Below the pieces are notes generated by a model. It had not been told where the DNA came from and did no database searches. It saw nothing but the letters and a program-made list of their open reading frames with translations. Made by a program: the position numbers and the translations under genes. A stretch of DNA of 52,695 nucleotides, from contig JALGZD010000110.1 of NCBI GenBank assembly GCA_025782395.1, positions 1 through 52,695 on the forward strand, given 5' to 3'. The DNA is from a bacterium. GTDB lineage: Bacteria > Joyebacterota > Joyebacteria > Joyebacterales > Joyebacteraceae. Below are positions 1 through 52,695 of this stretch, one piece after another (the first letter of the stretch is position 1; the number at the start of each line of letters is the position of its first letter).

Positions 1-2120
1 TCGATGGATATCCCTTCGGAGTAGGCCGTCCTAATGAGCGTACGAACTGCCGATCTGCCTCGTTCGAGTGCGATGGACCAGTGCCTGTAGTCCTGCTCCC
101 CAGGGCTGGGCAGCCGCTTCGGGAATCGCAGCTTGACACCCTCCAGCCTCAGGTCCTTCAGCGCGGCGTCGAGTTCCTGCCTGAGTTCGAACTCATCTAT
201 CGCCTCTGGAAGACGCACCTGAAGCAGCCGCTCACCTTCCCTTGTACGGAATATGGCAGATTCAGGCTCGAGGCCAATAGCAGCAAGCCACCGGCTCACT
301 TCCGCAGTGGCGGCTTCCTCTCGAGCAGCAATCGCGGGACCACCAGCTCCTGATGCCAAGCCCGGCGCGACATCCATGAAGAACGTGTCTACTGAAAAGT
401 ACTCGTCAGTGAAACCCACGCCGGTGATAGCCGCATATGTGTGCAGATTCAGCAGACCGTCGGTTGCCGGAAGCTCACTGGCCACTGCAATAATCGGCAT
501 CCAGAAGTACGCATCTCTGGAGTAGCGAACAGCGATCGCTTCGGGCCACTCCTCGGAGTGATATCCGAAGATCTCTGTCAGGGTGACGTAAGACATGATG
601 ATACCGAAGTCACCTCGGCGGAAGCACGCCAGCGCACTTCGCTGCTCCTCGGCGCTGGTCGGCCAGACTAAGGTCTTCACAACCTCATCGAGTAACTGGT
701 CCTCGGCCTCCATAGTTCTCGCGAGAACCATAGCTAGGAATGGGTCGATTCGCGATGGGGCTCCACGCTCGGGAACAATGGCATGGAAGAAGTGCCGGTG
801 GAATCCCCGCGGGACCCCACGAACCAGGCGACCGCTTGTGGCCCGTTCCAGAAAGCCGTCGACCTCATTCCGTCTGCCATCGATCTCGGTCGTCCATAGA
901 AACGCGTTGTCAATCCTCTGCTGGTACCCCCTCTCGCCGGCGTCTCGGATTCCCAAGAGAAGCCCTCCACCGAAGACCAACAGAATCACCGACATCAGGA
1001 ACATTAGCGGGGGCATCCGCTCCAACAGGAAGCCGCTCAGAGACGATGCGGAGGACCGCGGGTATTTCCAGAAATCACGGATGGCCAACGTGCGAAAGAA
1101 CCGTCCAGAGGGCCTCCTGACCCGCGGTCTGGCACTACCTGCTCGGTCGGCTTCCGCTGTCGAGAACTCCGCAACTTGAGATGAGGCGGCCTCCGGGACA
1201 ACCACCGCGGCTCCCACTTCCGCTCGATCAAGACCGAACACTGGTTCCGGCGGAGCGCCCGAGACGAGCCGCCAGAGCTGGTCGGAAGCCTCGCTCCGAC
1301 GATGGCTCAGCGACGAGCGCAAGATAGGCTCGATGGACTCTAGCACAGTCGGCTCAAGCGCGTCTGATGTTGCCGGACACGTCTGATCTTCCTTGACTTG
1401 TTCCTCACCAGAGGCCCTCTCGCGGAGTATGACAAAGACATCGCAGTAGTTGAGGGCGACATCCAAGCGATGTGTGCTGACTACCACGGATCTACCCTCG
1501 ACGTCCTCTGCCCAATTCCTGAGGAAACCGAATATGCGCCCCTCGACTTCGAAATCGAGACTTGCGGTTGGCTCATCCGCAAAGACCACATCGGGAGATG
1601 CAGCTACCGCCCTCAGGACAGCGACACGGCTCCTTTCGCCCCCGGACAGGTCAGCGGGATTCCGCAAGAGACAACCTCCTGGTCCTCGGATGCTGTCGTG
1701 ACCAAGTTTGAGGCTCTCGAGCCACGCCTCCAGCTTCTTCCGCGGCCAGTGCTGGCCGTCAATCCACGCAGGAATCTGGAGGTTGTCCTCTACGCTGAAC
1801 TGCTCAAGCAACTCGTCGTCCTGGAAGATGTAGCCGAAGTCTTCAACCAGTAGTTGACGCTTCTTGGGCGCGTCGGAGCAAGCCTGCTCGTAGTCGACAA
1901 CCTCCCCGTTCGCTCGATGATAGAGAATCCGTCCAGCATCGGCTCTATCCATGAGAGAGAGCATGTTGAGAAGCGTCGTTTTTCCGACGCCTGAAACACC
2001 CAGCAGCGCAATCATGGGCGCGCGCGGTATGACCATCCGCGGTGGGTAGACGATCGGGCACCCAGCGAAGCTGCGGGTGACCCCGTGGAGTTCGAACAAC
2101 TTGTCAGCCGGTTCAGTCAT
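1..2120 (-). CDS. MacB/LolD-like ABC transporter, ATPase fused to permease (partial)
   Basis: The frame is open from an ATG at 2120 to the left edge (706 codons), so the C-terminus is missing. The N-terminal ATPase has Walker A GVSGVGKTT (residues 41-49), a Q-loop YIFQDDELLEQF, signature LSGGERSR, Walker B VVFADEPTASLD and H-loop VSTH, all in order. A linker follows, then one hydrophobic span near residues 370-390 (PLMFLMSVILLVFGGGLLLG), then a long soluble region still open at the edge. ATPase, one span, then a large periplasmic domain is the MacB-type layout, which normally ends in three more spans. MacB and Lol transporters act on substrates at or in the envelope rather than by classical import. 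It is the last visible gene of the region A array, 231 bases after the vWA gene. That gap shows no convincing gene. The substrate is unknown. Confidence 0.9.
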   Translation of the reverse strand, partial: MTEPADKLFELHGVTRSFAGCPIVYPPRMVIPRAPMIALLGVSGVGKTTLLNMLSLMDRADAGRILYHRANGEVVDYEQACSDAPKKRQLLVEDFGYIFQDDELLEQFSVEDNLQIPAWIDGQHWPRKKLEAWLESLKLGHDSIRGPGGCLLRNPADLSGGERSRVAVLRAVAASPDVVFADEPTASLDFEVEGRIFGFLRNWAEDVEGRSVVVSTHRLDVALNYCDVFVILRERASGEEQVKEDQTCPATSDALEPTVLESIEPILRSSLSHRRSEASDQLWRLVSGAPPEPVFGLDRAEVGAAVVVPEAASSQVAEFSTAEADRAGSARPRVRRPSGRFFRTLAIRDFWKYPRSSASSLSGFLLERMPPLMFLMSVILLVFGGGLLLGIRDAGERGYQQRIDNAFLWTTEIDGRRNEVDGFLERATSGRLVRGVPRGFHRHFFHAIVPERGAPSRIDPFLAMVLARTMEAEDQLLDEVVKTLVWPTSAEEQRSALACFRRGDFGIIMSYVTLTEIFGYHSEEWPEAIAVRYSRDAYFWMPIIAVASELPATDGLLNLHTYAAITGVGFTDEYFSVDTFFMDVAPGLASGAGGPAIAAREEAATAEVSRWLAAIGLEPESAIFRTREGERLLQVRLPEAIDEFELRQELDAALKDLRLEGVKLRFPKRLPSPGEQDYRHWSIALERGRSAVRTLIRTAYSEGISI

Positions 2121-2351
2121 CTGGAATCTCCTGCTGCATTGTGCGCCCATGGCGTCAAGACAGCCACAGCCACCAGAGGCGATACCACTCCGGTCGGTCT
2201 TCGCCTGTAGGATTTGGCGACTCCGACTGGCTACTGGACCCGCGGCCACTGCACGCTCGGAAGCCTCTCAACTGGCTTTGCAGATGCCAATCACCTCTGA
2301 GCGTTGCTGCCGTAGTTACACAACTGGCGAATCCCGTGTCCCTAGACAGTG

Positions 2352-4748
2352 TCACGGTAGTTCCTCCAAGTGGAGCCACATGTAGTTGATGGTGTAGTTG
2401 GGGAACCACCTCTCTTTGTCCGCGCGGTACTCCTCAAGTCTATCCTTGGCGTCTTCGGCTGCTTCGACCATCTTGTCTATCTCATCGGAATCCGCTGCTT
2501 GGAGTTCGTCGAAGTCCTTGCTCAGGAAGTCGCCGAGCTTCCGGAAGGGGAGTGCCCGCGTCATAGTGATGTACTCCTGCGGACTTCGCACGGGATGGCC
2601 CATAATCATCCCGATTGCGTCTCTCCACACAAAGAAGGCGTTTGGCTGATTCTGGTAGTAAAGGAAGTCATCTAGAACAGCGATCGTTGCGCTTAGGTCG
2701 GACTCTGACACAAGCAGAGTCGGGCGAAGAACGGGTCTACCTCCGGGGTCGTTGATCATGCACCATCCGGGGTGGAAGAGCTGGAGCTTGTCGCTCAGCA
2801 GATTCCGCCGGACTTCGTCATCGGGTACCAGTTCACGCACAAGCTGCAGGAACTCATCAGTGGCCTCGTAGAACAACCTCTTTTCTTCCTCGGTCTTCAG
2901 TGAATCCAGAATCTTCGAGGGATCCAAGTCCCTGGCAATAAGCATATCGAACATATACTCGGCCATGAACGACGACCGACGCAACACGTCCTCGAGCTCC
3001 GCGTTCAGCTTTCTCCCTACCCCTTCGATATCGTTGGCATTGGGCTTGCTGGACCAAAAGCGCGTCCAGTCTCTCTTGTCATCGTCGAGCAGGCCGAGGA
3101 GCTTCTCGTCCCACTGAAGATCTCCGCGTATCAGTGCCCGATCTCGTTCTCCCGCGCTCCGCACGGTGGCCAAGAGCCGCTCTGCATCCGTCTTGAATTT
3201 CTGAATCGCCCGAGCCTCAGCTGGCCCCTGGGGGGAGCGTCTGATGTGGATGGCGAACGCCGCAAGAGGGAGATCCTCCACAAGGCCCTCCAGCTCCTGC
3301 TGGTTCCAGCTCCCCTTGCTGTCGTTGTTACCAGCATCACCTATCACGACAAGCACATTGCGTTCGTAGGGGCAGGCGATGTCCGTAAGAGCAGTTCGAA
3401 CTCCCTCAAAAAGGGCCTCCTCGAAATCATCGTCCTTGCTGGTCGACGGCTGCTCGACCTTGGCCTTGAGAAAGGAGGCTATACCCTGGGGGGTAGTGAG
3501 ATCGCAGTAGTCTATCTGCTCAGCCGGAAGATCCGAGAGATCCCGATAGACGACCGCAGCATAGAGCACCTCCACATTCGAGTAGAGCGACCGACTCCTC
3601 TCGACCTCCTCTGTAACCTCAAGAACTACATCAGCTGCGGCGCTCAGGTACGGCCCCATGCTCTTCGTGCAATCCAGCACGAATATGATGTTCGTCCGTC
3701 GCGATCGATCGTAGACTTCCATGAACACGGGGTTGTACTCCGTGGGATCGCCGGGCGTCGTCTCCCCGTCGTGTCCTCTGAACAGCACGTGCCCCATGAA
3801 GCCGAGAAACGCTCGGTCGTCTCTTTGCTTCTCAAGCGACAACGCGACGTAACGCCACTCATCTGCCGGCCACTCGTCCTTGTCACCCTTGTCAATGAGA
3901 AGCGGCTTGCCTTGCCCTCCACCTACCACCATCCTCAGCTCCGGCTCGTCGCGGTATATGTCTGCGAAGGTGACCCTGTCTGGATGCGGTTCGTACGCTA
4001 TTCTCGTATCCCAGGCCATGACGTCGCTCTTCTCCACCCAGCCTATGATGTAGTCCTCGGGACGCTCCACCCGGGCCTCGCTTCGGGATCCAATCAGGAA
4101 CCACCTGGCACCTTTGTCAGCACCGCCACTACAGACATCATACTTGTAGAGAAAGGCAAAGGGCTCCTTCACACCGCTAATCGAACGAAGAACCCTTGCG
4201 TCAGCACCGGGCCCAGCCCTGACCTGAATTTTCCTGTCTTCCCAATCCTCAAGGCTCTCTTTGCTCAAACCTGCCGATGTTGCTCTGTCTGTGTACTTCT
4301 CCCAGCTGTTGATTATGAAGACCTTCTTGGGGACTCGCGAGGGGTCACTCCGTGCGCACTCGTGGCTTAGAACCAGGTTGTCCGCCTTGACCCACCCAAT
4401 GTCCTCGCCTACTACGATGTCGTCCTTGCGCCAACTCGTCTGTGACCTGATCAGGTGGAGTGACCTGTTGCTCCTATCTTCTTCGACAACATAAAAGGGC
4501 TTGAGGAACTCCAGGCGCTTGCCCGCTTTCGGCTGTAGACAAGCGGAGTCGCTATACGGCTGCACTCCCTCACGGTCCGAGAAGACTACCCAGTTGCGCT
4601 CGATGGGCATGACCCTTGGACCCAGGCAACCGTCGTAGAACCCAAGGTCGGCGGGAATCCTCAGCACCTGGCGAGCATGAGCCGCGACGGGAGCGAGCAC
4701 TAATAACAGTGTGATGATGGCAGTGTGCATGGGGGTCCCGGGTTTCAT
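2352..4748 (-). CDS. Secreted vWA-domain protein with two GW/SH3-like segments
   Basis: This 798-aa protein begins with a signal peptide (hydrophobic residues about 10-24, ending AAHA). Two similar segments, IGWVKADN near 117 and IIGWVEKSDV near 234, look like bacterial SH3-type modules. A von Willebrand A domain starts at TNIIFVLDCTKSM (D359, T361, S363), close to a canonical DxSxS metal site, and later shows VLVVIGDAGNND. The C-terminal 250 residues are charged, helical and unrecognised. SH3-like modules followed by vWA recall TssR of Bacteroidetes type VI secretion, but this rests on layout only and no other T6SS gene is visible. I chose ATG 4748, preceded by GGAGG 11 bases upstream. The stop of the upstream gene lies 9 bases before this start, so the two are probably coupled. 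Likely role: a periplasmic adhesion or scaffold component. Confidence 0.82.
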   Translation of the reverse strand: MKPGTPMHTAIITLLLVLAPVAAHARQVLRIPADLGFYDGCLGPRVMPIERNWVVFSDREGVQPYSDSACLQPKAGKRLEFLKPFYVVEEDRSNRSLHLIRSQTSWRKDDIVVGEDIGWVKADNLVLSHECARSDPSRVPKKVFIINSWEKYTDRATSAGLSKESLEDWEDRKIQVRAGPGADARVLRSISGVKEPFAFLYKYDVCSGGADKGARWFLIGSRSEARVERPEDYIIGWVEKSDVMAWDTRIAYEPHPDRVTFADIYRDEPELRMVVGGGQGKPLLIDKGDKDEWPADEWRYVALSLEKQRDDRAFLGFMGHVLFRGHDGETTPGDPTEYNPVFMEVYDRSRRTNIIFVLDCTKSMGPYLSAAADVVLEVTEEVERSRSLYSNVEVLYAAVVYRDLSDLPAEQIDYCDLTTPQGIASFLKAKVEQPSTSKDDDFEEALFEGVRTALTDIACPYERNVLVVIGDAGNNDSKGSWNQQELEGLVEDLPLAAFAIHIRRSPQGPAEARAIQKFKTDAERLLATVRSAGERDRALIRGDLQWDEKLLGLLDDDKRDWTRFWSSKPNANDIEGVGRKLNAELEDVLRRSSFMAEYMFDMLIARDLDPSKILDSLKTEEEKRLFYEATDEFLQLVRELVPDDEVRRNLLSDKLQLFHPGWCMINDPGGRPVLRPTLLVSESDLSATIAVLDDFLYYQNQPNAFFVWRDAIGMIMGHPVRSPQEYITMTRALPFRKLGDFLSKDFDELQAADSDEIDKMVEAAEDAKDRLEEYRADKERWFPNYTINYMWLHLEELP

Positions 4749-4756
4749 CGTGTGAA

Positions 4757-7669
4757 TCACCTCCCTGTCGTCGCGAATCTCTCGATGGCGTCGGCGAGGG
4801 CATCCTCACTCTCAGCGAAATCGTAGCCGGGTTCGAAGAACTCCTTGGCTACCGAGCGGCACGAGCCACCCTCCACCTTCGGAATGCCGACTTCCACCAC
4901 AAAAAGGTCGACCATGTCATCGTCGGAAAAAGGTTCTTCTCCTTCTCGCCACGGGAGGCTCATGTAGGGGGTGTTGGGCACCACATAAATCACCCTGTTC
5001 CGGAGCGGGTTCGCCGAAGCCCACAAGTCCTGGTTGAACTCAGCTACATCTCGGCTCGCCTCACGGACATTGCTCCTGGGCTGCGGAGTACTCACACTCC
5101 CCACTGAGTACGAATCGAGCCATGCGCGGAGATCGTCCGGTGATGCGTCCTCGTAGTCTGTTCCCTGAGCCACGCGCACCAGCACCTTGGTGTGCCCCAC
5201 CGCCTGCAGACGTTCAACGGCTGTCGCCACAGATCGGCTGACACCATCCCAAACATCAAACATATCCTCCGTGGCATCGACTAGCACCACGACGCCCTCG
5301 TGACGTCGGCGGAGTGTAATATCCCCTGAAACGCTGAGTCCAGAAGCACCCTCAGAGCTGTCACTCTCAATGAGATCTACATCCAGAGTCACCGGGTCGA
5401 TTGGCTCAATGCCACGCTGCACAGGGAAATCCAGAGTCACGGTCTCCGACGTTGTCCGTAACCCACTGAGGTGAATTAGGCCCGATCCACCCCTACCAAT
5501 GGGGTCAACGGAGTATCGGACGTCCATGCCGGACGTGCCGTCGCTCAACTCCGTGGTCACGCTACCGAGCCTCGGTGCGTCCGTGCCGTTCGGCACGGCA
5601 CCGTCGTCGATCACGTATCTGACATCCGTCGACACTTCCCTGCCCTCAACGTAAACTACGACTGGATCTCCATTGGTGCCCCAGCGCGCCTCGCCGCCCC
5701 GCCCCCAGTCAACTTTCGACACTTCACACCGCGCCCCAAAGCGCTCGTCCAGGACTGTCTTGTCAATCCTCGTCCCGAAGGGCAGAACCAGATCATCCCC
5801 GCTGGCTCCGCTGGCGAAGAAGCCGAGGGCATCCTCTCTGGCCCCCGGCATCGAGGGCGCGGCCCCAGATGGAGAGGCTATCCTGAATATGACGCGGTCA
5901 CGCGGACCACCCGACTGCTGCCGCCTCGGTCCTATGTAGACATCGAGGCGCCGACTGACCTGCTCTGGGGTCAGGGCAATCGTCCCCCTGTTTCCCTCTG
6001 GTGGAAGACTCGTCTTCTTGCCAAGGTAGTCAGGATGTGAGAGCTCCCACGTTGACTCCTCGATTGGGAAAAAGCGGTTACCCCCGTGCTCAACAAAGGG
6101 GATCTCCAGCTGCCCTGACTGGTCACTGGTGTAGGGCCAGCGTGCGAGATGAACATCGCCAATCGGTTCACCGTAGCTGAGGTCACGCACGGACAGCGTG
6201 TAGACCTCTGGCGCAACTGGAACATCAACGTCCAGCAACCCTTCGCTCAGAAGAGCTGCAGAGAGCGTCCCTCCCCAACCCTCCACGATGATGGCCCCGT
6301 AGTCCTCCAAGTTTATCGTGCCAACGTCGTCCGCGGACAACTGCATCCCGGGGCGCACGGAGCCAAGTTCTATCCCACGCGAAGGCGGATCTTCCGCGGT
6401 AGGCACTGCCCAGGCCCGCCAAGTCACATTCTCACTGGGCAAGTCTTCAAGTAGTCCAGTGACCTCAGCGCCACCCTCAATGTGAACCCCTACCGTCGGC
6501 TGTATCATGCGCTCATCCAACGTCGCCTGGTACACAAACTGTCGATCCCGGAAATCAACCCAGCAGGAGTAACCCGCCCATGCCGGACCGTCGCTCGCCG
6601 TCCGCGCTTGGACTCTGAAGCTCGAGATATCGGAGAGAGCTACCTGAGCTCCAGACGATGTCAGCACGCACCAGTCATCCCTCGCGAATCCGGATCCGCA
6701 TCGACTCACTGGCACCGAGATGTCCGCTCCCCCATCCACTCGATCTTCCGTATTTGTCGTCGCTACCACCAGACCGCCACTCGTTCTGAAGACGCTAGTC
6801 ACGACGAACAGCAGGTCTTCTCCGCCGGGAGGAGCTTCGAGCTCAATGAGAATCCTGTCGGGCGAGGCGCCGTCTGGCAGGTCCTTCATCTCCTGATCCC
6901 GAGCGCCGGCTTCACGACTATCGTCGGCCAGAGCAGTTGCTCCACCGGCATTGACGGCGCCCACATTCGGCGCGGCATCCTGCCGAGTCTCATCGTCCTG
7001 CCCATCGTCGCCCCCCCCCTTCCCGAAGTAGACTACTATCTCGGGAATCACGGCACTCCATACGCTCTCAGAGGAGTCTCCATACCGATCTAACACTACC
7101 TCAACCACGCGCATGTGCTCGTCCAGCGAGAGCTCGACGAACTCGGGTGTAGGACGACGCTCGCCAGGAACGCAGAACTTGATCCCGGCTTGGTAGGTAC
7201 CAGGATGATAACCCCATCCAGATTTGCCGCGAGACCCGAGCTGCACTTCCAGTCTGCGTCCATCGTTGGCAATCTGCGCAGGGTAGTAGAGGCCGTCACG
7301 GTCCCTGAACTCGATGGACACCCTGTTGTGCTCAAAACAGTGAAGGACATCGCCGTAGTCATAACCCTCCGGCCTCACCCCCCCCCTCCCCGGATATTCG
7401 AAGCACTCTCTGCAGTCAACGTGGTTCCCGGAGTCCACGTCTATGACTTGAGCTACGAACACGCCGCCGCGCGCTTTTCCACTTCGCCCGTCGAGCCTCG
7501 GCGCCCATCCACAGGACCACACGGCCAAGGAGGTCAGACAAACGACGAGCGCAACTGCCCCGAGGCGGATTCGTGATCGGCTCGGCGAGAGCCGCTCAGA
7601 CCGATCTGTGAACTCGAATCCACCGCGCCCCGCAGCTGCTAGGGCGCGCCCCAACCGCCGCTGTGCCAT
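4757..7669 (-). CDS. 970-aa envelope protein with degenerate C-terminal vWA-like domain
   Basis: An N-terminal basic stretch is followed by one hydrophobic segment (about residues 36-53, ending VWSC, a poor lipobox), so the protein is secreted, anchored or possibly lipidated. The middle is rich in beta-type sequence with Gly/Asp-rich linkers and no family I recognise. The last 180 residues have a vWA-like start, VVVLVDATEDMFDVW (D798). The DxSxS motif has become DATED, so metal binding may be altered. GGGAGG nine bases before ATG 7669 supports this start over the upstream TTG. Two runs of about nine G on the coding strand (near 7011-7020 and 7378-7386) lie inside the frame. The gene sits directly upstream of the second vWA gene with a 9-base offset, suggesting that the two work together. 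Function unknown. Confidence 0.78.
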   Translation of the reverse strand: MAQRRLGRALAAAGRGGFEFTDRSERLSPSRSRIRLGAVALVVCLTSLAVWSCGWAPRLDGRSGKARGGVFVAQVIDVDSGNHVDCRECFEYPGRGGVRPEGYDYGDVLHCFEHNRVSIEFRDRDGLYYPAQIANDGRRLEVQLGSRGKSGWGYHPGTYQAGIKFCVPGERRPTPEFVELSLDEHMRVVEVVLDRYGDSSESVWSAVIPEIVVYFGKGGGDDGQDDETRQDAAPNVGAVNAGGATALADDSREAGARDQEMKDLPDGASPDRILIELEAPPGGEDLLFVVTSVFRTSGGLVVATTNTEDRVDGGADISVPVSRCGSGFARDDWCVLTSSGAQVALSDISSFRVQARTASDGPAWAGYSCWVDFRDRQFVYQATLDERMIQPTVGVHIEGGAEVTGLLEDLPSENVTWRAWAVPTAEDPPSRGIELGSVRPGMQLSADDVGTINLEDYGAIIVEGWGGTLSAALLSEGLLDVDVPVAPEVYTLSVRDLSYGEPIGDVHLARWPYTSDQSGQLEIPFVEHGGNRFFPIEESTWELSHPDYLGKKTSLPPEGNRGTIALTPEQVSRRLDVYIGPRRQQSGGPRDRVIFRIASPSGAAPSMPGAREDALGFFASGASGDDLVLPFGTRIDKTVLDERFGARCEVSKVDWGRGGEARWGTNGDPVVVYVEGREVSTDVRYVIDDGAVPNGTDAPRLGSVTTELSDGTSGMDVRYSVDPIGRGGSGLIHLSGLRTTSETVTLDFPVQRGIEPIDPVTLDVDLIESDSSEGASGLSVSGDITLRRRHEGVVVLVDATEDMFDVWDGVSRSVATAVERLQAVGHTKVLVRVAQGTDYEDASPDDLRAWLDSYSVGSVSTPQPRSNVREASRDVAEFNQDLWASANPLRNRVIYVVPNTPYMSLPWREGEEPFSDDDMVDLFVVEVGIPKVEGGSCRSVAKEFFEPGYDFAESEDALADAIERFATTGR
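7011..7020 (-). repeat. Poly-G tract inside the vWA-like gene
   Basis: About nine consecutive G on the coding strand encode part of KGGGDD. A tract this long can slip during replication and would shift the frame of the 970-aa protein. The exact length should be read from raw data. Confidence 0.6.
7378..7386 (-). repeat. Second poly-G tract inside the vWA-like gene
   Basis: Nine consecutive G on the coding strand encode part of GRGGVRP. It is the second such tract in the same gene, about 370 bases from the first. Confidence 0.6.
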
Positions 7670-7759
7670 GGAACACAACCTCCCTAGGACTCCTCTTCAG
7701 GTTCTGAGGCGAAGTCCATGCTGACTGCTTCGTACTGCTGAAGGACCCCCACGCACGGG

Positions 7760-9802
7760 CTACTCGCAAGCGTCGGCAACGACGATTACATAGCCTGCGG
7801 CAGTCTCGGGAATCGGGGTCACGTGCTTAGTCTTGCCGAATGCAACAGCGTAGTACGTGTCGTCGAACCCCCATTGCTCCGCGAGCTCCGACGTCCAGTA
7901 GAGAACGGATCCCCCTCGCTCAACTGACCTAATCGGCAGCTTGGGGAAGACCGTGTAGTTGTGCGTCTGTTCCTCGCCACGCGCGACGAACCTCAGTGCG
8001 TCAAGTTCCTCTATGCTCGGCAGTCTCCAATTCCTGCAGTTCAGGAACCCCTCAGAGTTCACGGTTCCCACTAGAACCAGCGCTTCATCATGCGTGACAC
8101 CCCAGTCCGGGACATCCAAGACAGCGTAGACCAGCCCTCGGTACTTACCCCAAGCACCCTCCTCGTCAACAGTTGCCTCGGCCATGATGTCGTCTAGAGG
8201 AATGGGATTGAACTCGATCAGCTGGTCAGTGTCGATGCTGGTACGGAGCATGACCGCCGGGGCCAGCCATATCTTGCCATCCACAGGATGGCTGCCGGCA
8301 AACACAATCATGGCGGAGTCGACGGCCGCGTACGCGGCCAGCCGAACCTCGTCCTTTATCACCGCCTCTACATCCTCCACATGCGCGTAGCGCTCAACCT
8401 GATGGAGCACATCTATTCTCCCGTGGTGCACAAGCCCCCCGTACAGGTCAACGAGCCTCTCCTCAAGCGCCGCGTCCAGCGACAATCGCTCAATGTCAAC
8501 AGTGTCCTCTATGTCATCCAGATTGGGGAAGTAGATCACAGATCTGCTCCTGAGGTGTTCTTTCCTACGCGTCAGAATCTCCCCCAGTCTCGTTGTGGCT
8601 TGCTGCAGGTCACTCTTCACCCTCGACTCGCGCTGCTTAGCGGCCGCGAGAGTCGCCTCCGTGCGATCCACCAGACGCAGGAGGCTGTCCGCGTGGGATT
8701 CAGTCCTTGCGACGCTATGTTCCGCCTCGAGGACACGGTCGCGGGCCTCCTCGTAGCGGACTGTCCAAGCCTCGGCCGCTCCCTCCCGCTGGAATGCCTG
8801 GATTCTCAGTGACATGTTCTCGAAGTGATCAACGACCCGTGGCCAAGCTTGGACTGCCAGTTCATCGTCGATTCCCGATGCGGACTCGGGGTTCGACGCG
8901 TCGAAGACGACTTTGGGCCCCACAGTCACTTGGAAACCACCTGGCACCATCGCTCTATCGCCGGATACTCCAGCGGGCACGTTCTCCTGCTTCCTGAGTG
9001 AGATTGACAGGGGGTATAGAGCGACCAAGATCGCTCCAGTACGATCTGGCGTCTCAGCTACGAATCTGGGCTTGAAGGGCGCAAGGCTCGATACGACGCC
9101 GGAACTCGCTGACAGGACGTACTCGACGAAGTCGTCCCCTTCATACCATGAACGCGTTCGAACATGTTCTCCCGCATACCTCACACCCTCAGAAGACGCC
9201 ACCGGGTACAGCATCTCCGCGATCTGGGTCGAAGTCATGCTCCTGGACAACTCCGCTGGGACAATCGCCTTCAAGTAGACGACGTAGTACTCACTCCTGC
9301 TCTCGAACGTGAAATCTCGGGTTCTCTCAGCATTCCTCAGCCTTCCCTCGGCCCCTGACAAGGCGCCCTTCACGTAGGCAAGCAGCTCCTGATAGCTGGC
9401 CATCAGCGCCTCGTTATAAGCCATCTCCTCTGACACTCGTACGCGCTCATTGTCGTGAATGTGAACATCAGCCATGGCTAGGTCCATCGCGGCTTCGAGA
9501 TCGAACCGCTTATTCTCCCAACGAGCGTTGAACACGTTCATCGATTCCTCAAATGCCTCCCGCAATGAGTCCGCCTGTGCGTTGATGACAATCCCCTCAA
9601 GCCCCGAGAGTTCCTCCGTGAGCATCTCGACAGCGTCTGCTTCGCTCATCCCTCTCACAGAGATCCATGGTGAGGAGAATGGCGCCTCATCTTGTGCAAG
9701 CGTTGCTGCAGGCAGCGCAAGGAGAGCTACTGAGAGAAACACGGAACACCAGCGGCACAGAGCGCCGGAAACTGCCACCAAGTCTGGAGAACTCCCCTTC
9801 AT
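7760..9802 (-). CDS. Secreted coiled-coil protein with DUF1566-like C-terminus
   Basis: The 680-aa protein has a signal peptide (hydrophobic about 20-33, ending ATLAQ). A first region (50-320) is unrecognised; a strong helical coiled-coil follows at about 345-415 (repeated Glu/Arg/Ala with heptad-like spacing). The C-terminal part contains CRNWRLPSIEEL and, further on, LYWTSE. These phrases are typical of DUF1566/fimbrial-type surface domains. ATG 9802 is preceded by GGGAGG at good spacing; a longer upstream frame lacks a site. The gene lies 90 bases before the 970-aa vWA-like gene and after the LPP20-like lipoprotein. I infer an envelope structural subunit. I do not recognise the whole protein. 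Confidence 0.78.
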   Translation of the reverse strand: MKGSSPDLVAVSGALCRWCSVFLSVALLALPAATLAQDEAPFSSPWISVRGMSEADAVEMLTEELSGLEGIVINAQADSLREAFEESMNVFNARWENKRFDLEAAMDLAMADVHIHDNERVRVSEEMAYNEALMASYQELLAYVKGALSGAEGRLRNAERTRDFTFESRSEYYVVYLKAIVPAELSRSMTSTQIAEMLYPVASSEGVRYAGEHVRTRSWYEGDDFVEYVLSASSGVVSSLAPFKPRFVAETPDRTGAILVALYPLSISLRKQENVPAGVSGDRAMVPGGFQVTVGPKVVFDASNPESASGIDDELAVQAWPRVVDHFENMSLRIQAFQREGAAEAWTVRYEEARDRVLEAEHSVARTESHADSLLRLVDRTEATLAAAKQRESRVKSDLQQATTRLGEILTRRKEHLRSRSVIYFPNLDDIEDTVDIERLSLDAALEERLVDLYGGLVHHGRIDVLHQVERYAHVEDVEAVIKDEVRLAAYAAVDSAMIVFAGSHPVDGKIWLAPAVMLRTSIDTDQLIEFNPIPLDDIMAEATVDEEGAWGKYRGLVYAVLDVPDWGVTHDEALVLVGTVNSEGFLNCRNWRLPSIEELDALRFVARGEEQTHNYTVFPKLPIRSVERGGSVLYWTSELAEQWGFDDTYYAVAFGKTKHVTPIPETAAGYVIVVADACE

Positions 9803-10076
9803 TGTCCCTCCCCGTACGAAGGCCAGCCCAGCAAGGCGCCCCGTCACGATCGGGTCGGCCCTTGGAGTCCCGCCGATGCCGCGGGACACATCGATCCGGT
9901 GGCTTGCCCACCGAACGAAGGAGCGGCTCGGAGTAGCGTCGCCCCGAGTGGAACCGAGTGACGCGCTCTCCACTGGCACAAGCGGCGAGTCACGTCACCC
10001 GTCTGCAACGTAGGTTCCCTTGTCGTGGGTGTAATCGCCCCACATCACTCAGTGGTAAGAGTGTAGGGACACACCC

Positions 10077-10661
10077 CTAACCCTCTAGCTCCCTGACCTT
10101 CTCGTCGAGCCTCTGGAAGAACTGGGATTTCTCGAACTTAATCCTGAGCTCCTCGTTCTCGTTGATGGAGTTCACGAACTCGGCATCTGCAAGGTCCCTG
10201 GGAACCGACATCAAGACACACGTCCGCCACCGAGAACTCCCGTCGTCTGCCGGTTCGTCGGGCACGGTCCGCTGCTCCTCAACGTTCGAAGAGAGGAGTG
10301 TCCGGGTGACTACCTGACTGACGGCTTTCTCGTAGGAGTCCCTATCGATTACGCTATCGTTCTGCCCAATCTCCTGCATGAATATCTCAGTAAGGCTACG
10401 GCATCGAGTCTCGATCTCGGCTGTCAGAGCATCTTTCCCCAGCGACCTAGCGGCGTCGAGAGCTATGGTCCCGTTCTTGGCCCTGAAAGTGGCTGTTGCG
10501 TAGAGAAACTCATCGCTGCTCGGGGGGGTCACGAACCACTCGTACGGGCACAACTCCATCTCGAGATCGTCGCTCGAAATCTTCTCACCGTTGGAACCGG
10601 CGCATCCAGCCAAGACACAGAGCGCGCCCACGCACGCCACCACACATGTCCACCTCGACAT
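10077..10661 (-). CDS. LPP20-like lipoprotein
   Basis: This 194-aa protein has a clear lipobox, VLAGC, with the lipidated Cys at residue 20. Its body resembles LPP20/FlgT-type domains: a YATATFRA strand, a helix with repeated Ala/Leu (DAARSLGKDALTAEIETRC), a conserved-looking middle (VVTRTLLSSNVEEQ) and a C-terminal amphipathic helix. Such domains are common in outer-membrane lipoproteins that accompany envelope assemblies. AAGGAGG six bases before ATG 10661 fixes the start. It sits 48 bases after the lytic transglycosylase gene in the same array. The family assignment rests on pattern, not on a search. Confidence 0.72.
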   Translation of the reverse strand: MSRWTCVVACVGALCVLAGCAGSNGEKISSDDLEMELCPYEWFVTPPSSDEFLYATATFRAKNGTIALDAARSLGKDALTAEIETRCRSLTEIFMQEIGQNDSVIDRDSYEKAVSQVVTRTLLSSNVEEQRTVPDEPADDGSSRWRTCVLMSVPRDLADAEFVNSINENEELRIKFEKSQFFQRLDEKVRELEG

Positions 10662-10709
10662 CACAGCCTCCTTTGCCGTCAGGCACACGCGACTTGCGCG
10701 CGAGCCAAC

Positions 10710-11921
10710 CTACCGCCACTCTTCGTACAGCGGCACTCTCTCCATTACCAACGCCAAATAGTTTCTCGTCTCCTCATATGGCAAGTCCTTGATTAGCTTC
10801 TCATAGACTGCAGATGAACTCATTGTGTTGATTTGGACAACCGCAGAATCAACGTCCCTTGAATCGTTGACCCCTCGACTCACGTTCGCAGGTCCCGTGT
10901 TGTACGCTGACACCACGCAGTAGAGTCTCGATTCCTCATTCCGCACGCGAGGGAAGTCCCGCTGTTCGAGGAGCCGCAGGTAGGCGGTCCCGAGCTCGAT
11001 GTTGTTGCGCGGCACGTAGAGATAGTCCGGTGTTGGGACGGTCTTAACTCCCTTTGCGAACTCGTATGCGTCCACTCCCCCTGATGTCGGTACGATCTGC
11101 ATGAGTCCATACGCCGACATAGCCGATTCCGCCCTGGGATAGAACCAGGACTCCGTCTGGATGATCGCGAACACGAGGGCAGGGTCAAGACGGTACCTCG
11201 CAGAGTACTCCTTCACGATTGGCACATAGCGCTCGGCACGGACTCGGAGGTGCTCGGGCACGAGCGTGATGCGGACCGTAGCCTTGACTCTCTTCGTGCC
11301 ATCACGCGAATCGACCACCTCGCGCTCGATTCGGTCGGAAGCAACCGTTTCGTTGGCGAAGGACTCCGCGTTTTCCTCGGTAACGAGCTCCCCCCCTTCA
11401 TTCCTCACCTGCCCCTCCAGAACCGGTGCGTCTGAGAGAGGCTTGGGCTCGGCGTCTCCTACCGAGTAGCCCCTTGTCGATCCCCTGTCAACAACAAGGC
11501 GTTCGACCGCGGCGCGGAGTCTCTCCTCAATAGTCCCCGGACGCGCCCTCTCTTCGGCGTCAGGAACAAGCACCTCGACAGTAACCTCTCCTTCTTCGAA
11601 GTCCACCACGCTTCTCGAGATCAGATCCTCCGAGTACTCAACCCAGTCCTTTTCCGTGGAAGCGACATACGTGTCCCACTCCTGCTCAATCTCGGTCTTG
11701 AATCGAGCGAAGGCAGCGCGCTCCGCCTTGAGCCACTCGCCGTAGGCGACCCGTTCGGCCGCGACGAAGCGATCGTACGCCTCGCGTTCCTCCCGCGCGT
11801 ATCGCTCGAAGTCGTCTTCACCGCTTCCCTGACCCGAGGTCACACCACTGAACACGGACAGGACAATGGCAACAACAACCAGCACGCACGAGGCGCGATT
11901 GGAGACCAATCTAGGTATCAT
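10710..11921 (-). CDS. MltC-like lytic murein transglycosylase
   Basis: Lytic transglycosylases cleave peptidoglycan glycan strands to give 1,6-anhydro-muramyl ends. Often they make room for envelope machines. The 403-aa product has a signal peptide (hydrophobic 12-26) without a proper lipobox. A charged helical N-domain (about 35-110, rich in ERYAREEREAYDRF-type sequence) recalls the DUF3393 part of MltC. A C-terminal SLT fold follows, with the catalytic Glu257 in IIQTESWFYP and the typical AYGLMQIVPTSGG and NIELGTAYL, ending with AYNTGP. ATG 11921 is chosen because the signal peptide follows at once and the M48-like gene ends 11 bases upstream. The usual Shine-Dalgarno position holds a run of eight G. 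The lack of a lipobox differs from proteobacterial MltC. Confidence 0.88.
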   Translation of the reverse strand: MIPRLVSNRASCVLVVVAIVLSVFSGVTSGQGSGEDDFERYAREEREAYDRFVAAERVAYGEWLKAERAAFARFKTEIEQEWDTYVASTEKDWVEYSEDLISRSVVDFEEGEVTVEVLVPDAEERARPGTIEERLRAAVERLVVDRGSTRGYSVGDAEPKPLSDAPVLEGQVRNEGGELVTEENAESFANETVASDRIEREVVDSRDGTKRVKATVRITLVPEHLRVRAERYVPIVKEYSARYRLDPALVFAIIQTESWFYPRAESAMSAYGLMQIVPTSGGVDAYEFAKGVKTVPTPDYLYVPRNNIELGTAYLRLLEQRDFPRVRNEESRLYCVVSAYNTGPANVSRGVNDSRDVDSAVVQINTMSSSAVYEKLIKDLPYEETRNYLALVMERVPLYEEWR

Positions 11922-11922
11922 G

Positions 11923-11930
11923 CCCCCCCC
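11923..11930 (-). repeat. G8 tract in the ribosome-binding position of the transglycosylase gene
   Basis: On the coding strand the start is preceded by AAAAGGGGGGGGCATG. The homopolymer takes the place of a normal Shine-Dalgarno sequence, so a change in its length would alter spacing and perhaps translation. Confidence 0.6.
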
Positions 11931-11932
11931 TT

Positions 11933-12958
11933 TTACTCTCTGCCGACGGCGGCTGTCTGTGGCCTCCTCGACCGCTCCATGAAGAGACGCCTGTTCTTCT
12001 CGTACCAACCCAAGAGGTGGTGAGTCCTCGCCGTGAGGAACGGGTTCGCGTTTCGGAGCTCGGAAAGCGCGGCCGATGTCGACGTGACCTTCGATTCGCC
12101 GAGGTCATCGATTTGGTTGGCGAACAGTTCGGCGTCCGGAGACCCATACCTTGTCTCGACATCCGCTCCTACATTGAGCTTCACAAGTGCCGTGGACGCT
12201 GCGTGGATATTCCCGGACACGGCAAGACCACCGCGATCCGCGCAAATCTCAGCTTCCTCTCGCCACTCGAGCAAATCGCCCCCCATGATCGCGAACAGCA
12301 CACCCGCCAAATAGTCGGGAATCGCCACATCCAGTGTTCCGCTGAGCCCGCCAATCATGTCTAGCAGAAACACGTGTTCGCAACGGATGTGTGCGACTTC
12401 ACGCGCCAGCAGGAAGCGGAGTTCTTCACTGGAGAACGCCCACACCATATCCGAGTTCACGATCAAGACCGGATCGCGGAAGTTTGTCACCAATATGCCC
12501 GGGTCTGCTCCAGTCCCGAGATAGACCTCCGGCACGTCGTGGACCTGGAGAACCGAGCACGCGTCGGCTACCATCCAGTGAATCTCAGACAGCTGGTTCT
12601 CGTCGATCCGCACAAACTGGGTCAGCAGTCGCCCTCTCGCGTAGTTGTGACGGTACAAGTCGTAGTACTTGGTCGCGAGGTAGTGGTAGATTCTTGTAGG
12701 GAGCCGAGACGATAACCGTGCAGTGAGTTCGTAGCCACTTCCGGTCCTGTAACCGGGCAGGTCCCCGACCAGAGAGATCCCGCCATCTGGCACCACTTCC
12801 GGCTCTGGAAGATCGTGGTAGAATCGCTGAAACCTGCCATGGAACAGAAGAGCTACCAGCACTAGTAGGAAGAAGTAGAAGGCCGGGCTCTTCAGCACGC
12901 CCTTCCTCACTTTCCTGACGACTCTCTTGCGCGTCTCCACCATCACGTGTCGCGTCAC
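11933..12958 (-). CDS. M48-like membrane metallopeptidase homologue, zinc site altered
   Basis: M48 peptidases are zinc endopeptidases with HExxH and a distal Glu. This 341-aa protein has a very basic N-terminus, one span at about 27-40 and an M48-like fold. Its motif reads FLLAREVAHIRCEH, so the first zinc His is Arg186, while Glu187 and His190 remain. A plausible third ligand, E237, lies in AEICADRGG. The codon is CGT, one base from CAT. Either the enzyme is inactive and serves as a scaffold, or it uses another ligand. GTG 12958 has GGAG six bases upstream; ATG 12943 is an alternative. It lies 4 bases after the subtilase stop and 11 bases before the transglycosylase, so the three are very likely cotranscribed. 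Confidence 0.82.
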   Translation of the reverse strand: MTRHVMVETRKRVVRKVRKGVLKSPAFYFFLLVLVALLFHGRFQRFYHDLPEPEVVPDGGISLVGDLPGYRTGSGYELTARLSSRLPTRIYHYLATKYYDLYRHNYARGRLLTQFVRIDENQLSEIHWMVADACSVLQVHDVPEVYLGTGADPGILVTNFRDPVLIVNSDMVWAFSSEELRFLLAREVAHIRCEHVFLLDMIGGLSGTLDVAIPDYLAGVLFAIMGGDLLEWREEAEICADRGGLAVSGNIHAASTALVKLNVGADVETRYGSPDAELFANQIDDLGESKVTSTSAALSELRNANPFLTARTHHLLGWYEKNRRLFMERSRRPQTAAVGRE

Positions 12959-12961
12959 TGG

Positions 12962-15466
12962 TCACTCCCGCTCGAGTTCACGAAGGAGCGCGGCTGCCTC
13001 TCGCACAGGCTCGGAGTCAGGGAGCCGTGCCACGGTCTGGAGAATCTCCTCCGCTTTGCCCTCGTCGCCCAATCGGGCGAAAATTCGCGCGTAGTTCATG
13101 TAGAGCCACGCGACGGCCTCCGGATTATCCTCGTGCAGCATCAGAGCTTCCTCTGCCACGGCCTCGGCAGCATCGAAGTGACCCAGTGCGACCAGCAGCT
13201 GCATCTTCTCGCAATGGGCTCGCCAGACTGCCGGATGCCCTTCCCGCGTTTCGATGAAGGCATCATAGCCTGCCAGGCCAAGGAAGTAGTCCCCACCGCG
13301 TGCGAGGCTTGATGCCACGTAGTACTCAATCCAGCCCATACCGTCGTCATCCAGGGACGGCTCGCGCATCGCCACTTCGAGAACCTCAAGTGCCGTGACG
13401 TAGTCGCCACTCGCATACAGCACTTTCGCCTCAAGATAGACCGCGAGTTCTGGTTCTCCCACGCGGTGAGCGGATGGTTCTTCGTTCAAACTCGCGGGGA
13501 GACCCCCTCCCACCGCGCGCTGCCCGGTGTCCGTAGCATCTGCCTCGTGGGCGGCCTCACGTCCTTCGGGTGACTCGCTGTCGACGAGGCGCTCCACAGC
13601 CCTCGAAAAGGCCAAGCCCAGTCGACCTCCGCTCGACTCACCAAGACCGAAGTGAATCCCCAAGAAAGACAGAACTACAAGCGCGACAATGCCAAGCACC
13701 GAAGCAAGAACGCGGCTGCGTGTTCCGCTCGAGCGTCCGGCTGATACGCGTCTCTCTGCGCTTCCAGCCTCTGCCGCGCCAGCCACGCTGGTGGCCGCCG
13801 TGCGCTCCGCGTCTGGAGCGGCTCTCTCATGCATGGCCTCTGCTTGGCCTGCAACGCCGGCCGGCGTCGCAAGCCCCTTCGCTGAAGCTCGCGCCGGCCG
13901 TGCATCACCGACTCCCCTTCCAGATAGAGCCACCGCGACAGCTGCTGTGTCGATGAGCCCCTGCCCCTGAGCCGCGTCGTCGAAACCGCTGAGCTTCCTC
14001 GCCCGCTCTGCGCAAAGCTCTAGGAGATCTTTCGCCGGCAGCTCCTCTTTCCTCTCAAGAACGTATCCGAGAATAGCAGCGACCGCCCCCGTGACGTGGG
14101 GCGCCGCCATGGACGTCCCGGAAAGGACCGTGTATCCCCTGGCTTCAGAGTACTCAACAAGGTCATCTGCACAGTGGGACAGCGGGGCAACAATCGCAAC
14201 GCCGGGCGCGACGACGTTGGGCTTCGGGCCCGTCGAATCGGGGGCGTTCGTCGGCCCCCTGCTACTGAAATCCGCCACGTTCTCATCGCGGTCAATAGCA
14301 CCCACTGTGGCCGCTGAAGGGGTATCACCTGGGGTCGTGACCGTTTCTCTTTCCGGACCGCTATTTCCCGCGGAAATCACGACACATACGCCTGCGCGCA
14401 CGGCCTTCTCGCAGGCTCGGGCGAGAAGACCCTGGCCATCAGTCGCGCCAGGACCGCCGATACTCAGGTTAAGAACACTGGCCCCGTTGTCGATGGCCCA
14501 CACGACCCCACTCACGACACTTGTCGTTGTGCCACCCATCTGACCCAACACCTTGGCACTGACAAGCTCGGCATGCGGAGCCACGCCTGCATAGTCGCCC
14601 TTCGAGGCAGCGCCAGTTCCGGCGGCTATCCCAGCAACGTGCGTTCCGTGACCGACGAGATCAGCCACATCAAGCTCGTTGGGAACGAAGCTCTTGTGCG
14701 CTCTGACGCGCCCCTCGAGGTCCGCGTGCGTGTCGTCAATCCCAGTGTCCACGATCCCAATGGTGACGCCCTTGCCTCGCTGCTTCGGAAATCCCTTGGG
14801 TAACTCGTCCTCGTTCAGGACCATCCTTACGCAGGACGACAGGCGCGCTTCTGCGACATTGGGCTTGAGAGGCTGAGGTTCGGGGATGCGGACGCTGGCG
14901 TCGCCGTCGTAGAGACAACGCACAAATCGCAGACGAGCGAGTGACTCTATGAGAGCATACTCCGGAGGCACAGAGAAATGGAGCATTCCAAACAGGCGCA
15001 GTTTGCTCTTCGCTGACTCCTCCTCCTGCGTATCCCCTGCGCCGCCGAGCCTGAAGCCCGCGCACTCTAGCTGCTCAGCCACGTCGTCGAAATCCGCGTT
15101 GTCGTCCAACTCCATCACCAACGTCGGCCAATTCGGTACAGGTACCGTCTCCGCGTACCGCGCCAGGGCGGTCGCGAAATCTCCCACGCTCTCAGCCGAA
15201 ACATCTCCTATGCGAGCAAGTTCTGTCAGTTTCCCCGTGACCCGCTCATCGCTGACTTCTTTGCGTGTGACGTGCTCCTTGCGCACTCGATGCTCGTGGT
15301 CACCTTCGCATTCGCTGGTCTCCTCTACGATGGTCTCTTCCTCAACTTCGCTATGTCTCTCTGCAAGGAACTCACACTTCAGCTCTCGCAATCTCCCCTC
15401 ATAGGCTTCTCTCCGTCGTAGGTTGGGACCGAGTCTATTCTGGAGGTCATTACCTAGATTACTCAT
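12962..15466 (-). CDS. Membrane subtilase (S8) with C-terminal TPR-like region
   Basis: The 834-aa protein carries a complete S8 catalytic set: Asp240 in GIVDTG, His273 in GHGTH, oxyanion Asn368 in ISAGNSG and Ser452 in GTSMAAPH. The first 230 residues are a charged extension (Glu-rich around 39-75) that could be a propeptide or partner-binding region. There is no signal peptide. An Ala-rich linker leads to one span at about 587-607, preceded by GTRSR. By the positive-inside rule this places the protease in the cytoplasm and the TPR-like helices (about 680-830) outside. ATG 15466 has GGAGG nine bases upstream and overlaps the preceding stop in ATGAGTAA. It probably processes a partner, possibly the neighbouring caspase-like protein; that is inference. 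Confidence 0.9.
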   Translation of the reverse strand: MSNLGNDLQNRLGPNLRRREAYEGRLRELKCEFLAERHSEVEEETIVEETSECEGDHEHRVRKEHVTRKEVSDERVTGKLTELARIGDVSAESVGDFATALARYAETVPVPNWPTLVMELDDNADFDDVAEQLECAGFRLGGAGDTQEEESAKSKLRLFGMLHFSVPPEYALIESLARLRFVRCLYDGDASVRIPEPQPLKPNVAEARLSSCVRMVLNEDELPKGFPKQRGKGVTIGIVDTGIDDTHADLEGRVRAHKSFVPNELDVADLVGHGTHVAGIAAGTGAASKGDYAGVAPHAELVSAKVLGQMGGTTTSVVSGVVWAIDNGASVLNLSIGGPGATDGQGLLARACEKAVRAGVCVVISAGNSGPERETVTTPGDTPSAATVGAIDRDENVADFSSRGPTNAPDSTGPKPNVVAPGVAIVAPLSHCADDLVEYSEARGYTVLSGTSMAAPHVTGAVAAILGYVLERKEELPAKDLLELCAERARKLSGFDDAAQGQGLIDTAAVAVALSGRGVGDARPARASAKGLATPAGVAGQAEAMHERAAPDAERTAATSVAGAAEAGSAERRVSAGRSSGTRSRVLASVLGIVALVVLSFLGIHFGLGESSGGRLGLAFSRAVERLVDSESPEGREAAHEADATDTGQRAVGGGLPASLNEEPSAHRVGEPELAVYLEAKVLYASGDYVTALEVLEVAMREPSLDDDGMGWIEYYVASSLARGGDYFLGLAGYDAFIETREGHPAVWRAHCEKMQLLVALGHFDAAEAVAEEALMLHEDNPEAVAWLYMNYARIFARLGDEGKAEEILQTVARLPDSEPVREAAALLRELERE

Positions 15467-15872
15467 CCGCTCGATCCTCCAAGGCTTCCACCGATCGGTT
15501 CCTCTCAATCTGGCTTACCGTGTCCGTCTGGGCCAGTGCCTCGACCTCTATGAGCGCGAAGCTCCCCAAGGCCGCCAGAAGCGACTCCGACCCGGGCAGA
15601 CGAATCGACGTGACCCAAATCTCCCGGCTGTCTGTAGCTGGCCACTCCCACGTGAGCGCTTCGCCTTGCTCAACCAGCGGACGCCCCAGCTCACGCAGTC
15701 CCTGCCGGAATCCGTCGTCCCCAGTAGAAATGACGATGACCTCGGTGATTATGCCATCTTCGCCGATTTCATCTGACATCAGTCGGATTTTGCGGTTGCT
15801 TATAGTACCTCGGAGAGGAACGGGAGTAGCGAGTTCGAGTCGGGCCGTGAGTTCTGCCTGATCATCAGGCAT
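15459..15872 (-). CDS. Small protein of unknown function, first gene of the envelope array
   Basis: About 137 aa, acidic, with no membrane segment or signal peptide and no motif I recognise. It reads as a compact alpha/beta domain (strands around ITEVIVISTG and WVTSIRL, helix FRQGLRELGRPL). The start is uncertain: ATG 15872 is natural for the protein, but TTG codons at 15890 and 15905 are also in frame, and the former has a G-rich stretch eight bases upstream. Its stop overlaps the subtilase start by 8 bases, so the two are translationally coupled. Small proteins coded next to a protease are often its partner, inhibitor or adaptor; nothing in the sequence decides this. Confidence 0.65.
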   Translation of the reverse strand: MPDDQAELTARLELATPVPLRGTISNRKIRLMSDEIGEDGIITEVIVISTGDDGFRQGLRELGRPLVEQGEALTWEWPATDSREIWVTSIRLPGSESLLAALGSFALIEVEALAQTDTVSQIERNRSVEALEDRADE

Positions 15873-16064
15873 GCCTCTCTCGTCAGGCAACGTGAGTACC
15901 CCCAATCAGGTAGCTTGCTTCCAAGACGCCAGAACTTGCGTCTCTGGACTTCGTGTGATATGGAAGGCATATTGGCGACGTAAGTTGGATATTACACGGA
16001 GGCAGTGGCCTTCGTCAACCATAGACTGCGTTCACAGCAGTCAAGGACCGGAATCGGGAGCCCC
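15873..16064. promoter_or_regulatory. Divergent control region between the envelope array and the caspase-like gene
   Basis: About 190 bases separate the two divergent starts, the only divergent pair in the window. Promoters for both directions must lie here or in the flanking 5' ends. I see only weak matches: on the minus strand TTACGT, 17 bases, TATCAC. No clear operator was found. Confidence 0.3.
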
Positions 16065-16946
16065 ATGGCAAAGCGCAGATCAGTAAGCCGGCTCGCGACG
16101 TTCGAAGTGGTCACGACACCCAGCGCTCCGAGCGAAACCCAAGGACTCCTGCTGCTGCCAATCGTCCGGGTGAACCTCTCTTCGAGCGCTCGACTCCGCG
16201 GGAGTGACCTGCTGGTTCTCGTGGACACTGTCAGCGGGAGCGTGCTCAGCAACGTCGCGGATGGCGAGTCCCAACCTGTTGGCAGTCTCAGTTGTCTGCT
16301 TCGCGCGAGCCGCTGCGAACTCGAAATCCTGAGGCTACGAAGACTGAGCCCCGGAACGCAGGAGAGCACGCGAGGAACGCTCGGGCTCGACGCGGTCACG
16401 GTCGCTCGGGCCATTGAGCGTCTTATGGCGCGCGAGGCCATCTCGATCGACGCCACTCAATCCGACGCTGTGGTGAGTTGGTCTCCCGCACTCAACAAAC
16501 TCGCGGCGTGCGCCGGGAGCCGACTAACATGCCACACCGAGTGCTTCCATTGCCCATCATACAGAATCGTCCGCCGGCAATACTCATTGCCTCGCATCAT
16601 GGAACTCGTTTCGCTCGTCTTCGGCCGCCGCGTTACGTCTCTACGAATGCTCTACGAGCCACATGAGGTGCTCTCCCTCACCCCGGACGATGCCCTACTC
16701 AGGAGCCTTGTCACAGGCCGTGATTCGCGGGTTCCACGCGCAGCCATCACGCCTCGGTCGACCGTCGTGAAGGCCCCCTCCGCGGAAGTGAGCGACGGGG
16801 CGTTTGTCGGCATGGGAAACGAGCACTGGGAGAGCTGGGTGGAAAACGCACACAAGCACTACACGGCGCTAGGCGCGCGGAGTTCACTCGTCCTGTTCTG
16901 CGGGAAAGACGATTTCCGGAGGAGGATTAGTGATCCAGCGAACGAC
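16065..16946 (+). pseudogene. Caspase/gingipain-like protease, 5' part (interrupted by IS)
   Basis: This is the first half of a gene cut by the IS at 16947. It codes 294 residues and ends with DPAND, then runs into TGA formed by the IS end. With the 3' part (18259-19272) it makes a 631-aa protein. This half has an N-terminal domain of unknown type, a short Cys cluster (CAGSRLTCHTECFHC), and then the first alpha/beta unit of a caspase-like fold (SLVLFCGKDDFRRRI). ATG 16065 has GGGAG four bases upstream. An in-frame GTG at 16005 would add 20 residues but has a site only two bases away. It is the only clear plus-strand gene and is divergent from the subtilase array. A truncated product may still be made, but it lacks the catalytic residues. 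Confidence 0.75.
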
Positions 16947-16970
16947 TGAACCGCCCCGGCTTCTCCGGAG
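16947..16970 (+). repeat. Terminal inverted repeat of the IS (orfB end)
   Basis: It reads TGAACCGCCCCGGCTTCTCC and onward to GGAG. It matches the reverse complement of 18232-18255 at about 19 of 24 positions. Confidence 0.88.
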
Positions 16971-16976
16971 CCCCTG

Positions 16977-18205
<1,229 letters not shown>

Positions 18206-18231
18206 GACCCCATCCTCTCACGAAATGGAGT

Positions 18232-18255
18232 CTCCGGCAAACCCGGTACGGTTCA
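18232..18255 (-). repeat. Terminal inverted repeat of the IS (orfA end)
   Basis: Read inwards on the minus strand it begins TGAACCGTACCGGGTTTGCC. It pairs with 16947-16970 and is followed directly by the GAC duplication. Confidence 0.88.
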
Positions 18256-19272
18256 GACCTTTACTACCATCTCTGCCACGGAGGTTCTACGACGTTCGTG
18301 AGCGGCGATGGCAACTGGATAGGCAGCGATGACGTTGAGCAGTGGATCGCGGATCGTCCCGGGTTTCAGTTCTCTTTTCTGGGTTCCTGTGAAGCAATGC
18401 ACTCGACAGATCCGGGCACTATGTCCTGGAGCTTTTCCAAAGGAGATGATAGGAACGCTGCCGCAGGGTACATAGGGATGGGTGAAGCCGGGAGCGGCTG
18501 GCACTGGTCTTGGAGCTGGCAGGAGTACCTATTCACACTGGCAGTGAATGAGCACGTGCCCATATACGAGGCGCTCCTCCGAGCACAAACGCGCTTCCCG
18601 CAGATGGCGAAGAACTGGGGATTCTGGGGTAACCGCGATCTGATTCTCCGCGTGCCTCGAGACCGGCAGGGCAGACCTGACAAGGGAGCCGACATGATGT
18701 GGAAGAGAGCGAAGGGAGGCCCGACCCAGATGGCGCTGGATGTCCTCTCGAAGAGGTCAGAAGATGTGCTTCTGGAGCAGTGCTCCAGTTTCAAAGACCA
18801 GCTCTTCCTTGAGGAGTCGCGAGTGGTGACGGAGGAGGACACCGGAGCTCTCCGACAGCTCTTCCTCTACAAACGGAGGGTTGACGACGTACTGATGTTC
18901 GACGACTACGTCTCCGTCGAGCTGGATCCCGCGGACGGAGAACTCATCGGGTTCCACGCAGCCCTAACCGAAGGATGTCCTACGCTATCAGCTGAGGGGA
19001 TCAGTGGCGGAGAAGTCACTCTGGCGGTCCGGAGAAGAGGCGAAGCACTGCTGCGGAATCTGGGCGTGAGCTACGAGCGGGGCTCCATCAGTGTGGGGGA
19101 ACCCTACCTTGTGTGCACGACCAGAGCTTCACAAGGGAGCGACACCAGCCGGGTCGCATTCGCTGTGCCAATCAGGTTCAGGCGCATCACGGGCGAGGAA
19201 GCAGAGACGTTGGCCTTCGTCGCAACGGATGACGGTTCGGTACTCACGGTGCTAGCTCCGCCACCAGGTTAG
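18256..19272 (+). pseudogene. Caspase/gingipain-like protease, 3' catalytic part (interrupted by IS)
   Basis: The frame continues straight out of the IS: after GAC it reads LYYHLCHGGSTTF, then NWIGSDDVEQW and FSFLGSCEAM, then SWSFSKGDDRNAAAGYIGM. This is the order of a caspase-like (clan CD) fold. The catalytic pair would be His301 and Cys338 in the restored numbering, followed by the AAAGYIGM strand and a Trp-rich loop. About 190 more residues form a C-terminal domain rich in beta sequence. GTG 18298 could start a fragment, but it would lack the His. The catalytic residues are intact and no other damage is visible, so the insertion looks recent. C25, C14 and CHAT subtypes cannot be told apart by eye. 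Confidence 0.75.
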
Positions 19273-19333
19273 AACTCACAGTCGGTCACATCAAGTTGTC
19301 ACCGTACTACACCACATCGTGTCATCCATGCAC

Positions 19334-20356
19334 CTAGAACATGAACCCAGCAACGACGGGGACAAAAGCTGTGCACTCTCCCTCCCAGATCTCCACAATG
19401 TAGCGGCCGTGGACGAAGCCCCCGACTCCGCCCCCACGCCGGCTCTCCCAACCTACGCCAACGGAAAACGCGATGGCCTCAGCGAAGGGCACGCGGGGTT
19501 CACGCTGCTCCGAGGTCATCACACCCCAGTAGCTCCAAGATGTGCCTGCTCCAATCGTAAGAAAGGCGGCAGGAGTCTGGCTGCTGGATGAAGATGCCCT
19601 GAGCTTCAAGCTGGCCAGCAGAATGAAATCGCTGAACTCAGTGTAGGATGCCCCATTTGGAGACTCCTCCTGGCCTACCGGTCGCTTCTCGTGCTCAATC
19701 CCGTAGACCATGTGATCAAGAGTGATCAGGAAGTCCGTCGACTCCCCAATCCACCAAAGCCCGGCTTGCCCGCCGTACCCCCTATTGGAGTAATCCCTGA
19801 CCTTTCCTCGCGGGAAGCTCGCACCAGCGCCGAGCCTGAATGAGAGAGTCGGGGCCGCATGACCGCCTGGGAGATCTCCCGACGATGTCAGCCCTAGCTG
19901 TCGCACAATCTCCTGTGCTCCCTCTCTGAACGAACTCGACGTGAGACCGACCCGCGAGGCTGCGGATCGTTCACTCACCACTCCCCCGTCCGAGATACTG
20001 AGGAATCGAACGTGCACGTCATAGCTTCCTTGCGACTGGCGAACGGTGCCAATGACAAGGGCGTCTGCACCAAGGGAGTGACCGAAGCGCGCTAGGCACT
20101 GATCGTTGGTGCAAACGTCGGGATCCAGGCCTTGGCGAATCGCCGCATCGAGAGCCGCTCCGCCGATGAGCTCACACGCATGCCCGCGAGCGACTTCGGA
20201 CTGAAGGAACCCCGTGATCGTCCGCGCCGCAAGCTCGGCTACTCCCTCCTCAGGCATGAGATCGAGCACAGCCACACGCGGAGAAGCAGCAATCCCGCTT
20301 GGGGCAAGAGCGGCTGTCAGAACCCCAGCCAGGAACACACGCATGAGGCGGCTCAT
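19334..20356 (-). CDS. CsgG-like domain fused to an outer-membrane barrel-like domain
   Basis: The 340-aa protein starts with a signal peptide (MSRLMRVFLAGVLTAALAPS). The first half follows the pattern of CsgG/FlgO-type periplasmic domains: PRVAVLDL, then an ACELIGG strand, then CTNDQCLARFGHSLGADALVIGTV and VRFLSISDGG. The second half alternates polar and apolar residues with many aromatic positions and ends in PVVAGFMF, a C-terminal Phe typical of outer-membrane barrels. ATG 20356 is preferred because the signal peptide follows; ATG 20344 is also possible. The gene is convergent with the caspase-like gene, 61 bases apart. It may be a surface component that senses or anchors; its role is unknown. 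Confidence 0.75.
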   Translation of the reverse strand: MSRLMRVFLAGVLTAALAPSGIAASPRVAVLDLMPEEGVAELAARTITGFLQSEVARGHACELIGGAALDAAIRQGLDPDVCTNDQCLARFGHSLGADALVIGTVRQSQGSYDVHVRFLSISDGGVVSERSAASRVGLTSSSFREGAQEIVRQLGLTSSGDLPGGHAAPTLSFRLGAGASFPRGKVRDYSNRGYGGQAGLWWIGESTDFLITLDHMVYGIEHEKRPVGQEESPNGASYTEFSDFILLASLKLRASSSSSQTPAAFLTIGAGTSWSYWGVMTSEQREPRVPFAEAIAFSVGVGWESRRGGGVGGFVHGRYIVEIWEGECTAFVPVVAGFMF

Positions 20357-20862
20357 CCGCACGGATTCCCAGATCGCAACGCCGCACCGAGACCATTGGC
20401 CCACCATAGAGTTTGTCTCTCCCACTCACACATCGAAGATCTTCCTCCTGCTCAATCTAGATCAGACAGCCAGCATGATGTGCAACTACCACCACTGGCT
20501 GTTCCTCTGCAAGCAGAAACTCACGCATGAGATCATCTGTGGTGCCAGTGCTCCCGGCAATGCAGGGGCTGCGCGGGCCTGTACGACCTCCGTGGGGACT
20601 CGCTCCACCGGGTCGTTTGAGCGCAGCCTACCCTCACGCTCCGCCCAGCGATCACTGTGAGTAATCCCATCCTACTACGTGGCTCGACGTATCGCAGCTC
20701 CAGCGGAATGACAGAGTCTCGCGCACTGCGTTCGTCTGCTTGGGCACGAGGTTATCCAAATCTCCTAGATCATGCTACCGAGCTTGAGATTAGGGAATCG
20801 GCGCCAGCGAGTCACTTCCCGGGTGGTTCATGCTCAAGATCATTCGCGACCTCCCGGGCTCT
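20357..20862. other. 506-base intergenic region
   Basis: I see no convincing gene, tRNA or repeat. Short frames here lack ribosome-binding sites and coding character. It should hold the terminator of the beta-propeller gene and the promoter of the CsgG-like gene, but I can mark neither. Confidence 0.4.
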
Positions 20863-21990
20863 CTACTCCGCTGCCAGCTGCGTTGCGCCAACCACACGGC
20901 CGGTGTGGATGTCCAACACTAGGAGCACGTCGAAATCCAGTACCACAATCCTGTCGTCATCAATCCACTTGTACGATCTGCACACACGCATATCCCGCCC
21001 ATCGACAACCAAAGTACGAGTAGGCAGGGGCAAGGTACCGGCCATCACCATGTAGGCGACATGGCCGCCCGACGGAGAAGAAGACGGGAACTGGTAGCGC
21101 GCCCACTCGCCGACCTCGCTCACTGCGGCCACGGCGCCGCTGGACACGTCGACACGCACTATCTGGCTGAATCTGTCATACTGCGTCGGACAATAATTCG
21201 CGAGAAGGAACTGCCCCGAGTGATCGCATGTGAGCTGGCGGAAGTAGCCGCCGCGCGACGAAGGCGTGACGTTGCGAATCGAATCTTCAGCCGAGTCCCA
21301 CACACACGGCAGGCCGTCGCGCGTCACGAGGAAGCTGCCCGCTGGGAGCCAACAATCGAACTTGCCTGGGAAGACCAACGTCCTATTCTCGTGCGTATGT
21401 ATGTTGCGCGCACAGAAGAACCGCTCGATGTAGTCGCGATAAGGGTCGTCCAGGTCGAATGTCGTGACATGGTAAAGAAGCTCACGGCTGTCCGGAGACC
21501 ATGCTGTGATGAGTAGTTCCGAGCTCTGGCCGCGCCCCCCATACTCATCAGGATCAACGAAGTCCCACGTTTCTCCACTCGCGAGGTCGCAGAGCACGAT
21601 CTTCCACAGTCCATGACCATAGTCTGCGGCAAATGCGATGTACTGGCCGTCTGGCGAGGCGAGGGGCTTACTGCTGCCCTCGGGCCCTGCCATGTGACCT
21701 TGAAGGAACTCCAGAAACACTCTCTCGAAGCGACCGGAGGCCCACGCCCTCCATAGCTGGTCTGGAAGCGCACTCCCCTGAACCGTGCGCGCGTTCCAGC
21801 AGTAGTAGTAGGTGGAGGCAGAGCGGTTCATTGAGGTGCCAGATGGGTCGATTCCTGAATCTAGTTCCCCGTGGTGATTCTCCGAAAGACCAATGAGCAC
21901 TTCTGGACCGGGAGATTCTGCACGCCCCACAGGTAGGAAGGTAACAAGTAGAATCAGTGACACGACGATGAGCGGCGTTGCACCTCGCAC
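20863..21990 (-). CDS. Secreted TolB/WD40-like beta-propeller protein
   Basis: The 375-aa product has a signal peptide (residues about 5-25, ending VGRAES) and repeated propeller phrases: SPDGQYIAFAADYG, WSPDSRELLYHV, DHSGQFLLANY, SPSGGHVAYMVM and WIDDDRIVVLDF. These are PD40/WD40-type blades, usually protein-binding surfaces. It is not TolB itself: there is no Pal or tol gene nearby, and its N-terminal domain is different. GTG 21990 has GGAGG five bases upstream, better than the TTG at 22002. It stands alone between the GNAT gene and a long gap. Confidence 0.78.
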   Translation of the reverse strand: MRGATPLIVVSLILLVTFLPVGRAESPGPEVLIGLSENHHGELDSGIDPSGTSMNRSASTYYYCWNARTVQGSALPDQLWRAWASGRFERVFLEFLQGHMAGPEGSSKPLASPDGQYIAFAADYGHGLWKIVLCDLASGETWDFVDPDEYGGRGQSSELLITAWSPDSRELLYHVTTFDLDDPYRDYIERFFCARNIHTHENRTLVFPGKFDCWLPAGSFLVTRDGLPCVWDSAEDSIRNVTPSSRGGYFRQLTCDHSGQFLLANYCPTQYDRFSQIVRVDVSSGAVAAVSEVGEWARYQFPSSSPSGGHVAYMVMAGTLPLPTRTLVVDGRDMRVCRSYKWIDDDRIVVLDFDVLLVLDIHTGRVVGATQLAAE

Positions 21991-22134
21991 GATATCCTCC
22001 AATGAACGACGCCGGCCTTCCCACGCCCCGTGGGTACGACACTGGACTCAGGCGACAGTTACCTCACTCCTGTCGACTGGTCTCGTGGGGGTGCCAAACA
22101 CCTAGCTGGCGGCAAGACCCTGCACGCTGCGGAA

Positions 22135-22911
22135 TCAAACGCCCTCGCGAAGCCGAACCACCGTCCCCCTCCCGCACTCCTCGAAGCCATAAGTTTCGTA
22201 GAACCCTCGCAGCCGCTCGATGCACCTGATGAGAATATGCGGAACGGCTTGAGCGTTGGCCTCTGCTGACACTGCCTGAAGGAGAATCCCGCCGTAGCCA
22301 CGTCCCTGCAACGGCCTGTCGACCTCGACGTCAAACAGGCGGAAGTGGCTGCCGAGGTTCGCGCAGTGCACCCAAGCCACGAGCCGCCCGTTCTCGAACA
22401 GCCAGTAGGGCTTGTACACCTGCACGAACTGGCGCTCGACCGGGAGCCCGAGTTCCCACGCCTCCGCGTCGAACCAGTTCTCCTCCTCCTGCATGGCGCG
22501 GCGCCATTCCAGGTAGTCATCCTCCTCTACGGGACGCCACTCGAAGGCGTCAGGTAGTTTCACCGCCGCCACCTCGAGCTTGAAGAAGACATCCGTCCAA
22601 CTCTGGTGCCCGATCTCGTCGAGCCGTTCGATCCAGCCACCGTCACCTTCGATCGAGGGATACGTGTCATAGCTGTCCGGCCTCGGCAGGCCCTTCTCCT
22701 CGTGGAGTCGCTCGACCCGCTGCACGATCCCCGCGAACTCATCCAAGGACGCTGCGCGCACGCCGACTGCCCGATTGTAGTCGCCGCCCCACGTCACATG
22801 CGGATTGTGGATGTGAATGAAGTCATCGTACGCCGTGGCAGTCCCGCCCCGTGCTTCGGAATACGCAACCTCAGACTCCACCGCTCTCGCCATCCAGTCG
22901 ATGCCCGGCAC
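22135..22911 (-). CDS. GNAT family N-acetyltransferase
   Basis: The 258-aa product has the GNAT acetyl-CoA site: a strand FRLFDVEVDRPLQGRGYGGILLQ, where QGRGYG binds pyrophosphate, and the late motif FYETYGFEECGR. GNATs transfer acetyl from CoA to amines on small molecules or proteins. The first 120 residues are an extra domain (around WGGDYNRAVGV) seen in two-part GNATs. GTG 22911 has GGGAG six bases upstream. The next gene upstream ends 26 bases before it. The substrate cannot be told from sequence. Confidence 0.88.
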   Translation of the reverse strand: MPGIDWMARAVESEVAYSEARGGTATAYDDFIHIHNPHVTWGGDYNRAVGVRAASLDEFAGIVQRVERLHEEKGLPRPDSYDTYPSIEGDGGWIERLDEIGHQSWTDVFFKLEVAAVKLPDAFEWRPVEEDDYLEWRRAMQEEENWFDAEAWELGLPVERQFVQVYKPYWLFENGRLVAWVHCANLGSHFRLFDVEVDRPLQGRGYGGILLQAVSAEANAQAVPHILIRCIERLRGFYETYGFEECGRGTVVRLREGV

Positions 22912-22937
22912 TTGCGGCTCCCTGTTGTCCCTGCTAC

Positions 22938-23720
22938 TCAGTCCTCCTCGGAAACCCGCGTCACGACCTCCTGCGCGACCTTGGCAACGCGAGGGTTCAG
23001 GTCGTCACCCAGCACTGTGAGGAATTCGGTTGCAGCAGGCAGGCTGAGATGTCGCAGTGCAGCAGCAACGTGCACGCGGAGCCTCCACCCCCGGTCGACC
23101 AGCCAATCGTAGTCCTCGCCCTCCCTGCAGGGGCCCGCCGCCTGCCGCAACCCCTCTCGTATCTCGGGAAGAGCATCGTCTCCGACGAACGAAGCCAGTG
23201 CCTCGAGGGCACAGCCGACTGTGCTCATCCGGTCGGTGTCGTCCCTCATGGACTCAATCGGTTTCGATCCTGGTGCGAACCCGGCCACACGTCGGAGGTC
23301 TGCTAGAGCGCGCTCCTCACGGAAGACCATCAATTGCTTGATGACCTCATCGTCAAACGTAGTCTGCGACGGGTACTCCTCGCGCGGCGTCTCACGTATC
23401 TCACTCAGCAGTCTCAGCAGCTCCGCCCGAATTTCCTTCGTGTCCGGACTCGGCTTGAACACGGTTCGCTCGTAGGCCGGACTGCCGACCTCGGGCCTAC
23501 TGATATAGATCGGCCCCACTGGAAACGACAGGCGCTCCCTGCTGTGGTGCTGGTGGTTGGCGCAGTAGACCCAGAACGGCCAAGGAAGATCGACGTCGCG
23601 AAGGTCGCAGTGAGCGAACTCGCTCGCATCCTGCTTCGGTTCCTCCCGGTGCCTGGCCTCACCTTCGTTGATCGCGTTGAACCAACAGGTGCCACAGTTG
23701 TCGCTGCCGCCGTTTGGCAT
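22938..23720 (-). CDS. Zinc-site protein with HEAT-like C-terminus
   Basis: The 260-aa product begins with NCGTCWFN and later has WVYCANHQHH, together a likely four-ligand zinc site. The C-terminal half is helical with repeated patterns (ALADLRRVAGF, ALEALASFVGDDALPEIREGL, RVHVAAALRHL), as in HEAT repeats, so a binding scaffold is likely. There is no signal peptide. ATG 23720 has GGGAG five bases upstream; a longer frame lacks support. It lies 86 bases after the L,D-transpeptidase gene and 26 before the GNAT. I do not recognise the family. Confidence 0.75.
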   Translation of the reverse strand: MPNGGSDNCGTCWFNAINEGEARHREEPKQDASEFAHCDLRDVDLPWPFWVYCANHQHHSRERLSFPVGPIYISRPEVGSPAYERTVFKPSPDTKEIRAELLRLLSEIRETPREEYPSQTTFDDEVIKQLMVFREERALADLRRVAGFAPGSKPIESMRDDTDRMSTVGCALEALASFVGDDALPEIREGLRQAAGPCREGEDYDWLVDRGWRLRVHVAAALRHLSLPAATEFLTVLGDDLNPRVAKVAQEVVTRVSEED

Positions 23721-23806
23721 CTCGTCTCCCTTGAGTGTTCGCTCTGACCTCGCGCGGAACCCGAACTGCCGCGGGCTCGGTCCCTGTAGTCGTTCCACGG
23801 GGCCCG

Positions 23807-24388
23807 CTACGGCAGGATTTCTATTGGCGTCCCGTCCGGCACGGCGCGCCAGATCTCCTCGATTTCCCCGTTCGTAACTGCGACGCAGCCCAGCGTCCAG
23901 TCGCGCGCCAAGTGGGACTTACCAACGGCGCCCATGCCATTAGGCAACCCGTGGATCATGATGTCACCACCGGGTGACACACTACGCTCCTCGGCCCGTC
24001 GCTTGTCCTCGCTGTTCGGATAAGATATGTGAAGAGCGCGATGGAACGAGCTGTCCCGTTTTCTGAAATCGACCACATAGCGGCCCTCCGGAGTCCGACC
24101 ATCACCCTCTTCCTGCTTGTGACCGACGGGATTCCCACCGAGCGCTACTCTGTAGCTCTTCAGTAGCTCTCCTCCGTAGTACAGCGAGAGCGTCCGTTTG
24201 TCCTTCTCCAACACGACGCTGTCGGCTCTGATATCGTCCGGCAACGGTCTCCCCTCCTCTTCCGATGCTCCGTGATGAATTTCTGAGTCATACCGTGGCG
24301 ATGCGTTCTTCCCATCGAACCGGTAGATGATTTGCGGCAGCCCAAGCATGAGCGCGAGAGCAGCAGCAATGATCAGTTTCCTCTTCAC
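23807..24388 (-). CDS. L,D-transpeptidase (YkuD domain)
   Basis: YkuD enzymes cross-link peptidoglycan stems through a cysteine, or attach proteins to it. The 193-aa protein has a hydrophobic N-terminal segment (signal or anchor, about 5-20) and a YkuD fold starting at VVLEKDKRTLSLYY. The catalytic signature is present: His146 in IMIHGLPNG and Cys168 in DWTLGCVAVTNGEI. GTG 24388 has GGAGG four to five bases upstream. It follows the phosphodiester glycosidase gene by 60 bases, in a run of wall-type enzymes. Confidence 0.93.
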   Translation of the reverse strand: MKRKLIIAAALALMLGLPQIIYRFDGKNASPRYDSEIHHGASEEEGRPLPDDIRADSVVLEKDKRTLSLYYGGELLKSYRVALGGNPVGHKQEEGDGRTPEGRYVVDFRKRDSSFHRALHISYPNSEDKRRAEERSVSPGGDIMIHGLPNGMGAVGKSHLARDWTLGCVAVTNGEIEEIWRAVPDGTPIEILP

Positions 24389-24448
24389 GGTCCCTCCGAA
24401 GCAGGCAACGGCGGCAGGGAACGTCTCGGGGCTGCTTGCACCGACCGC

Positions 24449-25294
24449 CTACTGCTCCCGCCGCACAACACCCCTGACGTTAGGAAGGGGAAACGCTCTC
24501 TTGTTCGTCACGTACTCACAGCAGCCGGTCTCGTAGCTGCCTATGAACTCGCGCCTGACGTCTTCTGTCAGAATGACCATCTCCGCAACGGGCCCGCCGT
24601 CGAGATGCTGCGCGCACTCGAGGTCTATCGGCAGCGACATCAGCACCTCGTTGAATTCGTGCATCGTATAGGGCGTGCGGCAGAAGATGAACAGAATCCG
24701 TCCGTCTCCGTCCTCCCCCAGGGCAACTTCACTCCACATCTTCTCCTGACGCGACCAGCGGTTCTCCCCCCGACGCTTGATCAGCCTGAGGTTCTGAACC
24801 ACGTACTCGTAACCGTCAACAATACCCTCCATATTGACGCCCTCGCTGTCGAGATCGTAGATGCGGAAGAGTGGCAGGTCGTCCCGCCGCGGTCCAAAAG
24901 CAGCGACCGACTTGTAGTGATTGAAGCGTTGTGCATTCACGCGCGATCCGCTCTTCATGTACCCGACGTGTGTGCTGTAGTCCGTGGCGTACATGCCGGC
25001 GTTGATGGCCGCCGCGAGCCCATGATCCTCACACCAGCGCATAGGGCTGAACACGTTCTCCGCGTCAATCTCACTGATGCTCATGATCCTGAGTTCCCAG
25101 AACTCGGGGTCGATGCGAAGAATGTTAATCTCGGAATCACCCAGAGCACTGTCCGGCCCCTCAAACACGCCCAGCTCCAGACCTGTAGAGATCGTTTCCC
25201 AGTTCCCGGCATCGTCCGCGCGGGCCCCAAAACAGAAGCCAGTGCTGAGTGTGCACACGGTCGCGAGCGCCACGACCACTGTCCATCTATGCAT
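24449..25294 (-). CDS. Secreted phosphodiester glycosidase-like protein (NAGPA/DUF2233 type), copy B
   Basis: NAGPA-domain proteins cleave N-acetylglucosamine phosphodiesters or related links. The 281-aa product has a signal peptide (MHRWTVVVALATVCTLS) and the family phrases AINAGMYATD, HVGYMKSGSRVN, YKSVAAF and AQHLDGGP. It is a close paralogue of the gene at 27068-27928: VVQNLRLIKR, QEKMWSE and LSLPID occur in both, with MSLPID here. ATG 25294 has GGGAGGAG just upstream; the longer frame is not supported. It lies 56 bases after cysteine-peptidase lipoprotein B. A secreted role on cell-wall or surface sugars is likely; the substrate is unknown. Confidence 0.85.
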   Translation of the reverse strand: MHRWTVVVALATVCTLSTGFCFGARADDAGNWETISTGLELGVFEGPDSALGDSEINILRIDPEFWELRIMSISEIDAENVFSPMRWCEDHGLAAAINAGMYATDYSTHVGYMKSGSRVNAQRFNHYKSVAAFGPRRDDLPLFRIYDLDSEGVNMEGIVDGYEYVVQNLRLIKRRGENRWSRQEKMWSEVALGEDGDGRILFIFCRTPYTMHEFNEVLMSLPIDLECAQHLDGGPVAEMVILTEDVRREFIGSYETGCCEYVTNKRAFPLPNVRGVVRREQ

Positions 25295-25350
25295 CTCGCT
25301 CCTCCCCGATTCCCTGAGTGTGTAGAGAGCCGCCGACCACAGCAGCCCGC

Positions 25351-26220
25351 CTACTCCATCACCACACACGGCACGATGACCGTTCCCTCCAGCCACTTGA
25401 CAACGATGTCCGCGTCGAACTCCACCATCCAGACGTGCTGCCACTCGATGAACTGCCGGAGGTAGCGCTCGCCGTCGTCCATGCTGACGCTCGCCCCTCG
25501 GAAGTGCGGTCCGGAGTGGAGGAACCAGAGGTTCCCACCGGACTCACGCCGCAGCAGACCGACGTGACCCCACCCGCACTCCAATCCGACAAGGTACAGT
25601 CCGGCCCCCTGCTCTGCCAGACGGGCACTGATACCGTCCCACGCGGGCACGTCTTCAGGCACGTAGCCACCGACGGACTGAAGGAGATCCCGCGGCGCCA
25701 GATAGGCAAGCCATGTCCCCGCCCGCTTCTGTGTGTTGAAACCCGCGTCCTTGAGCAGCTTCTGTACGAAGTGCCCACAGGCGACAGGTCTGTCGAGCCT
25801 GGGGATCCTCCCGGGAACCCCGAAGAAGCCCCGGCCAACACCGAGCCAGGATGGGAAGAGCAGGTCCGCGACGACGACCTCGATATACACGTCGGCCTCG
25901 TCGACAACGCGATCGCGCTCCACGCCCGATGCAGCAGCGCGGTATCTGTCAGCGAGTTCGTTGCGTTTCCGCTCAATGGCCTGGAGCAGCTCGCTGTATC
26001 TCTGCGACGAATCGGGCAGCGGTGAGCCTGCAAGCAGAGGGTCGCGGGCCAGAGCCAGCACGTCATATCTCGCCATGGCCAGCCCCTCGTTCCTGAGGGA
26101 GTCCACCCATGCCACGCAGTCCGTGCTGTCCGACATCGAGTCGCTTGCCTCGGCGAACACGCAGCCCGCAACGATGAGTCCCAGCGGAACCAGCACGAGG
26201 GCAACGAATCCCTTCCGCAC
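25351..26220 (-). CDS. Papain-fold (NlpC/P60-like) lipoprotein, copy B
   Basis: The lipobox IVAGC places the lipidated Cys at residue 20. The body shows a cysteine-peptidase order: Cys148 in PVACGHFVQKLLKDAGF, His219 in CGWGHVGLLR and a polar third position in FLHSG. This matches NlpC/P60-type peptidoglycan hydrolases, though it is divergent. It is a paralogue of 26271-27071, which shares ACG-FV---L-D-GF, GLYLVGL-C and FLHS. GTG 26220 has AGAGGAG nine bases upstream. It lies between its paralogue (50-base gap) and the phosphodiester glycosidase copy B. The activity is likely but unproven. Confidence 0.8.
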   Translation of the reverse strand: MRKGFVALVLVPLGLIVAGCVFAEASDSMSDSTDCVAWVDSLRNEGLAMARYDVLALARDPLLAGSPLPDSSQRYSELLQAIERKRNELADRYRAAASGVERDRVVDEADVYIEVVVADLLFPSWLGVGRGFFGVPGRIPRLDRPVACGHFVQKLLKDAGFNTQKRAGTWLAYLAPRDLLQSVGGYVPEDVPAWDGISARLAEQGAGLYLVGLECGWGHVGLLRRESGGNLWFLHSGPHFRGASVSMDDGERYLRQFIEWQHVWMVEFDADIVVKWLEGTVIVPCVVME

Positions 26221-26270
26221 GCGGTGCGTCTCCTCTCAGGTCAATCTCTCCGCTCATCGAATCAGCTGCG

Positions 26271-27071
26271 CTACATCCTCAGCGTCGGTATGAACTCGCC
26301 CGCCGTCCACTTGCGCGCCAGCTCGGGATCGCCGGTCAGCTTGCCGAGCACGCGGTAGCGGGAAGCACCCAAGATCGGCGACTCGTCCGCGTTCTCCGAA
26401 ACGACACAGAGCGGGGCCGCGTAGCTGGAGTGCAGAAAGCGAACGTCATCGCCGTCGCAGACGATGAAGCCGACGTGGCAATCCAATCCCACCACATACA
26501 GCCCGGTGCCCCACTCCCTCACGGAATCCGTGAAGATCGCTATGGACACGTCACTGTAACGCTTGATGTGCTCCGCGCGCACCAAGCTCTCGATCATCAC
26601 TTCCGAAGGCTGCTGCGCGAGCGTCACGCGCTCCAGTTCGAACCCGATGTCTCGCAGCACCGTTGTGACGAAGTAGCCGCAGGCGATCGCCCCTTCGCCC
26701 GGCGTTTCCGACGTTCCATTGAAGTCCCAGGACGTCCCGTACCAGAACGGCACCACGCTCTCCGCGACCGACTGTCGGATGAGCTCCTGAGCGCGCTTGA
26801 TCGCATCCTCGCGTTCCACTCCGCTTGCCCGCTGGTATCGATCCCATAGGTTCGCGCGCCTCGCCTGCACGGCGGCAAGCGAGTCCGGATATCCCCCTGG
26901 AGGCAGCGCAGCCGCTCCCGGGTCGCGGTCGGCGTCCGCACAGGATGAAATGAGAGCAGCCAGTACCACAAGTGTGGGAATGAACGCGCGCAGGCACCGC
27001 CTGGGTCTAGTGCCCTTCTGTCGGCACGTCACCTCAAGATCAACTATGAGATGAGTACCTTCGGTGCTCAT
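26271..27071 (-). CDS. Papain-fold (NlpC/P60-like) lipoprotein, copy A
   Basis: The 266-aa product has a long N-terminus, then a hydrophobic stretch ending ISSC (Cys44), a usable lipobox. Catalytic candidates are Cys131 in AIACGYFVTTVLRDIGF and His199 in LDCHVGFIV, with FLHSS following. ATG 27071 overlaps the stop of the preceding glycosidase gene as ATGA, so the two are translationally coupled. The long N-region suggests the true start may be further in. The pairing of this peptidase with a phosphodiester glycosidase is repeated in the neighbouring copy. Confidence 0.78.
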   Translation of the reverse strand: MSTEGTHLIVDLEVTCRQKGTRPRRCLRAFIPTLVVLAALISSCADADRDPGAAALPPGGYPDSLAAVQARRANLWDRYQRASGVEREDAIKRAQELIRQSVAESVVPFWYGTSWDFNGTSETPGEGAIACGYFVTTVLRDIGFELERVTLAQQPSEVMIESLVRAEHIKRYSDVSIAIFTDSVREWGTGLYVVGLDCHVGFIVCDGDDVRFLHSSYAAPLCVVSENADESPILGASRYRVLGKLTGDPELARKWTAGEFIPTLRM

Positions 27072-27928
27072 CGTGGCCTCAATCCAATCACATTCGGTAT
27101 CGGCCACGCCCTGTCATTGTCGTCGTTCTCATTGAAGTCCGTTTCGTAGCTGCCGACCATTTCCAACTCCGTACCACCCACATTGATGCAGAGCTGCGCC
27201 TCCGGCCCGCCTTCCAAGTGCTGTGCTGCCACGATGTCGATCGGCAGCGAAAGGAGTATGTCGTTCAGATCATGCATGCTGTACGGCGAACGGCAGAAGA
27301 TGAGAAGCGCACGCCCCTCCGAATCTTCCCCCAAGGCCATCTCACTCCACATCTTCTCCTGGGGCGACCACCTGTTGACTCCGTCCCGCTTGATGAGCCT
27401 CAGGTTCTGGACCACACTGTCGTAGCTCTCGTCTATCTCCTGTGTGGTGAGATCTCCGCCGTCGACATCGAAGATTCGGAACGGATGGTCTCCTCCTCCG
27501 AGTTCCTCGAAGGCGGCGACCGACTTGTAGTGGTTCCATCCGTGGTTGTTAACTCGAGCGCCGCTTCGCATGAAGCCAACGTGCGTTCGATGGTCAGTGG
27601 CGAACATCCCTGCGTTGGTGGCCACGCTCAGACCCTCGAGTTCGCACCAGCGCCTTGCGGACGTGCCCCAGTCGCGTGAGAGCAGAACAAACTCCCAAGA
27701 CTCCGGGTCCACCCGCAGTATCGTGACGGTCGAGTCTCCCACGACAGTGGCAACACCCGTCTTGAACCGTCCCAACTCCATCCCGTCCGCGAGTTCAGAC
27801 CATTGAGCATGGCCTGGTACGGGAAGCGCGGCCACCAGGCAGATGGCAAGCGCTCCCGCAGTCGCGGCTCTGCCAGGGAGCCACCGGCGGAACCGTGCTC
27901 CGTCACAGCTACTTCGATTCGTTTTCAT
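27068..27928 (-). CDS. Secreted phosphodiester glycosidase-like protein (NAGPA/DUF2233 type), copy A
   Basis: The 286-aa product has a twin-Arg-like N-terminus (RFRRWLPGR) followed by a hydrophobic signal segment ending PGHAQ. It carries the same family phrases as copy B: ATNAGMFATD, HVGFMRSGARVN, WNHYKSVAAF, VVQNLRLIKR and AQHLEGGP. ATG 27928 is chosen for its nearby purine-rich site; the frame extends upstream to 28168 over the preceding gene, which is unlikely. It overlaps the transglutaminase-like gene by 20 bases and the lipoprotein copy A by 4, so all three are probably one transcript. Confidence 0.82.
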   Translation of the reverse strand: MKTNRSSCDGARFRRWLPGRAATAGALAICLVAALPVPGHAQWSELADGMELGRFKTGVATVVGDSTVTILRVDPESWEFVLLSRDWGTSARRWCELEGLSVATNAGMFATDHRTHVGFMRSGARVNNHGWNHYKSVAAFEELGGGDHPFRIFDVDGGDLTTQEIDESYDSVVQNLRLIKRDGVNRWSPQEKMWSEMALGEDSEGRALLIFCRSPYSMHDLNDILLSLPIDIVAAQHLEGGPEAQLCINVGGTELEMVGSYETDFNENDDNDRAWPIPNVIGLRPR

Positions 27929-28829
27929 CGTCCACCCCATGTGCTCTGGTAGGCCACGGATGCACTCGTGTCGTCGCAATTCCCAACGCCTCCGACACCA
28001 GGTTCCGAATGCGTGCCGCGGCGATATCGGACACCTCAATCTCCTCCAGCGCCCGACGCTGCCTCTCGGAGCGCGCCGTTCGATTGTACCAACCGGCGTC
28101 CGCACCTTGGCCCGTATCAGCCAACCACTCCTCCACCGAGATGCCACTGGGAGCCGGGAGCCATTCAAGTGAATCGAACGTGTTGTCCGCTCTGGCGGTC
28201 ACGCACACCAATCGGCCATCACTCACCGCGAACTCACACCACAACTCTGACCATGAGTGGATGCCACTCTGGCAGACCTTTCCCTGGTGACCCAGGCAAC
28301 CCATCAATGAGACGAACGCCATCTCCCTCTCGCTGCACCACCCGAACGTGAAGAACTGCCCGCAACCCTCATGTGCATAGTGAGGTTCATCCGTCACCAG
28401 ATCGGAGAAGAAGAGAACGGGCACCCTGTCAACGTCTGCATGACTCTGGTACCGTTCGAACCCACTCGCTGGAGGCACACGCACGAGCGGCACCGAGTCA
28501 GACAGAGAGATGATGGAGTAGCGCGGGTTCGGGTCGACCCAGTGCCAGAAGTACGGTATGCGGAGAATCCCTCCCCTACTGCAATCCTCCGCGGCAACAC
28601 CCGTAATGAGATCGTGCAGGAATGACACCTCACCGAAGAGCCGCCGATTGGCGACGTTAACGTCGTCCAACCCCAGCTCAACGCACAGAGCAAGGTAGTC
28701 GCCCTCAGTGTGCTCCGCGTACTCGGCTGAGTTCTCGGCGTACAACTGATCGAAGAACGACGGCAGGCCAGCTGTCGCGGTCGTCGCAAGCAGCAGAGAC
28801 AACGTCAGGACGAGCGTTCTCAGATTCAC
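27909..28829 (-). CDS. Secreted transglutaminase-like protein
   Basis: The 306-aa product has a signal peptide (MNLRTLVLTLSLLLATTATAG). A transglutaminase-type Cys-His-Asp order is visible: Cys165 in FGWCSEREMAFVSLMGCLG, His191 in GIHSWSELW, and Asp214 or Asp219 in TARADNTFD. Such domains act as peptidases or amide-forming enzymes on proteins or cell-wall peptides. GTG 28829 is chosen so the signal peptide starts at residue 1; an in-frame ATG at 28871 is possible. It heads the wall-enzyme run and overlaps the next gene. Assignment is by motif order, so it is moderate. Confidence 0.72.
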   Translation of the reverse strand: MNLRTLVLTLSLLLATTATAGLPSFFDQLYAENSAEYAEHTEGDYLALCVELGLDDVNVANRRLFGEVSFLHDLITGVAAEDCSRGGILRIPYFWHWVDPNPRYSIISLSDSVPLVRVPPASGFERYQSHADVDRVPVLFFSDLVTDEPHYAHEGCGQFFTFGWCSEREMAFVSLMGCLGHQGKVCQSGIHSWSELWCEFAVSDGRLVCVTARADNTFDSLEWLPAPSGISVEEWLADTGQGADAGWYNRTARSERQRRALEEIEVSDIAAARIRNLVSEALGIATTRVHPWPTRAHGVDDENESK

Positions 28830-28933
28830 GGGTTCGGCTTGAGACCAGCAGCTCACTCCAGGAGCCCCCATCAGAGTATGCAGCGCGGACCAACCTCGCG
28901 GGATCTGACAGATGTCTTCCAATACACCGGCCA

Positions 28934-29875
28934 CTACACTGGCAACATGAAGAGCACTACCTGCACGAGTACGAAGAAGCCGCCCAACCCTAGTCCGATT
29001 GCTGCGGGAATCCTGGGTCTGAACCTAGACAATAGGGATGCAAGGCAAATACCTAATGCTAAGACTGAGAACTCATAAGCAAGCAGCAACTCAAATTCAA
29101 GCACACCGAACCCGCCTACGTCGGCCTCCGTGGCACCGGTGACCGAGAGCAGTACAAGGCCAGACAGAAGCAAGGCTCCGGCGAGCCCCGCCAATCCGAG
29201 TCCGATCCAGGGGAACCAGGCTTCCGCACTCTGGTGTGAAGCTGGCACGGCGGGGGTGCCGGGATCAGAAGATGCTGGCATTTCCTTCCAGATGCTCCTG
29301 GCTTTGGCGTACCGCCGGAAGATGTTCACCGCCATCACTATCTGGATGATACCGAAGAAGCTCCACCCTCCGGCGGCACCCAAGAGATTGCTGAGACCCA
29401 GGTAGGCCAGTAGCACGCCCAAGACGACATACATGGCCGGATGCGAGAACAGCAGCGTACAGACACCAGCGAGCGCCAGTGTGACTGCGAACGCGATCCC
29501 CCACATCCCGGACATCACAATCGAGACCACTCCCCAGCCGAAGAGCCACAAGCTCCAGCCGCGAATGTCCCTCTCGATTGAGGGTATGGAGCCCACGGAG
29601 CGGCTGTTCCGCCCGCGCAGCAGTGACACGTAGCCCGTGTCCTCGTCAGACTCGTCTCCATTGGCAAGGTCGTCGCAGGTCTGATTCGCGCCGAAGGAAG
29701 GCACCGTCGGACTGGCTGCCCGAGCAGCGACCACGCTTCCGTCGTCCACGACAGCAGCCGTCTTCGGAACTGGAGTACGCGCTCGGCAAGACGTGCAGAC
29801 CGCCTCGTCACCAATTCCAAGGCATCTGACGTTGATTTCTTCGCCACAGCTGCCGCAGGGGAATCTGTATCCCAC
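28934..29875 (-). CDS. Zinc-ribbon multi-pass membrane protein
   Basis: The 313-aa product begins with a zinc ribbon (CGSCG at residue 7, CTSC at about 27), then an acidic linker, then about six hydrophobic spans (around 107-125, 130-160, 165-185, 220-245, 258-278, 288-310). Ribbon plus spans is common in small bacterial membrane proteins of unknown function. GTG 29875 has AGGAGG five bases upstream. It stands 104 bases before the transglutaminase-like gene. No function can be given. Confidence 0.82.
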   Translation of the reverse strand: MGYRFPCGSCGEEINVRCLGIGDEAVCTSCRARTPVPKTAAVVDDGSVVAARAASPTVPSFGANQTCDDLANGDESDEDTGYVSLLRGRNSRSVGSIPSIERDIRGWSLWLFGWGVVSIVMSGMWGIAFAVTLALAGVCTLLFSHPAMYVVLGVLLAYLGLSNLLGAAGGWSFFGIIQIVMAVNIFRRYAKARSIWKEMPASSDPGTPAVPASHQSAEAWFPWIGLGLAGLAGALLLSGLVLLSVTGATEADVGGFGVLEFELLLAYEFSVLALGICLASLLSRFRPRIPAAIGLGLGGFFVLVQVVLFMLPV

Positions 29876-29959
29876 CGAAACCTCCTAATCCTCCACAGCA
29901 GTGTTGCTCGCCGCACCACCGCGACGCGCCGACGCGCGAGGGCTCAGCGCGTTGCTCTG

Positions 29960-30433
29960 CTACTCCACCGACCTGACGAGCTCTCCGCGCAGATCATCCC
30001 AACCACTCACACTCGTGAACTCGAATGCAGCACCGGTAGGATCGCCGAACAGGTACAAGTGCTCGACTGCACCGGTCAGAAGCCTCAGTATCTTCAAGCG
30101 GTCGTCCACGTAGTGTATGATGCCGATCCGTTCGCACGCATCACGCTTGCCGCTCGACTCGCGCACGAATAGCACGTGCTCAACCGGAATCCTCGTGGCC
30201 TCGTAGAACGCGTGCGAGGCCAGCCAGCTCCCAGTCCAGCGCTCCGTTCCGGGACTCGCCTTAGATATGACCCACACTCGACCCTCGAACAACCGTGCCA
30301 TCTCCGCCAGAGCGGCCGTCGCTCCGCTGACTGGCCTGACGGGCGAGTATCCGCCGCACGGAAGCCTGCTCGTATCTGCTGCGGCCGCCTCAACGATGAC
30401 GCCGCCGAAATCTACACCAAGACAGTGGGACAC
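29960..30433 (-). CDS. HAD-like hydrolase family protein
   Basis: The 157-aa product starts LGVDFGGVIVE, a HAD motif I with the nucleophile Asp at about residue 8, although the second Asp of DxD is Gly. Later motifs are VWVISKAS (motif II Ser) and VRESSGKRDACERIGIIHYVDDRLKIL, with Lys and the Asp pair of motifs III and IV. Such proteins are phosphatases; loss of the second Asp may change specificity or activity. GTG 30433 has GAGG four bases upstream. No partner is evident. Confidence 0.8.
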   Translation of the reverse strand: MSHCLGVDFGGVIVEAAAADTSRLPCGGYSPVRPVSGATAALAEMARLFEGRVWVISKASPGTERWTGSWLASHAFYEATRIPVEHVLFVRESSGKRDACERIGIIHYVDDRLKILRLLTGAVEHLYLFGDPTGAAFEFTSVSGWDDLRGELVRSVE

Positions 30434-30484
30434 GTTCCCTCAGCCTCCAGTAGTTCGGATGTGCTCCGCAACACGGGATGAGGA

Positions 30485-30850
30485 CTACTCCCGCTCGATG
30501 ATATCCAGCACCTTCGCAACAGGCAGCGACATCGGCTTGGCTCGGTGTACTCCTCGCGTCCTGTGCCAGGACTCGCGGAACTCCTGGAAGGCGGGCGAGT
30601 CAAACTCCCAGCCTCGAAAACCAGTCACGCTCTGCTCAAGTGCATCCATCGAAACCGTCAGCAGATGGTGGGACTTGACCCCTCCATCCCGCCTTCGGAT
30701 GTGCACCTCCCGCAGCAGTATCTCCACACGCTCACCATCGACCTCTAGAATCGTGAGCGTCGCGTTTGGTTCATGGGGCCTGGTAGCGTACCCCCAGACC
30801 TGGCCAGGCCAGAAGCGGGGCCTCTCCTGTTTCTTCTGCCGCGGGAGCAT
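30485..30850 (-). CDS. Small conserved-type hypothetical protein
   Basis: The 121-aa protein is soluble and has an N-terminal beta domain (PGQVWGYATRP, ATLTILEVDGERVEILLREVHI). A C-terminal segment WEFDSPAFQEFRESWHRTRGV precedes KVLDIIERE. That ending (a -F-E--W---RGVF- helix and then a short V--VLD-I tail) recurs in small hypothetical proteins of many bacteria. Function is unknown. ATG 30850 has AGAGGA upstream. It lies 51 bases before the HAD gene. Confidence 0.72.
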   Translation of the reverse strand: MLPRQKKQERPRFWPGQVWGYATRPHEPNATLTILEVDGERVEILLREVHIRRRDGGVKSHHLLTVSMDALEQSVTGFRGWEFDSPAFQEFRESWHRTRGVHRAKPMSLPVAKVLDIIERE

Positions 30851-30930
30851 CGTGTCCTCTTGGTGTGCTGTTCCTACGGGCTAGTCTTCACGCAACTCAC
30901 GCGACACCCAGGCTCGCCGGCCGAAGAACG

Positions 30931-31629
30931 CTACTCGTTCTCAAACGAGCGCATCCAATCCGACACTGCCTCAGGCCTATCCGCGCCCATCCAGTCTGAG
31001 ATCATCTCCATCCACATAACTTGCTTCTCGAAGCAGTCCAGCAGCAGAACCTCATCCTCTTTGGACGCTACGGTCAGGGGCTCACCGGCAATCTCAAAGG
31101 GAATCTGCACGTAGTACCAGTACCGTTCCAGCCTTGTTGCGGCTCGAATGTCGCCGGAGGCAAACCGTTTGCCTAGATTGACGAACCACGGCATCCGTAC
31201 CAAGGCAGCGAGCTCCTGGTCGTGGAACGACCGAGCGCTGTAGTGTCGAATAGTGTCCACACTCGGACAGGCCAGAACCATAGGTTTGCCTGGTGCAAGC
31301 AGCTCCACATCGCTGCCTTGGAGTCGCGCCCAGAGCGCCGGTCCAAGGATTACGTAGTTCTCGAAGTGCTCGCTGCCAGCTGCAGTGCCAGCTCCGAGGC
31401 TGAGCAACGCTTCTTGCACGAGGGCGACATCCGTGCTGTCCGTAAGGGACAGCCCCCATCGAGGAGGCTCTGGAGACCCGCCTTCATCAGTCGCCCTGCC
31501 GGCGAGTGCCAGCGACACCACAAGGCCTATCGCCAAGATGGGCGCCAAGACCCGCCTCCGAACCGGAAGATAGCACAGCCCGGCCAAGGTGCCGGTGCGG
31601 CGCTCACCGCTGCGGCGGAGTTCTCGCAT
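30931..31629 (-). CDS. Secreted or anchored protein of unknown function
   Basis: The 232-aa product has a basic N-terminus and one hydrophobic segment (LAPILAIGLVVSLALAG, about residues 27-43). The rest is soluble, with no known motif. ATG 31629 has GGAGG eight bases upstream; a longer frame to 31680 lacks a site. It sits 66 bases after the LolA-like gene. I recognise nothing further. Confidence 0.68.
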   Translation of the reverse strand: MRELRRSGERRTGTLAGLCYLPVRRRVLAPILAIGLVVSLALAGRATDEGGSPEPPRWGLSLTDSTDVALVQEALLSLGAGTAAGSEHFENYVILGPALWARLQGSDVELLAPGKPMVLACPSVDTIRHYSARSFHDQELAALVRMPWFVNLGKRFASGDIRAATRLERYWYYVQIPFEIAGEPLTVASKEDEVLLLDCFEKQVMWMEMISDWMGADRPEAVSDWMRSFENE

Positions 31630-31695
31630 GTTGTGAACCTCCAGTCGAAAGCCCCAGAAGCCTGGCCGACGCTGCGACACTCCCTCTGTCAGCCA

Positions 31696-32451
31696 TCACC
31701 AGCCAGTCGACAGAGGACCGAGACTGTCGCGATCGATGGGCACATCGATCTGTGGGTCAAAGGTCACGACCGTATGTGTCCGGATGTCCTTGAACGCGTG
31801 ACGGATCTCGAGCCTGCGAAGCAGCGTTGTCTTTTTGTCAATCCACACCACCATCTTCTTATTGCCGGTCTCAGGAGCAGTGCCTTCGATCCTGAAACAC
31901 TCGCAGTCATCGATGCTGTCATCAGCAAGAAGCGTCAGTTCGGTCAGATCTCCCAAGCCGTCCCCCGCCAATTCGTCAGGCAGGAGCGATGACATCAGAA
32001 CGCCACCACACCCACCGGTGGAACCGATTGCTCCAACGAGAGAGATCGGGAAGGTGGCACTCCTGGCCTCGGGTGATGAGATGTCCCACCATTTGCGGTT
32101 CCCGCTGCCGTCGGTATGAAGCATGGTAGCTTGCCAGCTCGCGAGGTCCTGATCCTCCTGTTTGAATTCGAAGCTGAAGCAACAGTCTCTCAGGAATGCT
32201 GCAGAGAACCGCTGTCTGTCCGTGTGCTCACCTCTCGGGGACGAGAAGTCAGTGACTACCTCTCCGGTATCAAGGTAGCTCTGACATGTCGCGTACAACC
32301 TGGATGCAGCCTCAAGGATCGCTTCCGGCGTGCTGGGCAGAGCGTTCGACTTCCCCGCTACTGCGCGGACCACGGGCCAGGCCAGCAACCCGAGACTGGC
32401 GATGATGACGAGAAGTAGCAGCGGACGACTCAACTTCTGTCCCATTATCAT
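31696..32451 (-). CDS. LolA-like (outer-membrane lipoprotein-sorting type) protein
   Basis: The 251-aa product has a signal or anchor segment (LLLLVIIASLGLLAWPVV) and the pattern of LolA/LolB-like or DUF2092 folds. This is a strand pair around SYLDTGEVVTDF, then RQRFSAAFLRDCCFSFEF, WDISSPEARSAT, and late strands KKMVVWIDKKTTLLRRLEIRH. LolA-type proteins bind lipid in a half-barrel. It lacks genomic partners of the Lol system here and probably belongs to a broader LolA-like family. ATG 32451 has GGGGGAGG upstream. Confidence 0.72.
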   Translation of the reverse strand: MIMGQKLSRPLLLLVIIASLGLLAWPVVRAVAGKSNALPSTPEAILEAASRLYATCQSYLDTGEVVTDFSSPRGEHTDRQRFSAAFLRDCCFSFEFKQEDQDLASWQATMLHTDGSGNRKWWDISSPEARSATFPISLVGAIGSTGGCGGVLMSSLLPDELAGDGLGDLTELTLLADDSIDDCECFRIEGTAPETGNKKMVVWIDKKTTLLRRLEIRHAFKDIRTHTVVTFDPQIDVPIDRDSLGPLSTGW

Positions 32452-32577
32452 TGCCCTCCCCCTGAATTCAGTATCGTCTGATGGGGCGCGCGGCGCCGGT
32501 AGATTCTCCGAACGCGCCGTCGGACACGAGTGGGTCAGTGTGACCCGACAACAGCCAACAGGTCGCGGACGGCAACC

Positions 32578-33417
32578 CTACTCGCCTCTCAAACACCGAA
32601 ACAGCTCCACGCAGGTCCTGCACTCGCCAATCTCGTCGACACGCGCACTCCAGAGGTTCTCATCGAGACCTTCCGCCCTAGCGACACCGATCGGACCTGC
32701 CACCATCAGGGCTTGATGCCACGGATCCTGCCTGGCGATGTCGATGAGCTCCTCGTAGCTGTTCTCGGCGATGCTTCCCAGTGACGGAGCAACCTCGTTG
32801 TCGCACACGAACGCCTCGCCCGTATGTGTGATGTGCATCTGCATACTGGTGTCGAGATCCGCGGTCCTGACATTGCAGCTGCTCTTCCCCCAGTACTCCT
32901 TCAGTGAGACATCCGCACCCCGTCCGATTGGAATGATGCCATCCGAAAGATCGGGCTTCCGGACAAAGGCGCCTTTAGGTCCGAAGACCTCCGCGGCGAT
33001 CGTGACCGCGCGATTGTAGTTCCTCCGGATGAGCCCGGCCTCGAAATGGAATTCGTCCTCACACAGGAAGTCGACACCGTCGGCCCCGAGTTCCCTCAAT
33101 CGCTCGAGCTTCGCCCTGGTCTCGACGTCATCGCGGGCCCACTGCCCGGTGGTGTGGACGGTGACCCTCCTTGTGCTCATCTTCCCGCCCAGTCCCTCGA
33201 GAATCCAGACGAGCAGGGGGTAATCGGAGAATGGGTCTCCGCCCGTGATCTCCAGGTTGTAGATGCCGTCGGCCGGCAGGTGATCGATGATTCGGGACGC
33301 ATCTTGCTTGTTGACGCTCGGGCCCTCGGACGAGGCCTCGACCATGCAGTGTCTACAGAGGAGGAAGCACCGCTTCGTAATGGCCCATAATATCTGCCTG
33401 AATACTCTCTCGCCCAC
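32578..33417 (-). CDS. Radical SAM protein with SPASM-like C-terminal cysteines
   Basis: The 279-aa product carries CxxxCxxC (Cys17, Cys21, Cys24 in KRCFLLCRHC) near its start, which binds the 4Fe-4S cluster used to cleave S-adenosylmethionine. EITGGDPF follows as the GGE-like motif. The C-terminal ECRTCVELFRC gives three cysteines that could hold an auxiliary cluster, as in SPASM-type enzymes. These often modify peptides, but no precursor peptide gene is visible. The start is GTG 33417 with GGAGG nine bases upstream; an earlier GTG 33468 lacks a good site. Substrate unknown. Confidence 0.88.
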   Translation of the reverse strand: MGERVFRQILWAITKRCFLLCRHCMVEASSEGPSVNKQDASRIIDHLPADGIYNLEITGGDPFSDYPLLVWILEGLGGKMSTRRVTVHTTGQWARDDVETRAKLERLRELGADGVDFLCEDEFHFEAGLIRRNYNRAVTIAAEVFGPKGAFVRKPDLSDGIIPIGRGADVSLKEYWGKSSCNVRTADLDTSMQMHITHTGEAFVCDNEVAPSLGSIAENSYEELIDIARQDPWHQALMVAGPIGVARAEGLDENLWSARVDEIGECRTCVELFRCLRGE

Positions 33418-33519
33418 CTTCCCGTACCTCCATGTCTGCTGTGTCTGACCACTCACAAGGGATATCACCGTGTGAGCGATAGGTTGTGACGCGATCTTCG
33501 AGCACGTTGTGAACTGAGA

Positions 33520-34533
33520 CTATCTCCGCAGGCTGCCAAGCCTCGCATCGGCGCTCGCGACGATCCGTGATACATCGAAGTAGACGGACCGCTCCTGGCC
33601 AGTTTCCACATCGCGGACGTCCATGATGTCGTAGGATCTGGTACCGACCTTCTTCAGGCTCTGACGAACGCAATCCAGACCCCATATGCTCAGCATCTCG
33701 TACTCCTCGAAGATGAACAGCACGGTGATGGCAGCCTTCCGAGACGAACCGTTGCCGGCGCTCAGCATCGCAGCCAGAAGGCCCTCCGCAGCAGCCGAAT
33801 GAAACGCCTGCAGGGACTGATCTCCAAGGTGTCGCAAGGCCACTGAAGCAGCCATATGGGGGAAGGGACTGGCCTGACACGTCCGCATGAAGCTCTCAGC
33901 ATGCTGCAACACGGAATTCCAGTCACCGGCTTCTGCTGCCTTGTTGACTTTGCTCATCGAGCGGTTCGAATCCTCCCCGTACGGGTCGTAGCCGTCTCTT
34001 GCCGCGAAGGACTCCCGCAACCGGGCGAAGTCGATCGACAGATCACCTGCGGCGAGCTTCGTGGCCAGCTCTTCATAGGTCTCACTCCCGACCGAACCGC
34101 GTTGTGCTCCCCGCCCGGCCGGAGTCATGCTCCACGCAATGGTGTCGTCGAAGAAGAACTCGGCGCGGCTTCCATCTTCCATCCGAACGGAGACGGCTGC
34201 ATAGTGGCGATTGTCTTTCTCGACCATCCGCACGCCATCTTCGTGCTTGCCGTCGAGTATCTGACACCCGGGCAAACGCTCATGGAGCCATAGGTGAAGT
34301 GCGCGAACGAAGACCATCGGCTCGCTGATACCGAGCACGATCACCGCTGTACTCGTGCCGGTCCCGTCCCCACCGGCGTACGAGAAGGGGTTCAAGAAGG
34401 CACCGTCCTCCCTGAACTCAAGCCCCTCCATGCAGGGGCACCGGCCTCCACCGCTGTCGGCATCCGGACTCCCTGGCACACCCCGGCCACGGGAACCGAA
34501 CAGCGCGGCCAGTCCTCTGAGAAGTCGTATCAT
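33520..34533 (-). CDS. Unknown protein downstream of a suppressor-of-fused-like gene
   Basis: The 337-aa product has a Gly/Cys-rich N-terminus and no signal peptide. A helical C-terminal part (PFPHMAASVALRHLGDQSLQAFHSAA and AITVLFIFEEYEMLSIWGLD) suggests a repeat-like or binding fold. It follows the 516-aa gene by 25 bases and precedes the radical SAM gene by 102. I do not recognise the family; the start ATG 34533 has a purine stretch upstream. Confidence 0.68.
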   Translation of the reverse strand: MIRLLRGLAALFGSRGRGVPGSPDADSGGGRCPCMEGLEFREDGAFLNPFSYAGGDGTGTSTAVIVLGISEPMVFVRALHLWLHERLPGCQILDGKHEDGVRMVEKDNRHYAAVSVRMEDGSRAEFFFDDTIAWSMTPAGRGAQRGSVGSETYEELATKLAAGDLSIDFARLRESFAARDGYDPYGEDSNRSMSKVNKAAEAGDWNSVLQHAESFMRTCQASPFPHMAASVALRHLGDQSLQAFHSAAAEGLLAAMLSAGNGSSRKAAITVLFIFEEYEMLSIWGLDCVRQSLKKVGTRSYDIMDVRDVETGQERSVYFDVSRIVASADARLGSLRR

Positions 34534-34558
34534 TCTGCGTAGTTCCCCATGGTTTAGA

Positions 34559-36109
34559 TCAGCCGTCCACTACCCATCTCGGTGTCTGCACGCTCGCGCT
34601 GGCACCACCCTGATCACCGGCGGCCTCCTCGGCAGGCTCGTCACCCCATGTCCAGGGAATGCCTGTCCCGCCACGGACTGCGATTCTCAGCTGGAAGCTG
34701 ATTGCGCTGCCTTCGACTACAGGTGTTGGGACGCGAGCGAGCCGGCCCCTGAGACCGCGTGCCGCTTCGGATCCGATCCCGGGCCTTGTTGCCAGGCGGG
34801 TCTCGGCCAGGCTCCCAAGTCCGACGGTGACCTGGAGCAGCAGGTCCTGCTGCGATACCTCCGGGAAATCCTGGAAGTACTCGGATGATTCGTGGCTGAG
34901 AGCTTTCATGTACTCGCTGAGTTCCTCCACCCCCACGCGCGTGCCCAGCTCCCACGCCTGGTTCAGCATGATCACCGCCTGCAGGTCCGCTGCGCCCGGA
35001 GCGCTCTCGAGCTGGGGCTTCAGTGGATGGAACGTATGCCAGCCGTCGTCATTGTAGTACACGTTGCCGTCAACGGGATTGTGGTACTCGTTGGGAATCC
35101 AGTTCCACCGGAAACCCAGTTCGCCACCCTTCCCGGGGATCGAGAGCGGCTTCTCTGTCTCGATGCACCGCCGGATCGCAGACCAGCTCTCGTCAGTCAA
35201 CATCATCGCGTAGCCGTCCTCACAAATGCGCCCACCGTCCGCGGTCTGTCCGGGCACGAAGGCGATGAAGCAGCCTGCAAGCCTGTCGCCTTCAGAGTCC
35301 TGCTTGGCGATCGCCTCCGGCCCCTCCTGTCCTGGCTGCCACACGAGGCAGGAATCGGCCGTCGGATCAAGATCCGTGAGAAGGACTCGCGGCATACCCG
35401 GATCCAGGTCCTTCATGCCCTCGCGCAGGTACTCCGCCGCCTTCCGGACCGACTGCAGGACGACCTGACCGCCTTCTTGCAACACGCTCACCCCTGGCGC
35501 CGGCGCCAGGGGAAGCCCCATGAGGAAGCTGGAGTTCAGGTCGCTCGCCACGGGAAGAACGGAGCGTGAGGGATCTGACCATGGAGGCCAGGGATAGTGG
35601 CGGTAAGCCCGGCCGAGATTGACCATGACCCTATTGACCCCGAACTTCCCAGCTACTTCGAACTCCTCATCCTTGAGCAGGACAACTGCTATGGATGGCG
35701 CTGGTATCCTCACACCGGGAAGCTCAGTGGGCCGCACGTACACGATGGACCTGTGGCCCAAGAACACAGGATCAATGAGCTGGCTGTGGCCTCCTTCTCT
35801 CACAGTGCGCCCCTCAGCTGCCATGGAGTAGGCCGAGCTCATTAAGCGCATAGGATCCTCAGGGAATGCGCGAGGGTCGATTTGTGGATCCCGCGCGAGG
35901 GTGAAGATCATCTCCTTCTGCCAGTGCTTCAGCATGCCTTCGGAGACATAGGTCCAACAGGGCACCGGCCCCGCCTTGGACATCACCTCGTGGACGTACA
36001 CGCGTACGGCGAGCTCGCCGTCTACCAGCTCAATTCTGACGGGGAAGCTGTCCATGGTGATCGGACGCCCCGTGTCACGTGCCTTCTTGTTTCGCCGCCA
36101 GATCACCAA
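34559..36109 (-). CDS. Suppressor-of-fused/DUF3480-like protein
   Basis: The 516-aa product has no signal peptide or span. Residues around WTYVSEGMLKHWQKEMIFTL and PEDPMRLMSSAYSMAAEGR follow the pattern of suppressor-of-fused/DUF3480-like bacterial domains, which are often scaffold or immunity-type proteins. GTG 36109 has GGAGG four bases upstream, and it starts 6 bases after the upstream stop. This suggests a coupled pair with the HEAT-like gene. The assignment is by eye and tentative. Confidence 0.66.
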   Translation of the reverse strand: MVIWRRNKKARDTGRPITMDSFPVRIELVDGELAVRVYVHEVMSKAGPVPCWTYVSEGMLKHWQKEMIFTLARDPQIDPRAFPEDPMRLMSSAYSMAAEGRTVREGGHSQLIDPVFLGHRSIVYVRPTELPGVRIPAPSIAVVLLKDEEFEVAGKFGVNRVMVNLGRAYRHYPWPPWSDPSRSVLPVASDLNSSFLMGLPLAPAPGVSVLQEGGQVVLQSVRKAAEYLREGMKDLDPGMPRVLLTDLDPTADSCLVWQPGQEGPEAIAKQDSEGDRLAGCFIAFVPGQTADGGRICEDGYAMMLTDESWSAIRRCIETEKPLSIPGKGGELGFRWNWIPNEYHNPVDGNVYYNDDGWHTFHPLKPQLESAPGAADLQAVIMLNQAWELGTRVGVEELSEYMKALSHESSEYFQDFPEVSQQDLLLQVTVGLGSLAETRLATRPGIGSEAARGLRGRLARVPTPVVEGSAISFQLRIAVRGGTGIPWTWGDEPAEEAAGDQGGASASVQTPRWVVDG

Positions 36110-36115
36110 TCCTCC

Positions 36116-37087
36116 TCACCGTTCCGTGTAGGTGATGGGTACGTCATCTCCCGCCGTTTCGGGATCGCTCTCACCGGAACTGCGGACGATGGCAGCCGAG
36201 ACCGAGACGTAGCTCCCCAGGATCTCACTGCGAATGACCACGCTCTCGCTGCCAGGCGAGCGAGAGTCGCCACCGGGGCGCACGTACCTGAGGCAGTCAC
36301 CCGCCACTTCGAAGACAACTCGCCCGTCTCCAGGCAACTCAATCACGAGGAGGTTGTGCGTCCCTGACTGATCGAAACCCAACGCATCCTCAATCGTGTA
36401 GCTGGACGGCGAATAGGAATCGAGCAGCCTCTCCCCTTGCAGCTCGTCACAGATCCAGCGATGTTCCCACGAATCAAACGTGTGCACGACATCGAGTCCC
36501 TCGTCCGCTACGTGAATCGCCCGCACGTCATCCAGCAGAAATCGAAGCAGCAGCCGTCCATCTCTGCCGAGAGCGAGTGACGCCGTGCAACTATCCACAT
36601 CTGATATGGGGTCCCAGCCGGTCCAGTACTCATGTACGTCCAAATCGGCCGCCGACGCCAGTGCGTCGTCCTCGAGGATTCCATCCCGCACGCTTCTCAC
36701 GTCCTCGAGGAACTTGGCTGCCAGTTCCCTGTCCGACATTGAGAAATTGCTGTCCCGGGCGGCTTCCTCAAGCAGCGCCTCGGCCTTCGCCCCTCCGATC
36801 CACCTGAGCGCGATGCAAGCGCTCAGACGCTGCAAGTAGAAGCCATCTTCCAGCAGTTCCTCGAGCAAGGGAAGATGCGAACTATCAAGAACCGATAGCT
36901 GCCGTTCCGTAGCCAAGCCCAAGAGGTAGCTCCGGTTCGTCAGCGCACGCCGCAGCTCCCATTCGGACAGCATTCGAGGAGAGCCCGACACGCGAGATGG
37001 GCCTGGGTTGCTCACCACACACGGCGCCGCGGCAATGATGAACACCATCACTGCTGCAATCACGGTGGTTCCAGCGAGCTTCCTCAC
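36116..37087 (-). CDS. Signal-anchored protein with HEAT-like N-terminus
   Basis: The 323-aa product starts at GTG 37087 with AGGAG seven bases upstream, and begins with a signal or anchor segment (KLAGTTVIAAVMVFIIAAAP). Residues about 40-130 are helical (LPLLEELLEDGFYLQRLSACIALRWIGGAKAEALLEEA), as in HEAT repeats. A beta-rich C-terminal part follows. There is no known motif. The frame extends upstream to 37183 but crosses the hairpin. It is probably coupled to the next gene. Confidence 0.7.
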   Translation of the reverse strand: MRKLAGTTVIAAVMVFIIAAAPCVVSNPGPSRVSGSPRMLSEWELRRALTNRSYLLGLATERQLSVLDSSHLPLLEELLEDGFYLQRLSACIALRWIGGAKAEALLEEAARDSNFSMSDRELAAKFLEDVRSVRDGILEDDALASAADLDVHEYWTGWDPISDVDSCTASLALGRDGRLLLRFLLDDVRAIHVADEGLDVVHTFDSWEHRWICDELQGERLLDSYSPSSYTIEDALGFDQSGTHNLLVIELPGDGRVVFEVAGDCLRYVRPGGDSRSPGSESVVIRSEILGSYVSVSAAIVRSSGESDPETAGDDVPITYTER

Positions 37088-37162
37088 TGATTGGCTCCTT
37101 TCGAGACCATGGGAGTTGACGCTCAACAGGCGGTCGGAACGAGGGCTGGCATGCAAACGAGA

Positions 37163-37205
37163 CTGCGGGGCACAGCTATCCATACATGGAAGCTATGCCC
37201 CGCAG
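37163..37205. terminator. Strong 43-base hairpin
   Basis: CTGCGGGGCACAGCT pairs with AGCTATGCCCCGCAG with one mismatch. The loop itself can pair (TCCAT with ATGGA). It lies between two minus-strand genes, 170 bases past the 37.4-kb lipoprotein stop and 76 bases before the next start. It could end the upstream transcript or shape the 5' leader of the next. The minus-strand run after it (TCTCGTTTGC) is only weakly T-rich. Confidence 0.5.
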
Positions 37206-37280
37206 CCAGCAGCCATAATGACGCACTCGGCAATCTAAACGCCCGTATTCCAGTTCAGTTCGAACTTTAGCAGAAAGCTG

Positions 37281-37294
37281 CTTGACCGGTCAAG
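37281..37294. promoter_or_regulatory. 14-bp perfect palindrome CTTGACCGGTCAAG
   Basis: A perfect inverted repeat in the 288-base gap upstream of the gene at 36116-37087. The size and symmetry suit an operator for a dimeric regulator. No regulator gene is nearby, so this is tentative. Confidence 0.35.
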
Positions 37295-37375
37295 TTCGTC
37301 CTGGCTGGGTATGAACCGCCACGACGACAACCACTTCGAAGGGGCGGATGAAGAGCACGCCCGAGGACCAAGTCC

Positions 37376-37885
37376 TCAGATCTTCCGGAACAAGAAGTCC
37401 AGCGTTCGCTCCGTTGAACTGACCTGAGCTTCCACCATCCACCATTCGCCGTATAGATGCGAGTTCGGCAGCTCGCTAAGCGTGGGCTCGCGGAACTCGT
37501 ATCCCACATCTGTTGGCACCCAGTAGCCAGTGAGTCCTGTTTCAAGGAGTCTGTCGGCCATTGCCCCTGGGGCGCCGTGCGAGTAGATGTATCTGGTTCC
37601 GTACAGCGGAGACGCCTCAATCGAACTGACCAGACTGTCAAACCCGCTGGCCGTCAATTGAAGCACGATGTGCTTCGTGAAATCGTCCGCGAGATAGCGC
37701 GTCGTATCGACGAGTACTTCATGACCGTGTGGAATGGCGATCCCCAGGTAGTGCTCTACTCCCGGCACTGGATCCCTCTCATTGCTGCAGCTTGCGAGAC
37801 AGAGAGAAAACAATGACGCTGTGAGCGCTGCGCCCAACTGCGCGAGCACGGGGACGTTGCTGCGGCCTCTCGTTGTAGCTGGCAC
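37376..37885 (-). CDS. Small lipoprotein of unknown function
   Basis: The 169-aa product has a lipobox LASC (Cys at about residue 33) after a hydrophobic run (ALTASLFSLC). The mature part has no recognised motif. GTG 37885 has GGGAGG four bases upstream. It follows the next gene by 21 bases and is probably cotranscribed with it. Confidence 0.68.
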   Translation of the reverse strand: MPATTRGRSNVPVLAQLGAALTASLFSLCLASCSNERDPVPGVEHYLGIAIPHGHEVLVDTTRYLADDFTKHIVLQLTASGFDSLVSSIEASPLYGTRYIYSHGAPGAMADRLLETGLTGYWVPTDVGYEFREPTLSELPNSHLYGEWWMVEAQVSSTERTLDFLFRKI

Positions 37886-37906
37886 TTCACCTCCCAAGGC
37901 CGCATG

Positions 37907-38470
37907 CTAGCCGCCCGCGTACCTGACTATGGCGTCTCCACTGTTCATCTCACAGAAAGTCCCGTGATCGACAATCACGCTCAACCCTCCGATTGTGATT
38001 TTGCCTTCAGAACCACGTCGATCCACAAACGTAACCAGGAGGCTCCCCTCAATGACATAGTGTCCCGATTGGCCAATCCCGAGGCCCTCCAACACATCAT
38101 CGCGTTCCACGGGAAACTGGACCACCGACCGCTCACGCTTCCCTGCCGGCAGAACCAGGCCTCGACCGGAAGCGACTTCGGGGCTCAGGTAGCCCGGTAT
38201 CAACTTCCAGCGAGGAGGATCGTACCGGGCAAGGCGCAGAGAGACATTGGAGACCACGATCCGCTGAGTACCGACATTCGAGAACAGCAGCTCGATGCAC
38301 AACGTGTCGGTTGACTCAGACTCCTGCAGAATGACCGTATCCAGAATCGAGGATTCAAACCGAAGCGGTGAATTGATGTAGTTGTACGTGCCGAGCACCA
38401 GGATCAAGACCGTCGCCATGAACATGACGATCACCTGCACGCGCCACCATTTGTCGCTCCCGTAGCCCAT
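37907..38470 (-). CDS. Membrane-anchored protein of unknown function
   Basis: The 187-aa product has one N-terminal span (VQVIVMFMATVLILVLGTY) and a beta-rich extracytoplasmic part with Ig-like patterns (CIELLFSNVGTQRIVVSNVSLRL, VIEGSLLVTFVD). ATG 38470 lies 15 bases after AAGGAGG, so a TTG two codons earlier may be the real start. It is the last accessory gene before ispG. Confidence 0.66.
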   Translation of the reverse strand: MGYGSDKWWRVQVIVMFMATVLILVLGTYNYINSPLRFESSILDTVILQESESTDTLCIELLFSNVGTQRIVVSNVSLRLARYDPPRWKLIPGYLSPEVASGRGLVLPAGKRERSVVQFPVERDDVLEGLGIGQSGHYVIEGSLLVTFVDRRGSEGKITIGGLSVIVDHGTFCEMNSGDAIVRYAGG

Positions 38471-38616
38471 TAGCAAACCGGAACGCCCTCCTTCTGGTGC
38501 GGCCCCACTACTCCCCCTCCGCAAGATCCGCGGTACTGGAGTGCGGCCACTGCGCAAACGCCGGCATCGCTGGCCACGGTACAGCGCGGGGCTCATCCCG
38601 CAGCATTCTCGCGAGG

Positions 38617-38641
38617 TGGCGTCCCAAACGGGATTCGAACC
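38617..38641 (-). other. tRNA 3'-end-like fragment (possible attachment-site remnant)
   Basis: On the minus strand, 25 bases look like the 3' end of a tRNA: GGTTCGAATCCC (T arm), then TTGGGACG and CCA. A 5' acceptor strand (GTCCCAA) and an anticodon arm are missing from the 60 bases upstream, which include the ispG 3' end. It lies 29 bases past the ispG stop, at the junction with the accessory region. tRNA 3' ends are classic integrase targets. I saw no second copy by eye. Confidence 0.45.
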
Positions 38642-38669
38642 AGAAGGCGCGAATCATGAGGATGAGTGA

Positions 38670-39740
38670 TTAAGCTTGCGTCAGGCCTGCTATGCGAGCC
38701 AGTAGTTCAGCGAGTGCGCTGACCGCCGTGGTGGCAGCTAGGGTCTCACCCTCGGCGAAGAGCAGGACCTCCTCCCCTCCACCCGCAATCCCCACATCCG
38801 CCTCCCGCGCCTCCCCCGGCCCATTCACAGCACATCCCATGACCGCAACAACGAGGCTCTTCCTGATGTGAGCGGTCTTGCGCTCGATCTCCTCAGCAAT
38901 CGCCTGCACGTCGATCTGGCATCGGCCGCAGGTGGGGCAGGCGATCACCGTCACGCCGCCGTGTCTCAAGCCGAGCGACTTGAGGATCTCACGACCGACG
39001 CGGATCTCCTCTTCAACAGGACCTGCCAGTGACACGCGGATAGTATCACCGATGCCTTCAGCCAGAAGCACACCGAGACCGACCGACGAGCGCACAGAAC
39101 CGGTCAGCACCGTGCCCGCCTCGGTGATTCCGAGATGGAACGGCAGGTCGCACTTCTCAGCCATCAGCCGATTCGCCTCGACCGTCATCGCGACATCAGA
39201 TGCCTTCAGCGACAGAATCACATCCCCGAACCCGACGCTCTCCAACAGCTCCACATGCCGCATCGCACTCTCAACCATGCCCTGCGCCGTTGGATGCCCG
39301 TCGCGTTCGAGGATGTCCTTCTCCAGCGACCCCGAGTTCACGCCCACACGAATCGGAATCGCTTTCTCCTTGCACGCGCCGACCAGCGTCTCCACGCGCT
39401 CCCGCGCTCCGATGTTCCCAGGATTGATGCGGAGCGCGTGCACTCCAGCCTCAACCGCACCCAGCCCCAGTTTGTAGTCGAAGTGGATGTCCGCAACCAC
39501 AGGGATCTCCGCCTGCGCGATGATGTCAGGGAGCGCCACGACCGCAGCCTTGCCCGGCACAGCCACGCGCACGATCTCGCAGCCGACCTTCTCAAGGCCC
39601 TTGATCTGCTCGACCGTCGCCTCGACGTCCTCGGTCTTCGTGTTCGTCATCGACTGCACGGAGATGGGCGCGTCCCCGCCGACGGCGACGTCGCCGATCA
39701 TGACCTGTCTGGTCTTCCTGCGAGGCTTCAGGATACTCAT
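38670..39740 (-). CDS. ispG: 4-hydroxy-3-methylbut-2-en-1-yl diphosphate synthase (IspG/GcpE)
   Basis: IspG is a 4Fe-4S enzyme that converts MEcPP to HMBPP in the MEP isoprenoid pathway. The 356-aa protein is the short bacterial form, without the insert of plant and some other enzymes. It begins [20 protein letters not shown], has APISVQSMTNTKTEDV and VADIHFDYKLGL, and ends with the cluster-binding region CPTCGRCQID plus MGCAVNGPGEA. ATG 39740 overlaps the selB stop as ATGA, so the two are coupled. Reductant partners are not in the window. Confidence 0.98.
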   Translation of the reverse strand: MSILKPRRKTRQVMIGDVAVGGDAPISVQSMTNTKTEDVEATVEQIKGLEKVGCEIVRVAVPGKAAVVALPDIIAQAEIPVVADIHFDYKLGLGAVEAGVHALRINPGNIGARERVETLVGACKEKAIPIRVGVNSGSLEKDILERDGHPTAQGMVESAMRHVELLESVGFGDVILSLKASDVAMTVEANRLMAEKCDLPFHLGITEAGTVLTGSVRSSVGLGVLLAEGIGDTIRVSLAGPVEEEIRVGREILKSLGLRHGGVTVIACPTCGRCQIDVQAIAEEIERKTAHIRKSLVVAVMGCAVNGPGEAREADVGIAGGGEEVLLFAEGETLAATTAVSALAELLARIAGLTQA

Positions 39741-41647
39741 CGTCTGTGCCCCCTCAGCCGGACGTTCCCCGACCGCATCGTCGTCCCCTCCCTGTCGAAG
39801 TACTCCAGGAGCGGGATCGCGTACTTCCGCGTCACGCCGACCATGTCCTTGAACTGCGGCACGCCAAGCTGCGTCTCGCCGCCGTCGAAGTAGTCAGCGA
39901 GCGCCTTCCGCATGTCAGTGATGACATCCGGATGGAAGAGCAACGTGCTCGTGACCTTGATAACCCGCCCGGTCTCGGCGAGCAGCTTGATGATCGGGTC
40001 GAAGTCCTTGCCGCCCAGTTCCTGCTTGAGCTCATCCAGTGTGGGCGGGGTCGCACCTGCTGTCCTCAACATCGTCTCTATCTCAGCTTCCAGACGCGAC
40101 TGCTCGTCGGTCAGATCGACGTCTCCGCTCCCCAGGCGCACAAGGTCGCTGCGCCTGGAGATCTTGCCATCGTCTGCCAGGGCAGCCAGCACCGCGTCGA
40201 GCACGCCTCTCTCCAACCTCTTCGAGAGCCGGGTGCGCAGCTCCTCAGCTGACATGCCCCACTCGAGCGGCGACGCCGACGCGAACTCCAAGAGAAGCTC
40301 CTCGGTCCTGGACTTCAGCTCATCGTAGCGGCTCGATGTCAGCGTGCGGCCACCCAGCCTCTCGAGACGGCCCTCGGAAAGAAGCCCGTCAAGCAGCTCA
40401 GTCGCCGACGCTCCTGCCAAGCCCGCAACGTCAGCATCCGCCAGCCCCTCGATACCCGCTTCTCCCAACTTGTGCAGAACGATGTCACCGACCTCGCCTT
40501 CCTCAAGAACGGTCAGGCTCTCCAGCACGTCGTCCTTCATGCGCTTGTGCCGTCTCGGGGCCGGGTCGAGTACGCGTCCGCCGCCGATCGTAGTCACCGG
40601 CGAGTATGAGCGGATGACGAAGAGGTCGTCCTTCTCCGCGACGACGGGCGACTCGAGATGCAGCTGCACCAGCGACTCATCGCCCGCGCGTAGCCAGTCG
40701 CTCTCAAGCAGGACGACGCGGGCGAGCACCTCGGCGGTCCCGAGGTGCAGATGGACGCGTGTCCGGTTCTTGATGGGCTTGATGTCCGTTACCATCCGGA
40801 GCCTGGCGTCAATCATGTGCGTGACATGGAGGGCGCCCGGTGTCCCGAGCGTATCACCTCGCGAGAGCTCGTCCTTCGACACGCCGTGGATGCCGAGCGC
40901 GGTGCGCTGGCCGGCCACGGCCTCGTCGACCGCGTGGTCGTGCACCTGCACGCTCCGGACGCGCGTCTGCCTGTCTTGCGGGTAGATGGCCAGCTTGTCG
41001 CCCTGCTTGATCCTGCCCGACCAGAGGGTCCCGGTCACGACCGTCCCGTGACCCGCCAGTGTGAACGCGCGGTCTATCGGAAGCCGCGCGACACCCGCGG
41101 AGGAACGCTCCGTGACGTGCGTGACCAGGCGGTCGAGCTCGGCTGTGAGCTCATCCAGCCCGTCGCGTGTCACGGAGGAGACAGGGATGATGGCCGCGCC
41201 CTCGAGCGATGTCCCTTCGATAAGTTCCTGAGCCTCGTCGTGAGCGAGTTCGATCTCATCGGGTGACACGAGATCGGCCTTGGTGAGTGCGATGATGCCG
41301 GAACGGACGCCCAGCAGGTCGATGATGTCCAGATGCTCCCGAGTCTGGGGCATGACTCCTTCGTCGGCAGCAATAACGAGGAGGATGATGTCCATCCCGC
41401 CGATGCCGGCCACTGTCGTCTTGACGAATTTCTCGTGACCCGGGACATCGACGACCCCAAGCGAGTTGCCACTGGGCAGGTCGAACCGCGCGAACCCGAG
41501 CTCAATCGTGATGCCCCGTTCCTTCTCCTCCTGGAGACGGTCGGTATCGACGCCTGTCAGCGCCTTGACGAGCTCGGTCTTCCCGTGGTCGATGTGACCT
41601 GCGGTGCCGAGGATGACGTGTTTGGCTCTCTGAGATTGAGTGTCCAT
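39737..41647 (-). CDS. selB: Selenocysteine-specific elongation factor SelB
   Basis: SelB is the GTPase that brings Sec-tRNA to UGA codons at a SECIS hairpin. The 636-aa protein has G1 GHIDHGKT (17-24), the switch sequence [15 protein letters not shown]3 DVPGH (67-71) and TKAD (122-125), then SelB-type domains and winged helices in the C-terminal half. This length and order fit SelB and not EF-Tu. It shows that the organism uses selenocysteine. selA, selC and selD are not visible here, and no selenoprotein is apparent in the window. It is translationally coupled to ispG. Confidence 0.96.
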
Positions 41648-41774
41648 GCCGAACCCATCCCGCTGGGATGTCCAATGATCCCGCTATCACGAGAATAGAT
41701 AGCGCCTGGCAGAGCGGTAGCCTTCAGGGACAGTTGAGCTGGGACCACGCAAGCATCAGACTCAGGCGCAACAA

Positions 41775-43844
41775 CTAGCCGTGCTTCACTGGCAGGTACT
41801 TGCGCGTGAAGGTGTCCAGTCTCTTGTTGAGGGCGCGGTCCATGTAGTCAGCCCTCTCCGGATTGCGGAGCTTGGCTGCCCCGCGCGCGAGCATGCTTGC
41901 TGGGAGCAGGAACACCACCGTATTTTTATGAGTCCAGTACTCTCGGACCCACGCCCTCCTGGTTTGATCCAGTCCCTCTGCTTCTCCGCGATGCACGATC
42001 ACAACGAACCTGCCGTAGTCCTTGCCCGAGTAGCACACGGCTTGCTTGATGTCATCTTGCCTAAGGTCGGCGTAGTTCTTGACCTCGAAGACGATTTGAC
42101 GACTCCCGTAGTCGTCGAGAACACGCTTCCAGAATCCGCCGGAGGCCATGTTGGTCGCGACCACGTCTCTCTGCTGCACAGCCGGGCCATTCGGCCTCAG
42201 TTCGGGATTCGAGAGCACGCCTGAGAAGAGTATGCGGACCGTTCTCAGCACCCAATCCTCGAAGTCCCTGCAACCGTCTGTGCCGGTGGGCATGTTCGGA
42301 AGAGCTGCGACCAGTTCTCCAAGACGACGCATGCGCATCTCTCGGGTAGCAGGGTTCTCTCTCATCTCGTAGTCGTCGTGAATCTCAACAAGAACATCCG
42401 GTGGAACCGCACCCTCTCCGATGTTGAGCGCGTTCCAGTAGCATGGATGCACCACCACGCGCTGATCCGAACTTGCGGCGGAAAGGTCCGCGTTGGTTCC
42501 GTCGTGGCAGAAGATCAGTGAGCCTGTCGCGCTATCCTCAAAGCCAAGAAAACCGACGCTGTAGAGGGCATAGAAGACCTGGCTACCTGACCCCAGAACC
42601 GCGAAGTCGCTCTGCTCTCTTCGACTGAAGTCACTCTCTTGTGCTGCGGCATCGAGGAGAGCTACGATCTCGTGGAATGGAGCGATTGGAACGCGTCCCT
42701 CGAACGACTTCACGAACAGCTCGAGCCCAGGGAAGACGGTTCGGTATTCCTTGAGCAAGTCAGAGAGCCGGTCTTGTGAGACCTGCTTGGATGTCGCTTC
42801 GATATCAGCACCAACCAGCGCATCCCGCCCAGAGCGCGCAGCCAACGAGAATGCCCTGTTCAACAGTACCATGATGTCTCGCGGCCTATACAACGTGTGA
42901 CGAAGGCACTCTCGGAACCCCTCGATCCCCTTCAGTTCACGCTGTGCAACCCTGTTCCACACCTTGTTATCACTCTCAACATTGATGAGACCAAGCACTA
43001 CACGCAATCTCTCACAGATGAGATGGAGGAGCCCGCGCTCGTCCCAATGAAGCCGGAGACTGCTCCCCTCTATGTGACGAGAGAAATCGTCATCCAAGGT
43101 CGCCAGAGCGCGCAGGATATTGTCCCTAACGAACAGGACTCCGTGAATCTCGCTGCTCGCATCACGGAAATCAGACACCGCGACAGCCAGCCCGCCGAGG
43201 ATCGCTGTGGCACTGTTGGACGGTCGCCAGCCTTCATCAAGCCCGTCGAACAGGAACACCGCCGCGGAGTTTCGCGCCTGAAGCGCATCCCTGACGGCAT
43301 CCTGCAGCCTCTCAAGTCCAAGGACGGAGGCAATAAGCCCCGGAATCTCGGATTCACTGCGATCGTATCCCCCGCAGTAGTCCACCATGTGAGCACATCT
43401 GTTGGCACCTGACATGCTGAAGAGTGCATCATGTTCTCGCCTGTAGCTCGCAAGGAAGGCACCCTCCCGCGTGCTCTTGAGCTTCCAGTGCGAATGCAGG
43501 ATGTCGGCGAGGTCGTAGAGCAGGTGAGCACGCCATATCACACGAGCCGTCGCTCGCGCCATCATGTAGTTGGAAGCACAGTGCTCCAAGGATGCCTGGA
43601 ACCCCAGCGCCTCATGCTCAGCGGGGTGAACAGTGAAGAGGATGATCTGCTTCTGTCGCTCGAAGTGCTCTGCCAGCTTCAAGAAGAGAGCGCTCTTGCC
43701 TGTTCCGCGACGACCGACGACTATGTTGAAGTCCTTCGTATCAGAGAGGGCTCGAAAATCAGCTGTCTCAACAAACGCCCGCGATAGCATCTCCGTGTCT
43801 GCCTCAGCACGGACACCCCCGAGGACGTTGCCGACCAGCTTCAT
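41775..43844 (-). CDS. P-loop ATPase with C-terminal PD-(D/E)XK nuclease-like domain
   Basis: The 689-aa product has Walker A GRRGTGKS (44-51) and Walker B AVFLFDGLDEGW, as in the Sll1717-type P-loop ATPases. The C-terminal part has VLDDYGSRQIVFEVKNY, where D577/D578 and E587/K589 fit the D...ExK nuclease core. An ATPase sensor joined to a restriction-type nuclease is a common layout in anti-phage proteins. It sits alone between selB and murA, 127 bases before selB and 55 after murA. ATG 43844 begins MKLVGNVLGG. A defence role is inference; DNA target and trigger are unknown. Confidence 0.85.
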   Translation of the reverse strand: MKLVGNVLGGVRAEADTEMLSRAFVETADFRALSDTKDFNIVVGRRGTGKSALFLKLAEHFERQKQIILFTVHPAEHEALGFQASLEHCASNYMMARATARVIWRAHLLYDLADILHSHWKLKSTREGAFLASYRREHDALFSMSGANRCAHMVDYCGGYDRSESEIPGLIASVLGLERLQDAVRDALQARNSAAVFLFDGLDEGWRPSNSATAILGGLAVAVSDFRDASSEIHGVLFVRDNILRALATLDDDFSRHIEGSSLRLHWDERGLLHLICERLRVVLGLINVESDNKVWNRVAQRELKGIEGFRECLRHTLYRPRDIMVLLNRAFSLAARSGRDALVGADIEATSKQVSQDRLSDLLKEYRTVFPGLELFVKSFEGRVPIAPFHEIVALLDAAAQESDFSRREQSDFAVLGSGSQVFYALYSVGFLGFEDSATGSLIFCHDGTNADLSAASSDQRVVVHPCYWNALNIGEGAVPPDVLVEIHDDYEMRENPATREMRMRRLGELVAALPNMPTGTDGCRDFEDWVLRTVRILFSGVLSNPELRPNGPAVQQRDVVATNMASGGFWKRVLDDYGSRQIVFEVKNYADLRQDDIKQAVCYSGKDYGRFVVIVHRGEAEGLDQTRRAWVREYWTHKNTVVFLLPASMLARGAAKLRNPERADYMDRALNKRLDTFTRKYLPVKHG

Positions 43845-43899
43845 GTTGCCTCTCCTGGAGAAGAACCGATCTACTCTGCCAATGCAGCCGATTTCGAAT

Positions 43900-45153
43900 C
43901 TACTCCCTCACCCTCTCCACGTCCGCCCCCAACCCCGCCAGCTTCTCCTCAATCGCCTCATACCCACGGTCAATGTGGTAGACGCGGGAGACCTCAGTCT
44001 CACCCTCCGCCACAAGCCCCGCGAGTATCAGCGCCGCACTCGCGCGCAGATCCGTCGCCATCACCTTGGCGCCGGAAAGCTTCTTCACGCCGGTCACGAC
44101 GGCGACGTTGTGGTCGACGCTGATGTCCGCGCCGAGCCGCCTGAGCTCCGGCACGTGGGAGAACCTGTCGACGTAGATGGTCTCAGTGATGACGCTCGTC
44201 CCATCGGCGACGGCCATCAGCGCCATCATCTGGGCCTGCATGTCAGTGGCAAAACCCGGGTACGGCGCCGTCGTCACGTTGACCGACTGCCCCCAGACGG
44301 GGCCGCGAACACGCAACCCGCCGGGCTCATCGACGATCTCAGCACCCGACTCCTGGAGTTTGGATATCACCGCCGAGCAGTGCTCCCGCACTACGCCCTT
44401 CAAGAGCACGTCCCCGCCGGTAATAGCAGATGCCACCATGAATGTTCCAGCCTCGATGCGGTCCGGCACGACGCGGAACTCGACGGCGTGAAGGTCATCG
44501 ACACCTTCTATTGTGATGGTCGCCGTGCCCGCGCCCGCGACCCGCGCGCCCATCGCGTTCAGGAAGTCCGCGAGCGCCGTGATCTCTGGCTCGCGCGCGG
44601 CGTTCTCGATAGTGGTCGTGCCCTCAGCGAGCGTCGCCGCCATCATTGCATTCTCGGTCGCACCCACGCTCGACGTGTCGAAGTGGATGACCGAGCCCGT
44701 CAGACGGTCGGCCGAGGCAACGATGTACCCGTGCTCGATCTCGACATCCGCACCGAGCGCCTTCATCGCCCTGATGTGGAAATCGACCGGACGCGGTCCC
44801 CACGCGCAGCCGCCGGGCAACGACACGCGGGCCTTCCCGTGCCGCGCGAGCACCGGCCCAAGCACGCACACGGACGCGCGCATCGTCTTGACCAGCTCGT
44901 AGGGCGCCTCGTGGTAGCTGCAGTTGGTGGTGTCTATCGTGAGAGAGTGGTCGTGATGCGTCACCTGCGCGCCGAGCACCCTCAGGACGTGCCCCATCGT
45001 ATTCACGTCCACCAGGCTCGGCACGTTCGTCAGCTCGAAGACGCCGGGCGCGAGCAGCGTTGCCGCCATGATGGGTAGCGCGGCATTCTTCGCCCCGCCG
45101 ATCTCGACCTCGCCCGTCAGGCGCGCGCCGCCTCTGACCAGAATCTTGTCCAT
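43900..45153 (-). CDS. murA: UDP-N-acetylglucosamine 1-carboxyvinyltransferase MurA
   Basis: MurA makes the first committed step of peptidoglycan synthesis, adding enolpyruvate to UDP-GlcNAc. The 417-aa protein has [17 protein letters not shown] near the start (Lys22) and the active-site Cys116 in [15 protein letters not shown], so it should be sensitive to fosfomycin. Family length is normal. ATG 45153 has AGGAG five bases upstream; the in-frame GTG at 45159 is too close to that site. It follows prmC by 48 bases in the housekeeping run. Confidence 0.98.
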
Positions 45154-45201
45154 CGTCACTCCTGGGCGCTTGAGGGATCTCCGGCATCTGCCAGCTGTCC
45201 C

Positions 45202-46089
45202 CTACGCCGCCTTCTTGAATCCAGTCACGATCCTATCGCGACCAGCGTAGTCCTTGTGAACTTCGACGTCCCCGAGCCCGCTCTTCATCAGCTCAGCCAC
45301 GCCCGATGCTTGCCCGTCCCCCACCTCGAGCGCAAGGAAGCCGCCCGGTGAGAGCACGTCAGGACCATCCTGCACCAAGACGCGGATGCAATCAAGTCCA
45401 TCCTCCCCACCGTCCAGCGCCTCGCGCGGCTCGAAGTCGCGCACCTCTGCCTGCAATCCGGCGAACTCCCCGGTCGGGATGTAGGGCGGGTTAGACACGA
45501 GCGCCGTCACCCTCCCTACGAGCCCGCTCTCACGGAGCGGCTGCAGCATCTCACCCTCGAGGAACGTCACCCTCTCGGCCACTCCGGCCCGCTCGGCATT
45601 CCGGGCAGCGACCTCCAAAGCAGCCCCAGACACATCTGTCGCATACACGACGGCCGCAGGCACCTTCATCGCCACGGTCGTAGCAATGACACCCGAACCG
45701 GTCCCGATATCCGCTACAACGGGCGCCGCAGCGCCCTCCAGCATCCTCAGCACCACCTCCGTCAGGGCCTCCGTCTCCGGCCTCGGTATCAGCACCGCCG
45801 GATTCACCTCGAACTCGCCCATCATGAACGCGGCTGTGCCCGTAACGTACTGCACGGGCTCGCCGGCAAGCCTCCTCTTGAAGAGCGCCTTGAACGCGGC
45901 CAGCTCACCACCATTCAACTGACGCTCGAACTGGACATACAGTTCGACGCGCGGCAGACTCAGCGCATGCGACAGCAACAGCTCGACCTCGAGCCGGGCA
46001 TTGTCGAAGCCCTTCTCCTCGAGATGGCCCTTACTCCAGTTGATGAGTTCGAGAACGGTCCACGTGCGGGTGTTCGTCATGGTCGCCAT
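45202..46089 (-). CDS. prmC: Peptide chain release factor N5-glutamine methyltransferase PrmC
   Basis: PrmC methylates the GGQ glutamine of release factors, and its target gene prfA lies just upstream here. The 295-aa protein has the SAM-binding ADIGTGSGVIA (about 127-137) and the catalytic NPPY (200-203), with an N-terminal helical domain (VLELINWSKGHLEEKGFDNARLEVELLL). Length and order are typical. ATG 46089 has GAGGA nine bases upstream; ATG 46080 is an alternative. The gap to prfA is 52 bases. Confidence 0.97.
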   Translation of the reverse strand: MATMTNTRTWTVLELINWSKGHLEEKGFDNARLEVELLLSHALSLPRVELYVQFERQLNGGELAAFKALFKRRLAGEPVQYVTGTAAFMMGEFEVNPAVLIPRPETEALTEVVLRMLEGAAAPVVADIGTGSGVIATTVAMKVPAAVVYATDVSGAALEVAARNAERAGVAERVTFLEGEMLQPLRESGLVGRVTALVSNPPYIPTGEFAGLQAEVRDFEPREALDGGEDGLDCIRVLVQDGPDVLSPGGFLALEVGDGQASGVAELMKSGLGDVEVHKDYAGRDRIVTGFKKAA

Positions 46090-46141
46090 TGTGTGTGGTC
46101 CTCACCCCGCCTGGCGGCGGGCGCAAGGGGTCGGAAGGGGC

Positions 46142-47212
46142 CTAAGACGACGAGTTGGCTATCTGCTCGGCCTGGAAGTGCGTGGCGAGCGCGTCGACCA
46201 GCTTGTCGATGTCGCCGGCCATCACCTGCTCGATGCCGTGGATCGTGAGACCGATCCTGTGGTCGGTAACTCTACTCTGCGGGAAGTTGTAGGTCCGTAT
46301 CTTCGCGCTCCGGTCGCCGGTCGTGATCTGGCTCCGGCGCTCCTCCGCCATCTCTTTCTCCTGCCGCTCGCGCTCGGCCTCGTAGATCCGCGCGCGCAGG
46401 ACCTTCATCGCCTTCACCTTGTTTTTGTGCTGGCTCTTCTCGTCCTGGCAGGTCACGACGACTCCCGTAGGCTTGTGCGTCAGGCGCACGGCGGAGTCTG
46501 TCGTATTGACGCTCTGGCCGCCGGGGCCCGAGCTACGGAAGACGTCGACGTGAACATCGTCGGGGTTGATCACGACGTCGACCTCCTCGGCCTCCGGCAG
46601 AACCGCGACCGTCGCCGCCGACGTATGAATCCGCCCCTGCGACTCCGTTACGGGCACGCGCTGGACCCTGTGCACGCCGCTCTCGAACTTGAACCTGCTG
46701 TAGGCGCCGTCGCCCTCGACCGCGAAGATGATCTCCTTGAACCCGCCGGACGAGCTCGGGTTCGAGTTCATCACCTCGATCTTCCACTTCTTCCCCTCGG
46801 CGTAGCGCGTGTACATCCGATAGAGGTCCGACGCGAAGAGCGCGGCCTCCTCGCCGCCCGTCCCCGCGCGTATCTCCACGATGGTGTTCTTATCGTCGTT
46901 GGGGTCCCTCGGGATCAGGAGCTTCTTGATGCGCTCCTCGAGCACGGCCTCCCGCGGCTTGAGCTCGTCGAGCTCGGCCCGTGCGAACTCCTTCTCCTCG
47001 GGGTCGTCGGTGGCACCAATGATTTCGTTGGCGTCGGCGATGTCGGACGTGACCTTCTCATACTCCTCGTACGCGTGCACGACGTCCTCGATGCGCGCGC
47101 GCTCCTTCGAGTAGCTCTTGTTGAGATTGCGATCGGCGAGCACCACGGGGTCCATCAGAAGCCCGTTGAGCTCTTCGAACCGCGCCTTTATGTCATGGAG
47201 CTTCTCAAACAT
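46142..47212 (-). CDS. prfA: Peptide chain release factor 1 (RF1)
   Basis: RF1 reads UAA and UAG and triggers release. The 356-aa protein starts [15 protein letters not shown], carries the catalytic GGQ (231-233 in [14 protein letters not shown]) and the decoding motif PVT (variant of PxT) in [19 protein letters not shown]. It is RF1, not RF2. ATG 47212 overlaps the stop of the DUF1385 gene by 8 bases and has GGAG seven bases upstream, so an earlier in-frame start is unlikely. Confidence 0.98.
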
Positions 47213-48497
47213 CGGCTGACTCCAGGGGCGACCTCTCGCTGCTGCCACTGCCGCCCGCGGAGGCCCCCGCCGTCGCAGGCTCGCCCGCGGGGTGCACGTT
47301 CATCGGGGCCTCTTCGACACGCACTGCCTTGAGTGATGCGATGGCGATCTCAACCTGGTCGTCGGACGGCTGCTTGGTCGTGATGTTCTGAAGCGCGAGA
47401 CCCGGGCCGGACAGCATCTTCGCCCAGCGCCGCGAGCCGTGCTTCGCCGAAAGCTTCATGAACTCGTAGGAGATACCGGCGATGACCGGTATCAGCGCGA
47501 TGCGGAAGAGCCGGTGCAGTATGTTCGACGGCCTGCCGAAGATCATGAACACGAGGATGGACACGACCATGACGATGAGCAGGAAGCTCGTCCCGCACCT
47601 CGGGTGCTTGGTCGCGTACTTCCGCGCGTTCTCAGGCGTCAGCTCCTCGCCCGCCTCCTGCATGAAGATGGTCTTGTGCTCCGCGCCGTGATACTCGAAG
47701 ACGCGCCGCATCTCGCCCCAGAGCGAGATGCCCCAGATGTAGGCAAGGAAGAAGACGACGCGGATGACGCCGTCGATCAGGTTGAAGAGGATGCCGCCAT
47801 CGGTGCCCGTCTTGTTCATGATGAAATCGGTGAGCATCAACGGAATCCAGAAGAAGAACACGATGCCCAGAGCGAACGCGAAGACCATCGTGCCCGTCAG
47901 CGCGGCCTTGGTCTTCCAGTCGGACGCGCTCTCGGGCGGTGGGACGGCCCGAACCTCTGAAGATGAGGGTGGATCGGAAGGCTTGGCGGGCTCTGCCGGC
48001 GGGACAGGACGAGGCTCGGGCGACGCTGAATGCTCATGCTCGACAACGTCGTCAGATGCGCTAGCCTCCTGCACCTTCGCCTCGGCTGCGTCTGCCGCCA
48101 AGGCCTCCTCCGAACTCGCCACCTCCTCTATCGCCACGCCCGCCGAGTAGTTGAGCGCCTTGATCCCCAGGGTCAGCGACTCGATGAGCGTCACGCCGCC
48201 GCGGATGATCGGCAGCCTCAGCAGCCGGTGCTTCCGCGTCGCCGGGATGAACTCCTCCGCATGGATCGCTATCTCGCCGCTCGGCATCCGCACCGCGGTC
48301 GCCACCTTGTCCGGCCCGCGCATCATCACGCCCTCGATGACCGCCTGGCCGCCGTAGTGAATCTTGCCACCGTCGGTCGGCTGCTCGCCGAACCCGGAGA
48401 TGGGGCTGCAGTACTCGCGCTCGGCCTTCTGCTCGGGTGTCTCGTGGTCGCGCGCGGCGTCTGCCTGCTGGGACTCTGTCGTCTTCTCCTCTGACAT
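47205..48497 (-). CDS. DUF1385 membrane protein
   Basis: The 430-aa product has the DUF1385 core: [20 protein letters not shown] near the start, several spans ([19 protein letters not shown] and [11 protein letters not shown] among them) and [13 protein letters not shown] followed by [14 protein letters not shown]1385 often sits beside prfA/prmC, as here. An Ala/Pro/Glu-rich insertion lies at about residues 120-180 in the family core. ATG 48497 has GGAG five bases upstream. Biochemical role unknown. Confidence 0.93.
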
Positions 48498-48528
48498 CAT
48501 TGCTCCTACAACGTCTACCATCACTGTT

Positions 48529-49182
48529 CTAGAAGAAGGGATTCCGTGTCCTGAACGTATCCACAAGCCGCTGGCAGTAACCCTCGGCTTGGAGCTCCTC
48601 TGGAACACCCTGAGGTGCCAGGTCCACAGAATCGGGATCGCCGGGCTGAATCAACAGAATGCCCGCCGTTTCGTACAGCTCGGGTGCATCCTCGGGCCGC
48701 TCGCGCCCGGTGATGTTGGTGAAGAGCGCGGTCGCCTTGGCCAGGACCGACCCGAACTTCCTCTCGTCTCTGAGCGCCTCGTCGCGTCCCATGAAGAACA
48801 AGTGCCCACAGACAGCATAGGGGAAACGCTTGTGCAGTTCGAGGGCCTCCATGACCATGTCCCTGTACCTGTTGAGGAGGTTCTTCCTAGCGTCGAACAG
48901 GATACCCTTCACACCTGAGGTCAAGAGGAGGCCGTGCTTCTCATCAGAGAGGAACACGTCGACTCCCTTGGGCCCGTATCCTCCCATGAACTGCTTGTCC
49001 CGCCCCCTAGCATGGAATTCGACTCCGGATAGCCCCAGAATGCGAAGCTCCTCCATGAGGACATCCGATACACGGTGGCTCAAGGCCTCCGTGTAATTCT
49101 TCTTCTTGGCTCCCTGCGCATCGGTATCAGGCGCCGGGAGTTCAAGAACAGCCTGCGAGATCTTCTGAGCCAGTTCGCTCAT
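48529..49182 (-). CDS. Probable restriction endonuclease of an R-M pair
   Basis: The 217-aa product lies directly after a DNA methyltransferase gene and overlaps it by 41 bases. The centre reads GGYGPKGVDVFLSDEKHGLLLTSGVKGI: Asp75 and Lys92 fit a PD-(D/E)XK core with the acidic residue before Lys replaced by Ser/Thr. Position, size and core suggest the restriction partner. The variant catalytic residue means activity should not be assumed. It ends 31 bases before the DUF1385 start. Confidence 0.72.
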   Translation of the reverse strand: MSELAQKISQAVLELPAPDTDAQGAKKKNYTEALSHRVSDVLMEELRILGLSGVEFHARGRDKQFMGGYGPKGVDVFLSDEKHGLLLTSGVKGILFDARKNLLNRYRDMVMEALELHKRFPYAVCGHLFFMGRDEALRDERKFGSVLAKATALFTNITGRERPEDAPELYETAGILLIQPGDPDSVDLAPQGVPEELQAEGYCQRLVDTFRTRNPFF

Positions 49183-50803
49183 GGTTCGCTCTCCTCGCTC
49201 TTGTCATACGTCGGCTGACAAGATAGTCCCGTGCCCCCTGGAGGGCCAGTAGCGTCTTAGTCTCGCAGATGCCAGTCTCCTCCAGGAGCAGCGCGTCAGC
49301 GGACTCAACTGCCGCCTGATATCGCCCAGATCGGACAAGCGAGTCTGCCTGCGCAAATGCTCTTGCCACGGACGCCTCGGGCACGTCTGGGAGTGGGACT
49401 GTCACGCGCCGCAACTCTGAAGGCTCCAACTTGAGCACGCCTCCGCCGTAGCTGCGCCCTACCAATTCCATACTCAGAAGAGCTGGGGTGGTCAACAGGG
49501 CAAGCACTGCCAGGCGCGGGTCGATGCCGTCCACGAATCGGATCCCGTGCAGGGTATTGGTGTACACAGCCCCGCACTCGTTCAGACTCGCATGTGGCGT
49601 AGAAGCGATCATATACGGGAAGAACGCGTGGGGAACGTGCAGTCCTGGGACCTTCCACCACGGCGACCGTGTCCGACACTTGAATCGGGCATCGATGCCC
49701 GAGCTCTCCCCCTCAGATGTGAAGCGCGTGAGAGCATCCGCGTCGTTCTCTTGCGGAACGACGAGGTGATGGGCCTCCCCCTTACTCTCCAGGAGTCCCA
49801 CGTCGGTCTCGGTGAATGAGAGACCTATCAGCGATCGGCTACCCTTCGCGGATACGCGTAGCCACTCCGCGGGAATCCCAACGGCAAGCGCCTCCTCCGT
49901 GGTACGATGGAAGAACGCGTTAGCTCCTGAGACGTAGCCGTTTGTGACCGTCGCGATGCGTTCCAGCGGAGTCACTGGGCCGCGTCCGATGAACTCGTCC
50001 CATTCAGCTCGAACCGAGTCAGTCAGAAGAGTGTATCCGAACGAGAAAGGACCTTCTGCAGGCACTTGCGCCGTGGTGACAAGTTGCTCCATGCGTTGAT
50101 CGGTGAGTCCGTCGAGCTCAGACGAGTTCGTCAGGTGCACGATCTCGATCTCGCTGGTGTGCCTGCCGCAGCGCTCCGCAAGGAGAAGGAACGTCTCTTC
50201 CTGCGCCTCATCAAAGATGTTCCGGTCAAACGCGATCAGGCGCACGCGCTCGAAGTGAGCAAGCAAACCCCGGAGAACGGGCAGCCCGTACGTCGTCTGC
50301 ACGATCTCTGCGGGCACGACCATTGCCATGGCTCCCTCAGGTCGCAGGAAGCGTAGCGAGTGAATGAGGAAGGGAGCCCAGGAAGCCGCCAGGCCATTGA
50401 GGTGAACACCAAGCCTTCGTGCCGATGCCTGGGCCAGCTCGCGGGATTCCCCGTTGAACCGCTGGTAGCGTATGAACGGTGGGTTTCCAACAACCAGATC
50501 AACGCTCCCGAGTGAGGTCGGCTCCTGTCTGAAAAAATCTGACTCCACAACCTCTGCCTCACACTCCTCGGAGGCCAGATTCTCCCGCGTGGCCTTCACG
50601 GCCGACGAGTCCGCATCGCAACCAACAACGCGAGTTGCACCCAGCCGTGCCGCTTGGACGAGGAACCGTCCGTCCCCACAAGATGGATCCATGACGGAGC
50701 CTGTCGACTTGCTGAGACCCCACTGTACCAGGAACGCCGCTACGGCGTCCTCCGTGTAGAAGGCTCCGAGCCGCTTCTTGTCTTCCATGCTGAGACTGCC
50801 CAT
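49142..50803 (-). CDS. N6-adenine DNA methyltransferase (type II-like)
   Basis: The 553-aa product has motif I DPSCGDGRF (39-47), a SAM-binding acid in VVGCDADS and the catalytic NPPF (107-110), all in gamma-type order. The C-terminal half (from about 280) should be the target-recognition domain. It likely protects the host from the partner nuclease. GGAG six bases before ATG 50803 supports the start. It lies 119 bases after the HIT gene, within a housekeeping run, so it is probably acquired. Confidence 0.88.
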   Translation of the reverse strand: MGSLSMEDKKRLGAFYTEDAVAAFLVQWGLSKSTGSVMDPSCGDGRFLVQAARLGATRVVGCDADSSAVKATRENLASEECEAEVVESDFFRQEPTSLGSVDLVVGNPPFIRYQRFNGESRELAQASARRLGVHLNGLAASWAPFLIHSLRFLRPEGAMAMVVPAEIVQTTYGLPVLRGLLAHFERVRLIAFDRNIFDEAQEETFLLLAERCGRHTSEIEIVHLTNSSELDGLTDQRMEQLVTTAQVPAEGPFSFGYTLLTDSVRAEWDEFIGRGPVTPLERIATVTNGYVSGANAFFHRTTEEALAVGIPAEWLRVSAKGSRSLIGLSFTETDVGLLESKGEAHHLVVPQENDADALTRFTSEGESSGIDARFKCRTRSPWWKVPGLHVPHAFFPYMIASTPHASLNECGAVYTNTLHGIRFVDGIDPRLAVLALLTTPALLSMELVGRSYGGGVLKLEPSELRRVTVPLPDVPEASVARAFAQADSLVRSGRYQAAVESADALLLEETGICETKTLLALQGARDYLVSRRMTRARRANHERTGSEDLAGCS

Positions 50804-50922
50804 CTTCGTCTCCAGAGGGGAGCGTCAGTCATTGAACAGAGAAGGGGATTCCGCTCTAGCACCGCTGTCAGGCAGATGACAGTCCGTCAGCTATCCGTGG
50901 CCTCGCCATCCGCTGCCACGAC

Positions 50923-51339
50923 TCATTCCAGCGCCGCGGCCAGCCTGGCCGCCAGCGCCGCCTGTTTCACGTCATCGGCGGGCGTCCTGCCGTGCAGGCC
51001 CCGCTTCTGCCCCTCGGTCCGGGGGATGAGGTGCATGTGGTAGTGATAGACCGTCTGCCCCGCGGCAGTTCCGTTCAGCTGATAGACGCCGATGCCGTCC
51101 GGCGCCAGTTCCTTCTTGAGAGCGCCGGCGACACGCTTCGACATCGCGGTCACCGCCGCCAGCGTCTCCGCCGGGATCTCGTGGATGTTCTCGTGATGCT
51201 GCTTCGTGATGACGAGCACGTGGCCCTCGGCCGCCGGGAACGCGTCCATCAGCGTCACCGTCAGCTCGTCCTCGTGTATCTTGTGCGACGGGGCCTCGCC
51301 CCTCACTATCTTGCAGAAGATGCAGTCGTCGTGACTCAA
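50923..51339 (-). CDS. HIT family nucleotide-binding protein
   Basis: HINT-type HIT proteins hydrolyse adenosine phosphoramidates or acyl-AMP. The 138-aa product starts DDCIFCKIVRGEAPSHKI, a HIT N-terminus with CxxC, and carries the histidine triad in TVYHYHMHLIPR. Family length is normal. It begins 3 bases after the thyX-like stop and is probably cotranscribed with it. Confidence 0.95.
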   Translation of the reverse strand: MSHDDCIFCKIVRGEAPSHKIHEDELTVTLMDAFPAAEGHVLVITKQHHENIHEIPAETLAAVTAMSKRVAGALKKELAPDGIGVYQLNGTAAGQTVYHYHMHLIPRTEGQKRGLHGRTPADDVKQAALAARLAAALE

Positions 51340-51342
51340 CGT

Positions 51343-52695
51343 CTACTCCCCTCCCACCGCACTGGGTTCGGCGGTCTTGTCGCCCGCCGCGGCCTCGGCA
51401 ACGTCGCCGGCCGCCTCCACCTCCGGCCCCGACCCCACATAGTCACACGGGATCAGTTCACCAAGCTCCGGATGCACGCGCGTTATCTCGTCTTTCACGG
51501 CCCACGCCACGCGCCGGTACGATTCATGCCCCTGCACCCGCGAGCGCAGCCCCACGAACTGATAGGCCTCCCGGAAGTTCATCTTCATGAGGAAGCGCTT
51601 CCTGAACGCGAGCGGTATCACATACTGCGCGTTGACCGGGTCCTCCTGCGCGAGCTCACGCCACGCTGGCACCACACCCTCCAGCACGTCGGCCATCTTC
51701 TCGGCCACGCCCGCCTCGCGCGCGTCCGTCGGAATCCCGAACCCCAGGTCGCACGTCAGGAGCTGCTGCGTCTGCGTCGTCATTCTGTGGCGCTGGATAT
51801 CGCGGTAGGCGCCGAAGTCGCAGGTGATCTCAAATGTGTAGGCTGTGCTCTCGAACTCCCGAACCGGTGCCTCATGGCCTCCGATACCCTGGAGTGCCCG
51901 GCACGCTCGCCCCTCGGATCGTACTCGACCAGCTTCACATCAGGCTCAGGCTTGGCACCATCGAGCGCCGCCCCGAGCGATTGCCGCACGATCGGCGATT
52001 CCACCGCGCCGACGAAGAGCGGCATGTCGTCCGACTCGTCCGCGTCCTCCGCACAGATGAACTCGTCCACCCACGCCTCGGCCATCCTCTCTTCCCAACC
52101 CTGAAGGTAGGGCGAGGCGTCCGTGTACTTGAGGAGCGTCGGGACCTTCGCGCGCCCGACCTCGGTCAGCGCACCGGCAAGCTCCCGCATCTCGGAGAGC
52201 GGGCTCGACGCCATCTTGACGAGCGCGTGTCTCAGCGTCCGCGCGTTGACCGTCCATCCCAGGTTGGTCTTCGCGGCCGCCGGCAGCAGGCCCCGCACGG
52301 TGTCGCACGACTTCCCCGCCGGGTTCAGGCCCTGCTCCTTGCACTCCGCGTTGCCGTACTTCTCCTCGCAGTGCCGCTCGGCCGCGGGCATAAGCTCAGC
52401 GTAGGCCTCATACAGCCTTGCTACTGCCTTCCGGTAGACCTTCCCGAGGTGCCCACCCTCAAACACCGCGGGCGTGTAGTAGTTGTCGCTACTCATCACC
52501 TGGTAGCGCGTCGACTTCTCCGTAAACGAACTAAGCCTGTTCTCCTCCAGCATCTTCGCGCCCAGAATGGAGACGTTCTCGACCGCGATGGACAGCACGG
52601 CATGCTCGGCCACGGACGAATGCCCGTAGCCGATCACCCACTTCTCATGGAAACGGGAGGAATCCGTCTCGGAGAGCTCGCGAGCGATGTCGTCG
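51343..52695 (-). pseudogene. ThyX-like (FAD-dependent thymidylate synthase) gene, frameshifted and partial
   Basis: The gene enters from the right edge. The first frame runs to about 51.9 kb with ThyX-like motifs: YGHSSVAEHAVLSI and FTEKSTRYQVMSSDNYY. After LVEYDPRGER the frame is lost; it reaches a stop at 51780. A second frame continues the family: GGHEAPVREFESTAYTFEI, then RDIQRHRMTTQTQQLLTCD, ending at 51343. The shift is near 51905-51915. Family members usually have about 45 residues between YDP-GE and this second part, which are absent, so a deletion seems to have removed them out of frame. Either it is a pseudogene or the assembly has an error. Confidence 0.8.

Follow-up and report, generated by a model that had tools for sequence, protein, structure and literature searches.

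Damage to the outer membrane or envelope is relayed to the inner-membrane kinase PpkA by TagQ, TagR and the ABC pair TagS/TagT (PMC6657622, PMC11881912). In T6SSiii, TssR is the periplasmic vWA protein of the membrane complex (PMC10781749). The stretch of DNA analysed here (52,695 bp, called the window) carries an array in which a TssR-like vWA protein is encoded next to a MacB-type ABC protein, together with a membrane subtilase, a wall enzyme and lipoproteins. We tentatively read this array as a sensor of envelope status coupled to a cytoplasmic-side subtilase, carried on a strain-variable island, with a probability of about 0.4.

Extent and gene order of the array

The initial annotation described nine minus-strand genes that follow each other almost without gaps. 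This was borne out: nine ORFs run from 15905 to 1 on that strand, with small gaps or overlaps between neighbours. The array is not confined to 1-15905, as had been assumed. Base 1 of the window (contig C184, from a 2.9-Mb bin) is a contig end, and the ABC gene g9 is therefore cut there. The last 63 bp of the reverse complement of the window match the first 63 bp of contig C7 (locus L009) without a difference, and this sequence occurs exactly twice in the whole assembly. The g9 frame stays open across the join and encodes a protein of 900 aa. On C7, eight further genes follow g9 on the array strand, which brings the total to no fewer than 17 genes in about 26 kb and makes the array larger than first reported:

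15459..15905, minus: g1, small protein (ORF of 148 aa, start uncertain, overlapping the start of g2)
12962..15508, minus: g2, subtilase with a TM helix and C-terminal TPRs (Pfam S8, E 8.7e-52)
11933..12958, minus: g3, M48-like membrane protein (Pfam M48, 1.7e-4)
10710..12008, minus: g4, MltC-like lytic transglycosylase (Pfam Mltc_N and SLT, both above their cut-offs)
10077..10688, minus: g5, LPP20-type lipoprotein with lipobox LAGC (iterated profile)
7760..9802, minus: g6, exported coiled-coil protein with a C-terminal lectin-like Lcl_C domain (Pfam Lcl_C, 2.4e-8)
4757..7678, minus: g7, exported protein of 973 aa (ORF, no domain match)
2352..4760, minus: g8, exported TssR-like/vWA protein (Pfam TssR_VWA, 3.2e-6; TssR, 6.7e-6)
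1..2249, minus: g9, ABC ATPase fused to a permease of MacB/FtsX topology, cut by the contig end (Pfam ABC_tran, 1.3e-22)
1..63, no strand: overlap of C184 and C7
L009:480-1118, array strand: g10, LPP20-type protein
L009:1205-2989, array strand: g11, lipoprotein of 594 aa with CARDB-like repeats
L009:2986-4323, array strand: g12, radical-SAM (rSAM)/SPASM protein
L009, end at 6086, array strand: g13, B12-rSAM protein
L009:6142-6732, array strand: g14, membrane protein with two TM helices and a CxC-rich tail
L009:6758-8158, array strand: g15, TssR-like paralogue of g8 lacking the vWA domain
L009:8446-9237, array strand: g16, LPP20-type protein
L009:9559-10203, array strand: g17, LPP20-type protein

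Downstream of g17 on C7 lie a convergent TrkA-type channel gene and then a helicase gene. Almost all genes of the window lie on the minus strand, which makes co-orientation by itself weak evidence for an operon, and we rejected that argument. The pairs g2/g3, g7/g8, g9/g10 and g11/g12 overlap or lie a few bases apart. Gaps of 200-300 bp precede g6 (if 9802 is its start) and separate g15 from g16 and g16 from g17; these could part transcripts. Terminator-like sites were not more common than in shuffled sequence.

Proteases, wall enzyme and lipoproteins

The annotation of g2 as a membrane subtilase with TPRs was confirmed. Both the Pfam domain and the Asp-His-Ser motifs of the S8 subtilases are present (catalytic domain 245-481, with D254, GHGTHV286 and GTSMA464), and the best NCBIfam match is mycosin (140 bits, under the cut-off). 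The catalytic domain precedes the single TM helix (600-618) and the TPRs follow it; as no signal peptide is visible, the catalytic domain is predicted to be cytoplasmic. The small protein g1 was without a match in Pfam, NCBIfam or PADLOC. Pfam does support an M48-like protein for g3, but its zinc motif HExxH is replaced by REVAH (RQVGH in one Krumholzibacteriota orthologue) and g3 is therefore predicted to be a pseudopeptidase. Its orthologues in Krumholzibacteriota (236 and 224 bits) likewise stand ahead of MltC.

Both domains expected of an MltC-like transglycosylase were found in g4, and the alignment shows that the catalytic Glu in TES is kept. With the NCBIfam MltC equivalog it scored 202.7 bits, below the cut-off of 375. 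The LPP20-like nature of g5 also found support: an iterated profile unites g5 with three C7 proteins as LPP20-type, with paralogues scattered through the whole array. PF02169 (LPP20) itself gave no direct match to g5 or the three C7 proteins; orthologues match it weakly, under the cut-off. The g6 product is a coiled-coil protein, as annotated, to which an Lcl_C domain can be added (34.7 bits, against a cut-off of 34.9). Its ORF reaches 9979; the start at 9802 was chosen for being close to the signal peptide.

vWA-type and ABC proteins

Two vWA-type proteins had been annotated, of which g8 is supported and g7 is not. For g7 there was no Pfam or NCBIfam match, and a profile test with the proteins of the vWA-ABC-FtsX-SUMF1 cassettes described below was negative. 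The two TssR domains of g8 are in the correct order and score 26.5 and 26.9 bits, with a cut-off of 25.7. Against a profile of the vWA proteins from the cassettes g8 scored 48.5 bits (hhalign 97%); this match covers the vWA domain, and colinearity at the N-terminus is weak. A PDB sequence search with g8 gave no match, and an AlphaFold prediction from two sequences (pLDDT 30) gave no usable fold. Among 61-386 genomes, g7 and g8 were found solely in this assembly; a TssR-like profile run against 386 genomes and a two-pattern contig scan also gave no match outside it.

The domain order of g8, with both scores just above the cut-off, and the place of TssR in T6SSiii would suit a T6SSiii-like contractile-injection complex of the envelope with the TssR-like proteins at its centre. 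We regard this as extremely unlikely: g8 scores higher with the cassette profile, and no T6SS structural gene was recognised on C184 or C7. VipB/TssC had no match in the bin either, although the contig is probably misbinned (see below) and this absence thus does not settle the matter for the true host.

The presence of an ABC ATPase was confirmed, and its permease half was recognised from topology. A TM helix at 407-425 and three more between 772 and 884 give the MacB-like order NBD-TM1-large loop-TM2-4, the loop spanning 426-771. With the cassette ATPase profile g9 scored 104 bits; the cassette permease profile gave no match to the permease half, which is MacB-like by topology alone. The best NCBIfam match of the NBD is a bacteriocin-export ATPase family, with a score far under the cut-off.

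Radical-SAM proteins and the Cys-rich tail

The best NCBIfam matches of the rSAM proteins are RiPP maturases, at 171 bits for TIGR04463 (cut-off 525) and 134 bits for TIGR03975 (cut-off 282). The SPASM domain model TIGR04085 was matched above its cut-off (42.2 against 27). The tail of g14, predicted to be cytoplasmic, repeats LCxC (PVHLCSC...PVSLCEC...PVHLCGC).

These matches, the tail and the bacteriocin-export match of the NBD would suit RiPP-type biosynthesis and export, in which the rSAM pair would modify the g14 tail or an unfound precursor, the subtilase would free the product, and the ABC, LPP20 and MltC proteins would form the export path. We find this rather doubtful, as all rSAM and ABC scores fall far under the family cut-offs, the MacB topology of g9 is unlike that of a classical translocator and no convincing free small precursor was present in the intergenic gaps (a single 77-aa ORF lies at L009:9322-9555). 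The context of the nearest rSAM relative (in genome G155) is also unrelated, with transposase-like genes adjoining it, and rSAM relatives were rejected as a path to the same system.

The divergent gene

The divergent neighbour of the array had been called a caspase-like protease. This call was not sustained; an IS3-type element interrupts the gene, and a caspase domain has no profile support:

16005..16946, plus: left half of the divergent gene (open frame, running into the IS)
16947..18255, minus: IS3-type element (orfB 16977-17714, orfA 17885-18205; family assigned by eye)
18256..19272, plus: right half of the divergent gene, bearing clan-CD-type HG and C motifs

The element ends in TGAACCG...CGGTTCA and is flanked by a 3-bp target duplication (GAC). 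More partial copies, with 82-91% identity, are present in the assembly. The GC pattern by codon position fits a plus-strand reading of both gene halves. The HG (LYYHLCHGG) and C (FLGSCEA) motifs are both in the right half, with which a PDB sequence search gave no match. Neither half matched Pfam C14 or a C14 profile built from the MltC loci described below. The link of the array to a caspase is thus weak. The flank of the array also carries a PDC-S37 defence candidate.

Host genome and island character

The bin contains the thyX-prmC-murA-selB-ispG block twice, on contig C13 and on the window contig. The C13 block has about 82-86% DNA identity to two genomes of the same genus (MurA 90-92%), and the window block about 70% to the same two genomes. 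The right end of the window is 99.4-99.96% identical to two contigs of G007, from another genus of the family. The simplest reading, and on this sequence evidence a probable one, is that the window contig belongs to the G007 species and was misbinned.

In the G007 assembly no match was found to window positions 14-34 kb, nor to g7, g8 or Mltc_N. GC3 was 0.64-0.75 for the array genes (g14 and g15 left out) and 0.77-0.89 for housekeeping genes. The low GC3 and the missing match suggest a strain-variable, foreign-looking island that was probably acquired horizontally; the incompleteness of G007 (96%) could be another cause of the missing match. An integron array was considered as the origin of the island and rejected, no repeated attC-like elements having been found as direct repeats.

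Recurrence of sub-modules

The full gene set was found in one assembly only and nowhere else, so the expectation that it would recur in distant lineages was not borne out. Two sub-modules do recur: an MltC-like enzyme with LPP20, and a vWA protein with a LolD/MacB-type ABC transporter.

For the first, genome contigs were scanned with three MltC-like queries, which yielded 259 relatives, of which 80 were kept. LPP20-type genes were present at 30 of these 80 loci and in none of 32 control stretches (578 kb, from other genomes and not taxon-matched). Pseudo-M48 genes were found at two loci and in no control, and C14 caspases at eight loci (15 genes) and in one control, a modest excess. ABC ATPases were not enriched around the 80 loci, and no homologue of the window subtilase, of either vWA-type protein, of Lcl_C or of rSAM was found at any of them. 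A Pfam tally over 83 neighbours of MltC loci gave LPP20 16 times and C14 five times, the remainder being scattered. Two Krumholzibacteriota share the window's order M48-like–MltC–LPP20, followed in one of them by DUF4384 and a pair of C14 caspase genes. In Pseudoalteromonas HL-AS1, LPP20, four hypothetical genes and MltC form an operon-like run. No description of the MltC–LPP20 pairing was found in the literature searched.

True C14 caspases lie near MltC/LPP20 in Krumholzibacteriota, Zixibacteria, Desulfobacterales and others. Taken with the PDC-S37 candidate in the flank, this would be in line with a conflict or defence system linked to a caspase, in which an envelope sensor would release the product of the divergent gene as the effector. 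Such a system is very unlikely here: that gene is IS-broken and was not recognised as a caspase, the caspase excess near MltC is modest, and PADLOC matched the scanned parts of the array with generic subtilase and IetS models only.

For the second sub-module, the single plasmid match of g8 is an Azospirillum protein. Its gene is followed by genes for a LolD-like ATPase, for an FtsX permease and for an FGE-like protein (called by eye, its own Pfam scan being empty), with PP2C and a kinase-like gene (the latter by eye) divergent on the opposite strand. Relatives of this Azospirillum vWA protein are widespread on plasmids (125 records). A vWA–ATPase–FtsX–SUMF1 cassette, similar in make-up to the T6SS damage sensor TagQRST, was present in four annotated loci. 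In Tistrella it lies inside a T6SS locus with PP2C and a kinase, and in Enterobacter sp. 638, Lelliottia and Cereibacter it is accompanied by SrfB/C; upstream of the Cereibacter cassette lie genes for a trypsin-like protease and a wall-binding protein. No phage relative of the Tistrella cassette vWA was found.

The sub-modules recur apart and never jointly in the sampled loci. With the island-like codon usage and the lack of a match to the array in the same-species assembly G007, this favours two or three independent modules (MltC/LPP20, a vWA-ABC sensor and a RiPP-type pair) lying side by side in a variable island. We think this somewhat unlikely, since overlaps or gaps of a few bases bridge different modules (g2/g3, g9/g10), LPP20 paralogues run across the whole array and the TssR-like paralogue g15 comes after the rSAM genes.

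Proposed mechanism

The initial annotation had proposed an envelope machine with regulated proteolysis, which agrees with the domains, the topology predictions and the sub-modules that recur, but not with the lack of the whole set in distant lineages. Starting from what is observed, namely the gene order, the domains, the contig join and the recurrence of two sub-modules, we infer topology, the unity of the system, the protease substrate and the signal as follows.

In an envelope sensor coupled to a subtilase, the exported vWA protein or proteins, the lectin-like g6 and the LPP20 lipoproteins would, by analogy, monitor the outer membrane and wall. The MacB/FtsX-type g9 would link the envelope state, across the inner membrane, to the hydrolysis of ATP. 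Proteolysis would be the output, the tethered subtilase g2 (catalytic domain inside, TPRs outside) standing in for the PpkA kinase. Local editing of the wall may fall to MltC and LPP20 together with the pseudo-M48, with MltC opening it. The Cys-rich tail of g14 may be modified by g12 and g13 in the cytoplasm, where such enzymes work; the modified tail would be the best candidate for a substrate or signal of the protease, and g2 could cut there. In this fully specified form, a damage-triggered vWA/MacB-type ABC complex would switch a tethered subtilase that cuts an rSAM-modified Cys-rich tail off a membrane protein, a proteolytic counterpart of TagQRST-PpkA. We offer this version as speculation that is unlikely to hold in all its parts.

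If it is right, the damage-sensing module known from T6SS regulation would be a general cassette, able to work with a kinase, with SrfABC or with a protease. The island would then be an example of output by proteolysis that involves a membrane tail modified by radical-SAM enzymes. Whether or not the sensor reading holds, MltC–LPP20 is a recurrent wall/lipoprotein module across many phyla.

Comparison with known systems

Like TssR of the Bacteroidota T6SSiii, g8 is predicted to be exported, and its matches to the N-terminal barrel and vWA domain of TssR lie at the cut-off; no T6SSiii partner genes were recognised near it. The array resembles the RiPP maturases TIGR04463/TIGR03975 in that an rSAM/SPASM protein and a B12-rSAM protein are encoded next to a Cys-rich one; it differs in that its putative substrate is a membrane protein with two TM helices and in scores well under the cut-offs. 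As in Pseudoalteromonas HL-AS1 and Krumholzibacteriota RA.bin123, the MltC-like enzyme adjoins LPP20 lipoproteins, and in Krumholzibacteriota a pseudo-M48 stands ahead of MltC as in the window, whereas homologues of the window-type subtilase, vWA, Lcl_C and rSAM proteins were not found at the MltC loci.

The SrfB/SrfC cassettes (Enterobacter sp. 638 and the Lelliottia and Cereibacter plasmids) are similar in that vWA directly precedes a LolD-type ATPase and FtsX permease; the Cereibacter locus also codes for a serine protease and a wall-binding protein. In contrast to these, no SrfA/B/C was recognised in the array, and SUMF1 is replaced at best by an Lcl_C protein without sequence match; the SUMF1 profile, used in search of an FGE/SUMF1-like TagR, did not match g6.

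From TagQRST-PpkA/PppA (threonine-phosphorylation pathway of the P. aeruginosa H1-T6SS) the array differs in having its ATPase and permease in one gene and a subtilase as its sole membrane-tethered cytoplasmic enzyme; no Ser/Thr kinase, PP2C phosphatase or T6SS gene was recognised among the array genes scanned. In the adjacency of g8 and g9 the array is like the Tistrella T6SS locus, where vWA also adjoins ABC genes, and it shares with TagQRST-PpkA an overall plan in which periplasmic sensors, a lipoprotein and an ABC transporter would lead to a membrane-tethered cytoplasmic enzyme.

Origin of the contig

The housekeeping block thyX-prmC-murA-selB-ispG is present twice within the bin, in the window (37793-52695) and on contig C13. 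Because of this duplication, and because the window copy is 99.4-99.96% identical to contigs C162 and C169 of an assembly of another genus in the same family (G007), the window contig was probably misbinned. The copy of this locus that is native to the bin (L192) has an integron integrase (L192:15076-16158; TIGR02249, 436 bits, above the cut-off) two genes past ispG, a position matching the start of the island, the foreign-looking, probably strain-variable stretch that carries the envelope array in the window.

Other genes of the island and related loci

Two similar exported proteins are encoded within the island (24449-25444 and 27068-28168) and were judged by eye to be paralogues; the NCBIfam search gave no match for the former.

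vWA relatives of the Azospirillum protein, the sole plasmid match of window protein g8, are common on enterobacterial plasmids (114 Klebsiella plasmid records). At the three loci read (L188, L190 and L191), SrfB/SrfC is followed by such a relative and then by ABC-FtsX-SUMF1.

A Krumholzibacteriota MltC/LPP20 locus (L060:12649-18183) contains two C14 caspase genes, one of them fused to WD40 and CARDB domains.

Similarity to defence proteins

Outside the array, on the adjoining contig C7, a helicase (L009:11714-16444) matches the phage-defence candidate PDC-S37 (1736 bits). Flanked by selB and murA, a P-loop ATPase of the Sll1717 family (window 41775-43844; 227 bits, cut-off 75) is weakly similar to an anti-phage protein.
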